From Pseudolabrys sp. (GTDB lineage: Bacteria; Pseudomonadota; Alphaproteobacteria; Rhizobiales; Xanthobacteraceae), in assembly GCA_019635575.1 (NCBI GenBank), contig JAHBZF010000006.1:1-59018 (forward strand): 59,018 bases of DNA, read 5' to 3'. The notes under the pieces are model-generated. The model did no database searches. It was not told where the DNA came from and saw only the letters and a program-made list of their open reading frames with translations. Both the position numbers and the translations under genes were made by a program. Position 1 is the stretch's first letter, and every line of letters begins with the position of its first letter. Shown here one piece after another: positions 1-59,018 of the stretch.

Positions 1-12
1 CTTGAGCGACAT
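1..12 (-). CDS. start of a downstream gene, cut by the window edge
   Basis: An ATG on the minus strand is preceded by a GGAGACC ribosome binding site and opens a frame reading Met-Ser-Leu-Lys before the window ends. It lies 21 bases downstream of the acyl-CoA dehydrogenase gene on the same strand, so it is probably the next gene of the same operon. Four codons do not allow a product call. Confidence 0.4.
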
Positions 13-33
13 GATCGGTCTCCGGGCTTGTGC

Positions 34-1779
34 TCAGTTCAACAAAGCGGGCGCGGCCGACAGGCTGTCGGCGCTCTCGGTGACGATGCGCTCCAGCGAC
101 GGGGCCTGCACCGCGACATTCTCCGCGAAGAAGCGGGTGAGGCCGATCCAGCGCGCCGGATCGGCGCCATCCGCGCCACGGATCGCCGCGAGCGCATTGC
201 GCGCGAGGAGACATCCGCCGGTGGCGCTGGCGAACAGCCGCAGGAACGGCGTCGCGCCGGCGAGCGCCGCGTCATTCTTGCCCTGCGCCAGTAGCCAGCG
301 GGCGGCGCGCTCGGTGCAATCGAGCGCTTCGCTGAGCCGCGCGGCCGACGCGCCGAGCGCCGGATCGTTGACGGCGGCCAACTCTGTCACGGTCTGACGC
401 AGTTCGGCAATCAGCGCATCTGCGACCTTGCCGCCGTCGAGCGGCAGCTTGCGGGTGACGAGATCGAGCGCCTGGATGCCGTTGGTGCCTTCATAGATCG
501 CGGCGATGCGCGCATCGCGATAGTGCTGCGCCGCGCCGGTTTCCTCGATGAAGCCCATGCCGCCATGCACCTGCACGCCGAGCGAGGCGACCTCGATGCC
601 GATATCGGTGGAGAACGCCTTGGCGAGCGGGGTGAGCAGCGAGGCGCGCGCCTGCGCGGTCTGCCGCGCCGCCGGATCATCCGCGCGGTGCGCGCGATCG
701 ATGGCGACGCCGGTCGCATAACAGATCGTGCGCGCCGCGGCGGTGAGCGCCTGCATGGTGAGCAGCATACGCTTCACATCGGGGTAGTTGATGATGGTCT
801 GCGGGCCTTGCTTGCGGTCGTGCGCATAAGCCAGCGCCTGCTGCGTCGCGCGATCGGCGATCGCCACGCCCTGCAGGCCGACGGCGAGGCGGGCACGGTT
901 CATCATCGTGAACATCGCCTGCATGCCTTCGTGCTCGCGGCCGATCAGATAACTGATCGCGCCGCCATGATCGCCATAGACCATGGTGCAGGTCGGCGAG
1001 CCGTGGATGCCCATCTTGTGCTCGACCGAATGCGCACGCAGGTCGTTGCGCTCGCCTGGTTTGCCGTCCGCCGTCAGCAGGAACTTCGGCACAAGGAATA
1101 GAGAGATGCCCTTGGTGCCGGCCGGCGCATCGGGGAGGCGGGCCAGCACGAAATGAATGATGTTCTCGGTGAGGTCGTGTTCGCCATAAGTAATGAAGAT
1201 CTTTTGCCCGGTGATGCGATAGGTGCCGTCGCCGGCGCGCTCGGCCCTGGTACGCAGCGCGCCGACATCCGAGCCCGCCTGTGGCTCGGTGAGTTCCATC
1301 GTCCCGGTCCAAACACCGCTGATGAGCTTTTCCAGATAACGCTGTTTCAGGTCGTCGCTGCCGAAATCGGCGAGCGCATCGACCGCCGCCATGGTCAGCA
1401 CCGGGCCGATGCCGAACGCCATCGACGCCGCGTTCCACATTTCGATGCAGGCGGCGTTGACCGCCTGCGGCAGATCCTGGCCGCCCCAGTCGGCCGGGCC
1501 GGCGAGGCCGTTCCAGCCGCCGGCGATCCAGGTCGCGTAGGCATCTTTCCAGCCGGGAGCGGTGGTGACCGCGCCATCCTTGATCGGCGTGCCGCTGGTG
1601 TCGCCGGCGCGGTTGAGCGGCGCGATCACGTCATTGGCGACGCGGCCGGCTTCCTCCAGCACGGCGGCGACATCGGCTTCGGTCAGGTCGCCATAAAGGC
1701 CATCGGCCAGCGCCCGGTCGAAGCCAGCGGCATTCCGCAAGGTAAAGACGATATCCGACACCGGCGCGCGATAGGTCAT
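34..1779 (-). CDS. acyl-CoA dehydrogenase with C-terminal extension (DmdC/FadE-like)
   Basis: A 581-residue flavin-dependent acyl-CoA dehydrogenase, expected to oxidise an acyl-CoA thioester to the 2-enoyl-CoA in the cytoplasm. The family core is plain: the LTEPQAGSDVG substrate/FAD segment, the ITGQKIFITYGEHD strand, and IYEGTNGIQA carrying the usual catalytic Glu. The length of about 580-600 with an extra C-terminal domain matches the subgroup that includes 3-methylmercaptopropionyl-CoA dehydrogenase (DmdC), but substrate cannot be assigned. The chosen ATG at 1779 follows GAGGAA at a good distance; the open frame extends further upstream without a better signal. The next gene on this strand begins 21 bases downstream. 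Confidence 0.88.
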   Translation of the reverse strand: MTYRAPVSDIVFTLRNAAGFDRALADGLYGDLTEADVAAVLEEAGRVANDVIAPLNRAGDTSGTPIKDGAVTTAPGWKDAYATWIAGGWNGLAGPADWGGQDLPQAVNAACIEMWNAASMAFGIGPVLTMAAVDALADFGSDDLKQRYLEKLISGVWTGTMELTEPQAGSDVGALRTRAERAGDGTYRITGQKIFITYGEHDLTENIIHFVLARLPDAPAGTKGISLFLVPKFLLTADGKPGERNDLRAHSVEHKMGIHGSPTCTMVYGDHGGAISYLIGREHEGMQAMFTMMNRARLAVGLQGVAIADRATQQALAYAHDRKQGPQTIINYPDVKRMLLTMQALTAAARTICYATGVAIDRAHRADDPAARQTAQARASLLTPLAKAFSTDIGIEVASLGVQVHGGMGFIEETGAAQHYRDARIAAIYEGTNGIQALDLVTRKLPLDGGKVADALIAELRQTVTELAAVNDPALGASAARLSEALDCTERAARWLLAQGKNDAALAGATPFLRLFASATGGCLLARNALAAIRGADGADPARWIGLTRFFAENVAVQAPSLERIVTESADSLSAAPALLN

Positions 1780-2010
1780 CGTGGTTCCTCGGGCTGTCCT
1801 CGCGACACCGCGCCACGGCCGGGCGGATTTTCGCGATTTTCGCCATCCTAGGCGGCGTCCCCCGGCGGTCAACGCCTGTGCGTGACAGACACAATGCGTT
1901 GCGATAGGCAGGATCGGCCGGTATGGTCCGCGCGCCGCGCGAGGCCCCGGACCATCCGATCAGATCGACCGTTGAGGTCAGGCGATCAGGCCGGGCGTTT
2001 CGCGGCCGGA

Positions 2011-2085
2011 TGGGGCATAGCCAAGTGGTAAGGCAGCGGATTTTGATTCCGCCATTCCCTGGTTCGAATCCAGGTGCCCCAGCCA
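2011..2085 (+). tRNA. tRNA-Gln, anticodon TTG
   Basis: A full cloverleaf can be folded. The acceptor stem TGGGGCA (2011-2017) pairs with TGCCCCA (2075-2081), followed by discriminator G and an encoded CCA (2083-2085). The anticodon stem GCGGA/TCCGC encloses loop TTTTGAT, giving anticodon TTG at 2043-2045. The T loop contains GGTTCGAATCC. No integrase or copy of the 3' end was seen nearby, so there is no sign of integration at this tRNA. Confidence 0.96.
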
Positions 2086-2509
2086 GCCACAGAACCGATG
2101 CGGCGGGGTTGGAAGTCTCTGCAAACGGCAGTTCCTAAAAGGCCGTCCCTTAACTCAGTTGGCGTCTACCGCAGTTTCTGCGCGGCTTTCAGGGGTTGGA
2201 GGACCGCTCACCCTGCGGACGATGACGCCGCTCATGCCAACATCGTCGGCCTTGTGTGCTTTCGTAACGGCGTCGCTGCGTCGTCGCCGCTGGTCGGACT
2301 GGTGTGCATGCGCATCTGTGCATGCGCATCACCGCCGCCGTCGCTGCCTGGGAGAACGGTTGTTGCGAAAGCTTCCACCTGAGGCACAGGTCTGGCCGGC
2401 AACAACGGCGGCGGAAATGTCAGCTCTCAACTAACATTCCAACCGGACCACTCAGTCGGGGCCAGTCAGCACCTTGCGATCCGGTTGTTATTACCGATTC
2501 CAGCCCCGG
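2086..2509. other. 424-base stretch without a recognisable gene
   Basis: The spacer between tRNA-Gln and the TctC gene holds only short unconvincing frames with no plausible ribosome binding sites and no family resemblance. The only structure noticed is a 14-bp tandem repeat at 2303-2330. It could be decayed coding sequence, but no remnant was identified. Confidence 0.5.
2303..2330. repeat. two tandem copies of a 14-bp unit
   Basis: The unit TGTGCATGCGCATC occurs twice head to tail at 2303-2316 and 2317-2330. Each copy contains the short palindromes GCATGC and ATGCGCAT. The function is unknown and it may be simple slippage. Confidence 0.8.
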
Positions 2510-3508
2510 CTATTTTGGGGAAATTCCGGCCTGACGAATAATGTGCTTCCAGCGGCTTATATCCGTTTTAAGGAGGTGCGAAAGCTGGTCGCCGTCGGTG
2601 ATGTCGGGTGTCAGCGCGAGCGCTTGCAGCCGGGTCTTCACATCGGGAAGCGCGCTGATCTCCCGCATCTCCTTCTGCATCACCGCGATGACCGACGATG
2701 GTGTGCCGGCTGGCGCGAACATTCCGTACCAGAGGTCGACATTGAAATCCTTGTCGCTGATCTGTTCGTCGATGGTCTTCAGGTTGGCGACTTGCGGGAT
2801 CGAGACCGGGCTGGAGATGCCGATGGCGCGGATGCGACCGTCGGCAAGGTTCGGCAGTGCCGATTGCACCGGCATGAACATCGCGCTGACTTCGTTGCGG
2901 ATCAGCCCCGTCAGCGCGTCGCCCGCCCCCTTGTAGGGGATGTGCACCATGTTGATGCCGGTCGCGCTGCGGAACAGCTCCATCGCCAGATGTTGCGGTG
3001 TGGAAACGCCCGGTGAGGCGTAGTTCATGCCGCCCGGATTCGCTTTCGCCAGTGCCACCAGTTCGCTGACGTTGCTGGCCTTGGTGTCCTTGCTCACCAC
3101 CAGCACCATCGCCCCCTTCAGCCACAAACCGATCGGCGCGAAACTTTTGACCGGATCGTAGGTGAGATCGAACAGGCTCGGGCTCATCGCCAGCGTGTTG
3201 GCGACGAGCAGCAAGGTATATCCATCCGGATTGGCTTTCGCGACCGCGGCCGAACCGATATTGCCGGCGGCACCGACGCGGTTTTCGACGATCACCGGCT
3301 GCTTGAGCCGCTGCTGCATCTTGTCGGCGAGCATGCGCGCCGCGATGTCGATGCCGGTGCCGGCGCTATACGGCACCACCAGCGTCACCATCTGCGACGG
3401 ATAGGAGTCGGCGAAGGTCCGCTCGGGCGCCGCGGCGACCATGCCGCAGGCCACGGCGAGGGCGGCCAGTCCGTGAACGAGCCGTTGCGGGATCAGTGTC
3501 AACATCAT
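2510..3508 (-). CDS. orphan TctC/Bug-family periplasmic binding protein
   Basis: A 332-residue extracytoplasmic solute receptor of the tripartite tricarboxylate transporter (Bug/TctC) family. It has an N-terminal signal peptide of about 34 residues and the family signatures VTLVVPYSAGTGIDIAARMLA and IVENRVGAAGNIG, with PDGYTLLL. No TctA or TctB membrane gene lies beside it, which is usual for this family. It is 21 bases downstream of a Rieske oxygenase gene on the same strand, so it may capture the aromatic acid used by that enzyme (inference). Two ATG codons stand in tandem at the start; AGAAAG precedes them. Confidence 0.9.
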   Translation of the reverse strand: MMLTLIPQRLVHGLAALAVACGMVAAAPERTFADSYPSQMVTLVVPYSAGTGIDIAARMLADKMQQRLKQPVIVENRVGAAGNIGSAAVAKANPDGYTLLLVANTLAMSPSLFDLTYDPVKSFAPIGLWLKGAMVLVVSKDTKASNVSELVALAKANPGGMNYASPGVSTPQHLAMELFRSATGINMVHIPYKGAGDALTGLIRNEVSAMFMPVQSALPNLADGRIRAIGISSPVSIPQVANLKTIDEQISDKDFNVDLWYGMFAPAGTPSSVIAVMQKEMREISALPDVKTRLQALALTPDITDGDQLSHLLKTDISRWKHIIRQAGISPK

Positions 3509-3529
3509 CTTTCTCTATTCCCTTCGCGT

Positions 3530-4753
3530 TCAGACCGGGAAAACCAGCGTGGCCTGGCTCGGCGTTATTTCGCCGTCGCCGGTTCTGTTGCCTTGCAGTT
3601 TCTGTGCCGCGAAGGCTGCCGCCATCCGCCGGCGGATCCGGGTCATGTCGCGGTCCGGGGAGAGCAGCAACTCGTTGGCGCGGGATTCGACGAGGTCGCC
3701 GCCGGCCGCCGCCATCATGCTGTCTTCCGCCGATGTCTTGAGCTGGCGCGGCCGCACCACCTTCTCGAAGTGAGCCTTCAGGCGCGTGCGGTCTTCCTCG
3801 GTTTCCGCGCGCCAGGCGGCGTAACGGAACATGCGGGTCTGGGTGTAGTTGATCGGCACCTGGAACAGCCGCGAGACGTAGGGCGCGGCATTCTCGACCG
3901 GACGCAGCGCATTGGTGACGATCGCCGGCAGGTTGAACCGCTCGCCGCGCAGCGGCGCCAGCTTGTGGCCGTGTTCGAGGTGGTTGCCGTCGAGGTCGAC
4001 CGAAATGCCGCGCAGGCCGTGGCCGTCGGTCTCGACGATCTGCACGCGCCGATCGGCGAGCGGTACGGCGCGTTTGCCGTCGGCCTTCTTTGCCTCCAGT
4101 TCCGCCAAAGCCTCTTTGTCGAGATATTGCAGGACGGCGTCATGTTGCTGCGATTCAACATGCAGGGTGACGGCGTGGTACGCATCGCTGCCGTCAATGA
4201 CGAGCAGCCAGTTCGCGTTCCAGATTTCCGTCGGCAGCAGGAAATGCACGAACTTGTCCGGCTGGAACAGCTCTTCCGGCAGCGATTCTTCGAGCGGTGG
4301 GGCGGGGAATTTCTCCTCGTCGCCGAGATAGGCCCAGATCAGTCCGCCGACTTCCGCCGCGCGATAGCTGCGCACGCAGAGTTTCTTGCGGACGGCGGGG
4401 GTGGTTTCCTGTTCCCACGGGATCAAGGTGCAATCGCCGCCGCCGGCGAAGCGCAAGCCGTGATACGAGCACTGCAATTCGTCTCCCAGCACGCGTCCGA
4501 CGGACAATTTCACGTAGCGATGCGGGCAGCGGTCGAACAGAACCTGCGGCGCGCCCTTGGAGTCGCGGAATACGACCAGGTCTTCATTGAGGCAGGTGAC
4601 CGGCACCGGCGTCCCGGCCGGCACTTCGCTGCTCTGGATGATGGGGTACCAGAAGTTGCGCAGGCCGAGCTCGAGTCCGGCGGGCACGCCGCGGACGAGT
4701 TCAGGAACGGATGAAGCGGCGGGATTGCGTTGCAGGGAAGCAGCGTCGGCCAT
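3530..4753 (-). CDS. Rieske-type aromatic ring-hydroxylating oxygenase, large subunit
   Basis: A 407-residue oxygenase with an N-terminal Rieske [2Fe-2S] domain (C76-P-H78 and C95-S-Y-H98) and a C-terminal mononuclear iron domain, in which NWLLVIDGSDAYHAVTLH supplies H193 and H198 as iron ligands. Such enzymes add oxygen to aromatic acids or remove O-methyl groups, using electrons from a separate reductase. No reductase gene is adjacent. The ATG at 4753 is preferred because GGAGAC stands 8 bases before it; an upstream GTG in frame lacks such a site. The gene follows a LysR gene on the same strand, with a LysR-like palindrome (4856-4868) between them. The substrate is unknown. Confidence 0.9.
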   Translation of the reverse strand: MADAASLQRNPAASSVPELVRGVPAGLELGLRNFWYPIIQSSEVPAGTPVPVTCLNEDLVVFRDSKGAPQVLFDRCPHRYVKLSVGRVLGDELQCSYHGLRFAGGGDCTLIPWEQETTPAVRKKLCVRSYRAAEVGGLIWAYLGDEEKFPAPPLEESLPEELFQPDKFVHFLLPTEIWNANWLLVIDGSDAYHAVTLHVESQQHDAVLQYLDKEALAELEAKKADGKRAVPLADRRVQIVETDGHGLRGISVDLDGNHLEHGHKLAPLRGERFNLPAIVTNALRPVENAAPYVSRLFQVPINYTQTRMFRYAAWRAETEEDRTRLKAHFEKVVRPRQLKTSAEDSMMAAAGGDLVESRANELLLSPDRDMTRIRRRMAAAFAAQKLQGNRTGDGEITPSQATLVFPV

Positions 4754-4855
4754 GTCGGGTCTCCGATATTCGGCGTTTGCAGCAACCGGGCTGCGGTCGC
4801 CGTTCACCCGTTCAGGCTAGGTGCTGTTTGGAATGAATCGCAAATAAGCAGCCCG

Positions 4856-4868
4856 CATAAGCCTTATG
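4856..4868. promoter_or_regulatory. candidate LysR-type operator
   Basis: The sequence CATAAG-C-CTTATG is a perfect 13-bp dyad resembling LysR-type binding boxes. It lies about 100 bases upstream of the Rieske gene start and just downstream of the LysR gene stop. Regulation by that LysR protein is inferred from position only. Confidence 0.4.
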
Positions 4869-4896
4869 AGCACGGCTCATGCAACGGCGTTTGTTG

Positions 4897-5868
4897 TCAG
4901 CGCTTGCCGCGTCGCGGATTTTTTCGCTGGCTGCCGAATTCGGAGGACCATGCGTGCGTCGTATCGCTGCTGCGGAACAGCCGCACGAAATTTTGCCGCA
5001 GCCACATATTGGCGGGATCCCGGTGAAAGCGTTCGTGCCAATAAACCTTGAGGTCATAACGCGGCAGAGCGATGGGCGGCGGCAGCACCTTGAGCGGCAA
5101 GTGTCGTGAAAACGCGTTGGCGAGGCCGGACGGCATGATCACCAGAAGGTTCGTCTCCGCGATCAGCATCGGCAACACGACAAAGTCAGGAACGTTGAGC
5201 TGAACCCGGCGGCGGATGGCGTGTTTGGCGAAGGCGCGCTCGACCACCGCATGAGCCATGCCGCTCGGATCGGCAACCGCATGCTCGACCTTGAGGAACG
5301 CATCGAGCGACATGCCGTGGCGGAACAGCGGATGAGCCTTGCGCACGACGCAGACATATTTGGTGCGATAGAGCAGGCTTTGATGAAAGCCCGCGGTCAG
5401 GTTGGTGAAAAACCCGACCGCCAGATCGACTTCGCCGGAGGCGAGCGCTTCGCCCGGATTGCCGGTCGCGATCTGATGCACTTTCAGCGTTGTCGCCGGC
5501 GCTTCGCGCGCCAGCAGCGTCGCAAGCTGCGGCAGGAATGCGAGCTGGCCGATATTGTTGAGATAGATGTTGAAGCGCCGGTTGGCGGTGGCCGGATCGA
5601 ATTTCTGCGCGGTAGCGAGTCCGTCGCGCAATGTCTCGAGCGCGGAATGCGCGGCCTGGCAGAGCCGCGTGCCGTAGGGCGTCGGCGTCAGTCCGCCGGT
5701 ACTGCGCACGAACAAGGCGTCGCCGAGCTGGTTGCGCAGGCGCGCCAGCGCGTGGCTCGCCGCCGACTGGGTGATGCCAAGACGGCCTGCGGCAGCAGAC
5801 AGATTGCTGGTTTCGGCAAGCGCAGCGAGCAAACGCCACTGCGTCATATCAATTCCGTTGAGCGACAT
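4897..5868 (-). CDS. LysR-family transcriptional regulator
   Basis: A 323-residue regulator with the N-terminal winged helix-turn-helix typical of the family (NLSAAAGRLGITQSAASHAL, residues about 22-41) and a C-terminal effector-binding domain. It lies on the same strand as, and 143 bases upstream of, the Rieske oxygenase gene, and is divergent from the TRAP operon at 6212. Either could be its target. The family usually activates adjacent catabolic genes when it binds an aromatic ligand. Confidence 0.92.
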   Translation of the reverse strand: MSLNGIDMTQWRLLAALAETSNLSAAAGRLGITQSAASHALARLRNQLGDALFVRSTGGLTPTPYGTRLCQAAHSALETLRDGLATAQKFDPATANRRFNIYLNNIGQLAFLPQLATLLAREAPATTLKVHQIATGNPGEALASGEVDLAVGFFTNLTAGFHQSLLYRTKYVCVVRKAHPLFRHGMSLDAFLKVEHAVADPSGMAHAVVERAFAKHAIRRRVQLNVPDFVVLPMLIAETNLLVIMPSGLANAFSRHLPLKVLPPPIALPRYDLKVYWHERFHRDPANMWLRQNFVRLFRSSDTTHAWSSEFGSQRKNPRRGKR

Positions 5869-6097
5869 ATCTCAGCCTATCGAATTTCGCGCCCCTTGCC
5901 GAGAAGCGGCCGGTCATGCGGCGATCTGCGCGCGAGCGCCCTAAAACAGGGCGTTTTCCACATCCTGTTTGCTGCGCCCGAGAGGCAGATCTTCCCGCCG
6001 GTCGGGTGCGTCTCCGCAAATCGCTGTGGTTCTGCCCAATTATCGGCGCGCCCTGCGCAACATTCTGGCAGCGCAACTGCCTCTTGCAAACCAAAAT

Positions 6098-6119
6098 TAG
6101 ATAGGTACCAATCTATCTA
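6098..6119. promoter_or_regulatory. palindromic operator upstream of the TRAP operon (site A of the 14-bp motif)
   Basis: Arms TAGATAG and CTATCTA are separated by 8 bases. The right part, 6106-6119, reads TACCAATCTATCTA and matches 14-mers at 9314-9327 (TAGTAATCTATATA) and 13593-13606 (TAGCAATCTAACTA). All three sit in promoter regions of this aromatic cluster. The MarR protein at 11569 is the most likely binder (inference). The remainder of the 343-base gap (5869-6211) shows nothing else. Confidence 0.5.
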
Positions 6120-6211
6120 GTTTGCGGCCATGGGGCAGCAGGGCCACGGCGGAGCCGGGGTTCGCTGTAGGGCCGCGGGCGGTCGTCGGTTCCGGAGTTC
6201 AGGGGAAATCC

Positions 6212-7273
6212 ATGATGAAATTTACGGGCAAGGCGCTCTTTGCCGTCGCGTTGCTGACGGGTGCGCTGACGCATGTCGCGACGTTGGATCAGGCGCGGGC
6301 CGATGAGACCCGCCTCAAGCTGCATACCTATGTGCCGCTCGGCGTGCCGCCGATGGCGCACCTGATCAAGCCCTGGACCGATGAATTGGCCAAGGCGTCG
6401 AACGGCCAACTCAAGATCGATATCTATCCGTTGATGCAGCTTGGCGGCCGACAGCCGCAACTCGTGGATCAGGTCAAGGACGGCGTCGTCGATCTGGTCT
6501 GGACGCTGCTCGGCGCGACGCCGGGCCGTTTCCCGCGGACCGAGGTGTTCGAACTGCCGTTTACCCACAAGAGCACGCTCGCGACCAATCTGGCTCTGCG
6601 CGATATGTTGCCGCAGGAACTGGCGGGGGATTTCGCGGACTACAAGATCCTGCTGCTGCATGTCCATGCCGGCAACGCGATCCACATGAAGGACCAGGCC
6701 TTGCAGAAGCTTGAGGATTTCAAGCTCAAGAAGATCCGGTCGCCGGGCCAGATTTCCACCGAGTTTCTCGAGTCGATCGGCTCGACGCCGATTGCCACTA
6801 CGCTGACCGACGTCTCGTCGATGATGTCACGCGGCGTGATGGATGGCGCGCTGTTGCCGTTCGACGTGCTGCCCTCGATCAAGCTGAACAGCCTGGTGCG
6901 CTATCACGTCCTGATGGCAGGCGATCAGCGGCCGACCACCGCGGTGTTCATGCTGGCCATGAACAAGAAAAAGTATGAGGCGCTGGCGCCGGAGTTGCGC
7001 AAGCTGATCGACGACACGACCGGCATCGATATGTCGAAGAAGGCTGCCGAAGTGATGGACCGGTTCGACCAGCTCGGCATCAAGGCGGCGCAGGACAGCG
7101 GCGCCAAGCTGATCACGCTCTCCGCAGCGGAAACCGACAAGGTCAAGCATGCGGCGGAGCCGGTGGTTGCCGCCTGGAGGAAGAAGCTCTCGGACGCCGG
7201 CGTCGATGCCAAGGCGATCCTGGCGCGTTCTCAGGAGCTTGGCGGCAAATACGCGACGAAGGCACCCCAGTGA
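6212..7273 (+). CDS. TRAP transporter substrate-binding protein (DctP family)
   Basis: A 353-residue periplasmic binding protein for a TRAP (sodium- or proton-driven) transporter. The signal peptide spans about residues 1-30, ending in an AxA-type site before DETRLKLH. The DctP core is recognisable, including the segment KKIRSPGQISTEFLESIGSTPIA that carries the conserved carboxylate-binding Arg. The start is ATG 6212 after AGGGGAA; a second ATG follows directly. The gene overlaps dctQ by 4 bases. The downstream Rieske monooxygenase genes suggest an aromatic or methoxylated acid as ligand (inference). Confidence 0.93.
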   Translation: MMKFTGKALFAVALLTGALTHVATLDQARADETRLKLHTYVPLGVPPMAHLIKPWTDELAKASNGQLKIDIYPLMQLGGRQPQLVDQVKDGVVDLVWTLLGATPGRFPRTEVFELPFTHKSTLATNLALRDMLPQELAGDFADYKILLLHVHAGNAIHMKDQALQKLEDFKLKKIRSPGQISTEFLESIGSTPIATTLTDVSSMMSRGVMDGALLPFDVLPSIKLNSLVRYHVLMAGDQRPTTAVFMLAMNKKKYEALAPELRKLIDDTTGIDMSKKAAEVMDRFDQLGIKAAQDSGAKLITLSAAETDKVKHAAEPVVAAWRKKLSDAGVDAKAILARSQELGGKYATKAPQ

Positions 7274-7803
7274 CATCCGGCCAGGGGGCCGGCAGCGGGC
7301 TGGTGAGCACAGGACGAATTCTTCTCGTCCTGTGTCGCATCACCGCGCTGCTCGGCGGCGCCGTTCTCGCCGGCATGATCGGCATGGACGTTGCGAGCAT
7401 CGTCGGGCGGGTGCTGATCTCAAAAACCGTGCCGGGTGATTTCGAACTCATCGAGATCGGCACCGCGGTGACCGCGCTGCTGTTTCTGCCTTACTGCCAG
7501 ATCATGCGGCAAAACGTGACCATCGATCTGCTGGTCCGCGATCATCACGCCCGATTGCTGCCGGTATGCAATGCCGTCGGCAATCTGCTGTTCACCGTGT
7601 TTGCGGTGATTGTGGCGTGGCGCTCGGTCGACGGCGGGATCGATCTTTGGCGCGGCGGCGACATGACCAGTGCGCTGCATCTGCCGCTGTGGCCGGTTTT
7701 TCCGATCGTCGTCGTGACCTTCGCGCTGCTCGCGATCGTCTCGTTCTACAATTTTTTGTGCGACATCGCGGCGCTGCGTGGGCGTCCTGTCGTCCTGCAT
7801 TGA
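7270..7803 (+). CDS. TRAP transporter small permease (DctQ family)
   Basis: A 177-residue membrane protein with four hydrophobic segments, the size and layout of TRAP small permeases. The GTG start overlaps the dctP stop (GTGA), which points to translational coupling. It forms the membrane complex with the large permease encoded next, 11 bases downstream. Confidence 0.9.
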   Translation: MTSGQGAGSGLVSTGRILLVLCRITALLGGAVLAGMIGMDVASIVGRVLISKTVPGDFELIEIGTAVTALLFLPYCQIMRQNVTIDLLVRDHHARLLPVCNAVGNLLFTVFAVIVAWRSVDGGIDLWRGGDMTSALHLPLWPVFPIVVVTFALLAIVSFYNFLCDIAALRGRPVVLH

Positions 7804-7814
7804 AGGCCTGACCC

Positions 7815-9140
7815 ATGACCGGCGCGGAAATCGGCGTTGCAGGAATTGTGCTGCTTTTGGTTCTGTTGTTCCTGCGCATTCCCATTGGAATCGCGATGGT
7901 GTCGGTCGGCCTGGGCGGCTACGCGCTGCTCAACGGCGTGGATGCGACGCTGAATTATCTCAAGACCGCGACATACTGGCGCTTCTCGACCTATGATCTG
8001 TCGGTCGTCCCGATGTTTCTTCTTATGGGGGAACTGGCGGCGGGAGCGGGGTTGAGCAGCAGCCTGTTCCGGGCTGCGGCGACCGTGATGGGCCGCTTTC
8101 GCGGCGGCATGGCGATGTCGGTGATCGGCGCCTGCGCGGCATTCGGTGCGATCTGTGGCTCATCGCTGGCAACGGCCGCCACCATGACCCGCGTCGCCTT
8201 GCCGGAGCTTGAGCGCTATCGCTACGGCGCGCCGCTGACGGTCGGCTCGCTCGCGGCCGGCGGCACGCTGGGCATTCTGATCCCGCCCTCGATTGCGCTC
8301 GTCATCTACGCCATCGTGGTCGAAGGAAACATCGTCTCGATGTTCGCGGCGGCGATGGTTCCGGGCATTCTGGCGGCGATCGGTTACATCATCGCCATCC
8401 GTATCTATGTGTGGTTCAAGCCGGAGGCGGGGCCTGCGGGGCCGAAGGCTTCCGTTGGCGAGATGGCGCGCGCTTTCGCGGATACCTGGCCGATCCTGCT
8501 GATCTTCCTGCTGGTGATCGGCGGCATCTATATCGGCTGGTTCACCCCGACCGAAGCGGCCGCCATCGGTGCATTCGGCACGGGCGCCGCCGCGTTCTGG
8601 CTCGGTGGCATGCGCTGGCGCGGCCTGGTCGAGGCGCTTTTGCGCACGGCCAGCGCCACGGCGATGATCTTCCTGATCGTTCTCGGCGCCGAGTTCCTCA
8701 ATTCGTTCTTTGCCCTGACGCGGATCGCGATGGTAGCGGCCGATATGATCGCACAAAGCGGCTTGCAGCCGCTGCTGGTCGTCGCGGTGATCCTGATCAT
8801 CTATCTGATCCTCGGCTGCGTCATGGACAGTCTGTCCATGATCCTGCTCACGCTGCCGATCTTCTGGCCGATCCTGACCTCGCTCGACTTCGGCATGGAC
8901 CCCGAACATTTCAAAATGTGGTTCGGGGTGCTGGTGTTGGTGGTCGTCGAGTTCGGCCTGATCACGCCGCCAGTGGGCCTCAACCTGATGATCATCAGTT
9001 CGATGGCGCCGCATGTTCCGACGGCACAGCTTTACCGCGGCGTGGTGCCGTTCATTCTCTCGGATCTGGTGCGCATCGCCGTGCTGTTCGCATTCCCGAT
9101 CCTCTCGCTCGCATTGCCGATTTTCCTGGCGGTCCGATAA
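7815..9140 (+). CDS. TRAP transporter large permease (DctM family)
   Basis: A 441-residue protein with about twelve membrane segments and the DctM signatures: GAICGSSLATAATM, GGTLGILIPPSIALVIYA, and GWFTPTEAAAIGAF. It is the transport channel of the DctPQM set and the last gene before a perfect hairpin at 9147-9170. Confidence 0.94.
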   Translation: MTGAEIGVAGIVLLLVLLFLRIPIGIAMVSVGLGGYALLNGVDATLNYLKTATYWRFSTYDLSVVPMFLLMGELAAGAGLSSSLFRAAATVMGRFRGGMAMSVIGACAAFGAICGSSLATAATMTRVALPELERYRYGAPLTVGSLAAGGTLGILIPPSIALVIYAIVVEGNIVSMFAAAMVPGILAAIGYIIAIRIYVWFKPEAGPAGPKASVGEMARAFADTWPILLIFLLVIGGIYIGWFTPTEAAAIGAFGTGAAAFWLGGMRWRGLVEALLRTASATAMIFLIVLGAEFLNSFFALTRIAMVAADMIAQSGLQPLLVVAVILIIYLILGCVMDSLSMILLTLPIFWPILTSLDFGMDPEHFKMWFGVLVLVVVEFGLITPPVGLNLMIISSMAPHVPTAQLYRGVVPFILSDLVRIAVLFAFPILSLALPIFLAVR

Positions 9141-9146
9141 GCGAAT

Positions 9147-9170
9147 CCGGGAAGCCCCGAGGCTTCCCGG
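9147..9170 (+). terminator. hairpin after the TRAP operon
   Basis: A perfect 10-bp stem, CCGGGAAGCC paired with GGCTTCCCGG, has loop CCGA and begins 7 bases after the dctM stop. No T-run follows directly, so it may be an imperfect terminator or an mRNA-stabilising hairpin. Confidence 0.6.
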
Positions 9171-9308
9171 ATGCCTTGCGGATTTTCCCGGTTGCCGGGA
9201 CGGATTTCGGGTTGCGAGGGTTTTTTCGGATGTTGTGAAAGGCCTTCCCTGGAAGCCGTTGAGGAGTTTCCGGCAGCCGTCTTTACAGCCGTTCCAACCA
9301 GCTATAGA

Positions 9309-9327
9309 ATAGATAGTAATCTATATA
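9309..9327. promoter_or_regulatory. operator-like dyad upstream of the VanAB-type operon (site B)
   Basis: ATAGAT-AGTA-ATCTAT forms a 16-bp dyad at 9309-9324. Within it and just beyond, 9314-9327 reads TAGTAATCTATATA, matching the 14-mer shared with 6106-6119 and 13593-13606. It lies about 35 bases upstream of the oxygenase start. Confidence 0.5.
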
Positions 9328-9361
9328 TTATGGCTGGACAGTGCTGAAGAAGGGGACAGAC

Positions 9362-10405
9362 ATGGCCGATTTCCTGCGCAATTACTGGTATGTGGCGGCT
9401 CGCAGCGAAGAGATCGGGCGCTCGCTTCTGCGCCGTGTCATCCTCAACGAGCCCATCGTTTTTTATCGCACCGAGGCGGGCGAAGCGGTCGCGATGGAGG
9501 ATCGCTGCTGCCATCGCAGCGTGCCGCTGTCGATCGGCAAGCTGGTCGCGGATACCGTGCAGTGCGGCTATCACGGCCTCAAATTCGATAAAACGGGCCG
9601 CTGCGTCTTCATGCCTGGGCAGGACAAGATCCCGGCCGTGGCGAAAGTGAAAAGCTATCCGCTGATCGAGCGCTGGAGCATGATCTGGCTCTGGATGGGG
9701 GACGCGGAGCCGGACGAAAGTCTGCTGCCGGATTTCAGCATCATCGACAGGCCGGGCTGGGCTGCGGTCGGCGACTTCGTTCACATCAAGGCCGACTATC
9801 TGCTGTGCGTCGATAATCTGCTGGATCTCAGCCACATCTCCTATGTCCACGAGCGGACGATCGGCACGGTTGACGTTGCGCGGGCTGGTGTCCGCACTCA
9901 GCGCGACGGCGAGAACATCAAGGTGACGCGCTGGATGCTGGACGTGCCTCCCCCGCCGATGTTCCAGAAATTCGGCCTCGATACCAATATCGATCGCTGG
10001 CAGATCGTCACGGCGACAGCGCCTTGCTATCTGTGGCTCGAGGTCGGTGGCGCGAAGGCCGGGACGGGCGCGCAGGACGGAAATCGCCAGAACGGCATCG
10101 AGCGCTGGAACCTGAACTGCATGACGCCGGAGACCGATGGTTCGGCCTTCATGTTCTGGACCGAGGTGCGCAACTTCCAGATCGACGATCCGGCGGCCGG
10201 CGACATGCTGAAGTCGCAGATGAAAATGACGTTGCAGGAGGATGCCGACATCCTCGAACTGCAGCAGCGGACCATGGATGAGATGCCGGGCGCATCGACC
10301 GTCGATATCACCTTCGATGCCGGCTCGATCCAGTTCCGTCGTCAGGTCAAGCGCCTGCTGGAACAGCAGGCTGCGCAGGCGGCACGGGTCAGCGAGCCGG
10401 CCTGA
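9362..10405 (+). CDS. VanA-type Rieske monooxygenase / O-demethylase, oxygenase component
   Basis: A 347-residue oxygenase. The Rieske cluster is C49-C-H51 and C68-G-Y-H71; the catalytic iron site is in VDNLLDLSHISYVH, with H158 and H163. Length and motifs match vanillate O-demethylase oxygenase (VanA) and relatives such as dicamba-type demethylases. These hydroxylate or demethylate aromatic acids. ATG 9362 follows AAGGGGAC; a GTG upstream is less likely. The reductase gene follows 25 bases later. The product may feed the LigAB-type dioxygenase at 13639-14770 (inference). Confidence 0.9.
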   Translation: MADFLRNYWYVAARSEEIGRSLLRRVILNEPIVFYRTEAGEAVAMEDRCCHRSVPLSIGKLVADTVQCGYHGLKFDKTGRCVFMPGQDKIPAVAKVKSYPLIERWSMIWLWMGDAEPDESLLPDFSIIDRPGWAAVGDFVHIKADYLLCVDNLLDLSHISYVHERTIGTVDVARAGVRTQRDGENIKVTRWMLDVPPPPMFQKFGLDTNIDRWQIVTATAPCYLWLEVGGAKAGTGAQDGNRQNGIERWNLNCMTPETDGSAFMFWTEVRNFQIDDPAAGDMLKSQMKMTLQEDADILELQQRTMDEMPGASTVDITFDAGSIQFRRQVKRLLEQQAAQAARVSEPA

Positions 10406-10430
10406 GCCGGTCACAGGATGCGGATTGGCA

Positions 10431-11429
10431 ATGCCGGATATCGCTTCGCTCGAACAAAATTCTTCCGCTGATGCTGTCACGTCTGACCGGCTTGCGCTGG
10501 TCGTTGCGCGTCGCGAGGTCGTCGGCACGGGGGTGGTGCATATCGAACTGCGATCCCCCGATGGACAGGCGCTCCCGCCATTCGAGGCGGGCGCCCATGT
10601 GGATGTTCACATCCGGCCGGATCTCGTGCGGCAATACTCCCTGTGCGGCGATCCTGCCGACACGAGCCGCTATCGCCTTGCGGTGCGGCTGGAGGCGCAG
10701 TCGCGCGGCGGCTCGGCGGCGATCCATTCCGATCTGGCGGAAGGGGATCGGCTGCAGATCGGTTCTCCGCGCAATCAGTTTCCGCTTGCGCGCGAAGCAT
10801 CGCGGGCGGTGCTGGTCGCCGGCGGCATCGGCATCACGCCGCTGATGGCGATGGTTCATGCGCTCGATCGGGCCGGAATTCCGTTCGATCTGCATTATTG
10901 CGTGCGCAGCCGAAACGGCGCTGCGTTTCTCGATGAACTCGCGGCCACGCCGTTCGCCGGCCATGTGTCATTGCATGCCGACGACGATGCGGCGAGCCAT
11001 TTCAATGCGTCCGTCCTTCCGCAGGCGCAGGCCGGAACGCATCTCTATGTCTGCGGGCCGGGTCCGTTCATGGACGCGCGCATCGCCGAAGCGAAAGCGG
11101 CGGGATGGGCCGACGATCATCTGCATCTCGAGCGCTTCAGCAACGAAGTCGATCGCACCGGCGATGTCTTCACCGTGACCGCTGTCCGTAGCGGCGTGAC
11201 GGTGACGGTCGCGGCGCAGGAAACCATCGCCGAGGCGTTGATCCGCGAGGGGGTCGACGTGGCGCTCTCTTGCGAGCAGGGCGTCTGCGGTACCTGTCTG
11301 GTCGATGTGATCGCGGGCGTGCCCGACCATCGGGATTGCTACCTGACGGACGCGGAAAAAGCAGCGAATCGCCAGATGACCATCTGCTGTTCGCGCGCCA
11401 GAAGCGCGTCGCTGACCCTCGACGTATAA
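10431..11429 (+). CDS. VanB-type reductase (FMN/NAD/[2Fe-2S])
   Basis: A 332-residue phthalate-dioxygenase-reductase-family protein that passes electrons from NAD(P)H to the Rieske oxygenase encoded just upstream. Order of parts: flavin domain (RQYSLC, residues 67-72), nucleotide domain (GGIGITP, 131-137, and YVCGPGPFM), and a C-terminal plant-type ferredoxin with C281, C286, C289 and C319. The ATG at 10431 has only a weak ribosome binding site (AGGATG), suggesting coupling to the oxygenase gene. Confidence 0.93.
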   Translation: MPDIASLEQNSSADAVTSDRLALVVARREVVGTGVVHIELRSPDGQALPPFEAGAHVDVHIRPDLVRQYSLCGDPADTSRYRLAVRLEAQSRGGSAAIHSDLAEGDRLQIGSPRNQFPLAREASRAVLVAGGIGITPLMAMVHALDRAGIPFDLHYCVRSRNGAAFLDELAATPFAGHVSLHADDDAASHFNASVLPQAQAGTHLYVCGPGPFMDARIAEAKAAGWADDHLHLERFSNEVDRTGDVFTVTAVRSGVTVTVAAQETIAEALIREGVDVALSCEQGVCGTCLVDVIAGVPDHRDCYLTDAEKAANRQMTICCSRARSASLTLDV

Positions 11430-11568
11430 AGCGGGGTGAGCGTCAGGCTCTTGTCATTCGTAAGGCCGGGCCGCTACATAGCATCTGCCGCTGCGCGCCG
11501 AACCGGCTGCGCCGCGCGCTGATGCGGATGTCGGCCTTTTTCCCGCCGGCGTTGGACAGGGGCTGACA

Positions 11569-12123
11569 TTGACATCTCGATCGGTCGCACCGAAGGGCGC
11601 CAAGCTCACCCGGCAGGTGCTGGAATATAAGCTCGACGACAGTGTCGGCTTCATGATCACGATCACCGATCGTCGCATGAAGCCGCTCCTCAAGAAGTGC
11701 CTGGCCGTTGAAGGCGTGACCTATGGCATGTGGTTCTTCCTGCGGGTGCTGTTCGAGGAAGACGGATTGACCCAGCGGGAGCTGAGTCACCGCGTCGGCA
11801 TGATGCAGCCGACCACGGTGGCGGCGCTGCGGGCGATGGAGAGCAGCGGTTTCGTCACCATCAAGGAAGACAAGAAGGACAAACGCCGGATGCGCATCTT
11901 CCTCACCGAGGAGGGGCGGCGGGTCGGAGCGCGCATCCTGCCGATGCTGCATCAGCTCAACGACTTCGCGCTCAAGGATGCCACCGCGGAGGAGTTCCAG
12001 GTCCTGCGCCGCGTTCTGCGCAAGGTCCGCCACACCATCGATACGGAACCGTTCAAGCCTGTTCCTAGCGGTGGGCGAGGGGGGCGTTCAAAAGCCCGGA
12101 CGCGCTTCTCGGACGACGACTAG
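11569..12123 (+). CDS. MarR-family transcriptional regulator
   Basis: A 184-residue winged-helix regulator. The core reads LTQRELSHRVGMMQPTTVAAL (recognition helix) followed by the wing DKKDKRRMRIFLTEEGR. Proteins of this family usually repress aromatic catabolic genes and release DNA on binding a phenolic ligand or CoA thioester. A TTG start at 11569 is chosen because AGGGG precedes it. It sits between the VanAB-type pair and the amidase/LigAB genes, whose promoters share a 14-bp motif, so it is the probable local regulator (inference). Confidence 0.88.
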   Translation: MTSRSVAPKGAKLTRQVLEYKLDDSVGFMITITDRRMKPLLKKCLAVEGVTYGMWFFLRVLFEEDGLTQRELSHRVGMMQPTTVAALRAMESSGFVTIKEDKKDKRRMRIFLTEEGRRVGARILPMLHQLNDFALKDATAEEFQVLRRVLRKVRHTIDTEPFKPVPSGGRGGRSKARTRFSDDD

Positions 12124-12140
12124 AACCGCGTTTCGCGGAC

Positions 12141-13535
12141 TCAAAGCCACGGATGTTCGGTTTCGATGGCCTGCGCGAGCGCGAGCAGCGCGTCGTCGCG
12201 CCCGTAACCGGCGACCAGTTGCATCGACACCGGCAGCGGCGTGTCGATCCCACCGACCGGGATGGCGATGGCCGGCAGGCCGGCGATGTTCACGAACGGA
12301 TAGAAGATCGCCGCATCGCGCGGGCCTGCATCCCGGCCCGCGATCATCTTGGGATAGGGCTGATCGAGCGCCCATGGAAAGCACGGCGAGGTCGGCGACA
12401 GCAGCACGTCGCATTCGCCGAAAAGCCGATCGAAGCGGCGACGTACCGCGTGCATTTGCGCGATCGTCTCGACATAGTCCGCCCCGCCGAGTTTTGCGGC
12501 GCGTTCGATCAGCCCGTCGATCACCGGCGTCAGCGGCGCGGGCAGCGTCGCCGGCATACCGCGGCGTGCCGCTGCGGTTCCGGCGGCGATCAGCACCGAC
12601 CAGATCGCTTCCATCTCCGTGAGCGTGTAAGGCGCGGCGCATTCGCTGACGTCATGGCCCATGGCCTCCAGCCGCCGCGCGGCCGTGGCGACGCCCGCGG
12701 CGATGACCGGATCGACCGGCTTTCCCTCGACCGTTGGAAAATAGCGGATCCGCAAGCGCTGCGGCATCGGCGCCGCGGCGGCAACGCCCATGAGTGTGGT
12801 GCGGTCGGCTTGATCCGGCCCGCGCAGGACATTGAAAAGCAACTGAATGTCGGCAACGCTGCGCGCCATTGGCGCGATCGCCTGACAGTCATAGGTGGTG
12901 GTTGGGAAGAATGTGCCGCGGGCGATCATGCCGTTTGACGGACGAAAGCCGACCGTTCCGGTATAGGCCGCCGGCCGGCGCGCGGAGCCGCCGGCATCGG
13001 TACCGACAGCGAGCGGCCCGAGCCCGGCCGCGAGCGCCGCGGCTGCGCCGCCGCTCGATCCGCCGGGCGTAAGCGTGAGGTCCAGCGGATTTCGGGTCGC
13101 GCCGAACAGCGCATTGTCGGTCACGCCGGCCAGCGCAAGCTCCGGCAGGTTGGACTTGGCCCAGATCACCGCGCCGCCCGCGCGCAGACGGGCGATCGAC
13201 GGATCGTCCTCCGGAGCGATGCGGTCGGCATAGACCCGGCTGCCCCACGTCGCCTTCATGCCGCGCACCGCGAGATTGTCCTTCACGGTGACGGGGATGC
13301 CGTCGAGCGGCCCGAGCGTTTCGCCGCGACGGCGCCGTTCATCGGACTGCTGCGCGGCGCTGCATGCCGCATCCGGATCGATGTCGATCAGGGCATTGAT
13401 CTGCGGATTGATCGCATCGGTTTGCTGCAGCACGGCATCGATCAACTCGCGCGCGGACATGTCCTTTTGCGCGAGCGCTGAACGGCAGGATACGGCGGTG
13501 CCCGGCGGGAGGGTCGGCATGGTTTGCGTCTGCAT
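12141..13535 (-). CDS. amidase, amidase-signature family
   Basis: A 464-residue hydrolase of the amidase-signature family. The Ser-cisSer-Lys triad is visible: K85 (PVTVKDN), S160 in PGGSSGG, and S184 in GTDAGGSARRPAA. It should hydrolyse a C-N amide bond in the cytoplasm; the substrate is unknown. It is transcribed divergently from the LigA-type gene, and operator site C lies between them. No good ribosome binding site precedes the ATG. It is distantly similar to the other amidase at 23911-25278. Confidence 0.9.
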   Translation of the reverse strand: MQTQTMPTLPPGTAVSCRSALAQKDMSARELIDAVLQQTDAINPQINALIDIDPDAACSAAQQSDERRRRGETLGPLDGIPVTVKDNLAVRGMKATWGSRVYADRIAPEDDPSIARLRAGGAVIWAKSNLPELALAGVTDNALFGATRNPLDLTLTPGGSSGGAAAALAAGLGPLAVGTDAGGSARRPAAYTGTVGFRPSNGMIARGTFFPTTTYDCQAIAPMARSVADIQLLFNVLRGPDQADRTTLMGVAAAAPMPQRLRIRYFPTVEGKPVDPVIAAGVATAARRLEAMGHDVSECAAPYTLTEMEAIWSVLIAAGTAAARRGMPATLPAPLTPVIDGLIERAAKLGGADYVETIAQMHAVRRRFDRLFGECDVLLSPTSPCFPWALDQPYPKMIAGRDAGPRDAAIFYPFVNIAGLPAIAIPVGGIDTPLPVSMQLVAGYGRDDALLALAQAIETEHPWL

Positions 13536-13588
13536 ACGAGGAAGGTGGATTCGTTATAATCGAGTTTGACACCCGCTGGTGCTGCAAG

Positions 13589-13606
13589 TATATAGCAATC
13601 TAACTA
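13589..13606. promoter_or_regulatory. operator-like motif between amidase and LigAB-type genes (site C)
   Basis: The segment 13593-13606 (TAGCAATCTAACTA) matches the 14-mer found at sites A (6106) and B (9314), and TATAT-AGCA-ATCTA forms an imperfect dyad. It sits in the 103-base gap between divergent genes and could control both. Confidence 0.45.
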
Positions 13607-13638
13607 ATTTTACGATTTCTCCTTGTTTGGAGGGGTTT

Positions 13639-13965
13639 TTGGTCAGTTTCGAAGTTGAAAGATTCATCTTTGAACTCAAGAAGGACGAGGTCCTGCAGCA
13701 GGCGCTGAAGGCCCGCAGCCCTTCCACCTTCGATGGCTTCACCTTGCGCGACGAAGAGCGCAAGGCATTGCGCGATGGAGACATCGAAAGCTTGTATCGC
13801 ATGGGTGTGCATCCGCTGTTGTTGGCGCCTTATTCGCGCTACGTCGGCATCGCCTCGCCGGATTATCATCAGCGGCTGGATGCGCTGAAGGGCGTGCAGA
13901 CGTTCAGCAGCGAGCGACGCTTCGCCAAAGCAACGAACAAGTCGGGAGGCAAGGCCAATGGGTGA
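13639..13965 (+). CDS. LigA-type small subunit of a class III extradiol dioxygenase
   Basis: A protein of 108 residues from a TTG start that follows GGAGGGG. A longer frame from GTG 13579 would run through the operator and is less likely. The family resemblance to the alpha subunit of protocatechuate 4,5-dioxygenase is seen in FELKKDEVLQQAL and the DGDIESLYRMGVHPLLLAPYSRYVG region. It is shorter than LigA (about 139 residues). The alpha subunit caps the active site of LigB. The gene overlaps the LigB-type gene by 8 bases, so the two are translated together. Confidence 0.82.
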   Translation: MVSFEVERFIFELKKDEVLQQALKARSPSTFDGFTLRDEERKALRDGDIESLYRMGVHPLLLAPYSRYVGIASPDYHQRLDALKGVQTFSSERRFAKATNKSGGKANG

Positions 13966-14770
13966 GCTTGTCATGGCTGCGGCGATGAGCCATGCGCCGG
14001 GGATCGCCGCCTTTACCGACAAGGCGACCGAAGAAGAACGTAGCGCTTTTCTCGGCGGCGCCGCCGAACTGCGCAAGGTGCTCGCCGCTGCGAAGCCGGA
14101 CGTGATGATCTATCTCGCGCCGGATCACTTCACCAACTTCTTCGTCGACAAGATGCCGGCATTCTGCATCGGCGTGAACGAAGGCTATGAGGGGCCGGTC
14201 GAGAAATGGCTCGGCATTCCGAAAGGCCCGGTTCCGGGCGCGCCGGACCTCGCCACGCATCTGCTCGAAGCTGCGATGGACAAAGGGTTCGATCCGGCAT
14301 TCTCGCGCGGGCTGCAGCTCGAGCACAGCGTCATGGTGCCGATGAACCTCATCCGCCCGGAGCGCGACATTCCGATCGTCTGGATCATGGCGAACTGCCA
14401 GATTCCGCCGATGCCGTCACTGCGGCGCTGCTATGAGTTCGGTCAAGTCATCCGCTCGGTGATCGACGAGCGCAGCGAGCGCGTCGCCGTGATCGGCACC
14501 GGCGGCCTTTCGCATTCGCCGGGCGCGGCGGAAGCCTATGATCTCGATCCGGAGTTTGACCGCGAGTTTCTCGCGCTGCTCGACAGCGACAATCCGAACG
14601 CGATCCTCGACATTCCGCCGGCGCGTCTCGACAAAGCCGGGTTCGGCACCTGGGAAGTGCGGCTGTGGGCGGTCACGCTGGGCGTCACCGGCGGTCGCCG
14701 CGCGAAAACACTGGCCTACGCCCCGGTGAAAGCCTGGCAGACCGGTTGCGCCGTAGGGTTGTTCGTCTAG
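13958..14770 (+). CDS. LigB-type catalytic subunit of a class III extradiol dioxygenase
   Basis: A 270-residue non-heme Fe(II) dioxygenase subunit that should open a catechol-type ring next to the hydroxyls. The expected residues are present: iron ligands H12 (SHAPG), H57 (APDHF) and E233 (TWEVRLW), and catalytic H186 (GGLSHSPG). They match His12, His61, Glu242 and His195 of LigB. With the VanA/VanB-type pair upstream, protocatechuate or a substituted analogue is a reasonable substrate. However, no homologues of ligC, ligI, ligJ or ligK follow, so the downstream route differs or lies elsewhere. Confidence 0.9.
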   Translation: MGELVMAAAMSHAPGIAAFTDKATEEERSAFLGGAAELRKVLAAAKPDVMIYLAPDHFTNFFVDKMPAFCIGVNEGYEGPVEKWLGIPKGPVPGAPDLATHLLEAAMDKGFDPAFSRGLQLEHSVMVPMNLIRPERDIPIVWIMANCQIPPMPSLRRCYEFGQVIRSVIDERSERVAVIGTGGLSHSPGAAEAYDLDPEFDREFLALLDSDNPNAILDIPPARLDKAGFGTWEVRLWAVTLGVTGGRRAKTLAYAPVKAWQTGCAVGLFV

Positions 14771-14781
14771 CGGATGTCGCC

Positions 14782-15714
14782 ATGACAACCGAGCAGCGGC
14801 GCAAAGCCCGGCTGGCGATCGGATTGCGGTCCACGGCCCAGAGCCTGTCGCTGATCGGCAATGCTGCTTCCGCTTTTGCGGATCGTGGGATCGATCTGGA
14901 GATTGCGCAGATCGAAACCGCCGGACCCGCCGGCATCGCCGGCCTGATGCGTGGCGATTGGGAGTTTGCCGAGTTCGGCGCTGTCCCCGTCGTGCAATGG
15001 GCGATGGAAGGTCAGGATCCGGTGATCCTGATGGCGGCCGAACCGGTCTCGGCACTCTATATCCTCGCCGCCAAGGGCGTCATGCAGCCGCGCGATCTCG
15101 CGGGTGGGGAGGTCGGCGTGCTGACCGCCGCCGGACAGACCGGCTACAGCGCCAAAGAGATGTTGCGGCGCTGGGATTTGTCCGGCGCGGTTGGGCTTGC
15201 GGAGTTGATGCGCTATCCGGCGATCCTGGATCGGCTGGTGCAGGGGACAATCCGTGGTGGCGTGCTGACGGCGGACTATCGGTTCGCGGCGCCGCCGGAG
15301 GCGGGCATCTCCGTGCTTGCTAATCTCGGGGCCGAATTCCGCTTCCAGGGGCCGGTGCTGGCTACGACATGGCAGTATCTGCGCAAGCATCGCGATGTCG
15401 TCGAACAGGTCGTCGCCGGCTATTGCCAGGCCATCCATGTGTTCAAGACCCGACCTGATATCGTGCGGCCGGTGCTGCAAAGGCATCTGCCATTTGCCGA
15501 CGCTGCCGGCGTGCAGCGCATCCACGAATTCTATGCCGAGCGGTTCTCGCGCATTCCGCGGCCGTCCGTGGCCGGACTGCAGGCGGTGATCGACTCCTGC
15601 CGGAAGAATAATCCGGGGCAACGCGAACTGACGGTCGAGGATGTCTACGATCCTTCCGTGCTCGACGCGCTGGAACGGCAAGGGCTGTTCAGTTCCCTCT
15701 ATCAAGCTGCCTGA
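14782..15714 (+). CDS. NMT1/SsuA-like binding-protein fold without signal peptide
   Basis: A 310-residue protein of the NMT1/THI5-like fold, which covers ABC binding proteins for nitrate, taurine and thiamine precursors and also enzymes such as 4,5-dihydroxyphthalate decarboxylase. The N-terminus (MTTEQRRKARLAIGL) is polar and shows no signal peptide, so the protein is probably cytoplasmic. No ABC permease or ATPase is adjacent; it lies between LigB-type and SDR genes, 11 bases after the former. An enzymatic role on the ring-cleavage pathway is therefore more likely than transport (inference). The ribosome binding site is weak. Confidence 0.65.
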   Translation: MTTEQRRKARLAIGLRSTAQSLSLIGNAASAFADRGIDLEIAQIETAGPAGIAGLMRGDWEFAEFGAVPVVQWAMEGQDPVILMAAEPVSALYILAAKGVMQPRDLAGGEVGVLTAAGQTGYSAKEMLRRWDLSGAVGLAELMRYPAILDRLVQGTIRGGVLTADYRFAAPPEAGISVLANLGAEFRFQGPVLATTWQYLRKHRDVVEQVVAGYCQAIHVFKTRPDIVRPVLQRHLPFADAAGVQRIHEFYAERFSRIPRPSVAGLQAVIDSCRKNNPGQRELTVEDVYDPSVLDALERQGLFSSLYQAA

Positions 15715-15740
15715 CGCAGCACGCCAACAGGACACAAACG

Positions 15741-16517
15741 ATGGATCTCGGAATCAAGGGTCGGACCGCGCTCATCACCGCAGCGAGCCGCGGCATCGGG
15801 CGGGCCTGCGCGCTCAGTCTTGCTGCTGAAGGTTGCAATGTCGCGATCTGTGCCCGCGGCGATGACGAATTGCAGAAGACCGCCGCCGATATCCGCGGCC
15901 AGACCGGGGCGACGGTGTTTGCGCAGGCAACTGATCTGTCCTCGCCGGAGCAGCTCGGATCGCTGGTCGCGAACACGCACAAGACGTTCGGCAGCATCGA
16001 CATCCTCGTTGCGATCTGCGGCTCGCCGAAGCGCGGAACGTTCGAGGATATCACCGACGAGGATCTGGTGACGGCGTTTGCCACGACCGTGCTGTCGCTG
16101 GCGCGCATGGTGCGGCTGGTCGTGCCACATATGCAGGCGAAGAAATGGGGACGGGTCGTGACCGTGCAGTCGCGCTCCGTTCGCGAGACGATTCCGGAAT
16201 TGTTTGCGTCAAATTCCACGCGCCCCGGCGCCGCGGGTTTGATGAAGGATATGTCGCGCGAGTTCGGCGGTGCCGGCATCCTGTTCAATACGATCGTGCC
16301 GGGCCGGATCATGACCGACCGCTTCCTCGGCGGGATCGAAGCGTCGAAGATGTCGCGCGACGATTATATCCGTTCGAAGATCGGCGACGTGCCGGTCCAG
16401 CGATTCGGGACGCCGGAGGATATTGCCGGAGCCGTGACGTTCCTCGCTTCCGAACGGGCAAGCTATATCACCGGCGCCGCGCTTCCTGTCGACGGCGGCG
16501 TGATCCGCGCGGTTTGA
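15741..16517 (+). CDS. short-chain dehydrogenase/reductase with non-canonical active site
   Basis: A 258-residue SDR with the NAD(P) motif TAASRGIGRA (residues about 13-22) and the C-terminal PVDGG. Where classical SDRs have Tyr-x3-Lys, this one reads S157-N-S-T-R161, so both catalytic residues are replaced (Tyr to Ser, Lys to Arg). A subgroup with such residues is known, but its chemistry is poorly defined. It is the last gene of the LigAB-like group, 26 bases after the binding-protein-like gene. Confidence 0.85.
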   Translation: MDLGIKGRTALITAASRGIGRACALSLAAEGCNVAICARGDDELQKTAADIRGQTGATVFAQATDLSSPEQLGSLVANTHKTFGSIDILVAICGSPKRGTFEDITDEDLVTAFATTVLSLARMVRLVVPHMQAKKWGRVVTVQSRSVRETIPELFASNSTRPGAAGLMKDMSREFGGAGILFNTIVPGRIMTDRFLGGIEASKMSRDDYIRSKIGDVPVQRFGTPEDIAGAVTFLASERASYITGAALPVDGGVIRAV

Positions 16518-16565
16518 GCCGGTCGAGCCCGGCGCGCAAGACGTGCCGGATATCTTCAAAATCGT

Positions 16566-16930
16566 CTAGCGACCACCGATGTTGCTGCGGAGATAACTAG
16601 CCCTCGCTGCAAGGATGTGAGCCGTCATGACCGCTCGCGCCCATTCCGGATCTTGGGCGGAAAATGCAGCAATCAGTTCACGGTGATGAGAAAAGCTCCG
16701 CGTCGGCTCGGCGGCCGTATAGCGTTGATAGGTTTTTAGAATCACTGTCATCTCGATCAACCCGGCCATGAGCGCCTGGAGGCGCTTACTGTTAGCTGCA
16801 TCCAAAATTTGGCGAATATACGGGGTGACATGAGCGCGGCGCTCGCGCGGGACCGTGAGCGCGCGTTTCGCATCGCGACATTGAGTCGATGTTTCGCAGA
16901 TCCTCGCAGGCGATCTGTGCAGGAGGCGTG
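16566..16930 (-). pseudogene. remnant of a GntR/FCD-family regulator
   Basis: The last 79 residues (16566-16805), including SFSHHRELIAAFSAQDPEWARAVM, are the C-terminal half of an FCD ligand-binding domain. The reading frame stays open upstream, but the matching upstream FCD piece (PAQIACEDLRNIDSMS, about 16870-16920) is in another frame, implying a frameshift. No DNA-binding domain is present; the remnant abuts the stop of the hydrolase gene. It is probably a decayed regulator of a neighbouring catabolic cluster. Confidence 0.6.
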
Positions 16931-16935
16931 GACAG

Positions 16936-18072
16936 TCAGATGCCCTTGGTCCAGTCGCTGATCAATTCAACTGACATGTCGATCAGGTCAGGCTGGCCGA
17001 ACAGGTAGTGCGTTCCGTTGGGAATGTCGTGCGAGGTGACGCGCGTGCCGCCGGCCTTGCGCCATTCCGCCATGTGGCTCGGAAACACCGACGCATCGGC
17101 CGTGTGCTCCAGCAGCAAAACAGGTTTGCTGGTGTTGGCGAGATTGCGCGGGCCATCGGCGCGGGAATGATCGAACGACCACTGGCTCAACCATGCCGAG
17201 CACGTGGTGAAACGGCCCAGGCTGTTGGTGCTGTTGTTGACGCCCTTCGGCGACATCTTGTGACTGAGGCTGCGGATGCCGCCGGCGACGCGCTTGTTGG
17301 CGTCGAGCGCGAGATCGAGATAGCGCGGATCGGCATAGGTCCGGTAGACGATAAAGGCTTCGTCGTGGATCGGCTCCGGCCGCGACCGCAGATAGCGCAG
17401 GCGATCGATCGCGCGCTCGGAAATGCGCTTCACGCGCGCATGTTGCGCCGCGCGATAGCGGCCGACGAACTCCGGCGAATAGGGCGGCGTGTTCTCGCTG
17501 CCATACATGTCGAGTGCCGGATTGACCGAGAGCGGATCATTCTCGTCGATCACGGACGGATCGATCGCCGACAGCATGACGCGGGCGCGGCCGATATGCG
17601 CGGCCGTCAGTGCGATGGCGTCGGCGGGCGGAAGGTCTTGCGGCGCGATATCGACCGGATCGCCGGCGGGCGTATCCTTGATGGTGAGCCGCTCGGCCTG
17701 TGCCTGATAGAAGCTCATCGTCGAAGCGCCGCCGGAATTGCCGATCAGCAACACTTTCTCGAAACCGAGCTTTCTCAGATAGGCGACGCCGGCGCCGACA
17801 TCGAGCAGCACATATTCCATCAGCAGCAGGGAATCGTTGCCGATGTAGCGGGTATTGAGCGCCAGGGTCGAAATGCCGCGTTGGGCGAGCGGCTCGATGA
17901 GATAGTGGCCCATATAGTTGCTGGTCGGATGCAGCAGCAGCGCCGCCACTTTCGAGCCCGCAGGACGCGTCAGGCGGCCATAGATGCGCGGTCGTCCAAT
18001 ATGGAGACCCGACTGGTTCTCCATCGCGGCGCCGGGTTTCACGTCGAGAGTGACGAGCTCGGAGTCGTGCAT
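16936..18072 (-). CDS. alpha/beta hydrolase
   Basis: A 378-residue cytoplasmic protein with the alpha/beta hydrolase fold. The nucleophile elbow is GNSGG with S113. A late Asp (HTADASVFP) and His (PNGTHYLFG) are placed to complete the triad, and the HPTSNYMGHY strand precedes the elbow as expected. It would cleave an ester, amide or C-C bond; the substrate is unknown. AAGGG precedes the ATG. It is transcribed divergently from the Old Yellow Enzyme homologue, with two palindrome copies between them. Confidence 0.82.
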   Translation of the reverse strand: MHDSELVTLDVKPGAAMENQSGLHIGRPRIYGRLTRPAGSKVAALLLHPTSNYMGHYLIEPLAQRGISTLALNTRYIGNDSLLLMEYVLLDVGAGVAYLRKLGFEKVLLIGNSGGASTMSFYQAQAERLTIKDTPAGDPVDIAPQDLPPADAIALTAAHIGRARVMLSAIDPSVIDENDPLSVNPALDMYGSENTPPYSPEFVGRYRAAQHARVKRISERAIDRLRYLRSRPEPIHDEAFIVYRTYADPRYLDLALDANKRVAGGIRSLSHKMSPKGVNNSTNSLGRFTTCSAWLSQWSFDHSRADGPRNLANTSKPVLLLEHTADASVFPSHMAEWRKAGGTRVTSHDIPNGTHYLFGQPDLIDMSVELISDWTKGI

Positions 18073-18106
18073 CGTGTCGGCCCTTAAATTCTAAATTGTA
18101 AAATAT

Positions 18107-18127
18107 ATGTTCTATATTATGGATATT
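18107..18127. promoter_or_regulatory. degenerate copy of the ATGTTCT-N7-AGAACAT palindrome
   Basis: The left arm ATGTTCT and spacer ATATTAT are intact, while the right arm has decayed to GGATATT. It lies 34 bases upstream of the hydrolase start. This is the weakest of the six sites. Confidence 0.4.
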
Positions 18128-18235
18128 GTGTCGAGGGTCCGGAGTCGAGCCTTTCCTCGAAATTATTTTGGACTCTTGTTGCCGCAGGCGCGTCCGGTTG
18201 ACTTGGCCTCTGTCTCAATTCATAAATTGGAATAT

Positions 18236-18256
18236 ATGTTCTGTAATATAGAACAT
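18236..18256. promoter_or_regulatory. palindromic operator, ATGTTCT-N7-AGAACAT
   Basis: Both 7-bp arms are perfect, with spacer GTAATAT. It lies 61 bases upstream of the Old Yellow Enzyme homologue. The same pattern occurs upstream of the aconitase, VOC, amidase/thiol dioxygenase and TRAP genes. The IclR protein at 23071 is the proposed binder. Confidence 0.75.
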
Positions 18257-18317
18257 TTTGGGATTCGGGTACGCCGCGTGTGCCGGTGCCGCCGAGACAG
18301 ACAACGAAAGTTCAAGG

Positions 18318-19454
18318 ATGGCTGACGCCGCGACGAAGACCGGGATCGTGACCGACCGCTCTGCATTGTTCAAACCCCTCGCTCTCGGCGACATTACCCT
18401 TCCGAACCGGATCGTCATGGCGCCGATGTCGCGCATGCGGTCCAACAGCGACGGCGTGCCGTCCGATCTCAATGTCACATACTACCAGCAGCGGGCGTCG
18501 GCGGGCCTGTTGATCTCCGAGGCAACCTGCGTATCACGGCAGGGGACCGGCTATGCCAACTCGACGGCGATCTACAGCGATGCGCATATCGCGGGGTGGA
18601 GCAAGATCGGTGACGCGGTTCATGCGAGCGGCGGCCGGATTGTCATGCAGCTTTGGCACGTCGGCCGGATTTCGCATTCCTCGCTCCAGGAGGGCGGGCG
18701 TCTGCCGGTCGCGCCGTCGCCGATCGCGCGCTCCGGCGAGATCCTGACTCCGTCCGGCGCGAAACCCTATGAAATTCCCCATGCTCTGACCGTCGATGAG
18801 ATCGCCGGCGTGGTGGAAGACTACCGGTTGGGCGCATTGCGGGCGAAGCAGGCGGGCCTCGATGGCGTCGAGGTGCAGTGCGCGAACGGATTCCTGCTCG
18901 AGCAGTTTCTCAACGATGCGACGAACCGGCGTTCGGACCGTTACGGCGGCAGTATCGAGAACCGCGCGCGGTTGCTTTTCGACGTGCTCGATGCGGTCTG
19001 CTCGGTGTGGAACGAGAGAAAAGTCGGTGTGCGGCTGTCGCCGTTCAGTACGGCTCACGATTGTTTCGACAGCGATCCGGCGGCCTTGCATAGCCATGTG
19101 GTTGCCCGTCTTGCCTCGCGCGACCTTGCCTATCTCCATTTCTACGAGCCGCGTGCCGGCGGAGCAGGGCGCGCCGACAACGTCACGGCCGGCGTGCCGT
19201 TCGTCTCGGAGATGATGCGCACGCTGTATCCGAATCCGATCATTGCCGCCGGTGGCTTCAACGCCGACACCGCGGCGGCGGCGGTGGCGCGCGGCACGAT
19301 CGATGCCGTCGCATTCGGGCGGAATTTCGTGTCGAATCCCGATTTGCCGGAACGTATCCGCACCGCACAAGCCCTTACGCCCTATGACCGCTCGACGTTC
19401 TATGCCGGCGGGGCGAAAGGCTATATCGACTATCCGAAACTGATTGCCGGATAG
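18318..19454 (+). CDS. Old Yellow Enzyme-family flavin oxidoreductase with altered active site
   Basis: A 378-residue NADH:flavin oxidoreductase with an FMN-binding TIM barrel. Family signatures present are PNRIVMAPMSRMR, QLWHVGRISH, DRYGGSIENR and the phosphate-binding GGF and GRNFVSNPDLP. Normally these enzymes have His-x-x-Asn/His-Gly-Tyr to bind the substrate carbonyl and donate a proton. Here the stretch reads Q187-C-A-N190-G-F192, so the first His is Gln and the proton-donating Tyr is Phe. Reduction of a C=C bond by the usual mechanism is doubtful. The ATG at 18318 is chosen; GAAAG precedes it. Confidence 0.9.
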   Translation: MADAATKTGIVTDRSALFKPLALGDITLPNRIVMAPMSRMRSNSDGVPSDLNVTYYQQRASAGLLISEATCVSRQGTGYANSTAIYSDAHIAGWSKIGDAVHASGGRIVMQLWHVGRISHSSLQEGGRLPVAPSPIARSGEILTPSGAKPYEIPHALTVDEIAGVVEDYRLGALRAKQAGLDGVEVQCANGFLLEQFLNDATNRRSDRYGGSIENRARLLFDVLDAVCSVWNERKVGVRLSPFSTAHDCFDSDPAALHSHVVARLASRDLAYLHFYEPRAGGAGRADNVTAGVPFVSEMMRTLYPNPIIAAGGFNADTAAAAVARGTIDAVAFGRNFVSNPDLPERIRTAQALTPYDRSTFYAGGAKGYIDYPKLIAG

Positions 19455-19491
19455 CGCCGTCGCGCGCGACGCGGATGGTGAACCGGACCGG

Positions 19492-22143
19492 TCAGGCCGA
19501 TTGTTTGGCGGCCTGATCGAACACGAACCGCAGAACGCCGCCGGCGCGGAAATAGGCCTTCTCGATGCTGGTATCGAGACGGCAAAGAACCGGTTGTTCG
19601 CGACGGGTACCATCCGGGCGCGTGATCCGCAGCGTGATCGTCTGCGGTGTTTCCATGTCCGCGGACAGGCCGAGGATATCGACCGTCTCATCGCCGGCGA
19701 TCGCGAGATCACGCGCGGTGACGCCCGCGGGCAATTGCAGGGGCAGCACGGCCATCAAGGCCAGGTTCGATCGGTGAATGCGCTCGAAGCTTTCGGCGAT
19801 CACCGCCTTGATCCCGAGCAGCGAGGGGCCGCGCGCGGCCCAGTCGCGGGCCGAGCCGGTGCCGTATTGGCGGCCGGCGAACACCACGCTCGCCGAACCC
19901 TGTTCCTTGAGCGTGGTGGCGCAATCGAAGAGGAAGCGCGGTCCGGGATCCGGGTGAACGCGGCTATAGGGGCCGTCGACACCGGGAACCATCGCATTCT
20001 GCAGGCGAGGATTGGCAAATGTGCCGCGCGCCATCACGTCATGGTTGGCGCGGCGCGAGGAATAGGAGTTGAAATCCTGTGCGGCAATACCGCGCGACTT
20101 GAGGAATTGCCCGGCCGGGGAGTTCTGCGAAATCTCGCCGACCGGCGAGATGTGGTCGGTGGTGGTCTGGTCGCCGAGCACCGCCAGCACGCGCGCGCCA
20201 TGAATATCCCCGAGCCCGGATGTCAGATGGTCGCCATCGACGAAAGGCGGTTTGCGGATATACAGGCTGTCCTCATCCCAGGCGAAGCAGTCGCCGCGCG
20301 TGATCGGCAGCGATTGCCAGCGGTCGTCTCCTGCGAACACGTTGCGATAGGAGGTAAGGAACATCTGGCGCGATATGGTCTGCCGGATGGCGCTGTCGAT
20401 ATCCTCCGCGCTCGGCCAGATGTCGCGCAGGAAAATGTCCGTTCCGTCGGCGGCCGTGCCGATCGGATCGCGCGTCAGATCGACGTTGATGTTTCCCGCG
20501 AGCGCATAAGCGACGACGAGCGCGGGAGAGCACAGGAAGTTTGCCTTGATGAGCCGATGAATGCGGGCCTCGAAATTGCGGTTGCCGGAGAGGACCGATA
20601 CCGTGGCCAGCTTGGTTGCTTCGATCAGGCGGGTGATCTCGTCGGACAATGGGCCCGAATTGCCGACGCAGGTCATGCAACCGAAGCCGACAACGTCGAA
20701 GCCAAGCGTCTGGAGGGGCTGCTCCAGCCCCGCGGCGCGCAGATAGTCGATGACGACCCGCGAGCCGGGGGACATCGATGTTTTCACCCAGGGTTTCGTT
20801 GTCAGCCCGCGTTTCACGGCATTGCGGGCAAGGAGCCCCGCGCCGATCATCGCCGACGGGTTTGACGTGTTGGTGCAGCTCGTGATCGCCGCGATGGCGA
20901 TCGCGCCATCGACCGGTGTGTTGCCGGCGGTCCGCTCCGGTTTGTCGTCAATGCCGGCATGCTTGCGGAAGCGTTGCCCCACATTCGACAGCGGGATGCG
21001 TTGATCGGGCCGGCCAGGGCCGGATACCGAGGGCTCGACGGCGCCGAGATCGAACACCAGCGTTTCGCTGAATGCCGGCGCCGGCATCGACGCATCGTGC
21101 CAAAGGCCCTGCGCCCGGGCATAGGCTTCGACCGCGGCGATATGGGCTTCGTCGCGGCCCGTGTTCCGCAGATAGCGAAGGGTTTCGTCGTCCACCGGGA
21201 AAAATGCGCAGGTGGCGCCGTAGTCCGGCGCCATATTGGCGAGAGTCGCGCGGTCGGCCAGCGACAGATGCGTAAGACCGGAACCGAAGAATTCGACAAA
21301 CCGCTCGACCACGCCGTATTTGCGCAGCATTTCGGTCAACGTCAGAACCGCATCGGTCACCGTCGCACCGGCCGGCAATGCTCCGACGACTTCGACGCCG
21401 ATGACTTGCGGAATGAGCATCGACAGCGGTTGTCCCATCATCGCTGCTTCCGCCTCGATGGCGCCGACGCCCCAGCCGAGAACCGCGAGGCCATTGACCA
21501 TCGTGGTGTGGCTGTCGGTGCCGATGACCGTATCGGGATAGAGAAGTGTTTCCGGCTGGCTCTCGGTTCGCGCGACAACGGATGTCAGGAATTCGATGTT
21601 GATCTGGTGACAGATGCCCTGGCCGGGTGGGACCACACGAAAATTGCTGAAGCTGTCCTGCGCCCATTTCAGGAAGACGTAACGTTCGCGGTTTCGTTCG
21701 TATTCGAGATCGAGATTTTTCTGCGCTGCGCGCGGGCTGCCGTAGTTATCGACCATGATCGAATGATCGATCACGAGATCGACGGGAATGCGCGGGTTGA
21801 TGACGCGTGGATCCTGGCCGGAGGCGTGCAGAAGGTCGCGCATGCTGGCGAGATCGAGCATCCCAGGGAGACCGGCGGCTTCCTGCATCAGCACGCGTGA
21901 AGGCCAGAAGCGGATTTCCGTGCCGACGCTATCCCTGGAGTAATTGATCAGCGCGCGAAGAGCCTCATCCGTGACGTGCCCGGTGTCGCAATGGCGGAGC
22001 TGGTTTTCGATCAGGATCTTGATGGTGCGCGGCAGACGGGAGATGTCGCTCGTCGTATCGATGGCGTCGATCGCGAAATAGCTGAATTGGGATTGGCCCA
22101 CCGAAAGCAAGCGTCGCGTCTTTTTGGGGAGATGGCTTATCAA
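19492..22143 (-). CDS. aconitase-family hydratase (AcnA-like paralogue)
   Basis: An 883-residue [4Fe-4S] hydro-lyase of the aconitase A family. Cluster ligands are visible in SCTNTSNP and in FGCMTCVGNSG. Length and domain order match AcnA (swivel domain at the C-terminus). The active-site loop reads YGTGSARDWAARG, where housekeeping aconitases have GSSR, so the second Ser is A765. It stands alone on this strand with its own palindromic operator (22160-22180) inside a catabolic cluster, which suggests a dedicated substrate or an inducible TCA bypass rather than the housekeeping enzyme (inference). Confidence 0.9.
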   Translation of the reverse strand: MISHLPKKTRRLLSVGQSQFSYFAIDAIDTTSDISRLPRTIKILIENQLRHCDTGHVTDEALRALINYSRDSVGTEIRFWPSRVLMQEAAGLPGMLDLASMRDLLHASGQDPRVINPRIPVDLVIDHSIMVDNYGSPRAAQKNLDLEYERNRERYVFLKWAQDSFSNFRVVPPGQGICHQINIEFLTSVVARTESQPETLLYPDTVIGTDSHTTMVNGLAVLGWGVGAIEAEAAMMGQPLSMLIPQVIGVEVVGALPAGATVTDAVLTLTEMLRKYGVVERFVEFFGSGLTHLSLADRATLANMAPDYGATCAFFPVDDETLRYLRNTGRDEAHIAAVEAYARAQGLWHDASMPAPAFSETLVFDLGAVEPSVSGPGRPDQRIPLSNVGQRFRKHAGIDDKPERTAGNTPVDGAIAIAAITSCTNTSNPSAMIGAGLLARNAVKRGLTTKPWVKTSMSPGSRVVIDYLRAAGLEQPLQTLGFDVVGFGCMTCVGNSGPLSDEITRLIEATKLATVSVLSGNRNFEARIHRLIKANFLCSPALVVAYALAGNINVDLTRDPIGTAADGTDIFLRDIWPSAEDIDSAIRQTISRQMFLTSYRNVFAGDDRWQSLPITRGDCFAWDEDSLYIRKPPFVDGDHLTSGLGDIHGARVLAVLGDQTTTDHISPVGEISQNSPAGQFLKSRGIAAQDFNSYSSRRANHDVMARGTFANPRLQNAMVPGVDGPYSRVHPDPGPRFLFDCATTLKEQGSASVVFAGRQYGTGSARDWAARGPSLLGIKAVIAESFERIHRSNLALMAVLPLQLPAGVTARDLAIAGDETVDILGLSADMETPQTITLRITRPDGTRREQPVLCRLDTSIEKAYFRAGGVLRFVFDQAAKQSA

Positions 22144-22159
22144 GGTCGGTCTGCCGATT

Positions 22160-22180
22160 ATGTTCTATATTATAGAATAT
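22160..22180. promoter_or_regulatory. palindromic operator upstream of the aconitase paralogue
   Basis: Arms ATGTTCT and AGAATAT flank spacer ATATTAT. A second partial copy (ATATGTTCTATTATG) overlaps its right end at 22178-22192. It lies 17 bases upstream of the aconitase start, where binding would block transcription or initiation. Confidence 0.7.
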
Positions 22181-22346
22181 ATGTTCTATTATGTGGCTAA
22201 CGAACCTGTGTCCAGAGGAATCCGTGTTTTGCCCGCATCGCGATGTGGTCAGTGGTTTTTCGTGACCCTTGTGGCGTCGAGACGAGGGCGCGCGGACTCG
22301 CTAAGGTTGACTTTCGGAAACCCTTATATCATAACATTTGGAAATT

Positions 22347-22367
22347 ATGTTCTATATTATAGAACAA
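22347..22367. promoter_or_regulatory. palindromic operator upstream of the VOC gene
   Basis: Arms ATGTTCT and AGAACAA flank spacer ATATTAT. It lies 65 bases upstream of the VOC start and about 170 bases from the site facing the aconitase gene. The rest of the 288-base gap shows no other feature. Confidence 0.75.
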
Positions 22368-22431
22368 ATTGCAGATAGGCGACGGGCGATATGGACGGCC
22401 GTTCGACGGTTTTGAAAATGGAGAGCTGCTG

Positions 22432-22944
22432 ATGATGATCCAGAAGCTGTATCATGTGGCCTATCGCTGCAATAATTCGCAAGAGACCGTGGATTTCTAC
22501 ACGAAGGTGCTCGGTCTCAAATTCGCGATGGCCGTCAGCCAGGATCGCGTGCCGTCGACGGGCGAGGAAGTTCCCTACATCCACATCTTTTTCGAGATGG
22601 CGGACGGCAGCAACGTCGCGTTCTTTGAATTGCCGCAGGCCGCCAGGGCGATCCCCGACACCAACACGCCGCCATGGGTGCAGCATCTTGCGCTGGAGGT
22701 CTCCAGTCGCGCGGATCTCATGGAGATGAAGGAGCGGCTCGAGAAGAACAACGTGTCGTTTATCGGCCCGGTCGATCACGGTACCATCAACTCGCTGTAT
22801 TTCTTCGATCCGAACGGACACCGGCTCGAAGTGGCGCTGCGCGTGAACGAGCAGGTTCGCGAGGAGCGTGCCAAGGCTCGTTTCGATGTGCTGAAGGACT
22901 GGAATGCCAAATGGCATCCGGAACTGGCCAAGGCCCGTCACTAG
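22432..22944 (+). CDS. VOC (glyoxalase/extradiol dioxygenase superfamily) protein
   Basis: A 170-residue protein made of two beta-alpha-beta-beta-beta modules. Candidate metal ligands are H8 (LYHVAYR), a central HLALEV and a C-terminal Glu in GHRLEV. Such proteins include single-domain ring-cleavage dioxygenases, lyases and isomerases. GGAGAG precedes a tandem ATG at 22432. Its position in the IclR-palindrome cluster suggests a pathway step, but function is not predictable. Confidence 0.8.
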   Translation: MMIQKLYHVAYRCNNSQETVDFYTKVLGLKFAMAVSQDRVPSTGEEVPYIHIFFEMADGSNVAFFELPQAARAIPDTNTPPWVQHLALEVSSRADLMEMKERLEKNNVSFIGPVDHGTINSLYFFDPNGHRLEVALRVNEQVREERAKARFDVLKDWNAKWHPELAKARH

Positions 22945-22981
22945 CCGTCAAACTTTGCGCGGGGATCCCGCGCCGCTGAAA

Positions 22982-23019
22982 GAAAACGACCCCCGCACCG
23001 ATGGTGGCGGGTCGTTTTC
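22982..23019. terminator. bidirectional terminator hairpin
   Basis: An 11-bp perfect stem, GAAAACGACCC paired with GGGTCGTTTTC, encloses a GC-rich inner loop that can pair further. The A- and T-rich ends of the stem serve both directions. It sits between the convergent VOC and IclR genes. Confidence 0.75.
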
Positions 23020-23070
23020 GTTCGGGCCGATCTCGCGAGAGGCGAAACGGCGATCCGATGCCGTGAACTG

Positions 23071-23823
23071 TTACCGTTTGGGGCTATAGCCGAGCGCCGC
23101 CGAGATGGCGTTGGCCGCCTTGTGAATGCTCGGCGTGATTTTCTTCAGGTCGGTAAGCTTGGCGCGGGTGGTCGGGATCGACACGCCGACCGCCGCGATG
23201 ACCGCGCTCTCGGCGTTCCGGATCGGCGCGGCGGCGCCGATGGTCTCCGCATGCCATTCGCCGCGGTTAAAGGCGATTTCCTGCTCCTTGATCTTCTCCA
23301 ACTCAGCCTTGAAGTTGGCTTTGCTGACGATCGTCTGCGGCGTGTGCTTGTCCAGATGCTTCATGACCTCGTCGAGCACCGACGGCGGCTGAAACGCGAG
23401 AATGGCCTTGCCGGTGGACACGCAGTGGGCCGGCGCGCGGCCGCCGATCCGTGTCGCCGGACGCAGGTGATGCTTGCACTCGACCTTGTCGAGATAGATC
23501 ACTTCCACACCAGACAGCAGGCAAAGGTGGATGGTCTCGCTGGTCTCGTCCGAGAGAGCTTGCAGATGCGGCGCGGCGATCTGTTTGAGATCGAGACGGT
23601 CGGAGATGCGAGTGCCCATCTCCCACAGCTTGAATGAGGCCGTGTAGCGGCGCCCTTCCGGCAGATAGTCGATGTAACCGAGCTGGCGCAGCGTATCGAG
23701 CGTACGGTGCACATTGCTCTTGGTGAACGACAACTGCTTGGCGATTTCGGTGATGCCGACCGGTTCGTCGGCTTTGACGAGAAATTCCAGAAGGCGAAAT
23801 GCTTTTGCGACTGTCTTGTCCAT
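23071..23823 (-). CDS. IclR-family transcriptional regulator
   Basis: A 250-residue regulator. The N-terminal winged helix reads KAFRLLEFLVKADEPVGITEIAKQ and FTKSNVHRTLDTL; the C-terminal domain has the effector-binding core with RIGGRAPAHCVSTGKAILAF, typical of the family. It lies 87 bases downstream of the amidase gene on the same strand, so it may be co-transcribed from the promoter with the 25332-25352 palindrome and be autoregulated. It is the only complete regulator inside 16936-31882 and the likely binder of the six palindromes (inference). Confidence 0.93.
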   Translation of the reverse strand: MDKTVAKAFRLLEFLVKADEPVGITEIAKQLSFTKSNVHRTLDTLRQLGYIDYLPEGRRYTASFKLWEMGTRISDRLDLKQIAAPHLQALSDETSETIHLCLLSGVEVIYLDKVECKHHLRPATRIGGRAPAHCVSTGKAILAFQPPSVLDEVMKHLDKHTPQTIVSKANFKAELEKIKEQEIAFNRGEWHAETIGAAAPIRNAESAVIAAVGVSIPTTRAKLTDLKKITPSIHKAANAISAALGYSPKR

Positions 23824-23910
23824 CGTGATTCTGCGGCTTTCTGCGCTTTGGAAGGATGACTTAACAATCGTTCGCTGTGACTGGCAGATATAGGCCCCGT
23901 CTTCCGCCCG

Positions 23911-25278
23911 TCAAGTAAACGGCACGCCCGCCGGCATCGAGAGAAGCCTGTCGGTTTGATGCGAAAGGGCAGCCTCGGCTCGATGGGCGATGGCGAGAAG
24001 CGGGATATCCTGCATATGGCGGCCGACCAGCATCAGCCCCACCGGCGGCATGTTGGGCTCATGGCACGGCAAGGTTATGGCCGGGACGTCGAGAATATTG
24101 AACGGGCTGGTGTTACGCAGCACGCGGCGATTGATCCGCAGGGTGGTGTCTTCATCCAGAAGGTCGGCGAACCGGGGCGGGACCGACGCCACCGTGGGGC
24201 AGGCCAGAATATCGACAGCATCCATCAGCCGTGCAAATGCGGCCTGCGCTCTGGCTTGGGCCTTGAGGGCCCGCTGGTATTTTTCATCCGGATGGCCGGC
24301 GAAACGCTCGATCTGCATGCGAACATGCGGGTCGAGCCCGCTGGAAGAAGCCAGCAATCCCTGGTGGGTGCGGTAAGCCTCCGGGCCGACCAGTCCGCCT
24401 TCCGCGATCACGTCGAGAACCAGATCCAGCTCATGGCAAGGCGTTTCCACGATCCGGGCTCCGGCGTTCGCCAGGCGACGCACAGCCGCTTCGAAAGCGG
24501 ATGCGACCGGGGCGTCGAGATCGTCGGTCAGGAACCGGGTTGGCGTGGCGATGCGAAGTCCGGTCAGGTCGTGATGGGTCAGCTCCGGCACGACGGTGCC
24601 GGACATGACAGCATCGAGTAACGCACAGCACGCGACCGTTCGGGCAAGCGGGCCGACCGTATCCTGTGATGACGACAATCCCACCATGCCGGCGCGCGAT
24701 ACGCGCGCCTGGGTCGGTTTGAAGCCGACCACGCCATTGAAGGCCGCGGGAATGCGGATCGAGCCGCCGGTGTCGGAACCGATGGAGGCGACCGAAAAGC
24801 CGTGTGCGACGGCAACGCCTGCGCCGGCCGATGAGCCGCCGGGAACGCTGTCGGGACGGAGGGCATTTCGCGGCGTGCCGAAATGCGGATTGAGGCCGAG
24901 GCCGGAATAAGCCAGTTCGGACATGTTGGTTTTGCCGACCACGATGGCGCCCGCCGCGCGCAGCCGCGCGATTGCCGGCGCATCGCGGAGCGCCGGCGGA
25001 TTGTCCCGCAGCGCCAGCGAACCCGCCGTTGTCGTTTCGCCGGCGACGTCGAAGAGATCCTTGATGGAGATCGGCAGCCCGGCGAGCGGACCGTGGATCG
25101 GCTGTTCCGCACGGTCGATCGCGGCCGCCTGCGCCAACGCCGCATCCCGATAGAGACGGGTGAAGACGGCATGGTCCGCGGACGTGTCGATCAGAGCGAA
25201 GCAGTGGCGGACCATGTCGACATGATTCGTCGTGCGGTCAGTCGCGGTCGCCGGAAGCTGGTGACGAGGGAGGAGCAT
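23911..25278 (-). CDS. amidase, amidase-signature family
   Basis: A 455-residue hydrolase with the family triad K73 (SIKDLFD), S149 in PGGSSAG and S173 in GSDTGGSIRIPAA. It should cleave a carboxamide in the cytoplasm. It is divergent from the thiol dioxygenase gene and shares with it a promoter region carrying a palindrome. The ATG lacks a strong ribosome binding site; a later in-frame ATG (residue 22) is possible. Confidence 0.9.
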   Translation of the reverse strand: MLLPRHQLPATATDRTTNHVDMVRHCFALIDTSADHAVFTRLYRDAALAQAAAIDRAEQPIHGPLAGLPISIKDLFDVAGETTTAGSLALRDNPPALRDAPAIARLRAAGAIVVGKTNMSELAYSGLGLNPHFGTPRNALRPDSVPGGSSAGAGVAVAHGFSVASIGSDTGGSIRIPAAFNGVVGFKPTQARVSRAGMVGLSSSQDTVGPLARTVACCALLDAVMSGTVVPELTHHDLTGLRIATPTRFLTDDLDAPVASAFEAAVRRLANAGARIVETPCHELDLVLDVIAEGGLVGPEAYRTHQGLLASSSGLDPHVRMQIERFAGHPDEKYQRALKAQARAQAAFARLMDAVDILACPTVASVPPRFADLLDEDTTLRINRRVLRNTSPFNILDVPAITLPCHEPNMPPVGLMLVGRHMQDIPLLAIAHRAEAALSHQTDRLLSMPAGVPFT

Positions 25279-25331
25279 CGGCTATTCTGGTTGTCCTGAT
25301 GTCGGCGGCGCCGGCGGCCGGTGCTTGACGC

Positions 25332-25352
25332 GTGTCCTAAAATATAGAACAT
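25332..25352. promoter_or_regulatory. palindromic operator between amidase and thiol dioxygenase genes
   Basis: Arms GTGTCCT and AGAACAT flank spacer AAAATAT; the right arm is perfect and the left differs at two positions. It is 54 bases from the amidase start and 107 from the dioxygenase start. Confidence 0.65.
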
Positions 25353-25458
25353 AACTTCACAAATTGGAAATTCAAACCGCTAGTGAAATGTCGTGAAAGC
25401 CGCGGTTATCTGTCGGATGAGACGGAGCGGTGACGTGGAGACGGAGAGAGGCGCTCGC

Positions 25459-26037
25459 ATGACCGAACGGTTGAAGCAGTGTGTTGTCGGTTTTACGCAG
25501 CTCGTCGAGCGGGCGGAGGGGAACGAGGCGGTTCTGCTCAAGGAAGGAACCGTTCTGCTCGCCGATCTCATTCGTCACGATGACTGGTTGCCCGACTTCG
25601 CCGCGGCTCCAGACCCGCAATTTTACCGCCAGTATCTTCTTCATTGCGATCCGCTGGAGCGGTTCTCGATCGTGAGTTTCGTCTGGGGGCCGGGTCAGAA
25701 GACGCCCGTTCACGATCATACGGTCTGGGGCCTGATCGGGGTGCTTCGCGGCAAGGAGTGCGCGCGGCGATTTGAGCATCAGGCGGATGGCTCGCTGCAG
25801 GCCGGAGAGATGAGCACGATGTTGCCCGGCGATATCGACGCGGTTTCGCCGGCGGTGGGAGATATCCATGAAGTCTCGAACGGCCTGACCGATCGCCCTT
25901 CGATCTCCATCCACGTATACGGCGCCAATATCGGCAATGTCTCGCGCAACGTTTTCGATCCGGCATCCGGAGCGAAGAAGACGTTCATTTCCGGCTACAG
26001 CAATGACGTCGTCCCGAATTTGTGGAACCGGGTTTGA
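25459..26037 (+). CDS. thiol dioxygenase, 3-mercaptopropionate dioxygenase type
   Basis: A 192-residue cupin that should oxidise a thiol to a sulfinate with Fe(II) and O2. The three-His site is H85-D-H87 and H137; the S150-x-H152-x-Y154 triad found in thiol dioxygenases is present. The Cys that cross-links to Tyr in mammalian cysteine dioxygenase is absent. Segments such as FVWGPGQKTPVHDH, SISIHVYGANIG and FISGYSN closely resemble bacterial 3-mercaptopropionate dioxygenases. ATG 25459 follows GGAGAG. The enoyl-CoA hydratase gene follows 39 bases later. The natural substrate here is unknown. Confidence 0.85.
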   Translation: MTERLKQCVVGFTQLVERAEGNEAVLLKEGTVLLADLIRHDDWLPDFAAAPDPQFYRQYLLHCDPLERFSIVSFVWGPGQKTPVHDHTVWGLIGVLRGKECARRFEHQADGSLQAGEMSTMLPGDIDAVSPAVGDIHEVSNGLTDRPSISIHVYGANIGNVSRNVFDPASGAKKTFISGYSNDVVPNLWNRV

Positions 26038-26076
26038 TGCGCGGCCGGTGAGGCTCGCGGTTTCATGGAATGAGCG

Positions 26077-26817
26077 ATGGCGGAACTGACTGTTTCGAAA
26101 CGATCCAGAGGCGTCACCATCGTGACGCTCAATCGGCCGGACAAGCGCAATGCGCTGAACGCGGCGCTGGTGTCGCAGCTTCTTGCGGCATTCGATGAAG
26201 CCGTTTCCGATCAGGTTCGGCTGCTCGTCTTTGCCGGTGAAGGAAAATCCCTGTGCTCCGGTTTCGATCTGTCCTCGCTCGATGAAGAGAGCGAGGGCGA
26301 TTTGTTGCTGCGGTTCGTGCAGATCGAAACGCTCCTGTTCAAGATTTTCGGCGCCCCGTTTGTGACGCTCGCGATCGGCAAGGGGACGACGCTCGGAGCG
26401 GGCGCCGATCTGTTCGCGGCGTGTGATCGGCGGATCGCGCTGAGCGATTTTCGGATCGGTTTTCCGGGCGCCGGCTTCGGTCTGGTGCTCGGCACGGCGC
26501 GTCTGATTGACCGGGTCGGCGGCGACGCGGCGCGGCATCTGGTGCGGTCCGGGGACATCGTCGACGCGGAAGCCGCCTTGCGCATGGGCCTCGCGACGGA
26601 TCGCGTCGAGGCCGATGCGCTCGAGCAACTGATCGAGCGCGACATGGTCGCGGCAAGCCGGCTCGACCGGGAGACGGTGCAGGCCATTCATCGCGTGTCG
26701 ATGTCCGACGGTTCGCAGGAGCTTGCAGCCCTGGTGCGCTCCGCGGCCAGGCCCGGCCTCAAGACCCGGATCCGGGCCTATATGGCAGCGGCGCGAGCGC
26801 GCCCGGCGAATTCGTAG
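26077..26817 (+). CDS. enoyl-CoA hydratase/isomerase family protein
   Basis: A 246-residue crotonase-fold protein. The first oxyanion-hole segment is FAGEGKSLCSGFDLSSL and the second is GKGTTLGAGADLFAACDRRIA. Glu residues at the usual hydratase positions are not clear, so hydrolase, isomerase or C-C lyase activity is equally possible. It follows the thiol dioxygenase gene as a probable two-gene operon. Confidence 0.85.
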   Translation: MAELTVSKRSRGVTIVTLNRPDKRNALNAALVSQLLAAFDEAVSDQVRLLVFAGEGKSLCSGFDLSSLDEESEGDLLLRFVQIETLLFKIFGAPFVTLAIGKGTTLGAGADLFAACDRRIALSDFRIGFPGAGFGLVLGTARLIDRVGGDAARHLVRSGDIVDAEAALRMGLATDRVEADALEQLIERDMVAASRLDRETVQAIHRVSMSDGSQELAALVRSAARPGLKTRIRAYMAAARARPANS

Positions 26818-26885
26818 CGCCACGTCGGCTTGATGGTCTCCTGACAGAAGGACGGATCGCCGCGACAAGGTGATTGTTGTCATGC

Positions 26886-26918
26886 GCGCATGAGACGCAC
26901 ATGAGACGCGCATGAGAC
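26886..26918. repeat. three tandem copies of an 11-bp unit
   Basis: Units GCGCATGAGAC, GCACATGAGAC and GCGCATGAGAC run head to tail in the 259-base gap between the hydratase and TRAP genes. The unit is close to one helical turn. Function is unknown; it may be a regulator array or replication slippage. Confidence 0.8.
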
Positions 26919-26992
26919 GCCGTGGCCGCTGTTTGATGAAACTCCTTTCTTGACGGCGGATCACATTCCGGTCATCCTAAGAATTGAAATAT

Positions 26993-27013
26993 AAGTTCTA
27001 AAATATAGAACAT
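26993..27013. promoter_or_regulatory. palindromic operator upstream of the second TRAP operon
   Basis: Arms AAGTTCT and AGAACAT flank spacer AAAATAT. It lies 63 bases upstream of the binding-protein gene, a position suited to controlling the whole TRAP-monooxygenase operon to 31882. Confidence 0.72.
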
Positions 27014-27076
27014 TCTGAACGAACGACGCGGCGGGTTTTGTCGCGTCAACGCGCACGGATCTCAGGGGGATATCTC

Positions 27077-28126
27077 ATGGCCAAAATCAAGACAGTGTTG
27101 TTTGCTGCCGCTGCCGCGGCAGTGTTCGCTTCGCCGCTTATGTCTTCGGCCGTGGCCCAGACGGTGGAGCTGAAACTTGCTCACCACATTTCGCCGCAGC
27201 ATCCGATGTCGGTGTTCCTGCAGAAATGGGCCGACCAGGTCGGTGCGGAGTCGAATGGCCGGATGAAGGTCTCGGTTTTCCCGAGCCAGCAGATGGGCCC
27301 CGCCGATCGTAATTATCGTATGGTGGAAACGGGTGTCGCCGACATCAGCTGGCTTTTGCATGGTCTGACGTCGGATCTGTTTCCGTTGACCGGCCTCGCG
27401 GATTTGCCGTTCACCGTCGGCAGCGCGGAAATCGGCGCCAAGGTTCTCAACGACCCGGCTCTGCTCGATAAGTATCTCGCGCCGGAACACAAGGGCATGA
27501 AAGTCCTGTGGCTGTTCACCAGTCCGCCGGGCAATCTCAACATGGCCAATGCGAAGGTCGACAGCGTGGCGGCCCTGCAGGGCAAGCGCATCCGGTTCCC
27601 CTCGCGCACGATCCGCGATTACATCTCCGCGCTGGGTGCGACGCCGCAAGCGATGCGGCCGACCGAAATGCTCGAGGCACTGCAGAAAGGCACCGTCGAT
27701 GGCGTGTTCATCGACTGGGGTGGAGCGGGGCTCGCGTTCAAGCTCGGGCCGTATGTCAAATACACGACCGAGCTGCATGCTTATGTCTCGACAATGTGCA
27801 TTTGTATGAACAAGGCGAGCTACGATCGCTTGCCGGCCGACCTCAAGGCGATCTTCGACAAGACGATCAAGGGCAGGGAAGCGGAGATCGGCAAGCTGTG
27901 GGACGATGCCGAGGGCGTCGGCAAGTCCGTCATGTTGAAGGACGGCACGGAAGCCGTGCGCGTGTCCGATGCCGAAATGGAGAAATTCAAGACGGCTGGC
28001 CGGAAGGTGAGCGACGACCACATCGCGGCGCTGGCCAAGCGCGGGCTGCCGGCCAAGGAAGCTTACGATCTGATGACGACGCTGGCTGCCAAATACACGC
28101 AAACATCTCGCTCGTTCTGGAAGTAG
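27077..28126 (+). CDS. TRAP transporter substrate-binding protein (DctP family)
   Basis: A 349-residue periplasmic receptor with a signal peptide ending near AVAQ (residues about 1-28). The DctP core includes LQGKRIRFPSRTIRDYISALGATP, carrying the conserved Arg that pairs with a ligand carboxylate. AGGGGGA precedes ATG 27077. It starts an operon with dctQ, dctM, a flavin monooxygenase and DUF2783, so it should bring in the monooxygenase substrate or its precursor (inference). Confidence 0.93.
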   Translation: MAKIKTVLFAAAAAAVFASPLMSSAVAQTVELKLAHHISPQHPMSVFLQKWADQVGAESNGRMKVSVFPSQQMGPADRNYRMVETGVADISWLLHGLTSDLFPLTGLADLPFTVGSAEIGAKVLNDPALLDKYLAPEHKGMKVLWLFTSPPGNLNMANAKVDSVAALQGKRIRFPSRTIRDYISALGATPQAMRPTEMLEALQKGTVDGVFIDWGGAGLAFKLGPYVKYTTELHAYVSTMCICMNKASYDRLPADLKAIFDKTIKGREAEIGKLWDDAEGVGKSVMLKDGTEAVRVSDAEMEKFKTAGRKVSDDHIAALAKRGLPAKEAYDLMTTLAAKYTQTSRSFWK

Positions 28127-28148
28127 CGGTCGGATCTCGGGAGCGCCC

Positions 28149-28637
28149 ATGCGTACCTTGCTTTCATCGATCTCCGCATGGCTCTGCTATGTGGCGGTCC
28201 TGGCGCTCCTCGTCGCCATGGGGTTGGTCAGCGCGGATGTCATCCTTCGTGCGCTGACCAATCGGCCGATCCTCGGTGTGACCGACATCGTCGAACTGCT
28301 GTTCGCTGTGTCGCTGTTTTTCGCGTTGCCCTCGGTTTTCCTGCACCGTCAGCACGTGGTCGTCGATATTATCGACACCGTTGCGGCTCCGACGACGATC
28401 CGGCGGATCACCTGGATATCGTCGATCTTTGGTGCATTCCTGCTCGGCATCATGATGTGGCGACTCTCGTATCCCGTGTCGGACATGCTCCAGACCGGTG
28501 AAGGGACGCTGAATATCGATATTCCCCGCTGGATTTACGGTCTCGTTGCTCTGATCGGCCTCGGCATCAGTCTGGTGATGGAACTGTTCAATCTGGCCGC
28601 GCCGAACCGCGCGCCGGCTGCCAGCCCAGACGCCTGA
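28149..28637 (+). CDS. TRAP transporter small permease (DctQ family)
   Basis: A 162-residue membrane protein with four hydrophobic segments, located 22 bases after dctP and 16 before dctM. The size and order are those of TRAP small permeases. It has little similarity to the first DctQ (7270), so the two transporters are not recent duplicates. Confidence 0.9.
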   Translation: MRTLLSSISAWLCYVAVLALLVAMGLVSADVILRALTNRPILGVTDIVELLFAVSLFFALPSVFLHRQHVVVDIIDTVAAPTTIRRITWISSIFGAFLLGIMMWRLSYPVSDMLQTGEGTLNIDIPRWIYGLVALIGLGISLVMELFNLAAPNRAPAASPDA

Positions 28638-28653
28638 TCCCCGGAACAAACCC

Positions 28654-29952
28654 ATGAGCAATCAAATCATCGGCCTCATCGGCTGTTTCGCGGTCGTCGC
28701 GCTGGTGCTTCTGCGTATCCCCGTCGGCTTCACGCTGGCAATCGTCGGTTTCATCGGCTACTGCGCGATCAACGGCGTATCGCATGCGTTGCTGAAGATC
28801 GGCGAAATGCCGCTCGAGATCATCAACTACGACCTGATCGTCTTGCCGCTGTTCGTCCTGATGGGAAGCGTTTGCCTGAAATCGGGAATGTCCCGCGATG
28901 TCTTCGCGGTGGCAAATGCGGCGTTCGCCGGTCGGCGTGGATCGCTGGCATTAGCCTCGGTTGGCGCCAGCGCCGCTTTCGGCGCGGTCAGCGGGTCGTC
29001 GCTGGCGACGGTGTCGACGGTGGCGAAGGTGACGGTGCCGGAAATGCGTCGCGCCGGCTACAGCATGATGCTAGCGGGCGGGAGTGTCGCGTCGGCCAGC
29101 ACGCTCGCGGTGCTGATTCCGCCGTCGGTCATTCTTGTGATTTACGCCCTGATGTCGGAGCAGTCGCTCGGCAAGCTCTATGCGGCCGCGCTTCTTCCCG
29201 GCCTGCTGCTGGTGGTGCTCTATGTCATCATTGTGGCCGGGTGGGTCATGCTTCAGCCCGACGCGGCACCGCGCGGGCCACGGGAGCCGCTGCGCACGAG
29301 GCTCTATAATCTGACGAAGATCTGGAAGATCGCGTTGCTGTTCGGCGGCGCGATTGGCGGTATGTACGCCGGCTGGTTCAGCCCGACCGAAGGCGCGGCG
29401 ATGGGTGCGGCGGGCGCTGTGGTCATCGGCTTTGCGACCCGCTCGCTGGGTATTCGCGGCCTGATCGATGCAACTGTGGAGACGGTACAGACCAGCGCGG
29501 CTCTGTTTTTCATCGTCATCGGCGCGATGCTGTTTGCCTATTTTATCGTCCAGGCCGGACTGCCGACCGCTTTTGTCGATGCGACGAAGTATTTCGAGCT
29601 GAAGCCCTGGCAGGTGATGGGCGCGATCATCGTGTTCTACATCATCGCCGGATGCTTCCTGGATTCGATCGGCATGATCCTGATGTCGGTTCCGATCTTC
29701 CTGCCGGTGATCATCAGCCTCGGCTATGATCCGGTCTGGTTCGGAATTCTGCTGGTGGTGCTGGTGGAAATCGGTCTCATCACGCCGCCGGTTGGAATGA
29801 ACTGCTATGTGCTGCGAACGCAAATCCCGGATATTCCGATCGGCACGATCTTCCTCGGCGTTGCGCCGTTCCTGCTGGCCAATCTGGCGTTGATCGCGAT
29901 CTTGCTGATGTTTCCGCAAGTTGCGCTCTGGCTGCCCAGCGCGCTGTTCTGA
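28654..29952 (+). CDS. TRAP transporter large permease (DctM family)
   Basis: A 432-residue multi-pass protein with DctM motifs: FGAVSGSSLATVSTV, VASASTLAVLIPPSVILVIYA and AGWFSPTEGAAMGAAG. It forms the channel with the upstream DctQ. The flavin monooxygenase gene begins 38 bases downstream. Confidence 0.94.
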   Translation: MSNQIIGLIGCFAVVALVLLRIPVGFTLAIVGFIGYCAINGVSHALLKIGEMPLEIINYDLIVLPLFVLMGSVCLKSGMSRDVFAVANAAFAGRRGSLALASVGASAAFGAVSGSSLATVSTVAKVTVPEMRRAGYSMMLAGGSVASASTLAVLIPPSVILVIYALMSEQSLGKLYAAALLPGLLLVVLYVIIVAGWVMLQPDAAPRGPREPLRTRLYNLTKIWKIALLFGGAIGGMYAGWFSPTEGAAMGAAGAVVIGFATRSLGIRGLIDATVETVQTSAALFFIVIGAMLFAYFIVQAGLPTAFVDATKYFELKPWQVMGAIIVFYIIAGCFLDSIGMILMSVPIFLPVIISLGYDPVWFGILLVVLVEIGLITPPVGMNCYVLRTQIPDIPIGTIFLGVAPFLLANLALIAILLMFPQVALWLPSALF

Positions 29953-29990
29953 TCCGACCGTAATATCGACGACAAGCTTCCGGACTTCCG

Positions 29991-31664
29991 ATGGCCATCG
30001 ATCACCAGTCTCTCTATTTCTCCTACGAGGAGTTTCCGTTCGTCGCGCCGCCGGAATTGAGCGGCAACGGTTCGCGGCACAGCGTCACGATCGTTGGTGC
30101 CGGGCCGGTCGGACTGACGGCGGCGCTGGCGCTGGTGCGGCAGGGCGTATCGGTTACGGTTCTCGAAGACGAAGCGACGCTGAATATCGGCAGCCGGGCC
30201 GCCGGAACGGCGCGGCGCAGCCTCGAGATTCTCGACAGCCTCGGCGCTGCCGAACGTCTCGTTGACAAAGGCGTCGCGTGGACGAAGGGGCAGAGCTATT
30301 ACGGCGACAAGCTTGTCCTCGATTTTTCCATGCCGGTGCTCGACAACGTCAAGCATCCGCCGATGGTCAATCTCCAGCAGTGCTATGTCGAGCAATATAT
30401 CCTCGACGAGTTGTCGAAGAGTCCGCTTGCCACTGTCCGCTGGTCGTCGGCCGTCAAGGCGGTCGAGAACTGCGGCGACCGCGTCAAGGTTCAGGTGGCA
30501 ACGCCCGACGGCGATTACGAACTGGAAAGCGACTGGCTCATCGCCTGCGACGGCGCGCGCAGCGTGATCCGCAGCTCCCTTGGCTTGCGGATGGAAGGGA
30601 CGAGCTACGAAGGGCGTTACATCGTCGCCGACGTGCGGCTTGCGACGGATTTGCCGCCCGGCCGCCGTGTCTGGTTCGATTCGGCAGGAAATCCCGATTC
30701 CACCATTATTCTGCACCGTCAGCCCGACAACATCTGGCGTATCGACTATCAGTTGCGGGACGATGAGGACTCCGATCGCGAGTTGGAGCCGGAGCGTGTG
30801 CGAAGCCGGATTCAGACGTTCCTGGATTCCGTCGGGATCGGCGGACCGTGGGAAATCGACTGGGTGTCGCTCTACCGCGCCCATAGTCTTTCGTTGAAAA
30901 ACTACTGGCATGGACGGGTGTTATTCGCCGGCGATGCCGCGCATTTGGTGCCGATCTTCGGCGCGCGTGGCATGAATGGCGGCATCGATGATGTCTTCAA
31001 TCTGGCCTGGAAACTGGCCTATGTCGTGCGTGGCGTCGCGCCGCCGGCTCTATTGAACACCTATACCGAAGAGCGGTATTTCGCGTTCCAGGAGAATATC
31101 CGTAACGCGAACAAGAGCACCAAGGTGATGGCGCCGCCGACCCGCGGCGATCTGCTGATGCGGGACGCGGTGCTGGAACTGGCCGTCGAGCATGAATTTG
31201 TGCGGCCGTTGCTTAATCCGCGTCAGAGCGCGGAGATATTTCTGCGCGACTCAAGTCTCAGAGAACCGGGGGACACGACAGTCGGCGGGCTCGCGCCGGG
31301 GCAGGTGTGCCCGAATATCAAAGTCTCCGTGATGACGGACGGCACAGCGGAGACGCGCTATCTGCACGAATTGCTGGGGCCGGAATTCACCGTGCTGGTG
31401 CAGAGGAAGGCTGATGGCATGATGCCGGAATGGCCCGCCACGATGCACGGGCTCGGCCTCAAAACGATTTACGTCGAGCGCGCCGGTGAAACGCCGGGAC
31501 TTTCTCATATCCGCGATGTGGACGGAGCCGTGGCTCAGGCATTCCAACTGATGGATGGCGGCGCGGTTCTAATTCGTCCCGATCATCATGTGCTCGGACG
31601 ATGGCGTGAAGGAACTCCGGATGTCGTTTCAGCGGCGTTGCGACGCGTTGCGACCTGGCAATAG
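29991..31664 (+). CDS. class A flavin monooxygenase (PheA/TfdB/MhpA type)
   Basis: A 557-residue FAD- and NAD(P)H-dependent aromatic hydroxylase. Motifs in order: GAGPVG dinucleotide fold (near residue 37), ACDGARS (the DG motif), and GDAAHLVPIFGARGMNGG (the GD motif, with the family's Pro). A C-terminal thioredoxin-like domain follows, as in phenol hydroxylases. It is expected to ortho-hydroxylate a phenolic acid. A DUF2783 gene starts 11 bases downstream. The protein is clearly related to the one at 37878-39569, which has the same partner. Confidence 0.92.
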   Translation: MAIDHQSLYFSYEEFPFVAPPELSGNGSRHSVTIVGAGPVGLTAALALVRQGVSVTVLEDEATLNIGSRAAGTARRSLEILDSLGAAERLVDKGVAWTKGQSYYGDKLVLDFSMPVLDNVKHPPMVNLQQCYVEQYILDELSKSPLATVRWSSAVKAVENCGDRVKVQVATPDGDYELESDWLIACDGARSVIRSSLGLRMEGTSYEGRYIVADVRLATDLPPGRRVWFDSAGNPDSTIILHRQPDNIWRIDYQLRDDEDSDRELEPERVRSRIQTFLDSVGIGGPWEIDWVSLYRAHSLSLKNYWHGRVLFAGDAAHLVPIFGARGMNGGIDDVFNLAWKLAYVVRGVAPPALLNTYTEERYFAFQENIRNANKSTKVMAPPTRGDLLMRDAVLELAVEHEFVRPLLNPRQSAEIFLRDSSLREPGDTTVGGLAPGQVCPNIKVSVMTDGTAETRYLHELLGPEFTVLVQRKADGMMPEWPATMHGLGLKTIYVERAGETPGLSHIRDVDGAVAQAFQLMDGGAVLIRPDHHVLGRWREGTPDVVSAALRRVATWQ

Positions 31665-31675
31665 AGGAGCACACG

Positions 31676-31882
31676 ATGTCGGCCTCGGCACTTTCCCTGG
31701 ACGAACTTGAGGCGCTGTGGGCTTTGCTCGCGGAGCGGATTACGCAGGCTGAAACGCAATCCGAGGTTTTCCTGACGAAGCTCGCCGTCCTGCTGGCGAA
31801 CGAGGTTGGCGATTATCAGCGTGTGCTCGATTGCGTGAATGCTGCCAGCAAGGATCAGCGTCCGGTCAAGCGATCAGTCTAG
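31676..31882 (+). CDS. DUF2783 small protein paired with the flavin monooxygenase
   Basis: A 68-residue soluble, probably helical protein of unknown function. It shares the core VFLTK-L--LLA with the DUF2783 protein at 37682-37888, and both directly follow a monooxygenase gene of the same type. A small accessory subunit of the monooxygenase is the simplest reading (inference). It ends the operon that begins at 27077. Confidence 0.8.
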   Translation: MSASALSLDELEALWALLAERITQAETQSEVFLTKLAVLLANEVGDYQRVLDCVNAASKDQRPVKRSV

Positions 31883-31892
31883 CTTTTGCCGG

Positions 31893-32798
31893 TCAAGCGC
31901 CGACTGCTGTCCGCTCTGCGATGTAATTGATCAACCATGTCGCCGCAGGCCCCAGCCGGGCGCTGCGGCGATGCGCGATATACATCGGCAAGGCTGTTGA
32001 ACCGTTTGGGCCGCCCCATTCTGCCGGGCGGATGCGAACGAGCGCGCCATCGTTCAATTGTTGGGCGATCGAATGAAGAGGCAGACTACCCCATCCGATT
32101 CCGGCTTCGATCAGCCGCCGCTTGACGCTGAGATCGGTCAACATCCACACATGGGTCGAGAGGATGTTGAAGTTTTGCCCGGCCATGAAGCCGGCTTTGT
32201 CGGCCAGCACCAGTTGAAGGTACTTGTTGATGATGTCGTTGGGGATTTCGCTCGTGGCGGCAGCCAGGGGATGCTGGGGCGCGACGACGGGTACGAGTTC
32301 AATCGACAACAGCGGGCGATATTCGAGATCGCGCAGGTTTCGGACGACGGGGCCGAGCAGGCCGAGCTGGCATTGATCGTTGAGGACCAGTTGCGCGGCC
32401 GCACCCAGCGTATCTTCGCTGATCCGGAGGGTGGTGTGAGGAAAAGCATCGGCGAATGCGCGCAACGCTTCGACCACCGTGGGCTCCGGAAACATCGTGT
32501 CCGTCACGATGGACACTTCGCTTTCGACGCCTTCCGCGAGTGCGGCTGCCCGCAGGCGAAGCGCGGACACGTCGTCGGCGGCCCGGCGGGCGTAGGGCAG
32601 AAGGGAGCGGCCTATTTCCGTCAGGATCGGACGCTGGCCGGAGCGGTCGAACAGGGCGACACCCATCTCCTCCTCGAGCTTCTGGACGGCATAGGTGACT
32701 GCGGATTGGGCACGGTTCAGGCGTCGCGCGGCCGCGGAAAAACTGCCGCTGTCGACCACCGCGATGAATACATCAATGTGTTCCAGTGATGGATTCAT
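31893..32798 (-). CDS. LysR-family transcriptional regulator
   Basis: A 301-residue regulator with the family helix-turn-helix (GSFSAAARRLNRAQSAVTYAVQKLE, residues about 17-41) and an effector domain. The ATG at 32798 is preferred because GAGGGG precedes it. It is divergent from the flavin monooxygenase gene at 33030, 231 bases away, and probably controls it. Confidence 0.92.
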   Translation of the reverse strand: MNPSLEHIDVFIAVVDSGSFSAAARRLNRAQSAVTYAVQKLEEEMGVALFDRSGQRPILTEIGRSLLPYARRAADDVSALRLRAAALAEGVESEVSIVTDTMFPEPTVVEALRAFADAFPHTTLRISEDTLGAAAQLVLNDQCQLGLLGPVVRNLRDLEYRPLLSIELVPVVAPQHPLAAATSEIPNDIINKYLQLVLADKAGFMAGQNFNILSTHVWMLTDLSVKRRLIEAGIGWGSLPLHSIAQQLNDGALVRIRPAEWGGPNGSTALPMYIAHRRSARLGPAATWLINYIAERTAVGA

Positions 32799-33029
32799 AA
32801 AGCCCCTCGAAAAATCAGATACCAACCAACAGTATTTTTGGGCTTACGAGCGGTTGACGACCTTCGGTAGTCTAGCGTCATCTGCCATCGGCGAGGTTTC
32901 GAACGTGACGGCCTTCTGGTATTCACCACGCGGACTTTCTATCCCCCGTCAGGCCAATTATAGCGCGGCCGCAATGTCGGACAGCGCGGCGATTGTGGCA
33001 TTCTACCGCATCGCCGGGGAAATGGGATC

Positions 33030-34256
33030 GTGAGCCGGCCGATGCATGTCCTGATTTCCGGCGCGGGTATCGGTGGGTTGGCCGCGGCGCTTGCTTTGCT
33101 TCGTCGTGGCATCGACGTGACCGTTTTCGAGCAGGCGGCCGCCTTGCGCGAAGTCGGAGCGGGGGTGCAGATCAGCCCGAACGGCACGCGGGTTCTGGAG
33201 GCTCTGGGACTGGGCAGCCGAATGCGGGAGTTGGGGACCGCCACCTCCGGCAAGGAGGTGCGGCTCTGGAACACCGGCCAGACCTGGCGAACCATGGATC
33301 TGGGCGCCGCCACGACCGCACAATATGGCGCGCCGTACCTCACCTTTCATCGGGCCGACCTCCACAGCATGCTGCTTGATGCCGTCACGCAGCAGAAGCC
33401 CGATGCGGTCAGGCTCGGGGCGAAGGGCGTCGGATTCACGCAGAACGGCGCGACCGTGTCGCTTCGGCTGGCGAGCGGTGAGGAGGTTTCGGGCGACGCT
33501 CTGGTGGGCGCGGACGGTGTTCACTCGACCATTCGTCAGCAATTGTTCGGTAGTGATCGGCCGGTGTTCACCGGCTGCATGGCCTGGCGCGGCTTGATTC
33601 CGGAAGACGCCTTGCCGGAGACCATTAATCGGACCGGCGGCGTCTCCTGGCTCGGCCCGACGGCGCACATCCTCACGTATCCGGTGCGGCAGGGGAAATT
33701 GCTCAACTTCATCGGCATGGTCGATCGCGACGACTGGCGCGTGGAATCATGGAGCGCCGCGGGCTCGGTCGATGAATGTGCCGCCGACTTCGTCGGATGG
33801 CATGACGATGTGCAACGGATGGTCCGCGGGATTGGCATTCCATTCAAATGGGCGCTGATCGTGCGCGAAGCGTTGCCTCGCTGGAGCATCGGCCGGGTAA
33901 CGTTGCTCGGCGACGCGTGCCATTCGACGTTGCCGTTCCTGGGGCAGGGCGCGAACATGTCGATCGAGGACGGCTATGTCCTTGCCGATTGTGTGGCGGA
34001 AGCGAGGGATGACAGCGCCGCTGCGTTTGCGCGCTATGAGGATTTGCGCAAGGAGCGGACCAAGAAAATCGTCGATATGGCGGCGGCGCAAACCGGCAAG
34101 GTGCACAACCCCGCGCTCGCGGTTCCAAAACAAGCGGAAGAACACATCGCCGCGCACTGGACGCGTCAACATGTCGGCGACCGCTATGACTGGATTTACC
34201 GTTATGATGCGACTGCCGCCGCGCGTGCGCCGGTGGAAAGCTCGCTGGCGCTCTAG
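33030..34256 (+). CDS. FAD-dependent monooxygenase, salicylate hydroxylase-like
   Basis: A 408-residue class A flavoprotein. Motifs: GAGIGGLAAALAL near residue 11, GADGVHSTIR (DG motif) and LLGDACHSTLPFLGQGANMSIEDG (GD motif). This subgroup includes salicylate 1-hydroxylase, 3-hydroxybenzoate 6-hydroxylase and 6-hydroxynicotinate 3-monooxygenase. It differs from the two larger monooxygenases nearby by lacking the C-terminal thioredoxin-like domain and having no DUF2783 partner. The start is GTG. A TctC gene follows within 45 bases. Confidence 0.9.
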   Translation: MSRPMHVLISGAGIGGLAAALALLRRGIDVTVFEQAAALREVGAGVQISPNGTRVLEALGLGSRMRELGTATSGKEVRLWNTGQTWRTMDLGAATTAQYGAPYLTFHRADLHSMLLDAVTQQKPDAVRLGAKGVGFTQNGATVSLRLASGEEVSGDALVGADGVHSTIRQQLFGSDRPVFTGCMAWRGLIPEDALPETINRTGGVSWLGPTAHILTYPVRQGKLLNFIGMVDRDDWRVESWSAAGSVDECAADFVGWHDDVQRMVRGIGIPFKWALIVREALPRWSIGRVTLLGDACHSTLPFLGQGANMSIEDGYVLADCVAEARDDSAAAFARYEDLRKERTKKIVDMAAAQTGKVHNPALAVPKQAEEHIAAHWTRQHVGDRYDWIYRYDATAAARAPVESSLAL

Positions 34257-34301
34257 CCCGTGACCGCAATGCCGGACTTCCAGGGTACGAACAGAAATCG
34301 G

Positions 34302-35297
34302 ATGGATAGCATGACCCGTAGCAGGTTTCTTGCGGCTGCCCTGTTGGGCCTTCTTCTCGGCACGTCCTCGCTGACAGCGAGTCCGGCGAAGGCGGACGAT
34401 TTTCCGGAACGGCCCATCACGATCGTCGTGGCTTATGCGGCGGGAGGCGGGACCGATGTTGCCGCTCGCATTTTCAGCAGCGGATTGGCCGAGGCGTTGA
34501 AAGCTTCGGTTGTCGTGGAAAATCGCGGTGGTGCATCCGGAACGGTCGGCACCGGTGTGGTCGCACATGCCAAGCCGGATGGTTACACGCTGTTGTTCGG
34601 CGATATGGGATTGCCGGTGAATCCGGCGCTGTTCAAAAATCTGCCCTACAATTCGGATCAGGCGTTTGCGCCCGTTGCGATGGTGGCGAGAACGCCCGTC
34701 GCCCTTCTTGTGCCTCCGTCAATGCCGGTGAAGTCGATCGGCGATTTTGTCGAGTTGGCGAAAAAGGGACCGAAACCGCTGGCGTTCGGAAGCCCAGGCA
34801 TCGGCACGCCGCCGCATCTCGCGGGCGTTGCGCTCATGAACGCGACGCATATTCCGCTGACGCATGTGCCTTATCGCGGCACCGGTCCGGTGCTCAATGA
34901 TCTGATGGCCGGGCATATCGATCTCGGTTTCAGCGGTCCTGCCGCGCTGGAGCAGGTGCGGTCCGGAAAGCTTCGCGCGCTCGCCATTACCGGTGACAAG
35001 CGGCAGGCTGTCATGCCGGAAATTCCGACGTTCAAGGAGCTGGGGATCGACCTTTCGGTCATGTCCTATGGTGCATGGTGGGGTATTGTCGTGCCGCGCG
35101 GCACGCCGCCGGACATCATCGCCAAACTCAACAAGGCGGTGAACGAAGCGTTGGCAATCCCGACCGTCAAATCGCGCCTCGAGGGCGCCGGCTATGAAGT
35201 GATCGGCGGAACCGCTGACGAATTCGCCGCGTTCCTGAAGGCGCAGCATCAATATTGGCCGCCGGTTCTGGCGGCGGCCGGCGTGCAGGCTCAGTAA
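34302..35297 (+). CDS. orphan TctC/Bug-family periplasmic binding protein
   Basis: A 331-residue receptor with a signal peptide (SRFLAAALLGLLLGTSSLTA and an AKA cleavage site). Family motifs are ITIVVAYAAGGGTDVAARIF, VVENRGGASGTVG and PDGYTLL. A second ATG at 34311 is an alternative start. It follows the salicylate hydroxylase-like gene and may bind its substrate, but no permease genes are adjacent. Confidence 0.9.
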   Translation: MDSMTRSRFLAAALLGLLLGTSSLTASPAKADDFPERPITIVVAYAAGGGTDVAARIFSSGLAEALKASVVVENRGGASGTVGTGVVAHAKPDGYTLLFGDMGLPVNPALFKNLPYNSDQAFAPVAMVARTPVALLVPPSMPVKSIGDFVELAKKGPKPLAFGSPGIGTPPHLAGVALMNATHIPLTHVPYRGTGPVLNDLMAGHIDLGFSGPAALEQVRSGKLRALAITGDKRQAVMPEIPTFKELGIDLSVMSYGAWWGIVVPRGTPPDIIAKLNKAVNEALAIPTVKSRLEGAGYEVIGGTADEFAAFLKAQHQYWPPVLAAAGVQAQ

Positions 35298-35345
35298 CAG
35301 CCGCAGCGCATGCTGCGGGGCCATAGCTTGCGCGGCTTCGGGACG

Positions 35346-35378
35346 ACAAAAAACCCAGCCGGATGAATCCGGCTGGGT
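35346..35378 (-). terminator. rho-independent terminator of the minus-strand operon
   Basis: An 11-bp perfect stem, ACCCAGCCGGA paired with TCCGGCTGGGT, has loop TGAA at 35353-35378. A run of A on the plus strand just left of it (35348-35353) gives the U-tract for minus-strand transcripts. It ends the operon that starts at 39569 and may also stop transcription from the TctC gene. Confidence 0.85.
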
Positions 35379-35432
35379 GGAAGTGTGGATCCGCGAGTGA
35401 GCGATTTCCGCTCACACCGGGCGCGCGGCAAT

Positions 35433-35954
35433 TCAGCCCAAGACAAGAGAATCGAATTCGAAGAACTCCGGTGCGACCACGTCGCTCTGGCGAAGATAGA
35501 TGTCGATATTGCCGAGATGGAACGAGCGGTGGGCGTACATGCCCCAGAGCAATCCCATGCCGGTCCATTCGCGCCCGACGAATTGCAGCTTTTTGGTCAA
35601 GTCCTCAGCACGGTAGGATTTAAGCGCTGCCATGTTTTCTTCGTGCAGCGTCAAAGCCGTCTGTTGCAGGTCAGTGTTTTCAAACCGTGCGGCGGCGACG
35701 GGATCATTCGGCAGGGGAACGGTCGCGCCCGGCGCGCTTTCGCGAATTCGCGCGACGAAGTTGCGTTCGGCCAGCGCGCAATGGATGAGAAGCCCGCGTA
35801 CGGTGATGCGCGACAGGCGGCTGCCGAAACGCATGCTGGGATTTTCGATGGGGGCCCAGTCGAGTTTCTGCTCGTCCATCAGCGCGATCCAGCGGTGAGA
35901 GTACCTGACCATGCTGTCGAACAGCGCCAGGAATCGAGTGAATTCCTCAGTCAT
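35433..35954 (-). CDS. DinB-like four-helix bundle protein
   Basis: A 173-residue protein with the DinB/YfiT-like pattern: an early helix (FLALFDSMVRYSHRWI), a His in GLLIHCALAERNF, and a C-terminal HRSFHLGNIDIYL with two His. These could make the three-His metal site of the family. DinB-fold proteins include thiol-dependent transferases and isomerases such as maleylpyruvate isomerase. AAGGAG precedes the ATG. It is the last gene of the DszB-like operon, 11 bases after it. Confidence 0.75.
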   Translation of the reverse strand: MTEEFTRFLALFDSMVRYSHRWIALMDEQKLDWAPIENPSMRFGSRLSRITVRGLLIHCALAERNFVARIRESAPGATVPLPNDPVAAARFENTDLQQTALTLHEENMAALKSYRAEDLTKKLQFVGREWTGMGLLWGMYAHRSFHLGNIDIYLRQSDVVAPEFFEFDSLVLG

Positions 35955-35965
35955 ACGAAGCTCCT

Positions 35966-37039
35966 TCAGCTTTGGAATGCGAGACGGTCGGCAGCGAGCA
36001 ATTCGCGGGCGCGCTCCAGCGGGCGGGGATCGATGAATAGGTCGAAATCGATCGCCTGGGCGAGGAAGTTATGGCGGAGCAGGTGGTCGTGCTGCACCTT
36101 CAGCCCCTCGATCCATTCCGGCCGAAGGTCGATGGCGAGTTGACGGTGCACCTGCGGCGTGAAGGCGACGTCGACCAGTTCCTCGGGCAATCCGGTATCG
36201 ATCGCCATGAAACGTTTTGCCAACGCCTCGTTCCGTTCCGCCCATTCGGCGGCCCGAATGATGGCGGCCACGCAGGATGCGACCAGATCCAGATTCGTTT
36301 CGATCAGCTCGGTACTCACGGTGAGCATGAGCGGTGAATCGTTGTTGACGCGATCAGCAAGGGCTTTGGAGGTGCCGTTATCCGTAATCGCAAGGGCGCC
36401 GGTGAAGCCTTGCACCACGCTGCTGATGGCGCCCTGGCTATAGATAGCATCGACTTCGCCGCGAATGAGCGCGATCGCTTCCTCGCGCTGATGCCCCAAC
36501 ATGCAGTCCGCGCCCCACAGGGTCGTCGTCGATGCGGTCGATGCGGTAGCAGCGTCGATATAGGCCCGGTTGCTGACGACGGGTGTGAGCTTGACGTCTT
36601 CCATCGTCATGCCCGCGCGCGCCAAGGCAACTTCGGTTCCGCGCAGCGAGGCCGCCTTCCAGAAGTCGATGGAATCATTCGCGCGGATCGGCAGCGAGAC
36701 CTTCTTGCCGGCGAGGTCCGCGACCGAGCGGATGCCGCTCTCCGGCATGACGAGCATCGGCTTGATGCTGTCGTTCCACGACAGACCGATGAGCGACACT
36801 TTCCCGCCGCGCGAGCGGGTCACCAGCGGCGGGCCGTTGCCGCCGTGGCGGAAGGAGTTGGGCAGCGAGTGGTGAAAGTGAGATTGGCGAACCGCGTTGT
36901 CTTTGCTGGACGCTAGCGACCGGGCGGTGATGCCATGCCTCTCAAGCTCCTTGTCCAGAAACCCGTTTCCGATGGCGACGCTGAAGGCCGTGGGAACGGG
37001 GCAGCGCGTATACCAGATGGTGTCTAACGTGTTGGACAT
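35966..37039 (-). CDS. DszB-like desulfinase/lyase homologue
   Basis: A 357-residue protein resembling 2'-hydroxybiphenyl-2-sulfinate desulfinase (DszB, 365 residues), an enzyme on the NMT1/binding-protein fold. The three catalytic residues of DszB, as I recall them (Cys27, His60, Arg70), have counterparts: C13 in RCPVP, H54 in SHFHH and R64 in FRHGG, with His to Arg spacing identical and followed by GG-x-x-PP. No signal peptide is present. The ATG at 37039 gives the family length; GAGAC precedes it. No dszA or dszC homologue was recognised. It might cleave a C-S, C-C or other bond of an aromatic ring (inference). Confidence 0.75.
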   Translation of the reverse strand: MSNTLDTIWYTRCPVPTAFSVAIGNGFLDKELERHGITARSLASSKDNAVRQSHFHHSLPNSFRHGGNGPPLVTRSRGGKVSLIGLSWNDSIKPMLVMPESGIRSVADLAGKKVSLPIRANDSIDFWKAASLRGTEVALARAGMTMEDVKLTPVVSNRAYIDAATASTASTTTLWGADCMLGHQREEAIALIRGEVDAIYSQGAISSVVQGFTGALAITDNGTSKALADRVNNDSPLMLTVSTELIETNLDLVASCVAAIIRAAEWAERNEALAKRFMAIDTGLPEELVDVAFTPQVHRQLAIDLRPEWIEGLKVQHDHLLRHNFLAQAIDFDLFIDPRPLERARELLAADRLAFQS

Positions 37040-37046
37040 TGACGTC

Positions 37047-37685
37047 TCATTGTCTGGAGGCGGGAGTGGACTGCGACAGCCATGCCTCATAGCGGCGGCG
37101 AAGCGCGCGCTCCGCTTCACTGTTTCCCATGACCGTGTCCGCGGGAATCTGGCGGCCCTTCTTGATCTGGCGCATCTGCATGAATGCAAAACCGCTCGTT
37201 CCAGGCTCCAGCTTGATATCGGTCAGCCAGTCGGGCGCAACGCCCTGAACCGGATCGAGCCGGTCCTTGTCGAAGATCGCGGTCCACAGGCTGATGGCCC
37301 ACCGGCCGTTACGGCGCTCGACCTGGTCGTAGAAGCGACAATAACCCGAATAGTCGAAAAGCTGGTCGTGGATATATTCGCGCATCATGATGGTCACGTC
37401 GGTTTCCATCACCGCGCGATCGCCGTTGATGTGCACGAGGCAATTGCCTAGCCAATGCTTGCTGTGTTCGGTCGGCTTGCGCGCCTTGTCGCTTGCGATC
37501 AGCAGTGGGGTCAGATCGCGAACCGCGCCCTTGAACCAGGAGATGCTCGCTTCCGCGTCGGGATGAAAGCATTTGCTCATAGTGTCGAAATCTCCGGCAT
37601 CGCGGGAAAATGCCCACGTCTGGCGCAGCCGCCGGATCTCGATCTCACTGTTCGTGTCTGTTTGGTGAATCGGCATTATCATCAT
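37047..37685 (-). CDS. NTF2/SnoaL-like protein
   Basis: A 212-residue protein whose N-terminal half has the SnoaL-like pattern found in small cone-fold proteins: RRLRQTWAFSRDAGDFDTMSKCFHPDAEASI and WLGNCLVHINGDRAVMETDV. It is cytoplasmic. The fold includes ring-hydroxylating dioxygenase small subunits, dehydratases and isomerases. Its ATG overlaps the DUF2783 stop (ATGA), so the two are coupled. It is 7 bases upstream of the DszB-like gene. Confidence 0.75.
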   Translation of the reverse strand: MMIMPIHQTDTNSEIEIRRLRQTWAFSRDAGDFDTMSKCFHPDAEASISWFKGAVRDLTPLLIASDKARKPTEHSKHWLGNCLVHINGDRAVMETDVTIMMREYIHDQLFDYSGYCRFYDQVERRNGRWAISLWTAIFDKDRLDPVQGVAPDWLTDIKLEPGTSGFAFMQMRQIKKGRQIPADTVMGNSEAERALRRRYEAWLSQSTPASRQ

Positions 37686-37888
37686 TTCTGCTGCGGTTCG
37701 ATGTCTTGCAGCGCAACGTCGAGGAAATCCCGGAGGGTTTCCGGCCTCTCGAGTTTTGCCGCCAGCATCAACACGACCTTGGTGAGAAATACCGGAGCCT
37801 TCTCGCTGCCGATGGTGTTCAACGCCTGCGCGAGACTTTCCCAGTTTTCCTCGAGGAGGTGCGGAGGAATCTTGGTGTCAATCAACAT
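37682..37888 (-). CDS. DUF2783 small protein paired with the flavin monooxygenase
   Basis: A 68-residue soluble protein with the same core as 31676-31882 (VFLTKVVLMLAAK). It overlaps the monooxygenase gene upstream by 11 bases and the NTF2-like gene downstream by 4, so all three should be made together. Function unknown. Confidence 0.78.
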   Translation of the reverse strand: MLIDTKIPPHLLEENWESLAQALNTIGSEKAPVFLTKVVLMLAAKLERPETLRDFLDVALQDIEPQQK

Positions 37889-39569
37889 GACGGCACTCTG
37901 TATTCTTCCAGCGGATCGCTTTCAGGAGCTTGTCGAGCATGGCTCCCGCATCGAATTGGCGCCAGCGGCCCGCGACATGTCCATCGGGGCGGATCAGATA
38001 GGCCGTTCCATCCTGCGCGTCGAAAGCGGCGTACAAACCTGCATCGCGAATCTGCACCACGTCGAAGCCGAAGGGAATTTTCATGCTCTGAACCAGCGCA
38101 CGCATGTCTTGGGCGGCAGCAGTGTCCGTTTTGTGAAACAGCAGCAGGGTGAAATCGCGCCCCAGACGGCCTTGCAGATGGTCGCCGGGACCATCCGTGC
38201 ATAGCGGCAGGTTGGGACAAACCGCGCCGGGAAGGGGGCCTCCAGCGAAGCGAATGTCGTCCGCATCGTCAAAGCGCAACGGACCGGCGGTCATGCGCAG
38301 CTCGGTGACTTGCCGGGGATTGATCAGGTCGCGGATAAATGGCTCTTTCACGGCCAGCGAGAGAATGGCCTCCTGCAGGACGGCATGCCCGAATGTCGGC
38401 GGAGTCATGAAACGAGTGCTTTTTTCCGCGAACGCCATGTTCTGATGCGCGGCATCGACGCGTTCGGACGAATAGCTGTCCAGTAATGCGTCGTCGCACC
38501 AGCCGGAGACCACGTAGGCAAGTTTCCAGGCGAGATTGTTGGCGTCGTCCACGCCGCCGTTCATGCCGCGCGCGCCGAAGATCGGCACCAGATGCGCGGC
38601 ATCGCCGGCGAACAGAACGCGGCCCTCGCGATAGCTGTCGAGCGACAGGCTGAGCGCGCGATAGGGGCTGATCCAGTCGATGGCCCAGTCCGCGGTCTCG
38701 CCGATCGATTTCAAGAAGCGGTCGACACGCTCGCGCACGCGCCGCGGTTGAACTTCTTCGTCCAGATCGTCATCCGGCCCGAGCTGATAATCGATGCGCC
38801 AGATGTCGAATGGCTGCTTGTGCATGATGATGGTGGAGCCGGGGAATTCCGGCGGAGCAAACCACACGCGGCGCCCGGCCGGCTGACTGCTTTTCATCTG
38901 GATATCGACAATCAGGTAGCGGCCTTCGTAGCTGCTGCCTTTGAGTTCTTTGCCAAGGGCCTTGCGCACCGCGCTGCGGCCGCCGTCGCATGCCACCAGC
39001 CATGCGCCGCGCATGTCGTATTCACCGTGCGGCGTCGCGACGGTGGCGATCACCTCGTTGCCGTTCTGTCGCGCGGAAACCACCTTCGACGACCAGCGGA
39101 TGCTGGCCTTCGGATGGTTCTGCAGAGCGTCGTAAAGGTATTGCTCGACATTGCATTGCGCGATGGACACCATCGGCGGATGCTTGAGATTGTCGGCCTG
39201 CTGGACCACGAAGTCCAGCACCAGGCTGTCGCGATAATAGCTCTGTCCGCCTTTCCATGAGACGCCCGTCTCGAAGATGCCAGGACCCGCGCCCGCGCGC
39301 TCGAAGATTTCAAGACTGCGGCGCGCGATGCCGACCGCGCGGCTGCCGCGGTTGACCGTATCGTCCTCTTCCAGCAGCACCACCTCGATCCCCCTGCGGG
39401 CGAGATCGAGCGCCACGGTCATGCCGACCGGGCCGGCGCCGGCGATGATGACGGGATAGAGGCGCGACTTGCCGTCGAGTTCAGGTGTCCGCTGAAAAGC
39501 GTGGTGCACATAATCGAAGTACAGCGAGTTATAGGTACCCACGGCCGTCACTTGGGCTTCTGCTGGCAT
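37878..39569 (-). CDS. class A flavin monooxygenase (PheA/TfdB/MhpA type)
   Basis: A 563-residue FAD-dependent hydroxylase, related along its whole length to the one at 29991-31664. Motifs: GAGPVG near residue 44, ACDGGRS, and GDAAHLVPIFGARGMNGGVDD, then a thioredoxin-like C-terminal domain. It is the first gene of a five-gene operon (to 35433). An 18-bp dyad lies 59 bases upstream of its start and matches the palindrome in front of the MarR gene. Confidence 0.92.
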   Translation of the reverse strand: MPAEAQVTAVGTYNSLYFDYVHHAFQRTPELDGKSRLYPVIIAGAGPVGMTVALDLARRGIEVVLLEEDDTVNRGSRAVGIARRSLEIFERAGAGPGIFETGVSWKGGQSYYRDSLVLDFVVQQADNLKHPPMVSIAQCNVEQYLYDALQNHPKASIRWSSKVVSARQNGNEVIATVATPHGEYDMRGAWLVACDGGRSAVRKALGKELKGSSYEGRYLIVDIQMKSSQPAGRRVWFAPPEFPGSTIIMHKQPFDIWRIDYQLGPDDDLDEEVQPRRVRERVDRFLKSIGETADWAIDWISPYRALSLSLDSYREGRVLFAGDAAHLVPIFGARGMNGGVDDANNLAWKLAYVVSGWCDDALLDSYSSERVDAAHQNMAFAEKSTRFMTPPTFGHAVLQEAILSLAVKEPFIRDLINPRQVTELRMTAGPLRFDDADDIRFAGGPLPGAVCPNLPLCTDGPGDHLQGRLGRDFTLLLFHKTDTAAAQDMRALVQSMKIPFGFDVVQIRDAGLYAAFDAQDGTAYLIRPDGHVAGRWRQFDAGAMLDKLLKAIRWKNTECRHVD

Positions 39570-39627
39570 GCGTGCGTCTCGGATCGAATGTCTTTTGCAA
39601 CAAATCGGCGCCGGTGGCTCGATAAAA

Positions 39628-39645
39628 TAGTATCAGATGAAACTA
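39628..39645. promoter_or_regulatory. MarR-type operator facing the minus-strand operon
   Basis: TAGTATCAGATGAAACTA matches the perfect palindrome at 39876-39893 at 14 of 18 positions, with identical outer TAGTA and ACTA ends. It lies 59 bases upstream of the monooxygenase start. The remainder of the 373-base gap holds nothing else recognised. Confidence 0.6.
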
Positions 39646-39875
39646 TATGCCGCAATAACGGTGCGTCCGGGCCTCCCGGCGATGTCCGGTCCCGACATGG
39701 GCTGGTCGATCGCTCGCCGATCGATCTTTAGACTAGCTCATCAAGCAGAAAAGATCAGATATATCCGTATGATAGAGAGAAAACGAGGGGGCATCGAACG
39801 CGGGTCGAGCCGGAGCCAAAAGGGTGGGTGCGAAACCATCTTTTCGGCTTCTCCACAAAACCCAAAAGCCCGATA

Positions 39876-39893
39876 TAGTAACATATGTTACTA
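39876..39893. promoter_or_regulatory. perfect 18-bp palindrome upstream of the MarR gene
   Basis: TAGTAACATATGTTACTA is fully self-complementary and has the size of a MarR operator. It lies 50 bases upstream of the MarR start, suggesting autoregulation. Confidence 0.75.
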
Positions 39894-39942
39894 GCTATGA
39901 ATTCTGCTGCGCTTGCTTCCCAGATCGTGCACGGTCATTTCG

Positions 39943-40467
39943 ATGTCGCGCTTAGATAAATCCAATCCAGATGAAACCGATGGCGCGCGTCCGCGATTGG
40001 TCCTGGAGAATTTCACGCCCTATCGCTTGAACACGTTGGCTCGCTTTGCGTCCGAAGGATTTGTGAACAGCTATGCGCGGGAAGCCAGGGAGTTCGGGAT
40101 AGGTCCGGCGGAGTGGCGGGTTATTTCATTTCTGGGCGAGCAGTGCGGCTCGCGCAGAGGCACGGAGGAAATGACCGCGCGAGATATCGGCGCGCGTACC
40201 TTCATGCAGAAGGTTCAGGTCTCGCGTGCCATACTTAAGCTGGAACGCAAACGTCTGATTTCGCGCCGTCTCAATTTCAACGATCGTCGAGAGGTGTTCC
40301 TGAAGCTCACGCCTTCGGGAAAAAGGGTCTATGCGGTGATCGCGCCGATCGCCTTGCGGTATCAAAAATCCTTAACCAGGGGGCTCTCGGCCGTGGATAT
40401 GAAGACGTTGAATCGTGTCATGGGCGTCCTGCTTGGAAACGCCAAGGAGCTGGGTCGTAAGACGTAA
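39943..40467 (+). CDS. MarR-family transcriptional regulator
   Basis: A 174-residue winged-helix protein. The recognition region is MTARDIGARTFMQKVQVSRAILKLERKRLI, followed by the wing NFNDRREVFLKLTPSGK. It is transcribed away from the monooxygenase/DszB-like operon, and related palindromes stand before both. The ATG at 39943 has a poor ribosome binding site; TTG 39913 is a possible longer start. It probably represses both promoters until a pathway compound binds (inference). Confidence 0.88.
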   Translation: MSRLDKSNPDETDGARPRLVLENFTPYRLNTLARFASEGFVNSYAREAREFGIGPAEWRVISFLGEQCGSRRGTEEMTARDIGARTFMQKVQVSRAILKLERKRLISRRLNFNDRREVFLKLTPSGKRVYAVIAPIALRYQKSLTRGLSAVDMKTLNRVMGVLLGNAKELGRKT

Positions 40468-40532
40468 AATCCGTTCGCAATGGGCGATCCGTGCCCGAGC
40501 CGATGTGACGCTCCGCCGTTTTGATATCCTTC

Positions 40533-41180
40533 TTATCGCCGCGGATAGGTCACAAGCGAAAGATAGCTGACCGGCTGCCGGGTGAATTCCTCCGGCCCAT
40601 GGCGGGCGCTGGCGTCGAAATACAGTGTGTCGCCCGGCCGCAGCGTGTAGCTGCGCGTGCCGTGGCGATAAATCATCGTTCCCGACAGCATATAGAGAAA
40701 CTCGTTGCCCGCATGACGGAAGGTCGTGTGCGGCACAGCGTCGGGACCGAGCGTGATGAGATACGGCTCGATGGTGATATCGCCGTCGAAAGAGCGTCCA
40801 ACCAGCAGATCGTAGAGATATCCTGCTTTCGTGCCGCGGCGATTCATTCGCGTGCCTTGTCCGCCTTTGACATAGGAGCAGGGCGGTTCACTGGCGCTGT
40901 CGCGGAAGAACTGACGTACCGAAACGTTCAGCGCGTTAGCCAGTGCATTCAACGTTGCCAGCGAGGGTGAAATTGCGCCGTTCTCGATTTTCGACAGCAT
41001 GCCGGTGGAGAGCCCGGCGGCGGCGCTGAGTTGCGCCACTGTGAGATCCAGTCCGCGGCGCAGTTGTCGCACTTCCTGACCGATTTCTGCTTCGAGCGCC
41101 CGTTCGTGCGATGCCGAGGCCGAACCGGGTGTCGCCGATGAGGACGAGGCGGTTTTCTTCGGTGCGGGCTGTCGCGACAT
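40533..41180 (-). CDS. XRE-family regulator with C-terminal cupin
   Basis: A 215-residue regulator. The helix-turn-helix (DLTVAQLSAAAGLSTGMLSKIENG, residues about 45-68) is followed by a cupin barrel (FRHAGNEFLYMLSGTMIYRHG and YTLRPGDTLYFDASARHG). AAGGAGG precedes the ATG at an ideal distance, so the longer upstream frame is excluded. It is divergent from the acyl-CoA synthetase gene, with a short dyad (41299-41313) between them. Confidence 0.92.
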   Translation of the reverse strand: MSRQPAPKKTASSSSATPGSASASHERALEAEIGQEVRQLRRGLDLTVAQLSAAAGLSTGMLSKIENGAISPSLATLNALANALNVSVRQFFRDSASEPPCSYVKGGQGTRMNRRGTKAGYLYDLLVGRSFDGDITIEPYLITLGPDAVPHTTFRHAGNEFLYMLSGTMIYRHGTRSYTLRPGDTLYFDASARHGPEEFTRQPVSYLSLVTYPRR

Positions 41181-41298
41181 GATGACGTCCTCCTTTGAGT
41201 CGGATGAGTTTCCGCTCGGGAAACGAGCTCGGTCGGCGCGGGTCGGCTTTAACCGGCGACAACGAACCCGCGTGGTCCACGGCAATTTAGCCGATGAC

Positions 41299-41313
41299 TT
41301 TCTTAAGAAGAAA
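41299..41313. promoter_or_regulatory. candidate XRE-cupin operator
   Basis: TTTCTT-AAG-AAGAAA is a 15-bp dyad with perfect 6-bp arms in the 237-base region between the divergent regulator and acyl-CoA synthetase genes. Assignment to the XRE protein rests on position. Confidence 0.4.
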
Positions 41314-41417
41314 CAAAATTTCGTGTAAGTTGACAGCCTCCCCGAAATTGGCAGAGTTTACGCATGCGGACGCCGTCCGCCGGTTGTTTTCGCTGTCTGC
41401 GCAGGCGCAAGGAATTC

Positions 41418-43454
41418 ATGAGTGTGACCGCCGCCATCGATGCCGTGTTCTGCCCGTCGAGCATCGCCGTTGTCGGTGCGTCGTCGGACCCGGCAAAATT
41501 CGGATCGCAGGTGTTCCGCAACTTGCAAATGTCCGGCTTTCCCGGTGCGCTTTATCCGATCAGCCGCTCATCGCCGGAGGTGTCCGGCGTCAAGTCGGTG
41601 CCGACGCTGCGCGATCTTCCGGCGCCGGTCGATCTCGTCCTGCTGAGCGTCCCGGTGCAGCATGCGGCCTCGGCGATCGAGGATGCGGTGGCGATCTCCG
41701 CGAAGGCGGCTGTGGTTTTCACGGCGGGTTTCCAGGAAGTCGGGCGGGAAGGGCGCGCGTTGCAGGACGACATGCTGCGGCGCGCCGGCGGAAAAGTGCG
41801 GCTGATCGGACCGAACTGTCTTGGTGTCCGCAACTTTCACTTGCCGATGAATGCTTCGCCCGTAGCGAAGGCGACGCTTCCGGCCGGGCCGATTGCCTTC
41901 GTGTCGCAAAGCGGTGCGTTCGGCAACGCCGCCATGGCCGCGCTCGCCGAAGCACGGATCGGCATGTCGAAGCTCGCCAGCGTCGGCAACATGGCCGATC
42001 TCAATCACGCATTGATCTTCCGCTACCTCAAGGATGATCCGCAAACCAATGTGATCGCCGCTTTCGTGGAAGGCGTGCCGGACGTGCCGCAATTCCTCGA
42101 TGCGGTCGCCGAGGTGAGCCGCGTCAAGCCGGTGGTGATCCTCAAGGGCGGCCGTTCCCGCTCGGGTCAGCGCGCGGCGCTGTCGCACACCGGATCGATG
42201 GCGGGAGATGGACGCGTCTGGGATTCGCTATTGCGCGAGGCCGGTGCGAGCGTCGTCACCAGTAGTCAGGAATTGTTCGATGTCGCGGCCGCTTTTGCGC
42301 GCAATGGTGGCCGCCGCCTCGGCGGGCGGCGCGCCGCGATCTTTTCGCTGGCGGGCGGGCCGGGCGTGGTCGCTGCCGATCATTGCGATGAACATGGCAT
42401 CGAATTGCCGGCGCTCGATGACAAATTGCGGGAGCTTCGTGCCATCGTGCCGCCCTATGCGGCGCTGGGCAATCCGGTCGAGGTCACCGGCCAGACCAAA
42501 CGCGAGCACCTCGGCACCTGCGCGCAGGCGATCATCCGGCAACCGGACGTCGATGCGCTGATCGGCATCGCCGTCGGCCTCGACTACAAGGAATTCGCCG
42601 ACGCACTGGTCGCGGCCAATGGCGAGAAACCGGTGGTGGCCTGCGTCGTTGCGGAGAACAGCGAGACCATTCTCGCGCGAGAAGGCGTCGCTAACTATCC
42701 GTCGGTTGACCGCGCGGTGCGCGCGCTCCGCCACCTGATGGATCGCGCCACGGATCGTCCGGCACCGCGGGCTCCGGCGTCGGTCGATGCTGCGCCTTTG
42801 CCGGACGGCGTGCTGTCCGAAGCGCGCTCGAAAATCTATCTTGCTGCCTTCGGTTTGCCGGTGACGATGGAAATGGTCGCTGGCGATGCCGATGCGGCTG
42901 TCGCCGCCGCGCAAAAGATCGGCTTCCCTGTCGCCGTCAAAGTGTCGTCCGCCGAAATCGCGCACAAATCCGATGTCGGTGGTGTGGTGTTGAATCTGAA
43001 GACCGCACCGGAGGTCCGCGCGGCTGTCGACGCGATGCAGGCAAAGCTCGGCCGGGTGGACGTGCTGGTCCAGAAGATGGTCAAGCCGGGTCTCGAACTG
43101 ATCGTCGGCGCGCAACGCAACGGAGCAACCGGCTCGGTGGTGATGATCGGCATCGGTGGCATTCTCGCCGAAGTGCTGGATGACGCGGTGTTCCTGCGCG
43201 CACCCGCGACGCCTGAAGCCGCGCTGGCCGCTCTCGCCAGGCTGCGGTCGCAGAAGCTGCTGGACGGTTATCGCGGCGCATCGGCGATCGATCGCACGGC
43301 GGTGGCCAATATCGTCGCGCGATTGTCACAAGTGGTCGCGGCGAACCCCGGCATCGTCGAGATCGATCTCAATCCGGTGATCGCCGATGGCGACGGCGCC
43401 ACGGTGGTCGATGCGCTGATCCGTGTCGACAACAATCAGGGAGAGTTACGGTGA
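41418..43454 (+). CDS. acyl-CoA synthetase, NDP-forming (acetate-CoA ligase family)
   Basis: A 678-residue fusion of the alpha and beta parts of NDP-forming acyl-CoA synthetases. The N-terminal CoA-binding domain (IAVVGASSDPAKFG) and succinyl-CoA-ligase-like domain contain the phospho-His, H257 in SHTGSMAGD. The C-terminal half is an ATP-grasp domain (AVKVSSAEIAHKSDVGGVVL). It would activate a carboxylic acid to its CoA thioester. AAGGA precedes ATG 41418. The stop overlaps the next start (GTGA). Confidence 0.92.
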   Translation: MSVTAAIDAVFCPSSIAVVGASSDPAKFGSQVFRNLQMSGFPGALYPISRSSPEVSGVKSVPTLRDLPAPVDLVLLSVPVQHAASAIEDAVAISAKAAVVFTAGFQEVGREGRALQDDMLRRAGGKVRLIGPNCLGVRNFHLPMNASPVAKATLPAGPIAFVSQSGAFGNAAMAALAEARIGMSKLASVGNMADLNHALIFRYLKDDPQTNVIAAFVEGVPDVPQFLDAVAEVSRVKPVVILKGGRSRSGQRAALSHTGSMAGDGRVWDSLLREAGASVVTSSQELFDVAAAFARNGGRRLGGRRAAIFSLAGGPGVVAADHCDEHGIELPALDDKLRELRAIVPPYAALGNPVEVTGQTKREHLGTCAQAIIRQPDVDALIGIAVGLDYKEFADALVAANGEKPVVACVVAENSETILAREGVANYPSVDRAVRALRHLMDRATDRPAPRAPASVDAAPLPDGVLSEARSKIYLAAFGLPVTMEMVAGDADAAVAAAQKIGFPVAVKVSSAEIAHKSDVGGVVLNLKTAPEVRAAVDAMQAKLGRVDVLVQKMVKPGLELIVGAQRNGATGSVVMIGIGGILAEVLDDAVFLRAPATPEAALAALARLRSQKLLDGYRGASAIDRTAVANIVARLSQVVAANPGIVEIDLNPVIADGDGATVVDALIRVDNNQGELR

Positions 43455-44596
43455 AGGCGGCGATCATCGGCACCGGCGAAGCGGGCTATACGCGGCATCC
43501 GCGCCCGGACCAGAACACGCATACGTTCCTGCGCGATGCGGTGGTTGCGGCGCTGAAAGACGCGCGGCTGAAGCCGTCGGATATCGACGGGCTGGCGATC
43601 TGCTCGTTCTCCATCGACCCGGACAAGGCCGTCGATATGGCCTGGCGGTTCGGCCTGTCGCTGCGCTGGCTGCTGCACGACACCAATGGCGGCGCGTCCG
43701 GCATGAACATGCTGGGCCATGCGATCCGCGGAATCGAGGCTGGTGCGGCCTCGAACATCGTCATCGTCTCCGGCGATGCGCTGAACGCCGAGCAGGTGGC
43801 GAAAGTTTCCTCGAACTACAACCGCGCGATCCGCGATCATGTGGCTCCGCTCGGTCATTCCGGTCCGAACTCGCTGTTCGCGCTGCTCACCCAGCGGCAG
43901 ATGAAAGCCTATGGCCTGACGCGGCAGGACTATGGCCACATCGCCGTGGCGCAGCGCGCCTGGGCGGCCGGCAATCCCGGCGCGGTATACCGGCAGCCGC
44001 TGACCATGGAGGAATATCTCGCGTCGCCGATGGTCGCCGATCCGCTGACGCGGTTCGACTGCGTGCCGTCATGCTGCGGCGCGTCCGCGCTGGTGGTGTC
44101 GACGGCGGACCGTTGTCCGGCGGATCGCAAGCCGGTGCATGTGCGCGCGCTGCGCCAGAGCTTCAATTATGACAACCAGGAAGGTGAGGGGCTGAAGACC
44201 GGCCTCTCAAAAGTTGCCGACGATCTGTGGGCTGCGGCCGGTGTTGGCCCGGACGAGATCGACCTCGCGTCGATCTACGACGATTACCCGGCCATGGTGC
44301 TCGCCCAGCTCCACGACCTGAAGATGATTCCCGGCAATGACCTGGCGCGGTTTGCCCGCGTGACCATTGGTGAGCAGCGGTTTCCGCTCAACACGTCCGG
44401 TGGATTGCTGTCGGCGGGGCAGGCCGGCGCGGCCGGGGGGCTCAACGGCACCGTCGAAGCGGTGCGCCAACTGCATCGTCGCGCCGGCGACCGGCAAGTC
44501 CCCGACGCGCGGCTGGCGGTGGTCAGCGGTTACGGCATGGTTGTTTACCGCTACGGCGCTTGCGCCGGCGCGGCTGTTCTGGAGCGCGCATCATGA
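43451..44596 (+). CDS. thiolase-fold protein lacking the catalytic cysteine
   Basis: A 381-residue protein of the SCP-x-type thiolase family. Where thiolases carry the acylated Cys (usual pattern C-A-S-G), this one has G81-A-S-G; the usual GHP motif near the C-terminus reads G-Q-A. True thiolysis is therefore unlikely. It overlaps a DUF35 gene by 4 bases. Cys-less thiolase-like proteins paired with DUF35, such as Ltp2 with ChsH2 in steroid side-chain loss, act as retro-aldolases, which is a better model here (inference). Confidence 0.85.
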   Translation: MKAAIIGTGEAGYTRHPRPDQNTHTFLRDAVVAALKDARLKPSDIDGLAICSFSIDPDKAVDMAWRFGLSLRWLLHDTNGGASGMNMLGHAIRGIEAGAASNIVIVSGDALNAEQVAKVSSNYNRAIRDHVAPLGHSGPNSLFALLTQRQMKAYGLTRQDYGHIAVAQRAWAAGNPGAVYRQPLTMEEYLASPMVADPLTRFDCVPSCCGASALVVSTADRCPADRKPVHVRALRQSFNYDNQEGEGLKTGLSKVADDLWAAAGVGPDEIDLASIYDDYPAMVLAQLHDLKMIPGNDLARFARVTIGEQRFPLNTSGGLLSAGQAGAAGGLNGTVEAVRQLHRRAGDRQVPDARLAVVSGYGMVVYRYGACAGAAVLERAS

Positions 44597-44904
44597 CACC
44601 GGGGCTTCCGCTTTCGCGCTGCACGGGCTGCGGCACGGGATTCTTTCCGCATCGGCTGATCTGTCCGCGCTGCGGGGAGGCCTCATGGCAGACGGATCGG
44701 GTTGAGGCTGGCGTGGTCGAGCAGATGACCACGGTGCGTTACGCCGCCGGTCGCGATCAGTGGGAGCCGCGTTACATCGCCTGCGTGCGGACCAGCGAAG
44801 GCCAGGTCATCAACGCCGGCCTTGAAGAGCCGTTGCCGGAGCAGACAGCGGTCAAGCTGTTCGACCGGGACGGTTGTCCGATCGCGCGCCGCGCATTGGG
44901 CTGA
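44593..44904 (+). CDS. DUF35 OB-fold protein with zinc ribbon
   Basis: A 103-residue protein with an N-terminal rubredoxin-like zinc ribbon (C-T-G-C and C-P-R-C, residues 10-27) and an OB-fold (TTVRYAAGRDQWEPRYIACVR). DUF35 proteins form complexes with thiolase-like partners and bind the acyl-CoA. The start overlaps the thiolase-like stop (ATGA), so the two are made together. Confidence 0.88.
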   Translation: MTPGLPLSRCTGCGTGFFPHRLICPRCGEASWQTDRVEAGVVEQMTTVRYAAGRDQWEPRYIACVRTSEGQVINAGLEEPLPEQTAVKLFDRDGCPIARRALG

Positions 44905-44960
44905 CGGGATTGCCGGAATCGAACCGGAGTTCAGTTTCGAGATAGAGGGGAACTACGATC

Positions 44961-45992
44961 ATGCGCCGTTCGACATCGCCTGGACGCCAAGCCCTGTTGC
45001 CGCCCCCGTTTGATCGCATCCGTTTCGCTGTTGTGGGCTTTTTGTTTGCGGTCGCCGCGTTTGGTGCGCCGTCGCGGACCGTAGCGCAAGAGACGATCCC
45101 ATCGAACCAGACGATCCGGCTGATCGTAACGTTCGCGCCGGGTGGCGGTGTCGATGTGGTGGCGCGTCTGATCGCGGACCGGCTCACCGCGTCGCTCGGC
45201 CAGACGGTGATCGTGGAGAACCGTCCTGGTGCCGCTGGCATCATCGCCGGGCGACAGGTGGCGAGCGCGGAGCCAAACGGCACAACGGTGCTGGTCGCGT
45301 CGAATCCGCTGCTGATCAACCAGCTTTTGAAGCCCGAGACGAATTTCAAGATCGCCGATGAACTGGCCCCGGTGGCCAGCGTCGCGCCGCAGGCCATCGT
45401 CATCGTCACGTCGCCGCAGGTGCCGGCGCATTCGCTGAAGGATTTGCTCTCGCTGGCGCGCCAGAAACCGCTCAACTATGCCACCACCGGCGCCGGATCG
45501 CTGTCGCATCTTACGGTGGAGTTTCTGCTGACGTCGCAACCCGGCTTGCGGATGCAGCATGTGCCGTTCCCCGGCGCGGCACCGGCCTTGACGGCGGTGG
45601 TCGCCAATCAGGTCGAGGTCGGGTCCGCGACCATTCCGCCCGCGGTGCCGCTGGTCAAATCGGGCAAGATCCAGGCTGTTGCGGTGGCGAGCGAGCAGCG
45701 CTCGGCGCAATTGCCGGATGTGCCGACCTTCGGCGAGGCCGGCGTGCCATCTCTGCCCGTGCTCGCCTGGGTCGGGTTCTTCGTCTCCGCAAAGACGCCG
45801 AAGCCGATCGTTGACCGGCTGTCGAAGGCGATTGTCGAGGTCGCCCGCCTGCCGGACGTCCGCAAGAAGTTCGGTGAAATGGGCTTTGAGGACAAGGCAA
45901 GCGATGCCGGCCAGTTCAGCCGAGAACTCGCGGCAGAGCTCGCGATCTGGAGCGACGTGGTCAAGAAAGCCAATCTGGTGGGTGCGAACTAA
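44961..45992 (+). CDS. orphan TctC/Bug-family periplasmic binding protein
   Basis: A 343-residue receptor with an unusually long N-terminal region before the hydrophobic signal (FAVVGFLFAVAAFGAPSRTVAQ). Motifs: IRLIVTFAPGGGVDVVARLIA and IVENRPGAAGII. AGGGG precedes the ATG. It lies in the same direction as the acyl-CoA synthetase operon, 56 bases after DUF35. Confidence 0.9.
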   Translation: MRRSTSPGRQALLPPPFDRIRFAVVGFLFAVAAFGAPSRTVAQETIPSNQTIRLIVTFAPGGGVDVVARLIADRLTASLGQTVIVENRPGAAGIIAGRQVASAEPNGTTVLVASNPLLINQLLKPETNFKIADELAPVASVAPQAIVIVTSPQVPAHSLKDLLSLARQKPLNYATTGAGSLSHLTVEFLLTSQPGLRMQHVPFPGAAPALTAVVANQVEVGSATIPPAVPLVKSGKIQAVAVASEQRSAQLPDVPTFGEAGVPSLPVLAWVGFFVSAKTPKPIVDRLSKAIVEVARLPDVRKKFGEMGFEDKASDAGQFSRELAAELAIWSDVVKKANLVGAN

Positions 45993-46030
45993 CCCATGCC
46001 CTCATCTCCGCACAGCGGGAGGATCAGACT

Positions 46031-47020
46031 ATGACATTGTCGCGTTCTTGGAAGCGCGCCGCGGGCATGCTGGCATGCGTCGCGGCTTTGATGACGGGTA
46101 CTTTCTCCGCAGCACTGGCTCAGGAGGCCTTTCCGGCGCGGCCGGTGCAGTTGCTGGTGCCGTTTCCGCCGGGCGCATCCACAGATCTCCTCGCGCGCTT
46201 TCTCGCACCCAAGCTCAGTGCCGCGCTCGGACAGCCGGTGGTGGTGGAAAATCGCGGCGGCGCCGGTGGACTGATCGGCGCCGGCGTTGTCGCAAAGGCG
46301 GCGCCTGACGGGCACACCCTTCTCGTCGCCAGCAGCACGACAATGCAGAGCCCGTTGCTGCAGAAGAATCCCGCGTTCGATACGGTGAAGGACTTCGCGC
46401 CGGTTATTGCCGCATTCCAGCATCCGTTCCTGATGGTGTCATCAGCGACCATCCCGGTGCACAACATCGCCGAGTTGATCCAGTATGCGAAAGCCAATCC
46501 CGGCAAGCTGAACGCCGCGTCGCTCGGTGGTTTCAGCGATGTCATCAGCATGATGTTCCGTCATGCCGCCGGCCTTCATCTGCAAATCGTGCCGTATCGC
46601 GGCGGCGCGGAGGCGATGATGGGTGTGGTGCGCGGCGACGCGCATATCGTCTTCAATCCCTATTCCGCCATGCAGCCGCAAATCCAGGGCGGGCAACTGC
46701 GGATGATGGCGGTGACCTCATTGCGGCGCAGCCCGACGCTTCCGGATGTGCCGACGCTTGCGGAAAGCGGTCTCAAGGATTTCGAGATCATCAATGTCGT
46801 CGGCATCCTGGCTCCGGCCGGAACGCCGCAGCCCATCGTGCAGCGGCTCAATCGCGAGATCGCGGCGATCGTCTCGTCTCCGGAAGGACGTAAATTCATT
46901 ACCGATCGGGGTAACGACACGATCCCCGACTATTCGCCGGACCATTATGCCGAATTGCTGAAAGCCGCGGACACGAAGTATCGCCGGGTCATCGACGAGA
47001 TCGGATTTGTGAAACAGTAG
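46031..47020 (+). CDS. orphan TctC/Bug-family periplasmic binding protein
   Basis: A 329-residue receptor with signal peptide (AAGMLACVAALMTGTFSAALAQ). Motifs: VQLLVPFPPGASTDLLARFLA, VVENRGGAGGLIG and PDGHTLLVA. GGGAGGATC precedes the ATG. It is the second TctC gene in tandem but is not a close duplicate of the one before it. Confidence 0.92.
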   Translation: MTLSRSWKRAAGMLACVAALMTGTFSAALAQEAFPARPVQLLVPFPPGASTDLLARFLAPKLSAALGQPVVVENRGGAGGLIGAGVVAKAAPDGHTLLVASSTTMQSPLLQKNPAFDTVKDFAPVIAAFQHPFLMVSSATIPVHNIAELIQYAKANPGKLNAASLGGFSDVISMMFRHAAGLHLQIVPYRGGAEAMMGVVRGDAHIVFNPYSAMQPQIQGGQLRMMAVTSLRRSPTLPDVPTLAESGLKDFEIINVVGILAPAGTPQPIVQRLNREIAAIVSSPEGRKFITDRGNDTIPDYSPDHYAELLKAADTKYRRVIDEIGFVKQ

Positions 47021-47040
47021 GCGTTTCCATCGCTGCCGCG

Positions 47041-47066
47041 ATCCTGAGCGCGCTTGCGCCCAGGAT
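47041..47066. terminator. hairpin between convergent genes
   Basis: ATCCTG pairs with CAGGAT, and GCGC with GCGC inside, around loop GCTT with one A/C mismatch. It sits in the 54-base gap between the TctC gene and the cysN-cysH gene and probably ends both transcripts. No long T-run follows. Confidence 0.6.
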
Positions 47067-47074
47067 TGTTCGAA

Positions 47075-49114
47075 CTATCGGCCGTGTAATCCGCATTCCT
47101 TCTTCGCGGCCTCTTCCCACCACCAGCGGCCGGCGCGTTCCGGCTCTCCGGGCCGCAACGCGCGTGTGCACGGCGCGCAGCCAATGGATGCGAAGTTTCG
47201 GTCGTGCAGCGGATTGACCGGAACGCCTTGCGATGCGGTGAATGCAGCAACCTGCTCGCGTGACCAATCAAAGATCGGATTGAGTTTGAGCAGGCGATAC
47301 GAGGCATCTTCTGTGAGCAATGCCATATCGGCGCGATTGGCGGACTGATCCGCCCGCAGCCCGGTGATCCATCCCGTTGCGCCAGCGAGCGCGCGGCTCA
47401 ATGGCTCCACTTTCCGCACGAAGCAGCAGGCCAGCCGGGTCTCGCGGCTTGCATAGAACCCGTTGATTCCCTGTTTTTCGACCAGAGCTTCAAGAGCGTC
47501 GTGGCGCGGATAGAAGGCGCGGATGCGCTTGCCGAAATGGCTCTCCGTCTGCGCCCAAAGATCATAGGTTTCCGGAAACAAACGGCCGGTATCCAAGGTC
47601 ACAACGTCGATGTCGATGTCATTGCGGATGATCATCTCGAGGATGGCTTGATCCTCGATGCCGAAACTGGTGGTGAAGACGATCCGTCCCTCGACCGAAT
47701 CGCGCAGCAGCTTGAGCCGATCGACCGGCGGCAAATCCGCCAGACGCGGGGCGAGTGCTTCAGCTCGCTGTTGCAATGCGCGGCGAGCCGTCGAATCCGA
47801 ACCTCGAATCTCGTTCTGGTCACGGCGCTGATCCAGCAGATCGAGGATCAGGCCGCCGCCGCCGATACGTCCGTCGATCTCCAGGGCGAAGCGGCCGGTG
47901 GCCGGGTTCTCGGTGGAGCGGTCCACGGCAAGCGGCTTCGCCAGTTCGATGTCGATTTCCCCGATGTGATTCTGCGGAATGGCGTGGCTGACGCCGGACT
48001 GCAGGGCGCCCGGATCGAGGGTATTGACGATCGCGGACACCTGCCCACGCGCTTCGCTGGTTCCCAGACGCAGCGTGACTGTCGTATTCGGCACGAGCGG
48101 CTTGGGGTGCAGCCAGAAGATGCGCGCGCGGATGCGGCGGGAGGCGGGGACGGGGGCCGAGGTGCGGGCGATGATCTCGCCCCGCTGCACGAACAATTCG
48201 CGATCGAGCGTGATCCCCACGGAGCGCCCGGCGTTTGCTACGGTGACTGTCTTGCCTTCGTGAGGGACCGGCCAATTCTCGATGGAGCGGATGCGGGCGA
48301 CCTTGTTGCCGGGCATGACGGTGATCTCGTCACCCACGCCGATCTCGCCGCTTTCGATCCGACCGGCGATGATCCGCCGGTCGTCGAACTTGTAAACCGC
48401 CTGCACCGGCAGCCGGAGCGGCAGGTTCGGCAGCGCCGCCGCCGGCGAGAACTGATCGAGCGCCTGCACCACCGGAGGGCCGTCGTACCACGCCAGCGAC
48501 GCACTCTTAAGGGCCACGCCGTCGCCTTCGCGAGCAGAGACCGGAATGATCGCCGCCGGTTTGATCCCGAGACCGGACAGATAGCCATCGATTTCTGCGG
48601 CGATCTCATTGAACCGCGCGGCGCTGTAGCCGGTGCGATCCATCTTGTTGACCACGACGGCGACCTGGCGGACCCCGAGAAGATGCAGCAGGTAGCCGTG
48701 GCGGCGGGTCTGTTCGCGTACGCCCTCCGTCGCGTCGATCATCAAGACTGCGGCGTCGGCCTGCGCCGCGCCGGTGATCATGTTGCGCAGGAATTCGACG
48801 TGACCCGGCGCGTCGATCAAAACGAAATCGCGTGACGCCGTGCGAAACCGGATCTGGCTGGTGTCGATAGTGATGCCCTGGTCGCGCTCGGTCTGCAGCG
48901 CATCGAGCAGGAATGACCATTCGAACGGCATGCCGCGGCGTGCGCTGACCGCCTTGAGATGATCGAGCTTGCCGTCGGGAAGGCTGCCGGTCTCGTACAG
49001 CAGCCGGCCGATCAGGGTCGATTTTCCGTGATCGACATGCCCGACAATGACGATGCGGACGAGTGGACGCTGGTCCGCGACGGGGAACAGTTCGGGGTTT
49101 ACCAGGACGTTCAT
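47075..49114 (-). CDS. cysN-cysH fusion: fusion of sulfate adenylyltransferase subunit 1 (CysN) and APS reductase (CysH)
   Basis: A 679-residue bifunctional protein. Residues 1 to about 425 are the CysN GTPase: GHVDHGKS (25-32), DAPGH (101-105) and NKMD (156-159), with the beta-barrel domains. After a linker, residues about 455-679 are an assimilatory APS reductase: TTSFGIEDQA, TLDTGRLFPE, paired C563-C564 and C646-x-x-C649 for a [4Fe-4S] cluster, and the catalytic C674 in the ECGLH tail. The cluster cysteines indicate APS rather than PAPS as substrate. There is no CysC kinase domain. The gene follows cysD by 14 bases. Confidence 0.92.
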   Translation of the reverse strand: MNVLVNPELFPVADQRPLVRIVIVGHVDHGKSTLIGRLLYETGSLPDGKLDHLKAVSARRGMPFEWSFLLDALQTERDQGITIDTSQIRFRTASRDFVLIDAPGHVEFLRNMITGAAQADAAVLMIDATEGVREQTRRHGYLLHLLGVRQVAVVVNKMDRTGYSAARFNEIAAEIDGYLSGLGIKPAAIIPVSAREGDGVALKSASLAWYDGPPVVQALDQFSPAAALPNLPLRLPVQAVYKFDDRRIIAGRIESGEIGVGDEITVMPGNKVARIRSIENWPVPHEGKTVTVANAGRSVGITLDRELFVQRGEIIARTSAPVPASRRIRARIFWLHPKPLVPNTTVTLRLGTSEARGQVSAIVNTLDPGALQSGVSHAIPQNHIGEIDIELAKPLAVDRSTENPATGRFALEIDGRIGGGGLILDLLDQRRDQNEIRGSDSTARRALQQRAEALAPRLADLPPVDRLKLLRDSVEGRIVFTTSFGIEDQAILEMIIRNDIDIDVVTLDTGRLFPETYDLWAQTESHFGKRIRAFYPRHDALEALVEKQGINGFYASRETRLACCFVRKVEPLSRALAGATGWITGLRADQSANRADMALLTEDASYRLLKLNPIFDWSREQVAAFTASQGVPVNPLHDRNFASIGCAPCTRALRPGEPERAGRWWWEEAAKKECGLHGR

Positions 49115-49128
49115 GGTGGTTCCAGGAG

Positions 49129-49923
49129 TTACAGGTAGCCGGCTGTGCGCAGGCGCTCGAACGCGTCTTCGGATTCGTGATCCATGGCGCGCCCGGATCG
49201 CTCCGGTACCTTCGTGTCGTGCAATTCCTCGATGATCTCGTCGATGGAGCGCGCATCGGACACGACGGGAAAGGTGATGTCGGCATCACCGAGGGAGCGA
49301 TAGCGCTTTCCGTTGCGGCTCAGATAGAGCGGGATAATCGGAATGCTCTCGCGTCGCGTATACGCCCAGATGTCGATCTCGGTCCAATGCAGGATCGGAT
49401 GAATGCGCAAATGCGCGCCGCGCGGTGGCGACGCGTTAAAGTGATTCCAGAATTCGGGTGGCTGGTCGCGGACATCCCACAGACCTTCCGCGCCGCGCGG
49501 TGAAAATACGCGCTCCTTGGCACGGGTCGGTTCCTCGTCGCGGCGGATGCCGGTGATCAGGCCATCGAAGCCGTGCTTGACGAGTGCGCTCTTCAATCCT
49601 TCCGTTTTGCGCGCGGCAGAGCGGGCCGCGGGCGGTAACGTCGGATCGACGGAATCGATCGGTGGGCAATCCTCGACGATGAGATCGAGCGACCATTCCT
49701 TCGCGTATCGGGTGCGAAATTCGTACATCTCCGCGAATTTCTTGCCTGTATCGACGTGCATGACCGGAAAGGGTACGCGGCCAAAGAACGCTTTTCGCGC
49801 CAGCCAGATCATCACGTTCGAATCCTTGCCCAGCGACCACAGCAGGGCGATGTTTTTCATCCGCGCAAATGCCTCGCGCAAGATGAAGATGCTTTGCGCT
49901 TCGAGCTCGTCGAGCCGATCCAT
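49129..49923 (-). CDS. cysD: sulfate adenylyltransferase subunit 2
   Basis: A 264-residue protein of the PP-loop ATPase family that makes APS from ATP and sulfate together with CysN. Seen here: the PP-loop LLWSLGKDSNVMIWL, VMHVDTGKKFAEMYEFR, and the SLGDADITFPV C-terminal region. The ATG at 49923 is chosen on length and GGAG upstream; the longer frame has no support. It is divergent from the sulfate transporter operon across a 369-base regulatory region. Confidence 0.95.
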   Translation of the reverse strand: MDRLDELEAQSIFILREAFARMKNIALLWSLGKDSNVMIWLARKAFFGRVPFPVMHVDTGKKFAEMYEFRTRYAKEWSLDLIVEDCPPIDSVDPTLPPAARSAARKTEGLKSALVKHGFDGLITGIRRDEEPTRAKERVFSPRGAEGLWDVRDQPPEFWNHFNASPPRGAHLRIHPILHWTEIDIWAYTRRESIPIIPLYLSRNGKRYRSLGDADITFPVVSDARSIDEIIEELHDTKVPERSGRAMDHESEDAFERLRTAGYL

Positions 49924-50020
49924 CGAAACTACTCCGCGTCCATATTCGCGCGCTGAACGGCGGCAGAACAAACAATCTCTGACGCAGCGTCGCGTGTTGC
50001 TGAACATTCCAAGGTCACGA

Positions 50021-50068
50021 ACAACAAAGGCACAACATTTTTTGGCTTTTGTCGTAGATCTTTGTTGT
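50021..50068. promoter_or_regulatory. inverted repeat in the cysD/sbp intergenic region
   Basis: ACAACAAAG (50021-50029) and its complement CTTTGTTGT (50060-50068) are separated by 30 bases, about three helical turns between half-site centres plus one. The spacer is T-rich. It is placed to bind a regulator of the divergent sulfate genes, for example a CysB-type LysR protein (inference). The rest of the 369-base gap contains only the short leader frame. Confidence 0.4.
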
Positions 50069-50205
50069 AAGCCGCGGCGTGAGCGCGTCAACAAACAGAG
50101 TGGTGTCGTTTGAAAATAGAAAAGTTCTTTCCGTTCAGACGATTTGGAAAAAATGGATGCAATGCCGAAGCAACGACGACGAGAAATAAAATTCGGGAGG
50201 AAAAC

Positions 50206-50247
50206 ATGAAAATGATCGGAGCGATGCACGTCGTGTACCGACTCTGA
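50206..50247 (+). CDS. possible 13-residue leader peptide upstream of the sulfate-binding protein gene
   Basis: A very good ribosome binding site (GGGAGG, 50195-50200) precedes an ATG that opens a 13-codon frame, MKMIGAMHVVYRL, ending at TGA 50245-50247. It ends 45 bases before the sbp start. It has three Met and no Cys codons. It may be a regulatory leader, or the site may be a coincidence. Confidence 0.4.
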   Translation: MKMIGAMHVVYRL

Positions 50248-50292
50248 CGATCATCAATGGCGACCGATCTTCCGGTGGAAGTGGAGATGAGG

Positions 50293-51285
50293 ATGAAACG
50301 TACTCTTTACGGTTTGATTTTAGCTGCCGCTCTGGGCGCAAATGCGCATGCTGCGGATATCACGTTGCTCAATGTATCTTACGATCCGACCCGCGAGCTG
50401 CATGCGGCGTTGAGCAAGGCGTTTTCCAGCCAATACAAGACGCCTGAGGGGAAAACCGTCGAGATCAAGTCGTCGCATGGCGGTTCCGGCAAGCAGGCCA
50501 GATCCGTGATCGACGGGCTTGCTGCCGATATCGTCACGCTGGCACTGGCTTACGACATCGACGCCATCGCCGATCGCGGGCTGCTGGCGAGCGATTGGCA
50601 GAAGAAGCTTCCGGAAAATTCGGCGCCATATACCTCGACGATCGTTTTCCTGGTGCGCAAGGGAAATCCAAAAGGCATCAAGGACTGGGGCGATCTGGCC
50701 AGGGTTGGTGTGAAGATCATTACGCCGAATCCAAAGACATCCGGCGGGGCTCGCTGGAACTATCTGGCGGCATGGGGCTACGCCCTGAAACAGCCGGGTG
50801 GAACGCCGGACAAGGCCAAGGCGTTTGTCAAAGCGATCTATGCCAATGTGCCGGTGCTGGACACCGGCGCCCGAGGTTCGACAGTGACATTCGTCGAGCG
50901 CAATGTGGGCGACGTGCTGGTCACCTGGGAAAACGAGGCATTCCTGTCCATCAAGGAGTTCGGGCAGGACAAGTTCGACATCGTCGTTCCTTCGGTCTCG
51001 ATCCTCGCGGAGCCGCCAGTCGCCGTCGTCGACAAGGTTGTCGACCGGAAAGGCACGCGTGCGGCGGCGATGGCCTATCTGAACTTCATCTACAGCAAGC
51101 AGGGCCAGGAGATTTCGGCCGAGAATTTCTACCGGCCGCGTGACCCGGAGATCGTCAAGAAATATGAGACGCAATTTCCCAAGGTGAACCTGTTCACCAT
51201 CGACGAGGTATTCGGCGGCTGGCGCAATGCCCAGAAGACGCACTTCGCCGATGGCGGTGTGTTCGACACCATTTACCAGAACTGA
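50293..51285 (+). CDS. sbp: periplasmic sulfate-binding protein
   Basis: A 330-residue sulfate receptor of the CysAWTP-type ABC transporter. Signal peptide [20 protein letters not shown] is cleaved before ADITLL. The signature [11 protein letters not shown] and [14 protein letters not shown] are classic for Sbp/CysP proteins. ATG 50293 fits the signal peptide best; two ATGs lie slightly upstream. It heads the operon sbp-cysT-cysW-cysA. Confidence 0.95.
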
Positions 51286-51294
51286 GGTACAACC

Positions 51295-52143
51295 GTGGCG
51301 AGCGGAATTCTGTTGCTGCGGCGGCAGCCGAGCGTCATTCCGGGATTTGGGATCACGCTGGGCGTATCCCTGACATGGCTGTCGCTGATCATTCTCATTC
51401 CGCTCGCCGCGCTGTTCCTGAAGACGACGGAGCTGTCGTTCGAGCGATTCGTGACGATCGTCACCAGCCCGCGCACGCTGCACGCGCTGGAGTTGTCCTT
51501 CGGCCTGGCGCTGGCCGCGGCGGCGACGAATTTGGTGTTTGGCCTGATCGCGGTCTGGGTTCTGGTTCGCTACGAATTTCCCGCCCGGCGGATGTTCGAC
51601 GCGGTGATCGATATCCCGTTTGCGTTGCCGACGGCCGTCGCGGGCATCGCGCTGACCAATCTCTATGCGGAGAACGGCTGGATCGGTAGCCTGCTGGCGC
51701 CGCTGGGGATCAAGGTCGCCTTCACCCAGCTCGGTATCTTCGTCGCGTTGGTGTTCATCGGTTTGCCGTTCGTGGTCCGGACGGTTCAGCCGGTACTGCA
51801 GGATCTCGAGGCCGAGCTTGAAGAGGTGGCGGCGACCCTTGGCGCCAGCCGCTGGACGACGATCCGCCGGGTTATTTTCCCGACTCTGGTGCCCGCGCTG
51901 CTCACGGGCTTCGCGCTCGCCTTCGCCCGCGCGGTCGGAGAATACGGTTCCGTCATTTTCATCGCCGGCAATCTTCCGAATGTGTCGGAAATCGCGCCGC
52001 TGCTGATCATCATCCGCCTCGAGGAGTTCCGTTATGCGGATGCGACCGCGATCGCGGCGGTGATGCTGGTCGCGTCGTTCATCCTGTTGCTGATCATCAA
52101 TCTGTTGCAGCGCTGGTCCGAGCGGCGCGCTGGAAAACGATAA
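51295..52143 (+). CDS. cysT: sulfate ABC transporter permease CysT (CysU)
   Basis: A 282-residue inner-membrane permease with about six membrane segments and the ABC-permease EAA loop ([21 protein letters not shown]). GTG start after GAGG, 9 bases from the sbp stop. Its stop overlaps the cysW start by one base (TAATG). Confidence 0.94.
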
Positions 52144-53054
52144 TGTCGTTTAATCCCGTGATTCAATCGCAGGAAACCGCGGACTTTCTCGCGACCGGTC
52201 TTGCGCCAGCGCTTGTCGTGCATCGCTCCCGTCGCGACGGGCGGGCCGATCCGCTTTGGCTGCAATGGACACTGACCGGCGTAGCACTCTCATTCCTGAC
52301 GGTCTTCATTGTCGTTCCGCTCGTTAATGTGTTCGCGCAGGCGCTGGCCAAAGGCGTTCCGGCCTATGTCGCGGCCATCAGCCACCCGGATGCGCTGGCG
52401 GCGATCTGGTTGACGGTCGTGGCCGCCGTGGTGGCCGTGATTCTGAACGTGGTCTTTGGAACGATCACGGCCTGGGCGATCACTAAATACGAGTTTCGCG
52501 GCAAAAGCCTCCTGATCAGCCTGGTGGATCTGCCGTTCTCGGTATCGCCGGTGATCTCCGGTCTTGTCTTCATTCTGTTGTTCGGCGCGCAGGGTTATTT
52601 CGGGCCATGGCTGCAGGACAACGATATCAAGATCGTCTTTGCCGTGCCCGGCATCATTCTGGCGACGGTGTTCGTCACGTTCCCGTTCGTTGCCCGCGAA
52701 CTCATTCCGCTGATGCGGGAGCAGGGTATTCAGGACGAAGAGGCGGCGATCTCGCTCGGCGCCTCCGGGTTGCGGACCTTCTTCCGCGTGACGTTGCCGA
52801 ACGTCAAATGGGCGCTGCTGTACGGCGTGCTGCTGACCAATGCGCGGGCGATGGGCGAATTCGGCGCGGTCTCGGTGGTGTCCGGCCATATCCGAGGCGA
52901 GACCAACACGATGCCGCTTCATATCGAGATTCTCTACAACGAGTATCAGTTCATGGCGGCGTTCGCGGTCGCGTCGCTGCTGGCGTTTCTGGCGCTGGTC
53001 ACGCTGGTCGCTAAGGTTGTGCTGGAAAAGCGGATCGCGAGGACAACACGGTAG
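52143..53054 (+). CDS. cysW: sulfate ABC transporter permease CysW
   Basis: A 303-residue permease partner of CysT. It has a longer cytoplasmic N-terminus and the EAA loop ([21 protein letters not shown]), plus the CysW signature [22 protein letters not shown]. Start overlaps cysT. Confidence 0.95.
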
Positions 53055-53064
53055 GGACAGGGCG

Positions 53065-54120
53065 ATGAAGATCGGTATTCAGGATGTCACCAAACGCTTT
53101 GACGCATTTGTCGCGCTCGACCGGGTCAATCTCGACATTCATTCCGGGGAGCTGGTCGCGCTGCTCGGCCCTTCGGGGTCGGGCAAGACGACGCTGCTGC
53201 GGATCATGGCCGGACTCGACTGGCCGGACAGCGGCTCGGTCTGGTTCGGCGGCGAGAATGCTTTGGCGCTCGGCGCGGCGGAGCGGCATGTCGGTTTCGT
53301 ATTCCAGCACTATGCGCTGTTCCGGCATATGACGGTGTTCGAGAACGTCGCCTTTGGCTTGCGGGCGCGCCCGCGCCACCAGCGCCCCGGCGAACCGGCG
53401 ATCCGCAAGCGTGTCGGCGATCTTCTCGATCTCGTGCAGTTGAGCTGGACGGCGCAGCGCTATCCGGATCAGTTGTCGGGCGGGCAGCGGCAGCGCATTG
53501 CGCTCGCGCGTGCCTTGGCGGTCGAGCCGCGCGTGCTGTTGCTCGACGAGCCCTTCGGCGCGCTCGATGCCAAGGTTCGCAAGGAGTTGCGGCGGTGGCT
53601 GCGGACCCTGCACGAGGACATTCAGATCACCTCGGTGTTCGTGACGCACGATCAGGAAGAAGCGCTTGAGGTCGCCGACCGCGTGGTTGTGCTCGACAAG
53701 GGGCATATCATCCAGGCGGGGACACCGCAGCAGGTCCATGACCGGCCAACCAGCAGCTTTGTGCATGAGTTCATCGGCGATTCAGTGGCCTTGCCGGTCA
53801 CCGTCAGCGGCGGTGAGGTCCGGTTCGACGGCTCGCCGATCGCCGTCGATGCGCAAGGCTTGCCGGACGGCGGCGCGACGCTGTGCGCACGCCCTTACGA
53901 TATCGCGGTTCACGCCGGGGCGATTGCCGGTGGGCTCACGGGTGAGGTGCGGCGGCTCTATGGGCTTGGCGCGCTGCGTCGTGCCGAGGTCGCATTGCGC
54001 ACCGCATCGGGCGAGCACCTGGTCGAAATCAGCGCGCCGCGGGCCTTGCCCGTGGGCGTCGGTCAGATTGTCAGTCTCGCGCCGCAATCCTATCGGCTTT
54101 TCCCGCTGACGGCAGCGTGA
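53065..54120 (+). CDS. cysA: sulfate ABC transporter ATP-binding protein
   Basis: A 351-residue ATPase that powers the sulfate transporter. Walker [10 protein letters not shown] (about residues 35-43), signature [15 protein letters not shown], Walker [13 protein letters not shown] and the switch His in [11 protein letters not shown] are intact. The C-terminal regulatory domain is the short form. It is the last gene of the operon; a small hairpin lies at 54131-54145 in the gap before the convergent GntR gene. Confidence 0.95.
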
Positions 54121-54151
54121 TCAAACTCCTCGCCGCTACCCGGCGGGATGA

Positions 54152-54820
54152 TCAGCCAACCGCAGTCAGCGGATGAAGATGTTCGATAATCCGCTTCTGG
54201 ACGGCGGCAAGATGCAATCGCATGGCGCGCTCGGCATCATCGGCATCGCGTGCGGCGATGGCTGAGGCGATCGCGCGATGCTCGGAGTCTCGTTGCTGAA
54301 TCCGCTTCGGACAGGACGGCTGGTTTTTGCCCAACCGCATCCGTGCATCGCTCGCGACTTGCCGCAGCATCGCGTAAAACGCTTCCGCAAGATGATTACC
54401 GGATGCTGTGGCGATGGCCTTGTGAAACCGCAGGTCGGCGATACCGGAATCGGTGCCGGCAAGCGTCGTGGCGGCGCGCTCGATGCGGGCGATGTCCAGA
54501 GGCGATGCGCGAAGTGCGGCAAGGCGCGCGAGAAACGGCTCGATCGCGATCCGCATCTCGATCACTTCGAGCGGGTTGGTATCCTTGACCAGGTTCTCGC
54601 CGTTGCGAGCGGCAAATCCCTTGCGTTTGGTTTTTGCCGGCGCGATCTCGCCGCTATCGCGCAAAACTTGCAGTGCGCGGCGCAACTGATGGCGTTTGAC
54701 GTTGAGCTTGTCCGCGAGCGTTCGCTCCGACGACAGCCCGTTCGCTGAAGCCAGCCCGCGCACAGCCTCGACCAGCGAGTTCAGATCGGTCTGCAAATTC
54801 CCGTCAACCAGCTTGTCCAT
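54152..54820 (-). CDS. GntR-family regulator with FCD domain
   Basis: A 222-residue regulator with an N-terminal winged helix (SSERTLADKLNVKRHQLRRALQVLRDSGEI) and a C-terminal FCD all-helical ligand domain (DLRFHKAIATASGNHL and HRAIASAIAARDADDAERAMRLHL). The ATG at 54820 follows GGATAAG. It is divergent from the GMC oxidoreductase gene, and an inverted repeat of the kind bound by this family lies between them. Confidence 0.92.
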   Translation of the reverse strand: MDKLVDGNLQTDLNSLVEAVRGLASANGLSSERTLADKLNVKRHQLRRALQVLRDSGEIAPAKTKRKGFAARNGENLVKDTNPLEVIEMRIAIEPFLARLAALRASPLDIARIERAATTLAGTDSGIADLRFHKAIATASGNHLAEAFYAMLRQVASDARMRLGKNQPSCPKRIQQRDSEHRAIASAIAARDADDAERAMRLHLAAVQKRIIEHLHPLTAVG

Positions 54821-54946
54821 GGTTCTTATCCGGCTTGAACATAAGGCCCAGCACGATCGCCATACGGGGGTTAGGAAGCGGCTGTGATGGCGCTTTTTCG
54901 ACTGAATCGGCTCAATAAACAATAGAATACCATACAGCCGGCGATC

Positions 54947-54966
54947 CAACCAATTAATATTGGTTG
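54947..54966. promoter_or_regulatory. GntR/FCD-type operator
   Basis: CAACCAAT-TAAT-ATTGGTTG is a 20-bp dyad with perfect 8-bp arms. Two more TGGTTG half-sites follow within 25 bases. It sits 126 bases before the GntR start and 48 bases before the GMC start, consistent with control of both. Confidence 0.7.
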
Positions 54967-55014
54967 AAATGGTTGATTGAGTTGGTTGTCGTTTTGGGCC
55001 ATGCTGATCGGGTT

Positions 55015-56670
55015 ATGTCCGACCCCACTTATGACTATGTGATCGTCGGCGCCGGATCGGCCGGCTGTGTTCTGGCGAACCGCTTGTCCCGGCATGGTTC
55101 GGTTCTCTTGCTGGAAGCCGGCGGCTGGGACCGCGATCCGTTCCTGCGTATCCCCTTGGCCTGGGGCAAGGTCTTCCAGTCGCGGCTGCACGACTGGATG
55201 TACGACAGCGAACCGGAGTCCATGCTCAACGGCCGGCGTGTCGAGTTCGCGCGGGGCAAGGTGATCGGCGGGTCGTCGTCCACCAATGCGATGGCCTATG
55301 TACGCGGTCATCGTGGAGATTACGAGCGATGGGCTAAACGTGGCCTCGATCGCTGGTCGTATGAAGCCGTTCTGCCACATTTCCAGCGGCAGGAATGCTG
55401 GGAAGGTGGCGCCGATGCCTATCGCGGCGCCCATGGGCCGCTTACCACCCGGAATTCGCGCTATCGCGACTTCGATCCGCTGGTCGATGCGTGGCTCGCC
55501 GCGGGCGCGGCCGCCGGCCATCCGCAGACCGCGGACTACAACGGCGTCCAGCAGGAAGGTTTCGGCATTTTGCAGATGACGATCCGCGACGGCGCGCGAT
55601 GCAGTGCGGCGACGGCGTTTCTGCATCCGGCCTTGGTGCGATCGTCGCTGCGGGTCGAAACCCGTGCGCATGCCGTTGGTCTCGTCGTCGAGCGGCAGCG
55701 CGCGGTCGGCATTCGCTATCGCTGTGACGGGCAATTGCGCACGGCGCGGGCAGCAAGGGAGATCATTCTCGCTGCCGGCGTCGTCAATTCGCCGCATCTG
55801 CTGATGCTGTCCGGGATTGGCGATCCGGACATGCTGAAGCAGCACGGGATCGCGGTGACGGCGCCGCTGCGCGGCGTTGGCCGTAATCTGCAGGACCATG
55901 TGTCGATCGGCGTCGAATATTCCCGCCGTGAGCCCGGTCCTTTCGTCACCAATATGCGACTTGATCGGCTCTCGGGGAATATGGCCGCTGCCTGGTGTGC
56001 GGGGCGCGGTTTCGCCAGCGATCTGCCGAGCGGATGGACCGCGTTTCTGAAATCGTCGTCGGCTGCCGCGCTGCCCGATATTCAACTGTTGTTTCGCGCT
56101 GGCCCGCTCGGCGCTTATCCATATCTACCGCCGTTCCGTAACGCGTTCCCCGACGGATTCGCTTGCCGTGCGGTGTTGTTGCGTCCGGAAAGTCGCGGCA
56201 CGATCACGCTGGCGTCGGCCGATCCATTCGCGCCGCCACGCATCGCGCAGAACTTCCTGACACGCGAGCGCGACGCGGCCGTCCTGCGTGACGGGTTGGC
56301 GTTGGTGCGCGATCTCGGCCGCCAGAAATCCCTTGCGCAATTCGTCGGCGCGGAGCTTGCGCCGCTGCCACAGGCGACAAGCCGAGTCGAACTCGATGCG
56401 CATATCCGTGCGACGGCCGCGACCGCGCATCATCCGCTCGGCACCTGCCGGATGGGCACGGATAATGACGAGGACGCCGTGGTTGGGCAGGATCTGCGTG
56501 TGCGTGGCGTCGATGGATTGCGGGTGGTCGATGCCTCGGTGATGCCGGACATGGTCGGTGGCAACATCAACGCAGTGGTGATGATGATAGCCGATAAAGC
56601 AGCCGATCTGATCTGCGGCATGCCGCAAGCAGCAGCAGAACCTGCCGTGCGGGAGATAGCCGATGTCTGA
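55015..56670 (+). CDS. GMC-family flavin oxidoreductase
   Basis: A 551-residue FAD-dependent alcohol dehydrogenase or oxidase of the glucose-methanol-choline family. The FAD fold YVIVGAGSAGCVLANRL is at residues 8-24; signatures GKVIGGSSSTNAMAYVRG and AAGVVNSPHLLMLSGIG follow. The active-site His is in AHHPLGTCRMG, and the C-terminal GGNINAVVMMIADKAADLI is intact. No signal peptide. The ribosome binding site is weak. It overlaps the molybdoenzyme gene by 8 bases. Confidence 0.93.
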   Translation: MSDPTYDYVIVGAGSAGCVLANRLSRHGSVLLLEAGGWDRDPFLRIPLAWGKVFQSRLHDWMYDSEPESMLNGRRVEFARGKVIGGSSSTNAMAYVRGHRGDYERWAKRGLDRWSYEAVLPHFQRQECWEGGADAYRGAHGPLTTRNSRYRDFDPLVDAWLAAGAAAGHPQTADYNGVQQEGFGILQMTIRDGARCSAATAFLHPALVRSSLRVETRAHAVGLVVERQRAVGIRYRCDGQLRTARAAREIILAAGVVNSPHLLMLSGIGDPDMLKQHGIAVTAPLRGVGRNLQDHVSIGVEYSRREPGPFVTNMRLDRLSGNMAAAWCAGRGFASDLPSGWTAFLKSSSAAALPDIQLLFRAGPLGAYPYLPPFRNAFPDGFACRAVLLRPESRGTITLASADPFAPPRIAQNFLTRERDAAVLRDGLALVRDLGRQKSLAQFVGAELAPLPQATSRVELDAHIRATAATAHHPLGTCRMGTDNDEDAVVGQDLRVRGVDGLRVVDASVMPDMVGGNINAVVMMIADKAADLICGMPQAAAEPAVREIADV

Positions 56671-58777
56671 CCGCGCGTCATGGGTTGCCTCGACCTGTCC
56701 GCACGATTGCCCGAGCGTCTGTGCGCTGGAAGTGGAGCGGCGCGACGGTCGGACGGTCGGCCGCTTGCGGGGTGCCGCCGACCATCCCTATACGGCCGGC
56801 GTCATCTGCGCGAAGGTCGCGCGCTATGCCGAGCGCGTACATCATCCCGGTCGTCTGCGCACGCCGCTGCAGCGGATCGGTGCGAAGGGCGAGGGGATTT
56901 CAGCGTATCGTCCGATCGGTTGGGATGATGCGCTCGATGAGGTGGCGCTGCGCTTTCAGCGTGCGACAGAGCGGTATGGCAGCGAGACGATATGGCCGTA
57001 TTTCTACGGCGGCACCATGGGGCTGGTGCAGCGCGACGGCATCGAGCGGTTTCGCCATGTGCTGCGCTATTCACGCCAGCACAGCACCATCTGCGTGCAA
57101 CTCGCCAATGTCGGCTACGTCGCCGGCGCCGGTGTCCTGCGCGGCGTCGATGTCTGCGAGGTGAAGGAATCCGATGTCATCGTGGTGTGGGGCGGCAACC
57201 CGGTCCATACCCAGGTCAATCTGATGCATCATATCGCCGCCGCCCAGAAAGCGCGGGGCGCAACTTTCGTCGTGATCGATCCCTATCGGACGCCGACTGC
57301 CGAGCGGGCGGATGTCCATCTCATGCTGAAGCCCGGCACGGACGGCGCTTTGGCGACGGCGGTCATGCACGTGCTGTTCGCGGAAGGCTTTGCCGACCGC
57401 GACTATCTCGCGCGCTATACCGATGTCCCCGATGAGTTGGAGCGGCATGTCGCCAACCGTACGCCGGAATGGGCGAGCGCGATCACCGGGCTGACGGTCG
57501 AAGAGATCGTGTCGTTTGCGCGGCTCTACGGTCGACACAAGAACAGTTTTATCCGGCTCGGCTACGGTTTCTCGCGCAGCCGTAACGGCGCGCAGCAGAT
57601 GCATGCCGCGAGCTGCTTGCCGGCTGTCACCGGCGCATGGCGTCATCGCGGCGGCGGTGCGATGTACAATCAGGGCGGTATCTATGGTCTCGATGCGACG
57701 CTGATCCGCGGTCTTGACGCGATCGATCCGTCGATCAGGCTGCTTGACCAGTCGCGCATCGGTCCGGTGCTGACGGGCGACCGCAGCGATCTCGGCAAAG
57801 GCCCTCCGGTCACCGGCCTGTTCGTCCAAAGCACCAATCCGGTGACGGTCGCGCCGGAAGGCCGGCTGGTGCGCGACGGGTTCAATCGTGACGACCTGTT
57901 CGTTTGCGTCCATGAGCAGTTCATGACGGAAACGGCAGCAATGGCCGATATCGTGTTGCCGGCCACCACCTTCCTTGAACATGACGATATCTATATCGCC
58001 GCCGGCCATACCGCGTTGCAGGTGGCTCGCGCGGCGATCTCGCCGGTGGGTGAGGCGCGTTCCAACCACGATGTCCTGTGTGCGCTGGCGAAACGGCTCG
58101 ATGCGCGGCATCGCGGCTTCGAGATCGACACCTGGCAAATGATCGATGAGACGCTGCATGCCAGCGGGCTGCCTGGCGCGGCCGAAGTCCATGCCATGCG
58201 CTGGCTCGATCGCACGCCTTCTTATGAGGACATGCATTTCCTGAATGGATTTGCGCATCGGGACGGCAAGTTCCATTTCAAGGCGGATTGGTCGGCGCTC
58301 GGGCCTGCGCATGCCGCGATGAGCGCCTTGCCCGATCATCTTGATGTGATCGATCAACCGAATGCGGAGCGGCCGTTTCGTCTGGTCGCAGCACCGGCGC
58401 GCTCGTTCCTCAACACCAGTTTCACCGAAACGCCGGGATCGCAGAAACGCGAGGGGCGACCGACCATACTGATTCACCCGTCCGATCTTGCGGCGACCGG
58501 TGGCAGTGATGGCAATGTGCTGCGGATCGGCAACGACCGCGGCTCGTTGCGGGTGCATGCGCGGGCTTTCGATGGCGTCCAGCGCGGCGTGGTGATCGTC
58601 GAAGGTGTGTGGCCGAACCACGCGTTTATCGATGGCGAGGGCATCAATATTCTCACCAGCGCCGCGCCGGGGCTGCCGAACGGCGGGGCCGTCTTCCACG
58701 ACACCGCGGTGTGGATCAGGCAGGCGACGGTGGTGAACGAACCGGCCGAACGGGCGAACCTATTGCTAGACGCTTAG
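56663..58777 (+). CDS. molybdopterin-dependent oxidoreductase (DMSO reductase family)
   Basis: A 704-residue molybdoenzyme. An N-terminal [4Fe-4S] site is made by C12-x3-C16-x3-C20-x28-C49. Large molybdopterin-binding motifs follow, including VVWGGNPVHTQ, VVIDPYRTPTAERADVHL and the ADIVLPATTFLEHDD segment. No Tat signal is present, so it is cytoplasmic. The Mo ligand could not be assigned with certainty. No electron-transfer subunit is adjacent. Coupling to the GMC oxidoreductase gene suggests successive oxidation of an alcohol and a further product (inference). Confidence 0.9.
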   Translation: MSDRASWVASTCPHDCPSVCALEVERRDGRTVGRLRGAADHPYTAGVICAKVARYAERVHHPGRLRTPLQRIGAKGEGISAYRPIGWDDALDEVALRFQRATERYGSETIWPYFYGGTMGLVQRDGIERFRHVLRYSRQHSTICVQLANVGYVAGAGVLRGVDVCEVKESDVIVVWGGNPVHTQVNLMHHIAAAQKARGATFVVIDPYRTPTAERADVHLMLKPGTDGALATAVMHVLFAEGFADRDYLARYTDVPDELERHVANRTPEWASAITGLTVEEIVSFARLYGRHKNSFIRLGYGFSRSRNGAQQMHAASCLPAVTGAWRHRGGGAMYNQGGIYGLDATLIRGLDAIDPSIRLLDQSRIGPVLTGDRSDLGKGPPVTGLFVQSTNPVTVAPEGRLVRDGFNRDDLFVCVHEQFMTETAAMADIVLPATTFLEHDDIYIAAGHTALQVARAAISPVGEARSNHDVLCALAKRLDARHRGFEIDTWQMIDETLHASGLPGAAEVHAMRWLDRTPSYEDMHFLNGFAHRDGKFHFKADWSALGPAHAAMSALPDHLDVIDQPNAERPFRLVAAPARSFLNTSFTETPGSQKREGRPTILIHPSDLAATGGSDGNVLRIGNDRGSLRVHARAFDGVQRGVVIVEGVWPNHAFIDGEGINILTSAAPGLPNGGAVFHDTAVWIRQATVVNEPAERANLLLDA

Positions 58778-59018
58778 ATAGCGTGTCTGAAGCGTGTTGT
58801 CGGCGAGGAGATCTGCATTGGTGCCGCTCCAGACGATCTGGCCCTTCTCGATGATGTAATGGCGGGCGGCGAGCCGCGACAAAGCCTGCAGATCCTTGTC
58901 GATCAGGATCAGCGAGAGGCCCGACTGCTTGAGCCGGTCGAGTTGCTGCCAGATTTCCTCTCGGATCAGCGGGGCCAGCCCTTCCGTTGCTTCGTCGAGA
59001 ACCAGCAGCGCCGGGTTG
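58766..59018 (-). CDS. branched-chain amino acid-type ABC transporter ATPase (LivF-like), C-terminal part
   Basis: The last 84 codons of an ATPase whose start lies beyond the window. Walker B reads ALLVLDEATEGLAP, the LivF pattern with Ala in place of the usual Pro; LILIDKDLQAL holds the switch region, where Lys replaces the usual Gln or His position context. The end overlaps the molybdoenzyme gene tail by 12 bases in convergent orientation. It belongs to a hydrophobic-amino-acid-type transporter that may serve aromatic acids. Confidence 0.85.
   Translation of the reverse strand, partial: NPALLVLDEATEGLAPLIREEIWQQLDRLKQSGLSLILIDKDLQALSRLAARHYIIEKGQIVWSGTNADLLADNTLQTRYLSV

Follow-up and report, generated by a model that had tools for sequence, protein, structure and literature searches.

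A DszB-like protein encoded in a conserved MarR-associated gene cluster of Pseudolabrys is a predicted cysteine-dependent lyase of an aromatic pathway

The window, by which we mean the whole stretch of 59,018 nucleotides analysed here, encodes a protein that by sequence comparison is a homologue of the desulfinase DszB, matching it better than it matches the best-scoring transport receptor. Judged from these comparisons it would be a DszB-family lyase that needs no cofactor, resides in the cytosol and uses a cysteine as proton donor, working in a MarR-controlled aromatic pathway and most likely acting as a desulfinase on a new substrate, a reading that we put at an even chance. The gene and the features around it are as follows.

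33030–34256, plus strand: class A FAD monooxygenase FMO2, 408 aa, in the group of the 3-hydroxybenzoate 6-, 6-hydroxynicotinate 3- and tropone 2-monooxygenases
34260–35297, plus strand: TctC-type tripartite tricarboxylate receptor, 345 aa (PF03401)
35433–35954, minus strand: DinB-like protein of 173 aa that has a His and an HxxxH pair (PF12867/PF05163 over the cut-off)
35966–37039, minus strand: predicted DszB-like lyase, 357 aa, ATG at 37039, from homology to DszB
37047–37685, minus strand: SnoaL_4 (NTF2-fold) protein, 212 aa (PF13577, E=3e-17), kept in orthologous clusters
37682–37888, minus strand: DUF2783-like protein, 68 aa, overlapping the FMO1 gene by 11 bases
37878–39569, minus strand: class A FAD monooxygenase FMO1, 563 aa, with FAD_binding_3 and Rng_hyd_C, PRK08132 subfamily
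39628–39645, no strand: candidate operator-like palindrome TAGTATCAGATGAAACTA in the MarR–FMO1 interval
39876–39893, no strand: candidate operator-like perfect palindrome TAGTAACATATGTTACTA in the MarR–FMO1 interval
39913–40467, plus strand: MarR-type regulator (PF12802/PF13463), divergent from FMO1 and kept in orthologous clusters, true start perhaps 39997

In a phmmer search of the PDB sequences, residues 5–341 of the protein matched DszB (2de2, E=2e-17; 2de3, E=7e-16), which was the sole solved relative with a significant match; after it came SsuA at E=0.084, followed by a nitrate transport protein at E=0.16. Pairwise alignment of the 357 residues with the 365 of DszB gives 92 identities over 319 aligned positions (29%). 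The original prediction had matched C13, H54 and R64 to Cys27, His60 and Arg70 of DszB, and both phmmer and the pairwise alignment confirm this; the segment from the His to the Arg is, as it had also said, ungapped and of equal length, continuing into GGxxPP in both proteins. Further pairs (DszB/window protein) are S25/T11, G73/G67, F61/F55 and P76-P77/P70-P71, and the spacing from Cys to His is 41 as against 33 in DszB. The portion of the DszB study consulted (PMC6100217) gives C27, H60, R70, S25 and G73 as the full active-site model and RxGG as a conserved motif of DszB homologues. All five residues of this model are kept, with Ser25 replaced by Thr. Among the residues contacting the ring in DszB, F61 corresponds to F55 and F203 to M180, while W155 stands opposite a gap; around these last two the alignment is uncertain. 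The segment matching the mobile loop of DszB (187–204) differs among family members in both length and sequence but is nearly invariant within the clade of the window protein (TLWGAxCMLGHQREEA), which suggests that the members of this clade probably share one substrate, other than the one used by DszB.

A longer open reading frame would start with TTG at 37189. It was judged less likely than the ATG at 37039 because the ortholog in a second genome of the same genus (L002) has an ATG at the equivalent place; that ortholog, too, has in-frame starts further upstream, and between the two genes dN is 0.020 and dS 0.228.

It would seem very unlikely that the protein is instead a non-catalytic binding protein, a receptor or sensor in the cytosol or exported, which is what the label 'ABC transporter substrate-binding protein', usual among its relatives, implies. 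Profile searches do lean weakly that way, the only Pfam match being NMT1 (PF09084), at 24.9 bits against a cut-off of 20.5 over just 83 residues, and the NCBIfam matches, all sub-threshold, being led by SsuA_fam, at 52.5 far below its cut-off of 163.5. However, in a single alignment with the family the Cys, His and Arg were found in none of 12 distinct SsuA-type receptors (13 rows taken from neighbouring loci, L008:2629-3501 being the same gene as L076:8549-9421), whereas DszB has all three. Cys13 also sits where a signal peptide would be cut off. N-terminal hydropathy peaks at 1.32 in this protein and at 2.05 in the neighbouring TctC receptor, a weak test as the 13 receptor rows span 0.17 to 3.04, in part through many starts called by script. 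At the five loci of the window clade that were counted, no gene within 6 kb was labelled as ABC type. The original prediction had raised a grouping with transport receptors lacking these residues; on the phmmer scores, the family tree and the missing residues in all 12 receptors, a plain transport receptor was rejected.

Genes of the minus-strand run, FMO1-DUF2783-SnoaL-DszB-DinB, overlap or are separated by at most 11 bases; FMO2 and TctC converge on this run and MarR diverges from FMO1. The flavin monooxygenase, NTF2-like and DinB-like neighbours named beforehand are there as stated. The DUF2783 label holds only through 30% identity to a second window protein, which itself matches PF10932 below its cut-off, the protein at 37682–37888 having no Pfam match at E<=0.01; and the second FAD monooxygenase, the TctC receptor and the MarR regulator of the conserved cluster had been left out. 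The pairing of FMO1 with DUF2783 recurs at 29991–31882 (plus strand), where a second PRK08132-type FAD monooxygenase is followed by its own 68-aa DUF2783-like protein, beside a TRAP transporter (DctP, 27077–28126; DctM, 28654–29952).

The best solved relatives of FMO1 are PgaE-type oxygenases, and those nearest to FMO2 are tropone 2-monooxygenase (E=9e-72), 6-hydroxynicotinate 3-monooxygenase and the decarboxylative vanillate 1-hydroxylase. The SnoaL protein weakly matches gallate decarboxylase (6w54, E=5e-4) and the DinB-like protein, also weakly, 3dka (E=0.0015), its His and HxxxH presumably being the motif of metal-binding DinB proteins. Such neighbours point to a likely aromatic pathway but not to its compound. 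Deducing a substrate from them was considered, but as FMO2 is similar to hydroxylases of tropone and of 6-hydroxynicotinate and to decarboxylative ones, no substrate follows.

The clade is small, the DszB-like ortholog and its cluster having been found in seven genomes. The L002 genome keeps all the cluster genes and is the only one of 35 other genomes of the genus with the ortholog. Five further genomes belong to the Pigmentiphaga genus group (L003–L006 and L097; 5 of the 11 genomes of the P. kullae genus), and share the order MarR / FMO1-DUF2783-FMO2-SnoaL-DszB-DinB-FMN reductase-TctC-Rieske oxygenase, with Pfam names taken from L005. Identity to the window in L003–L006 is 61–74% for the DszB-like, SnoaL, DinB, FMO1 and FMO2 proteins and 48–51% for MarR. 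Of 268 genomes sampled from the Pigmentiphaga family, five have the DinB-like gene at E<=1e-12, exactly those with the DszB-like ortholog, though these are close relatives and count as one linkage rather than five. The FMO1-DUF2783-SnoaL-DszB-DinB gene set is kept in both Alpha- and Betaproteobacteria, and its patchy spread across the two classes suggests horizontal transfer. These gene types are linked once more in Pigmentiphaga kullae, where the C-terminal fragment of a DszB-like gene (L077:7806-8168) has a MarR gene and another FMO2-like gene in its vicinity. L002 and L004 are metagenome-assembled genomes from 'SCNpilot' samples, which we take to refer to a thiocyanate reactor. Among the entries listed in literature searches (on DszB homologues, desulfinases, DUF2783, Pigmentiphaga desulfurization and related enzymes) none described this cluster, which is no proof of its absence from print.

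No partners of the DszA and DszC type, expected as luciferase-type (LLM) and acyl-CoA-dehydrogenase-type (ACAD) monooxygenases, were identified around the gene in this clade, in line with the original prediction. No LLM or ACAD gene lies within 6 kb in five clade loci (the window locus, L002, L003, L005 and L006), and none was identified at L004 or L097. In a positive control, L079, the desulfinase gene stands directly between an LLM gene and dszC. A dszABC operon was rejected on this 6-kb result and on the finding that all five luciferase-family (PF00296) matches in the window genome, a 209-contig assembly that is 84% complete, lie off the window's contig.

The two palindromes between MarR and FMO1 are candidate operators. 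Both fit the pattern TAGTWWCNNNNGWWACTA, which was drawn from the palindromes of this interval after the sites had been seen; these two are its exact matches in the window, where 0.01 would be expected with one mismatch tolerated, and the whole genome has no other exact match. With one mismatch the genome holds 4 sites as against 5 for a control pattern, so no wider regulon is claimed. Related palindromes, GTTTC-N4-GAAAC, occur in the MarR–FMO1 intervals of Pigmentiphaga, L006 having one and L003, L004, L005 and L097 two each; elsewhere the form was met only in L100, which overlaps L005; this pattern too was set after three of its palindromes had been seen.

The idea implied in the original prediction, that DszB-type proteins are otherwise confined to dszABC operons, finds no support. 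Relatives at about 30–40% identity are found in many rhizobia, some Burkholderiales and others. With the window protein as query, tblastn gave relatives in 87 of 72,556 plasmid records, all below 60% identity and mostly from rhizobia, and with DszB itself 81 records; one match of the latter, 66% identical and annotated as a desulfinase, is that of the positive control, on a Mycobacterium plasmid between the LLM gene and dszC. Of the genomes sampled, profile searches matched 4 of 385 in the class, 10 of 398 in the phylum (cut-off 1e-20 for both) and, in the order to which Pigmentiphaga kullae belongs, 7 of 399 (cut-off 1e-60), counts that are lower bounds as in most genomes only the five best first-look candidates were scored. 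The family is widely but thinly spread, in a patchy manner. Among the 40 plasmid matches listed 14 carry a product name, and in 13 it is 'ABC transporter substrate-binding protein'.

Conservation was followed in an alignment of 36 rows, including six close rows of the window clade and two of DszB. Gapped rows left aside, 31 of 33 have the Cys of C13, 31 of 34 the His of H54, and 34 of 34 the Arg of R64 and likewise the Gly of G67. The two exceptions at C13 have Ser; they are paralogues (L078:4317-5369 and L073:3439-4491) with intact copies in the same loci, and may be natural inactive partners or have other activities. A very divergent member on a long branch, L069:14314-15312, has Asp at the position of His54 and adjoins TctC and LysR genes. 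In the tree the window clade (100/100) groups with L068, L069 and L071 (fork 96/92), apart from two groups that hold monooxygenase-associated members, and DszB is on a long branch that is less surely placed (82/87).

An LLM or ACAD monooxygenase lies within 6 kb of 20 of the 27 sampled family genes outside the window clade, as in dszABC, though several of the 27 share a locus and are not independent. The labels of neighbours are those of BLAST clusters named after annotated members, with gene calls made by script and approximate in unannotated loci. Annotated neighbours include acyl-CoA-dehydrogenase-family proteins and LLM or NtaA/DmoA flavin monooxygenases, and also rhodanese, sulfurtransferase, cysteine dioxygenase and SsuA-type ABC transporter genes; one record consulted is unannotated in this region. 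The other seven of the 27, which lack an LLM or ACAD gene at that distance, are those of L013, L068, L069 (two genes), L070 and L071, and L074_14885. Three loci stand outside the count: L018, which has an annotated LLM neighbour, and L098 and L099, where no LLM or ACAD gene was identified. The contexts of the sister clade differ among themselves. L068 lies with TctA, TctB and FMN dehydrogenase genes, and L069 with CoA transferase and AMP-binding genes and an FMO1-type class A FAD monooxygenase about 5 kb away; these two are of carboxylate/CoA rather than sulfur type. L071 is near SsuA-type receptors and a permease, and L099, whose protein is 77% identical to that of L068, is near SsuA-type receptors and permeases beside an FMN reductase; both favour the sulfur reading.

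For a desulfinase the following mechanism may be proposed, its fold, location, chemistry, substrate class and order of steps all being inferred. In a cytosolic, periplasmic-binding-protein-like cleft, Arg64 and the backbone of Gly67 would bind the anion that is to leave, most likely a sulfinate carried by an unsaturated or aromatic carbon. That carbon would be protonated by Cys13, whose reactivity His54 and Thr11 would tune, with loss of SO2 or sulfite as the preferred reading and of CO2 as the alternative. DszB itself is described in the consulted portion of PMC6100217 as transferring a proton from C27 to the ring carbon in concert with release of SO2. The enzyme would be one step of the MarR-controlled aromatic catabolic cluster, in which the two class A flavin hydroxylases may act on a phenolic substrate before and/or after the lyase step, the SnoaL-like and DinB-like proteins may handle later intermediates and the TctC receptor may serve uptake. 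Desulfination is preferred because DszB is the only solved significant relative, because the active-site residues are kept here and largely across the family, and because most sampled relatives lie near an LLM or ACAD monooxygenase, with sulfur-type genes also nearby. The role in an aromatic cluster is proposed on the nearly contiguous genes, their retention across Alpha- and Betaproteobacteria, the co-occurrence with DinB and the MarR–FMO1 palindromes.

Several observations weigh against desulfination. No sulfinate-making enzyme is evident in the cluster, and class A FAD hydroxylases normally hydroxylate phenols. The contexts of L068 and L069, the 7 of 27 relatives together with L098 and L099 that have no LLM or ACAD neighbour, and the differences at the ring contacts F203 and W155, where the alignment is uncertain, count on the same side. 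Nor do the kept residues prove the same chemistry, because in DszB, according to the part of PMC6100217 consulted, H60Q lowers activity only about 17-fold and R70 is assumed to be structural.

The main rival is decarboxylation, and sequence alone cannot decide between the two. Here the same chemistry, with a proton from the Cys and an anion held by the Arg, would remove CO2 from a hydroxylated (hetero)aromatic acid made by the neighbouring hydroxylases. Decarboxylases with the periplasmic-binding fold are known, 4,5-dihydroxyphthalate decarboxylase being one, and a DszB-type Arg/Gly site could hold a carboxylate. The aromatic hydroxylases next door, the decarboxylative hydroxylases of aromatic acids among the closest solved relatives of FMO2, the TctC receptors and CoA ligase or transferase genes near the window gene or its sister clade, and the lack of any identified sulfur oxygenase in the cluster would all fit. 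We nevertheless regard it as unlikely, as no Pfam or NCBIfam decarboxylase model matches the protein at E<=0.1, the sole characterised relative found removes a sulfinate and most sampled relatives have sulfur-type neighbours. Less likely again is another Cys-dependent reaction on the ring or a ring-fission product, such as C–C cleavage, isomerisation or dehalogenation. The SnoaL-like and DinB-like superfamilies, both represented in the cluster, include isomerase and hydrolase members, and the region matching the mobile loop is clade-specific, but the residues of the desulfinase site model are retained.

Two other blocks of the window were noted. An aromatic catabolic block at 3530–18072 includes a Rieske oxygenase, an SDR, an amidase, a VanA-type oxygenase with its reductase (9341–11429) and a LigB ring-cleavage dioxygenase (13958–14770). 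At 47075–49114 (minus strand) a single 679-aa open reading frame combines two enzymes, a sulfate adenylyltransferase subunit of CysN type and an (A)PAPS reductase of CysH type, the usual CysN fusion being CysN-CysC; it adjoins a CysD-type gene (49129–49923) and cysPTWA-like sulfate transporter genes (50257–54120). This sulfate-assimilation block at 47–54 kb was considered as a sign of sulfur release but is not relied on: it is about 10 kb away and has no matches in Pigmentiphaga kullae L100 and L101, and the L002 flanks compared, of 8 kb, fall short of it.

Taken more broadly, a branch of the DszB family may have left sulfur scavenging to become a cofactor-free aromatic C–C or C–S lyase, in a previously undescribed and horizontally spread aromatic pathway with two class A hydroxylases, SnoaL, DinB, TctC and MarR, its substrate and reaction being new for the family; we think this possible, at a little under an even chance. 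A natural family with the DszB active-site residues in different operons offers a direct test of the Cys/His/Arg site, in desulfination or decarboxylation. It would also be a source of alternative desulfinases; the activity of DszB is too low for industrial use, as stated in the consulted part of PMC6100217. The label 'ABC transporter substrate-binding protein' of many relatives likely needs correction, and the cluster marks an aromatic pathway with no assigned compound.

Compared with known systems, the window protein is closest to DszB, the 2'-hydroxybiphenyl-2-sulfinate desulfinase (2de2, 2de3) of the dszABC operon, with full-length homology and S/T25, C27, H60, R70, G73 and F61 in common. 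It differs in its operon and hosts, in having no DszA or DszC partners found nearby, in the 8 more residues from Cys to His, and in the sequence of the mobile loop and the probable ring contacts. The bds operon of Gordonia terrae C-6, in the part of PMC3868597 consulted, encodes a benzothiophene-pathway desulfinase functionally analogous to DszB, likened here by description and not by sequence; unlike the window gene it is encoded with DszC-like and DszA-like monooxygenases. The term 'sulfinate desulfinase', in the part of PMC6015842 consulted, refers to a cysteine enzyme. SsuA/NMT1-type substrate-binding proteins have a weak profile similarity to the window protein, probably through a common ancestral fold, but the 12 compared are without its Cys/His/Arg set. 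The DszB-like proteins encoded on replicons of rhizobia, Burkholderia, Variovorax, Sphingobium and Streptomyces, all uncharacterised, are 36–39% identical to it and share motifs of the YTRCPVP, HFxH and FRxGGNxP[PA] type, but most of those sampled adjoin LLM/ACAD monooxygenases and ABC transporters, whereas the window gene adjoins class A FAD hydroxylases.
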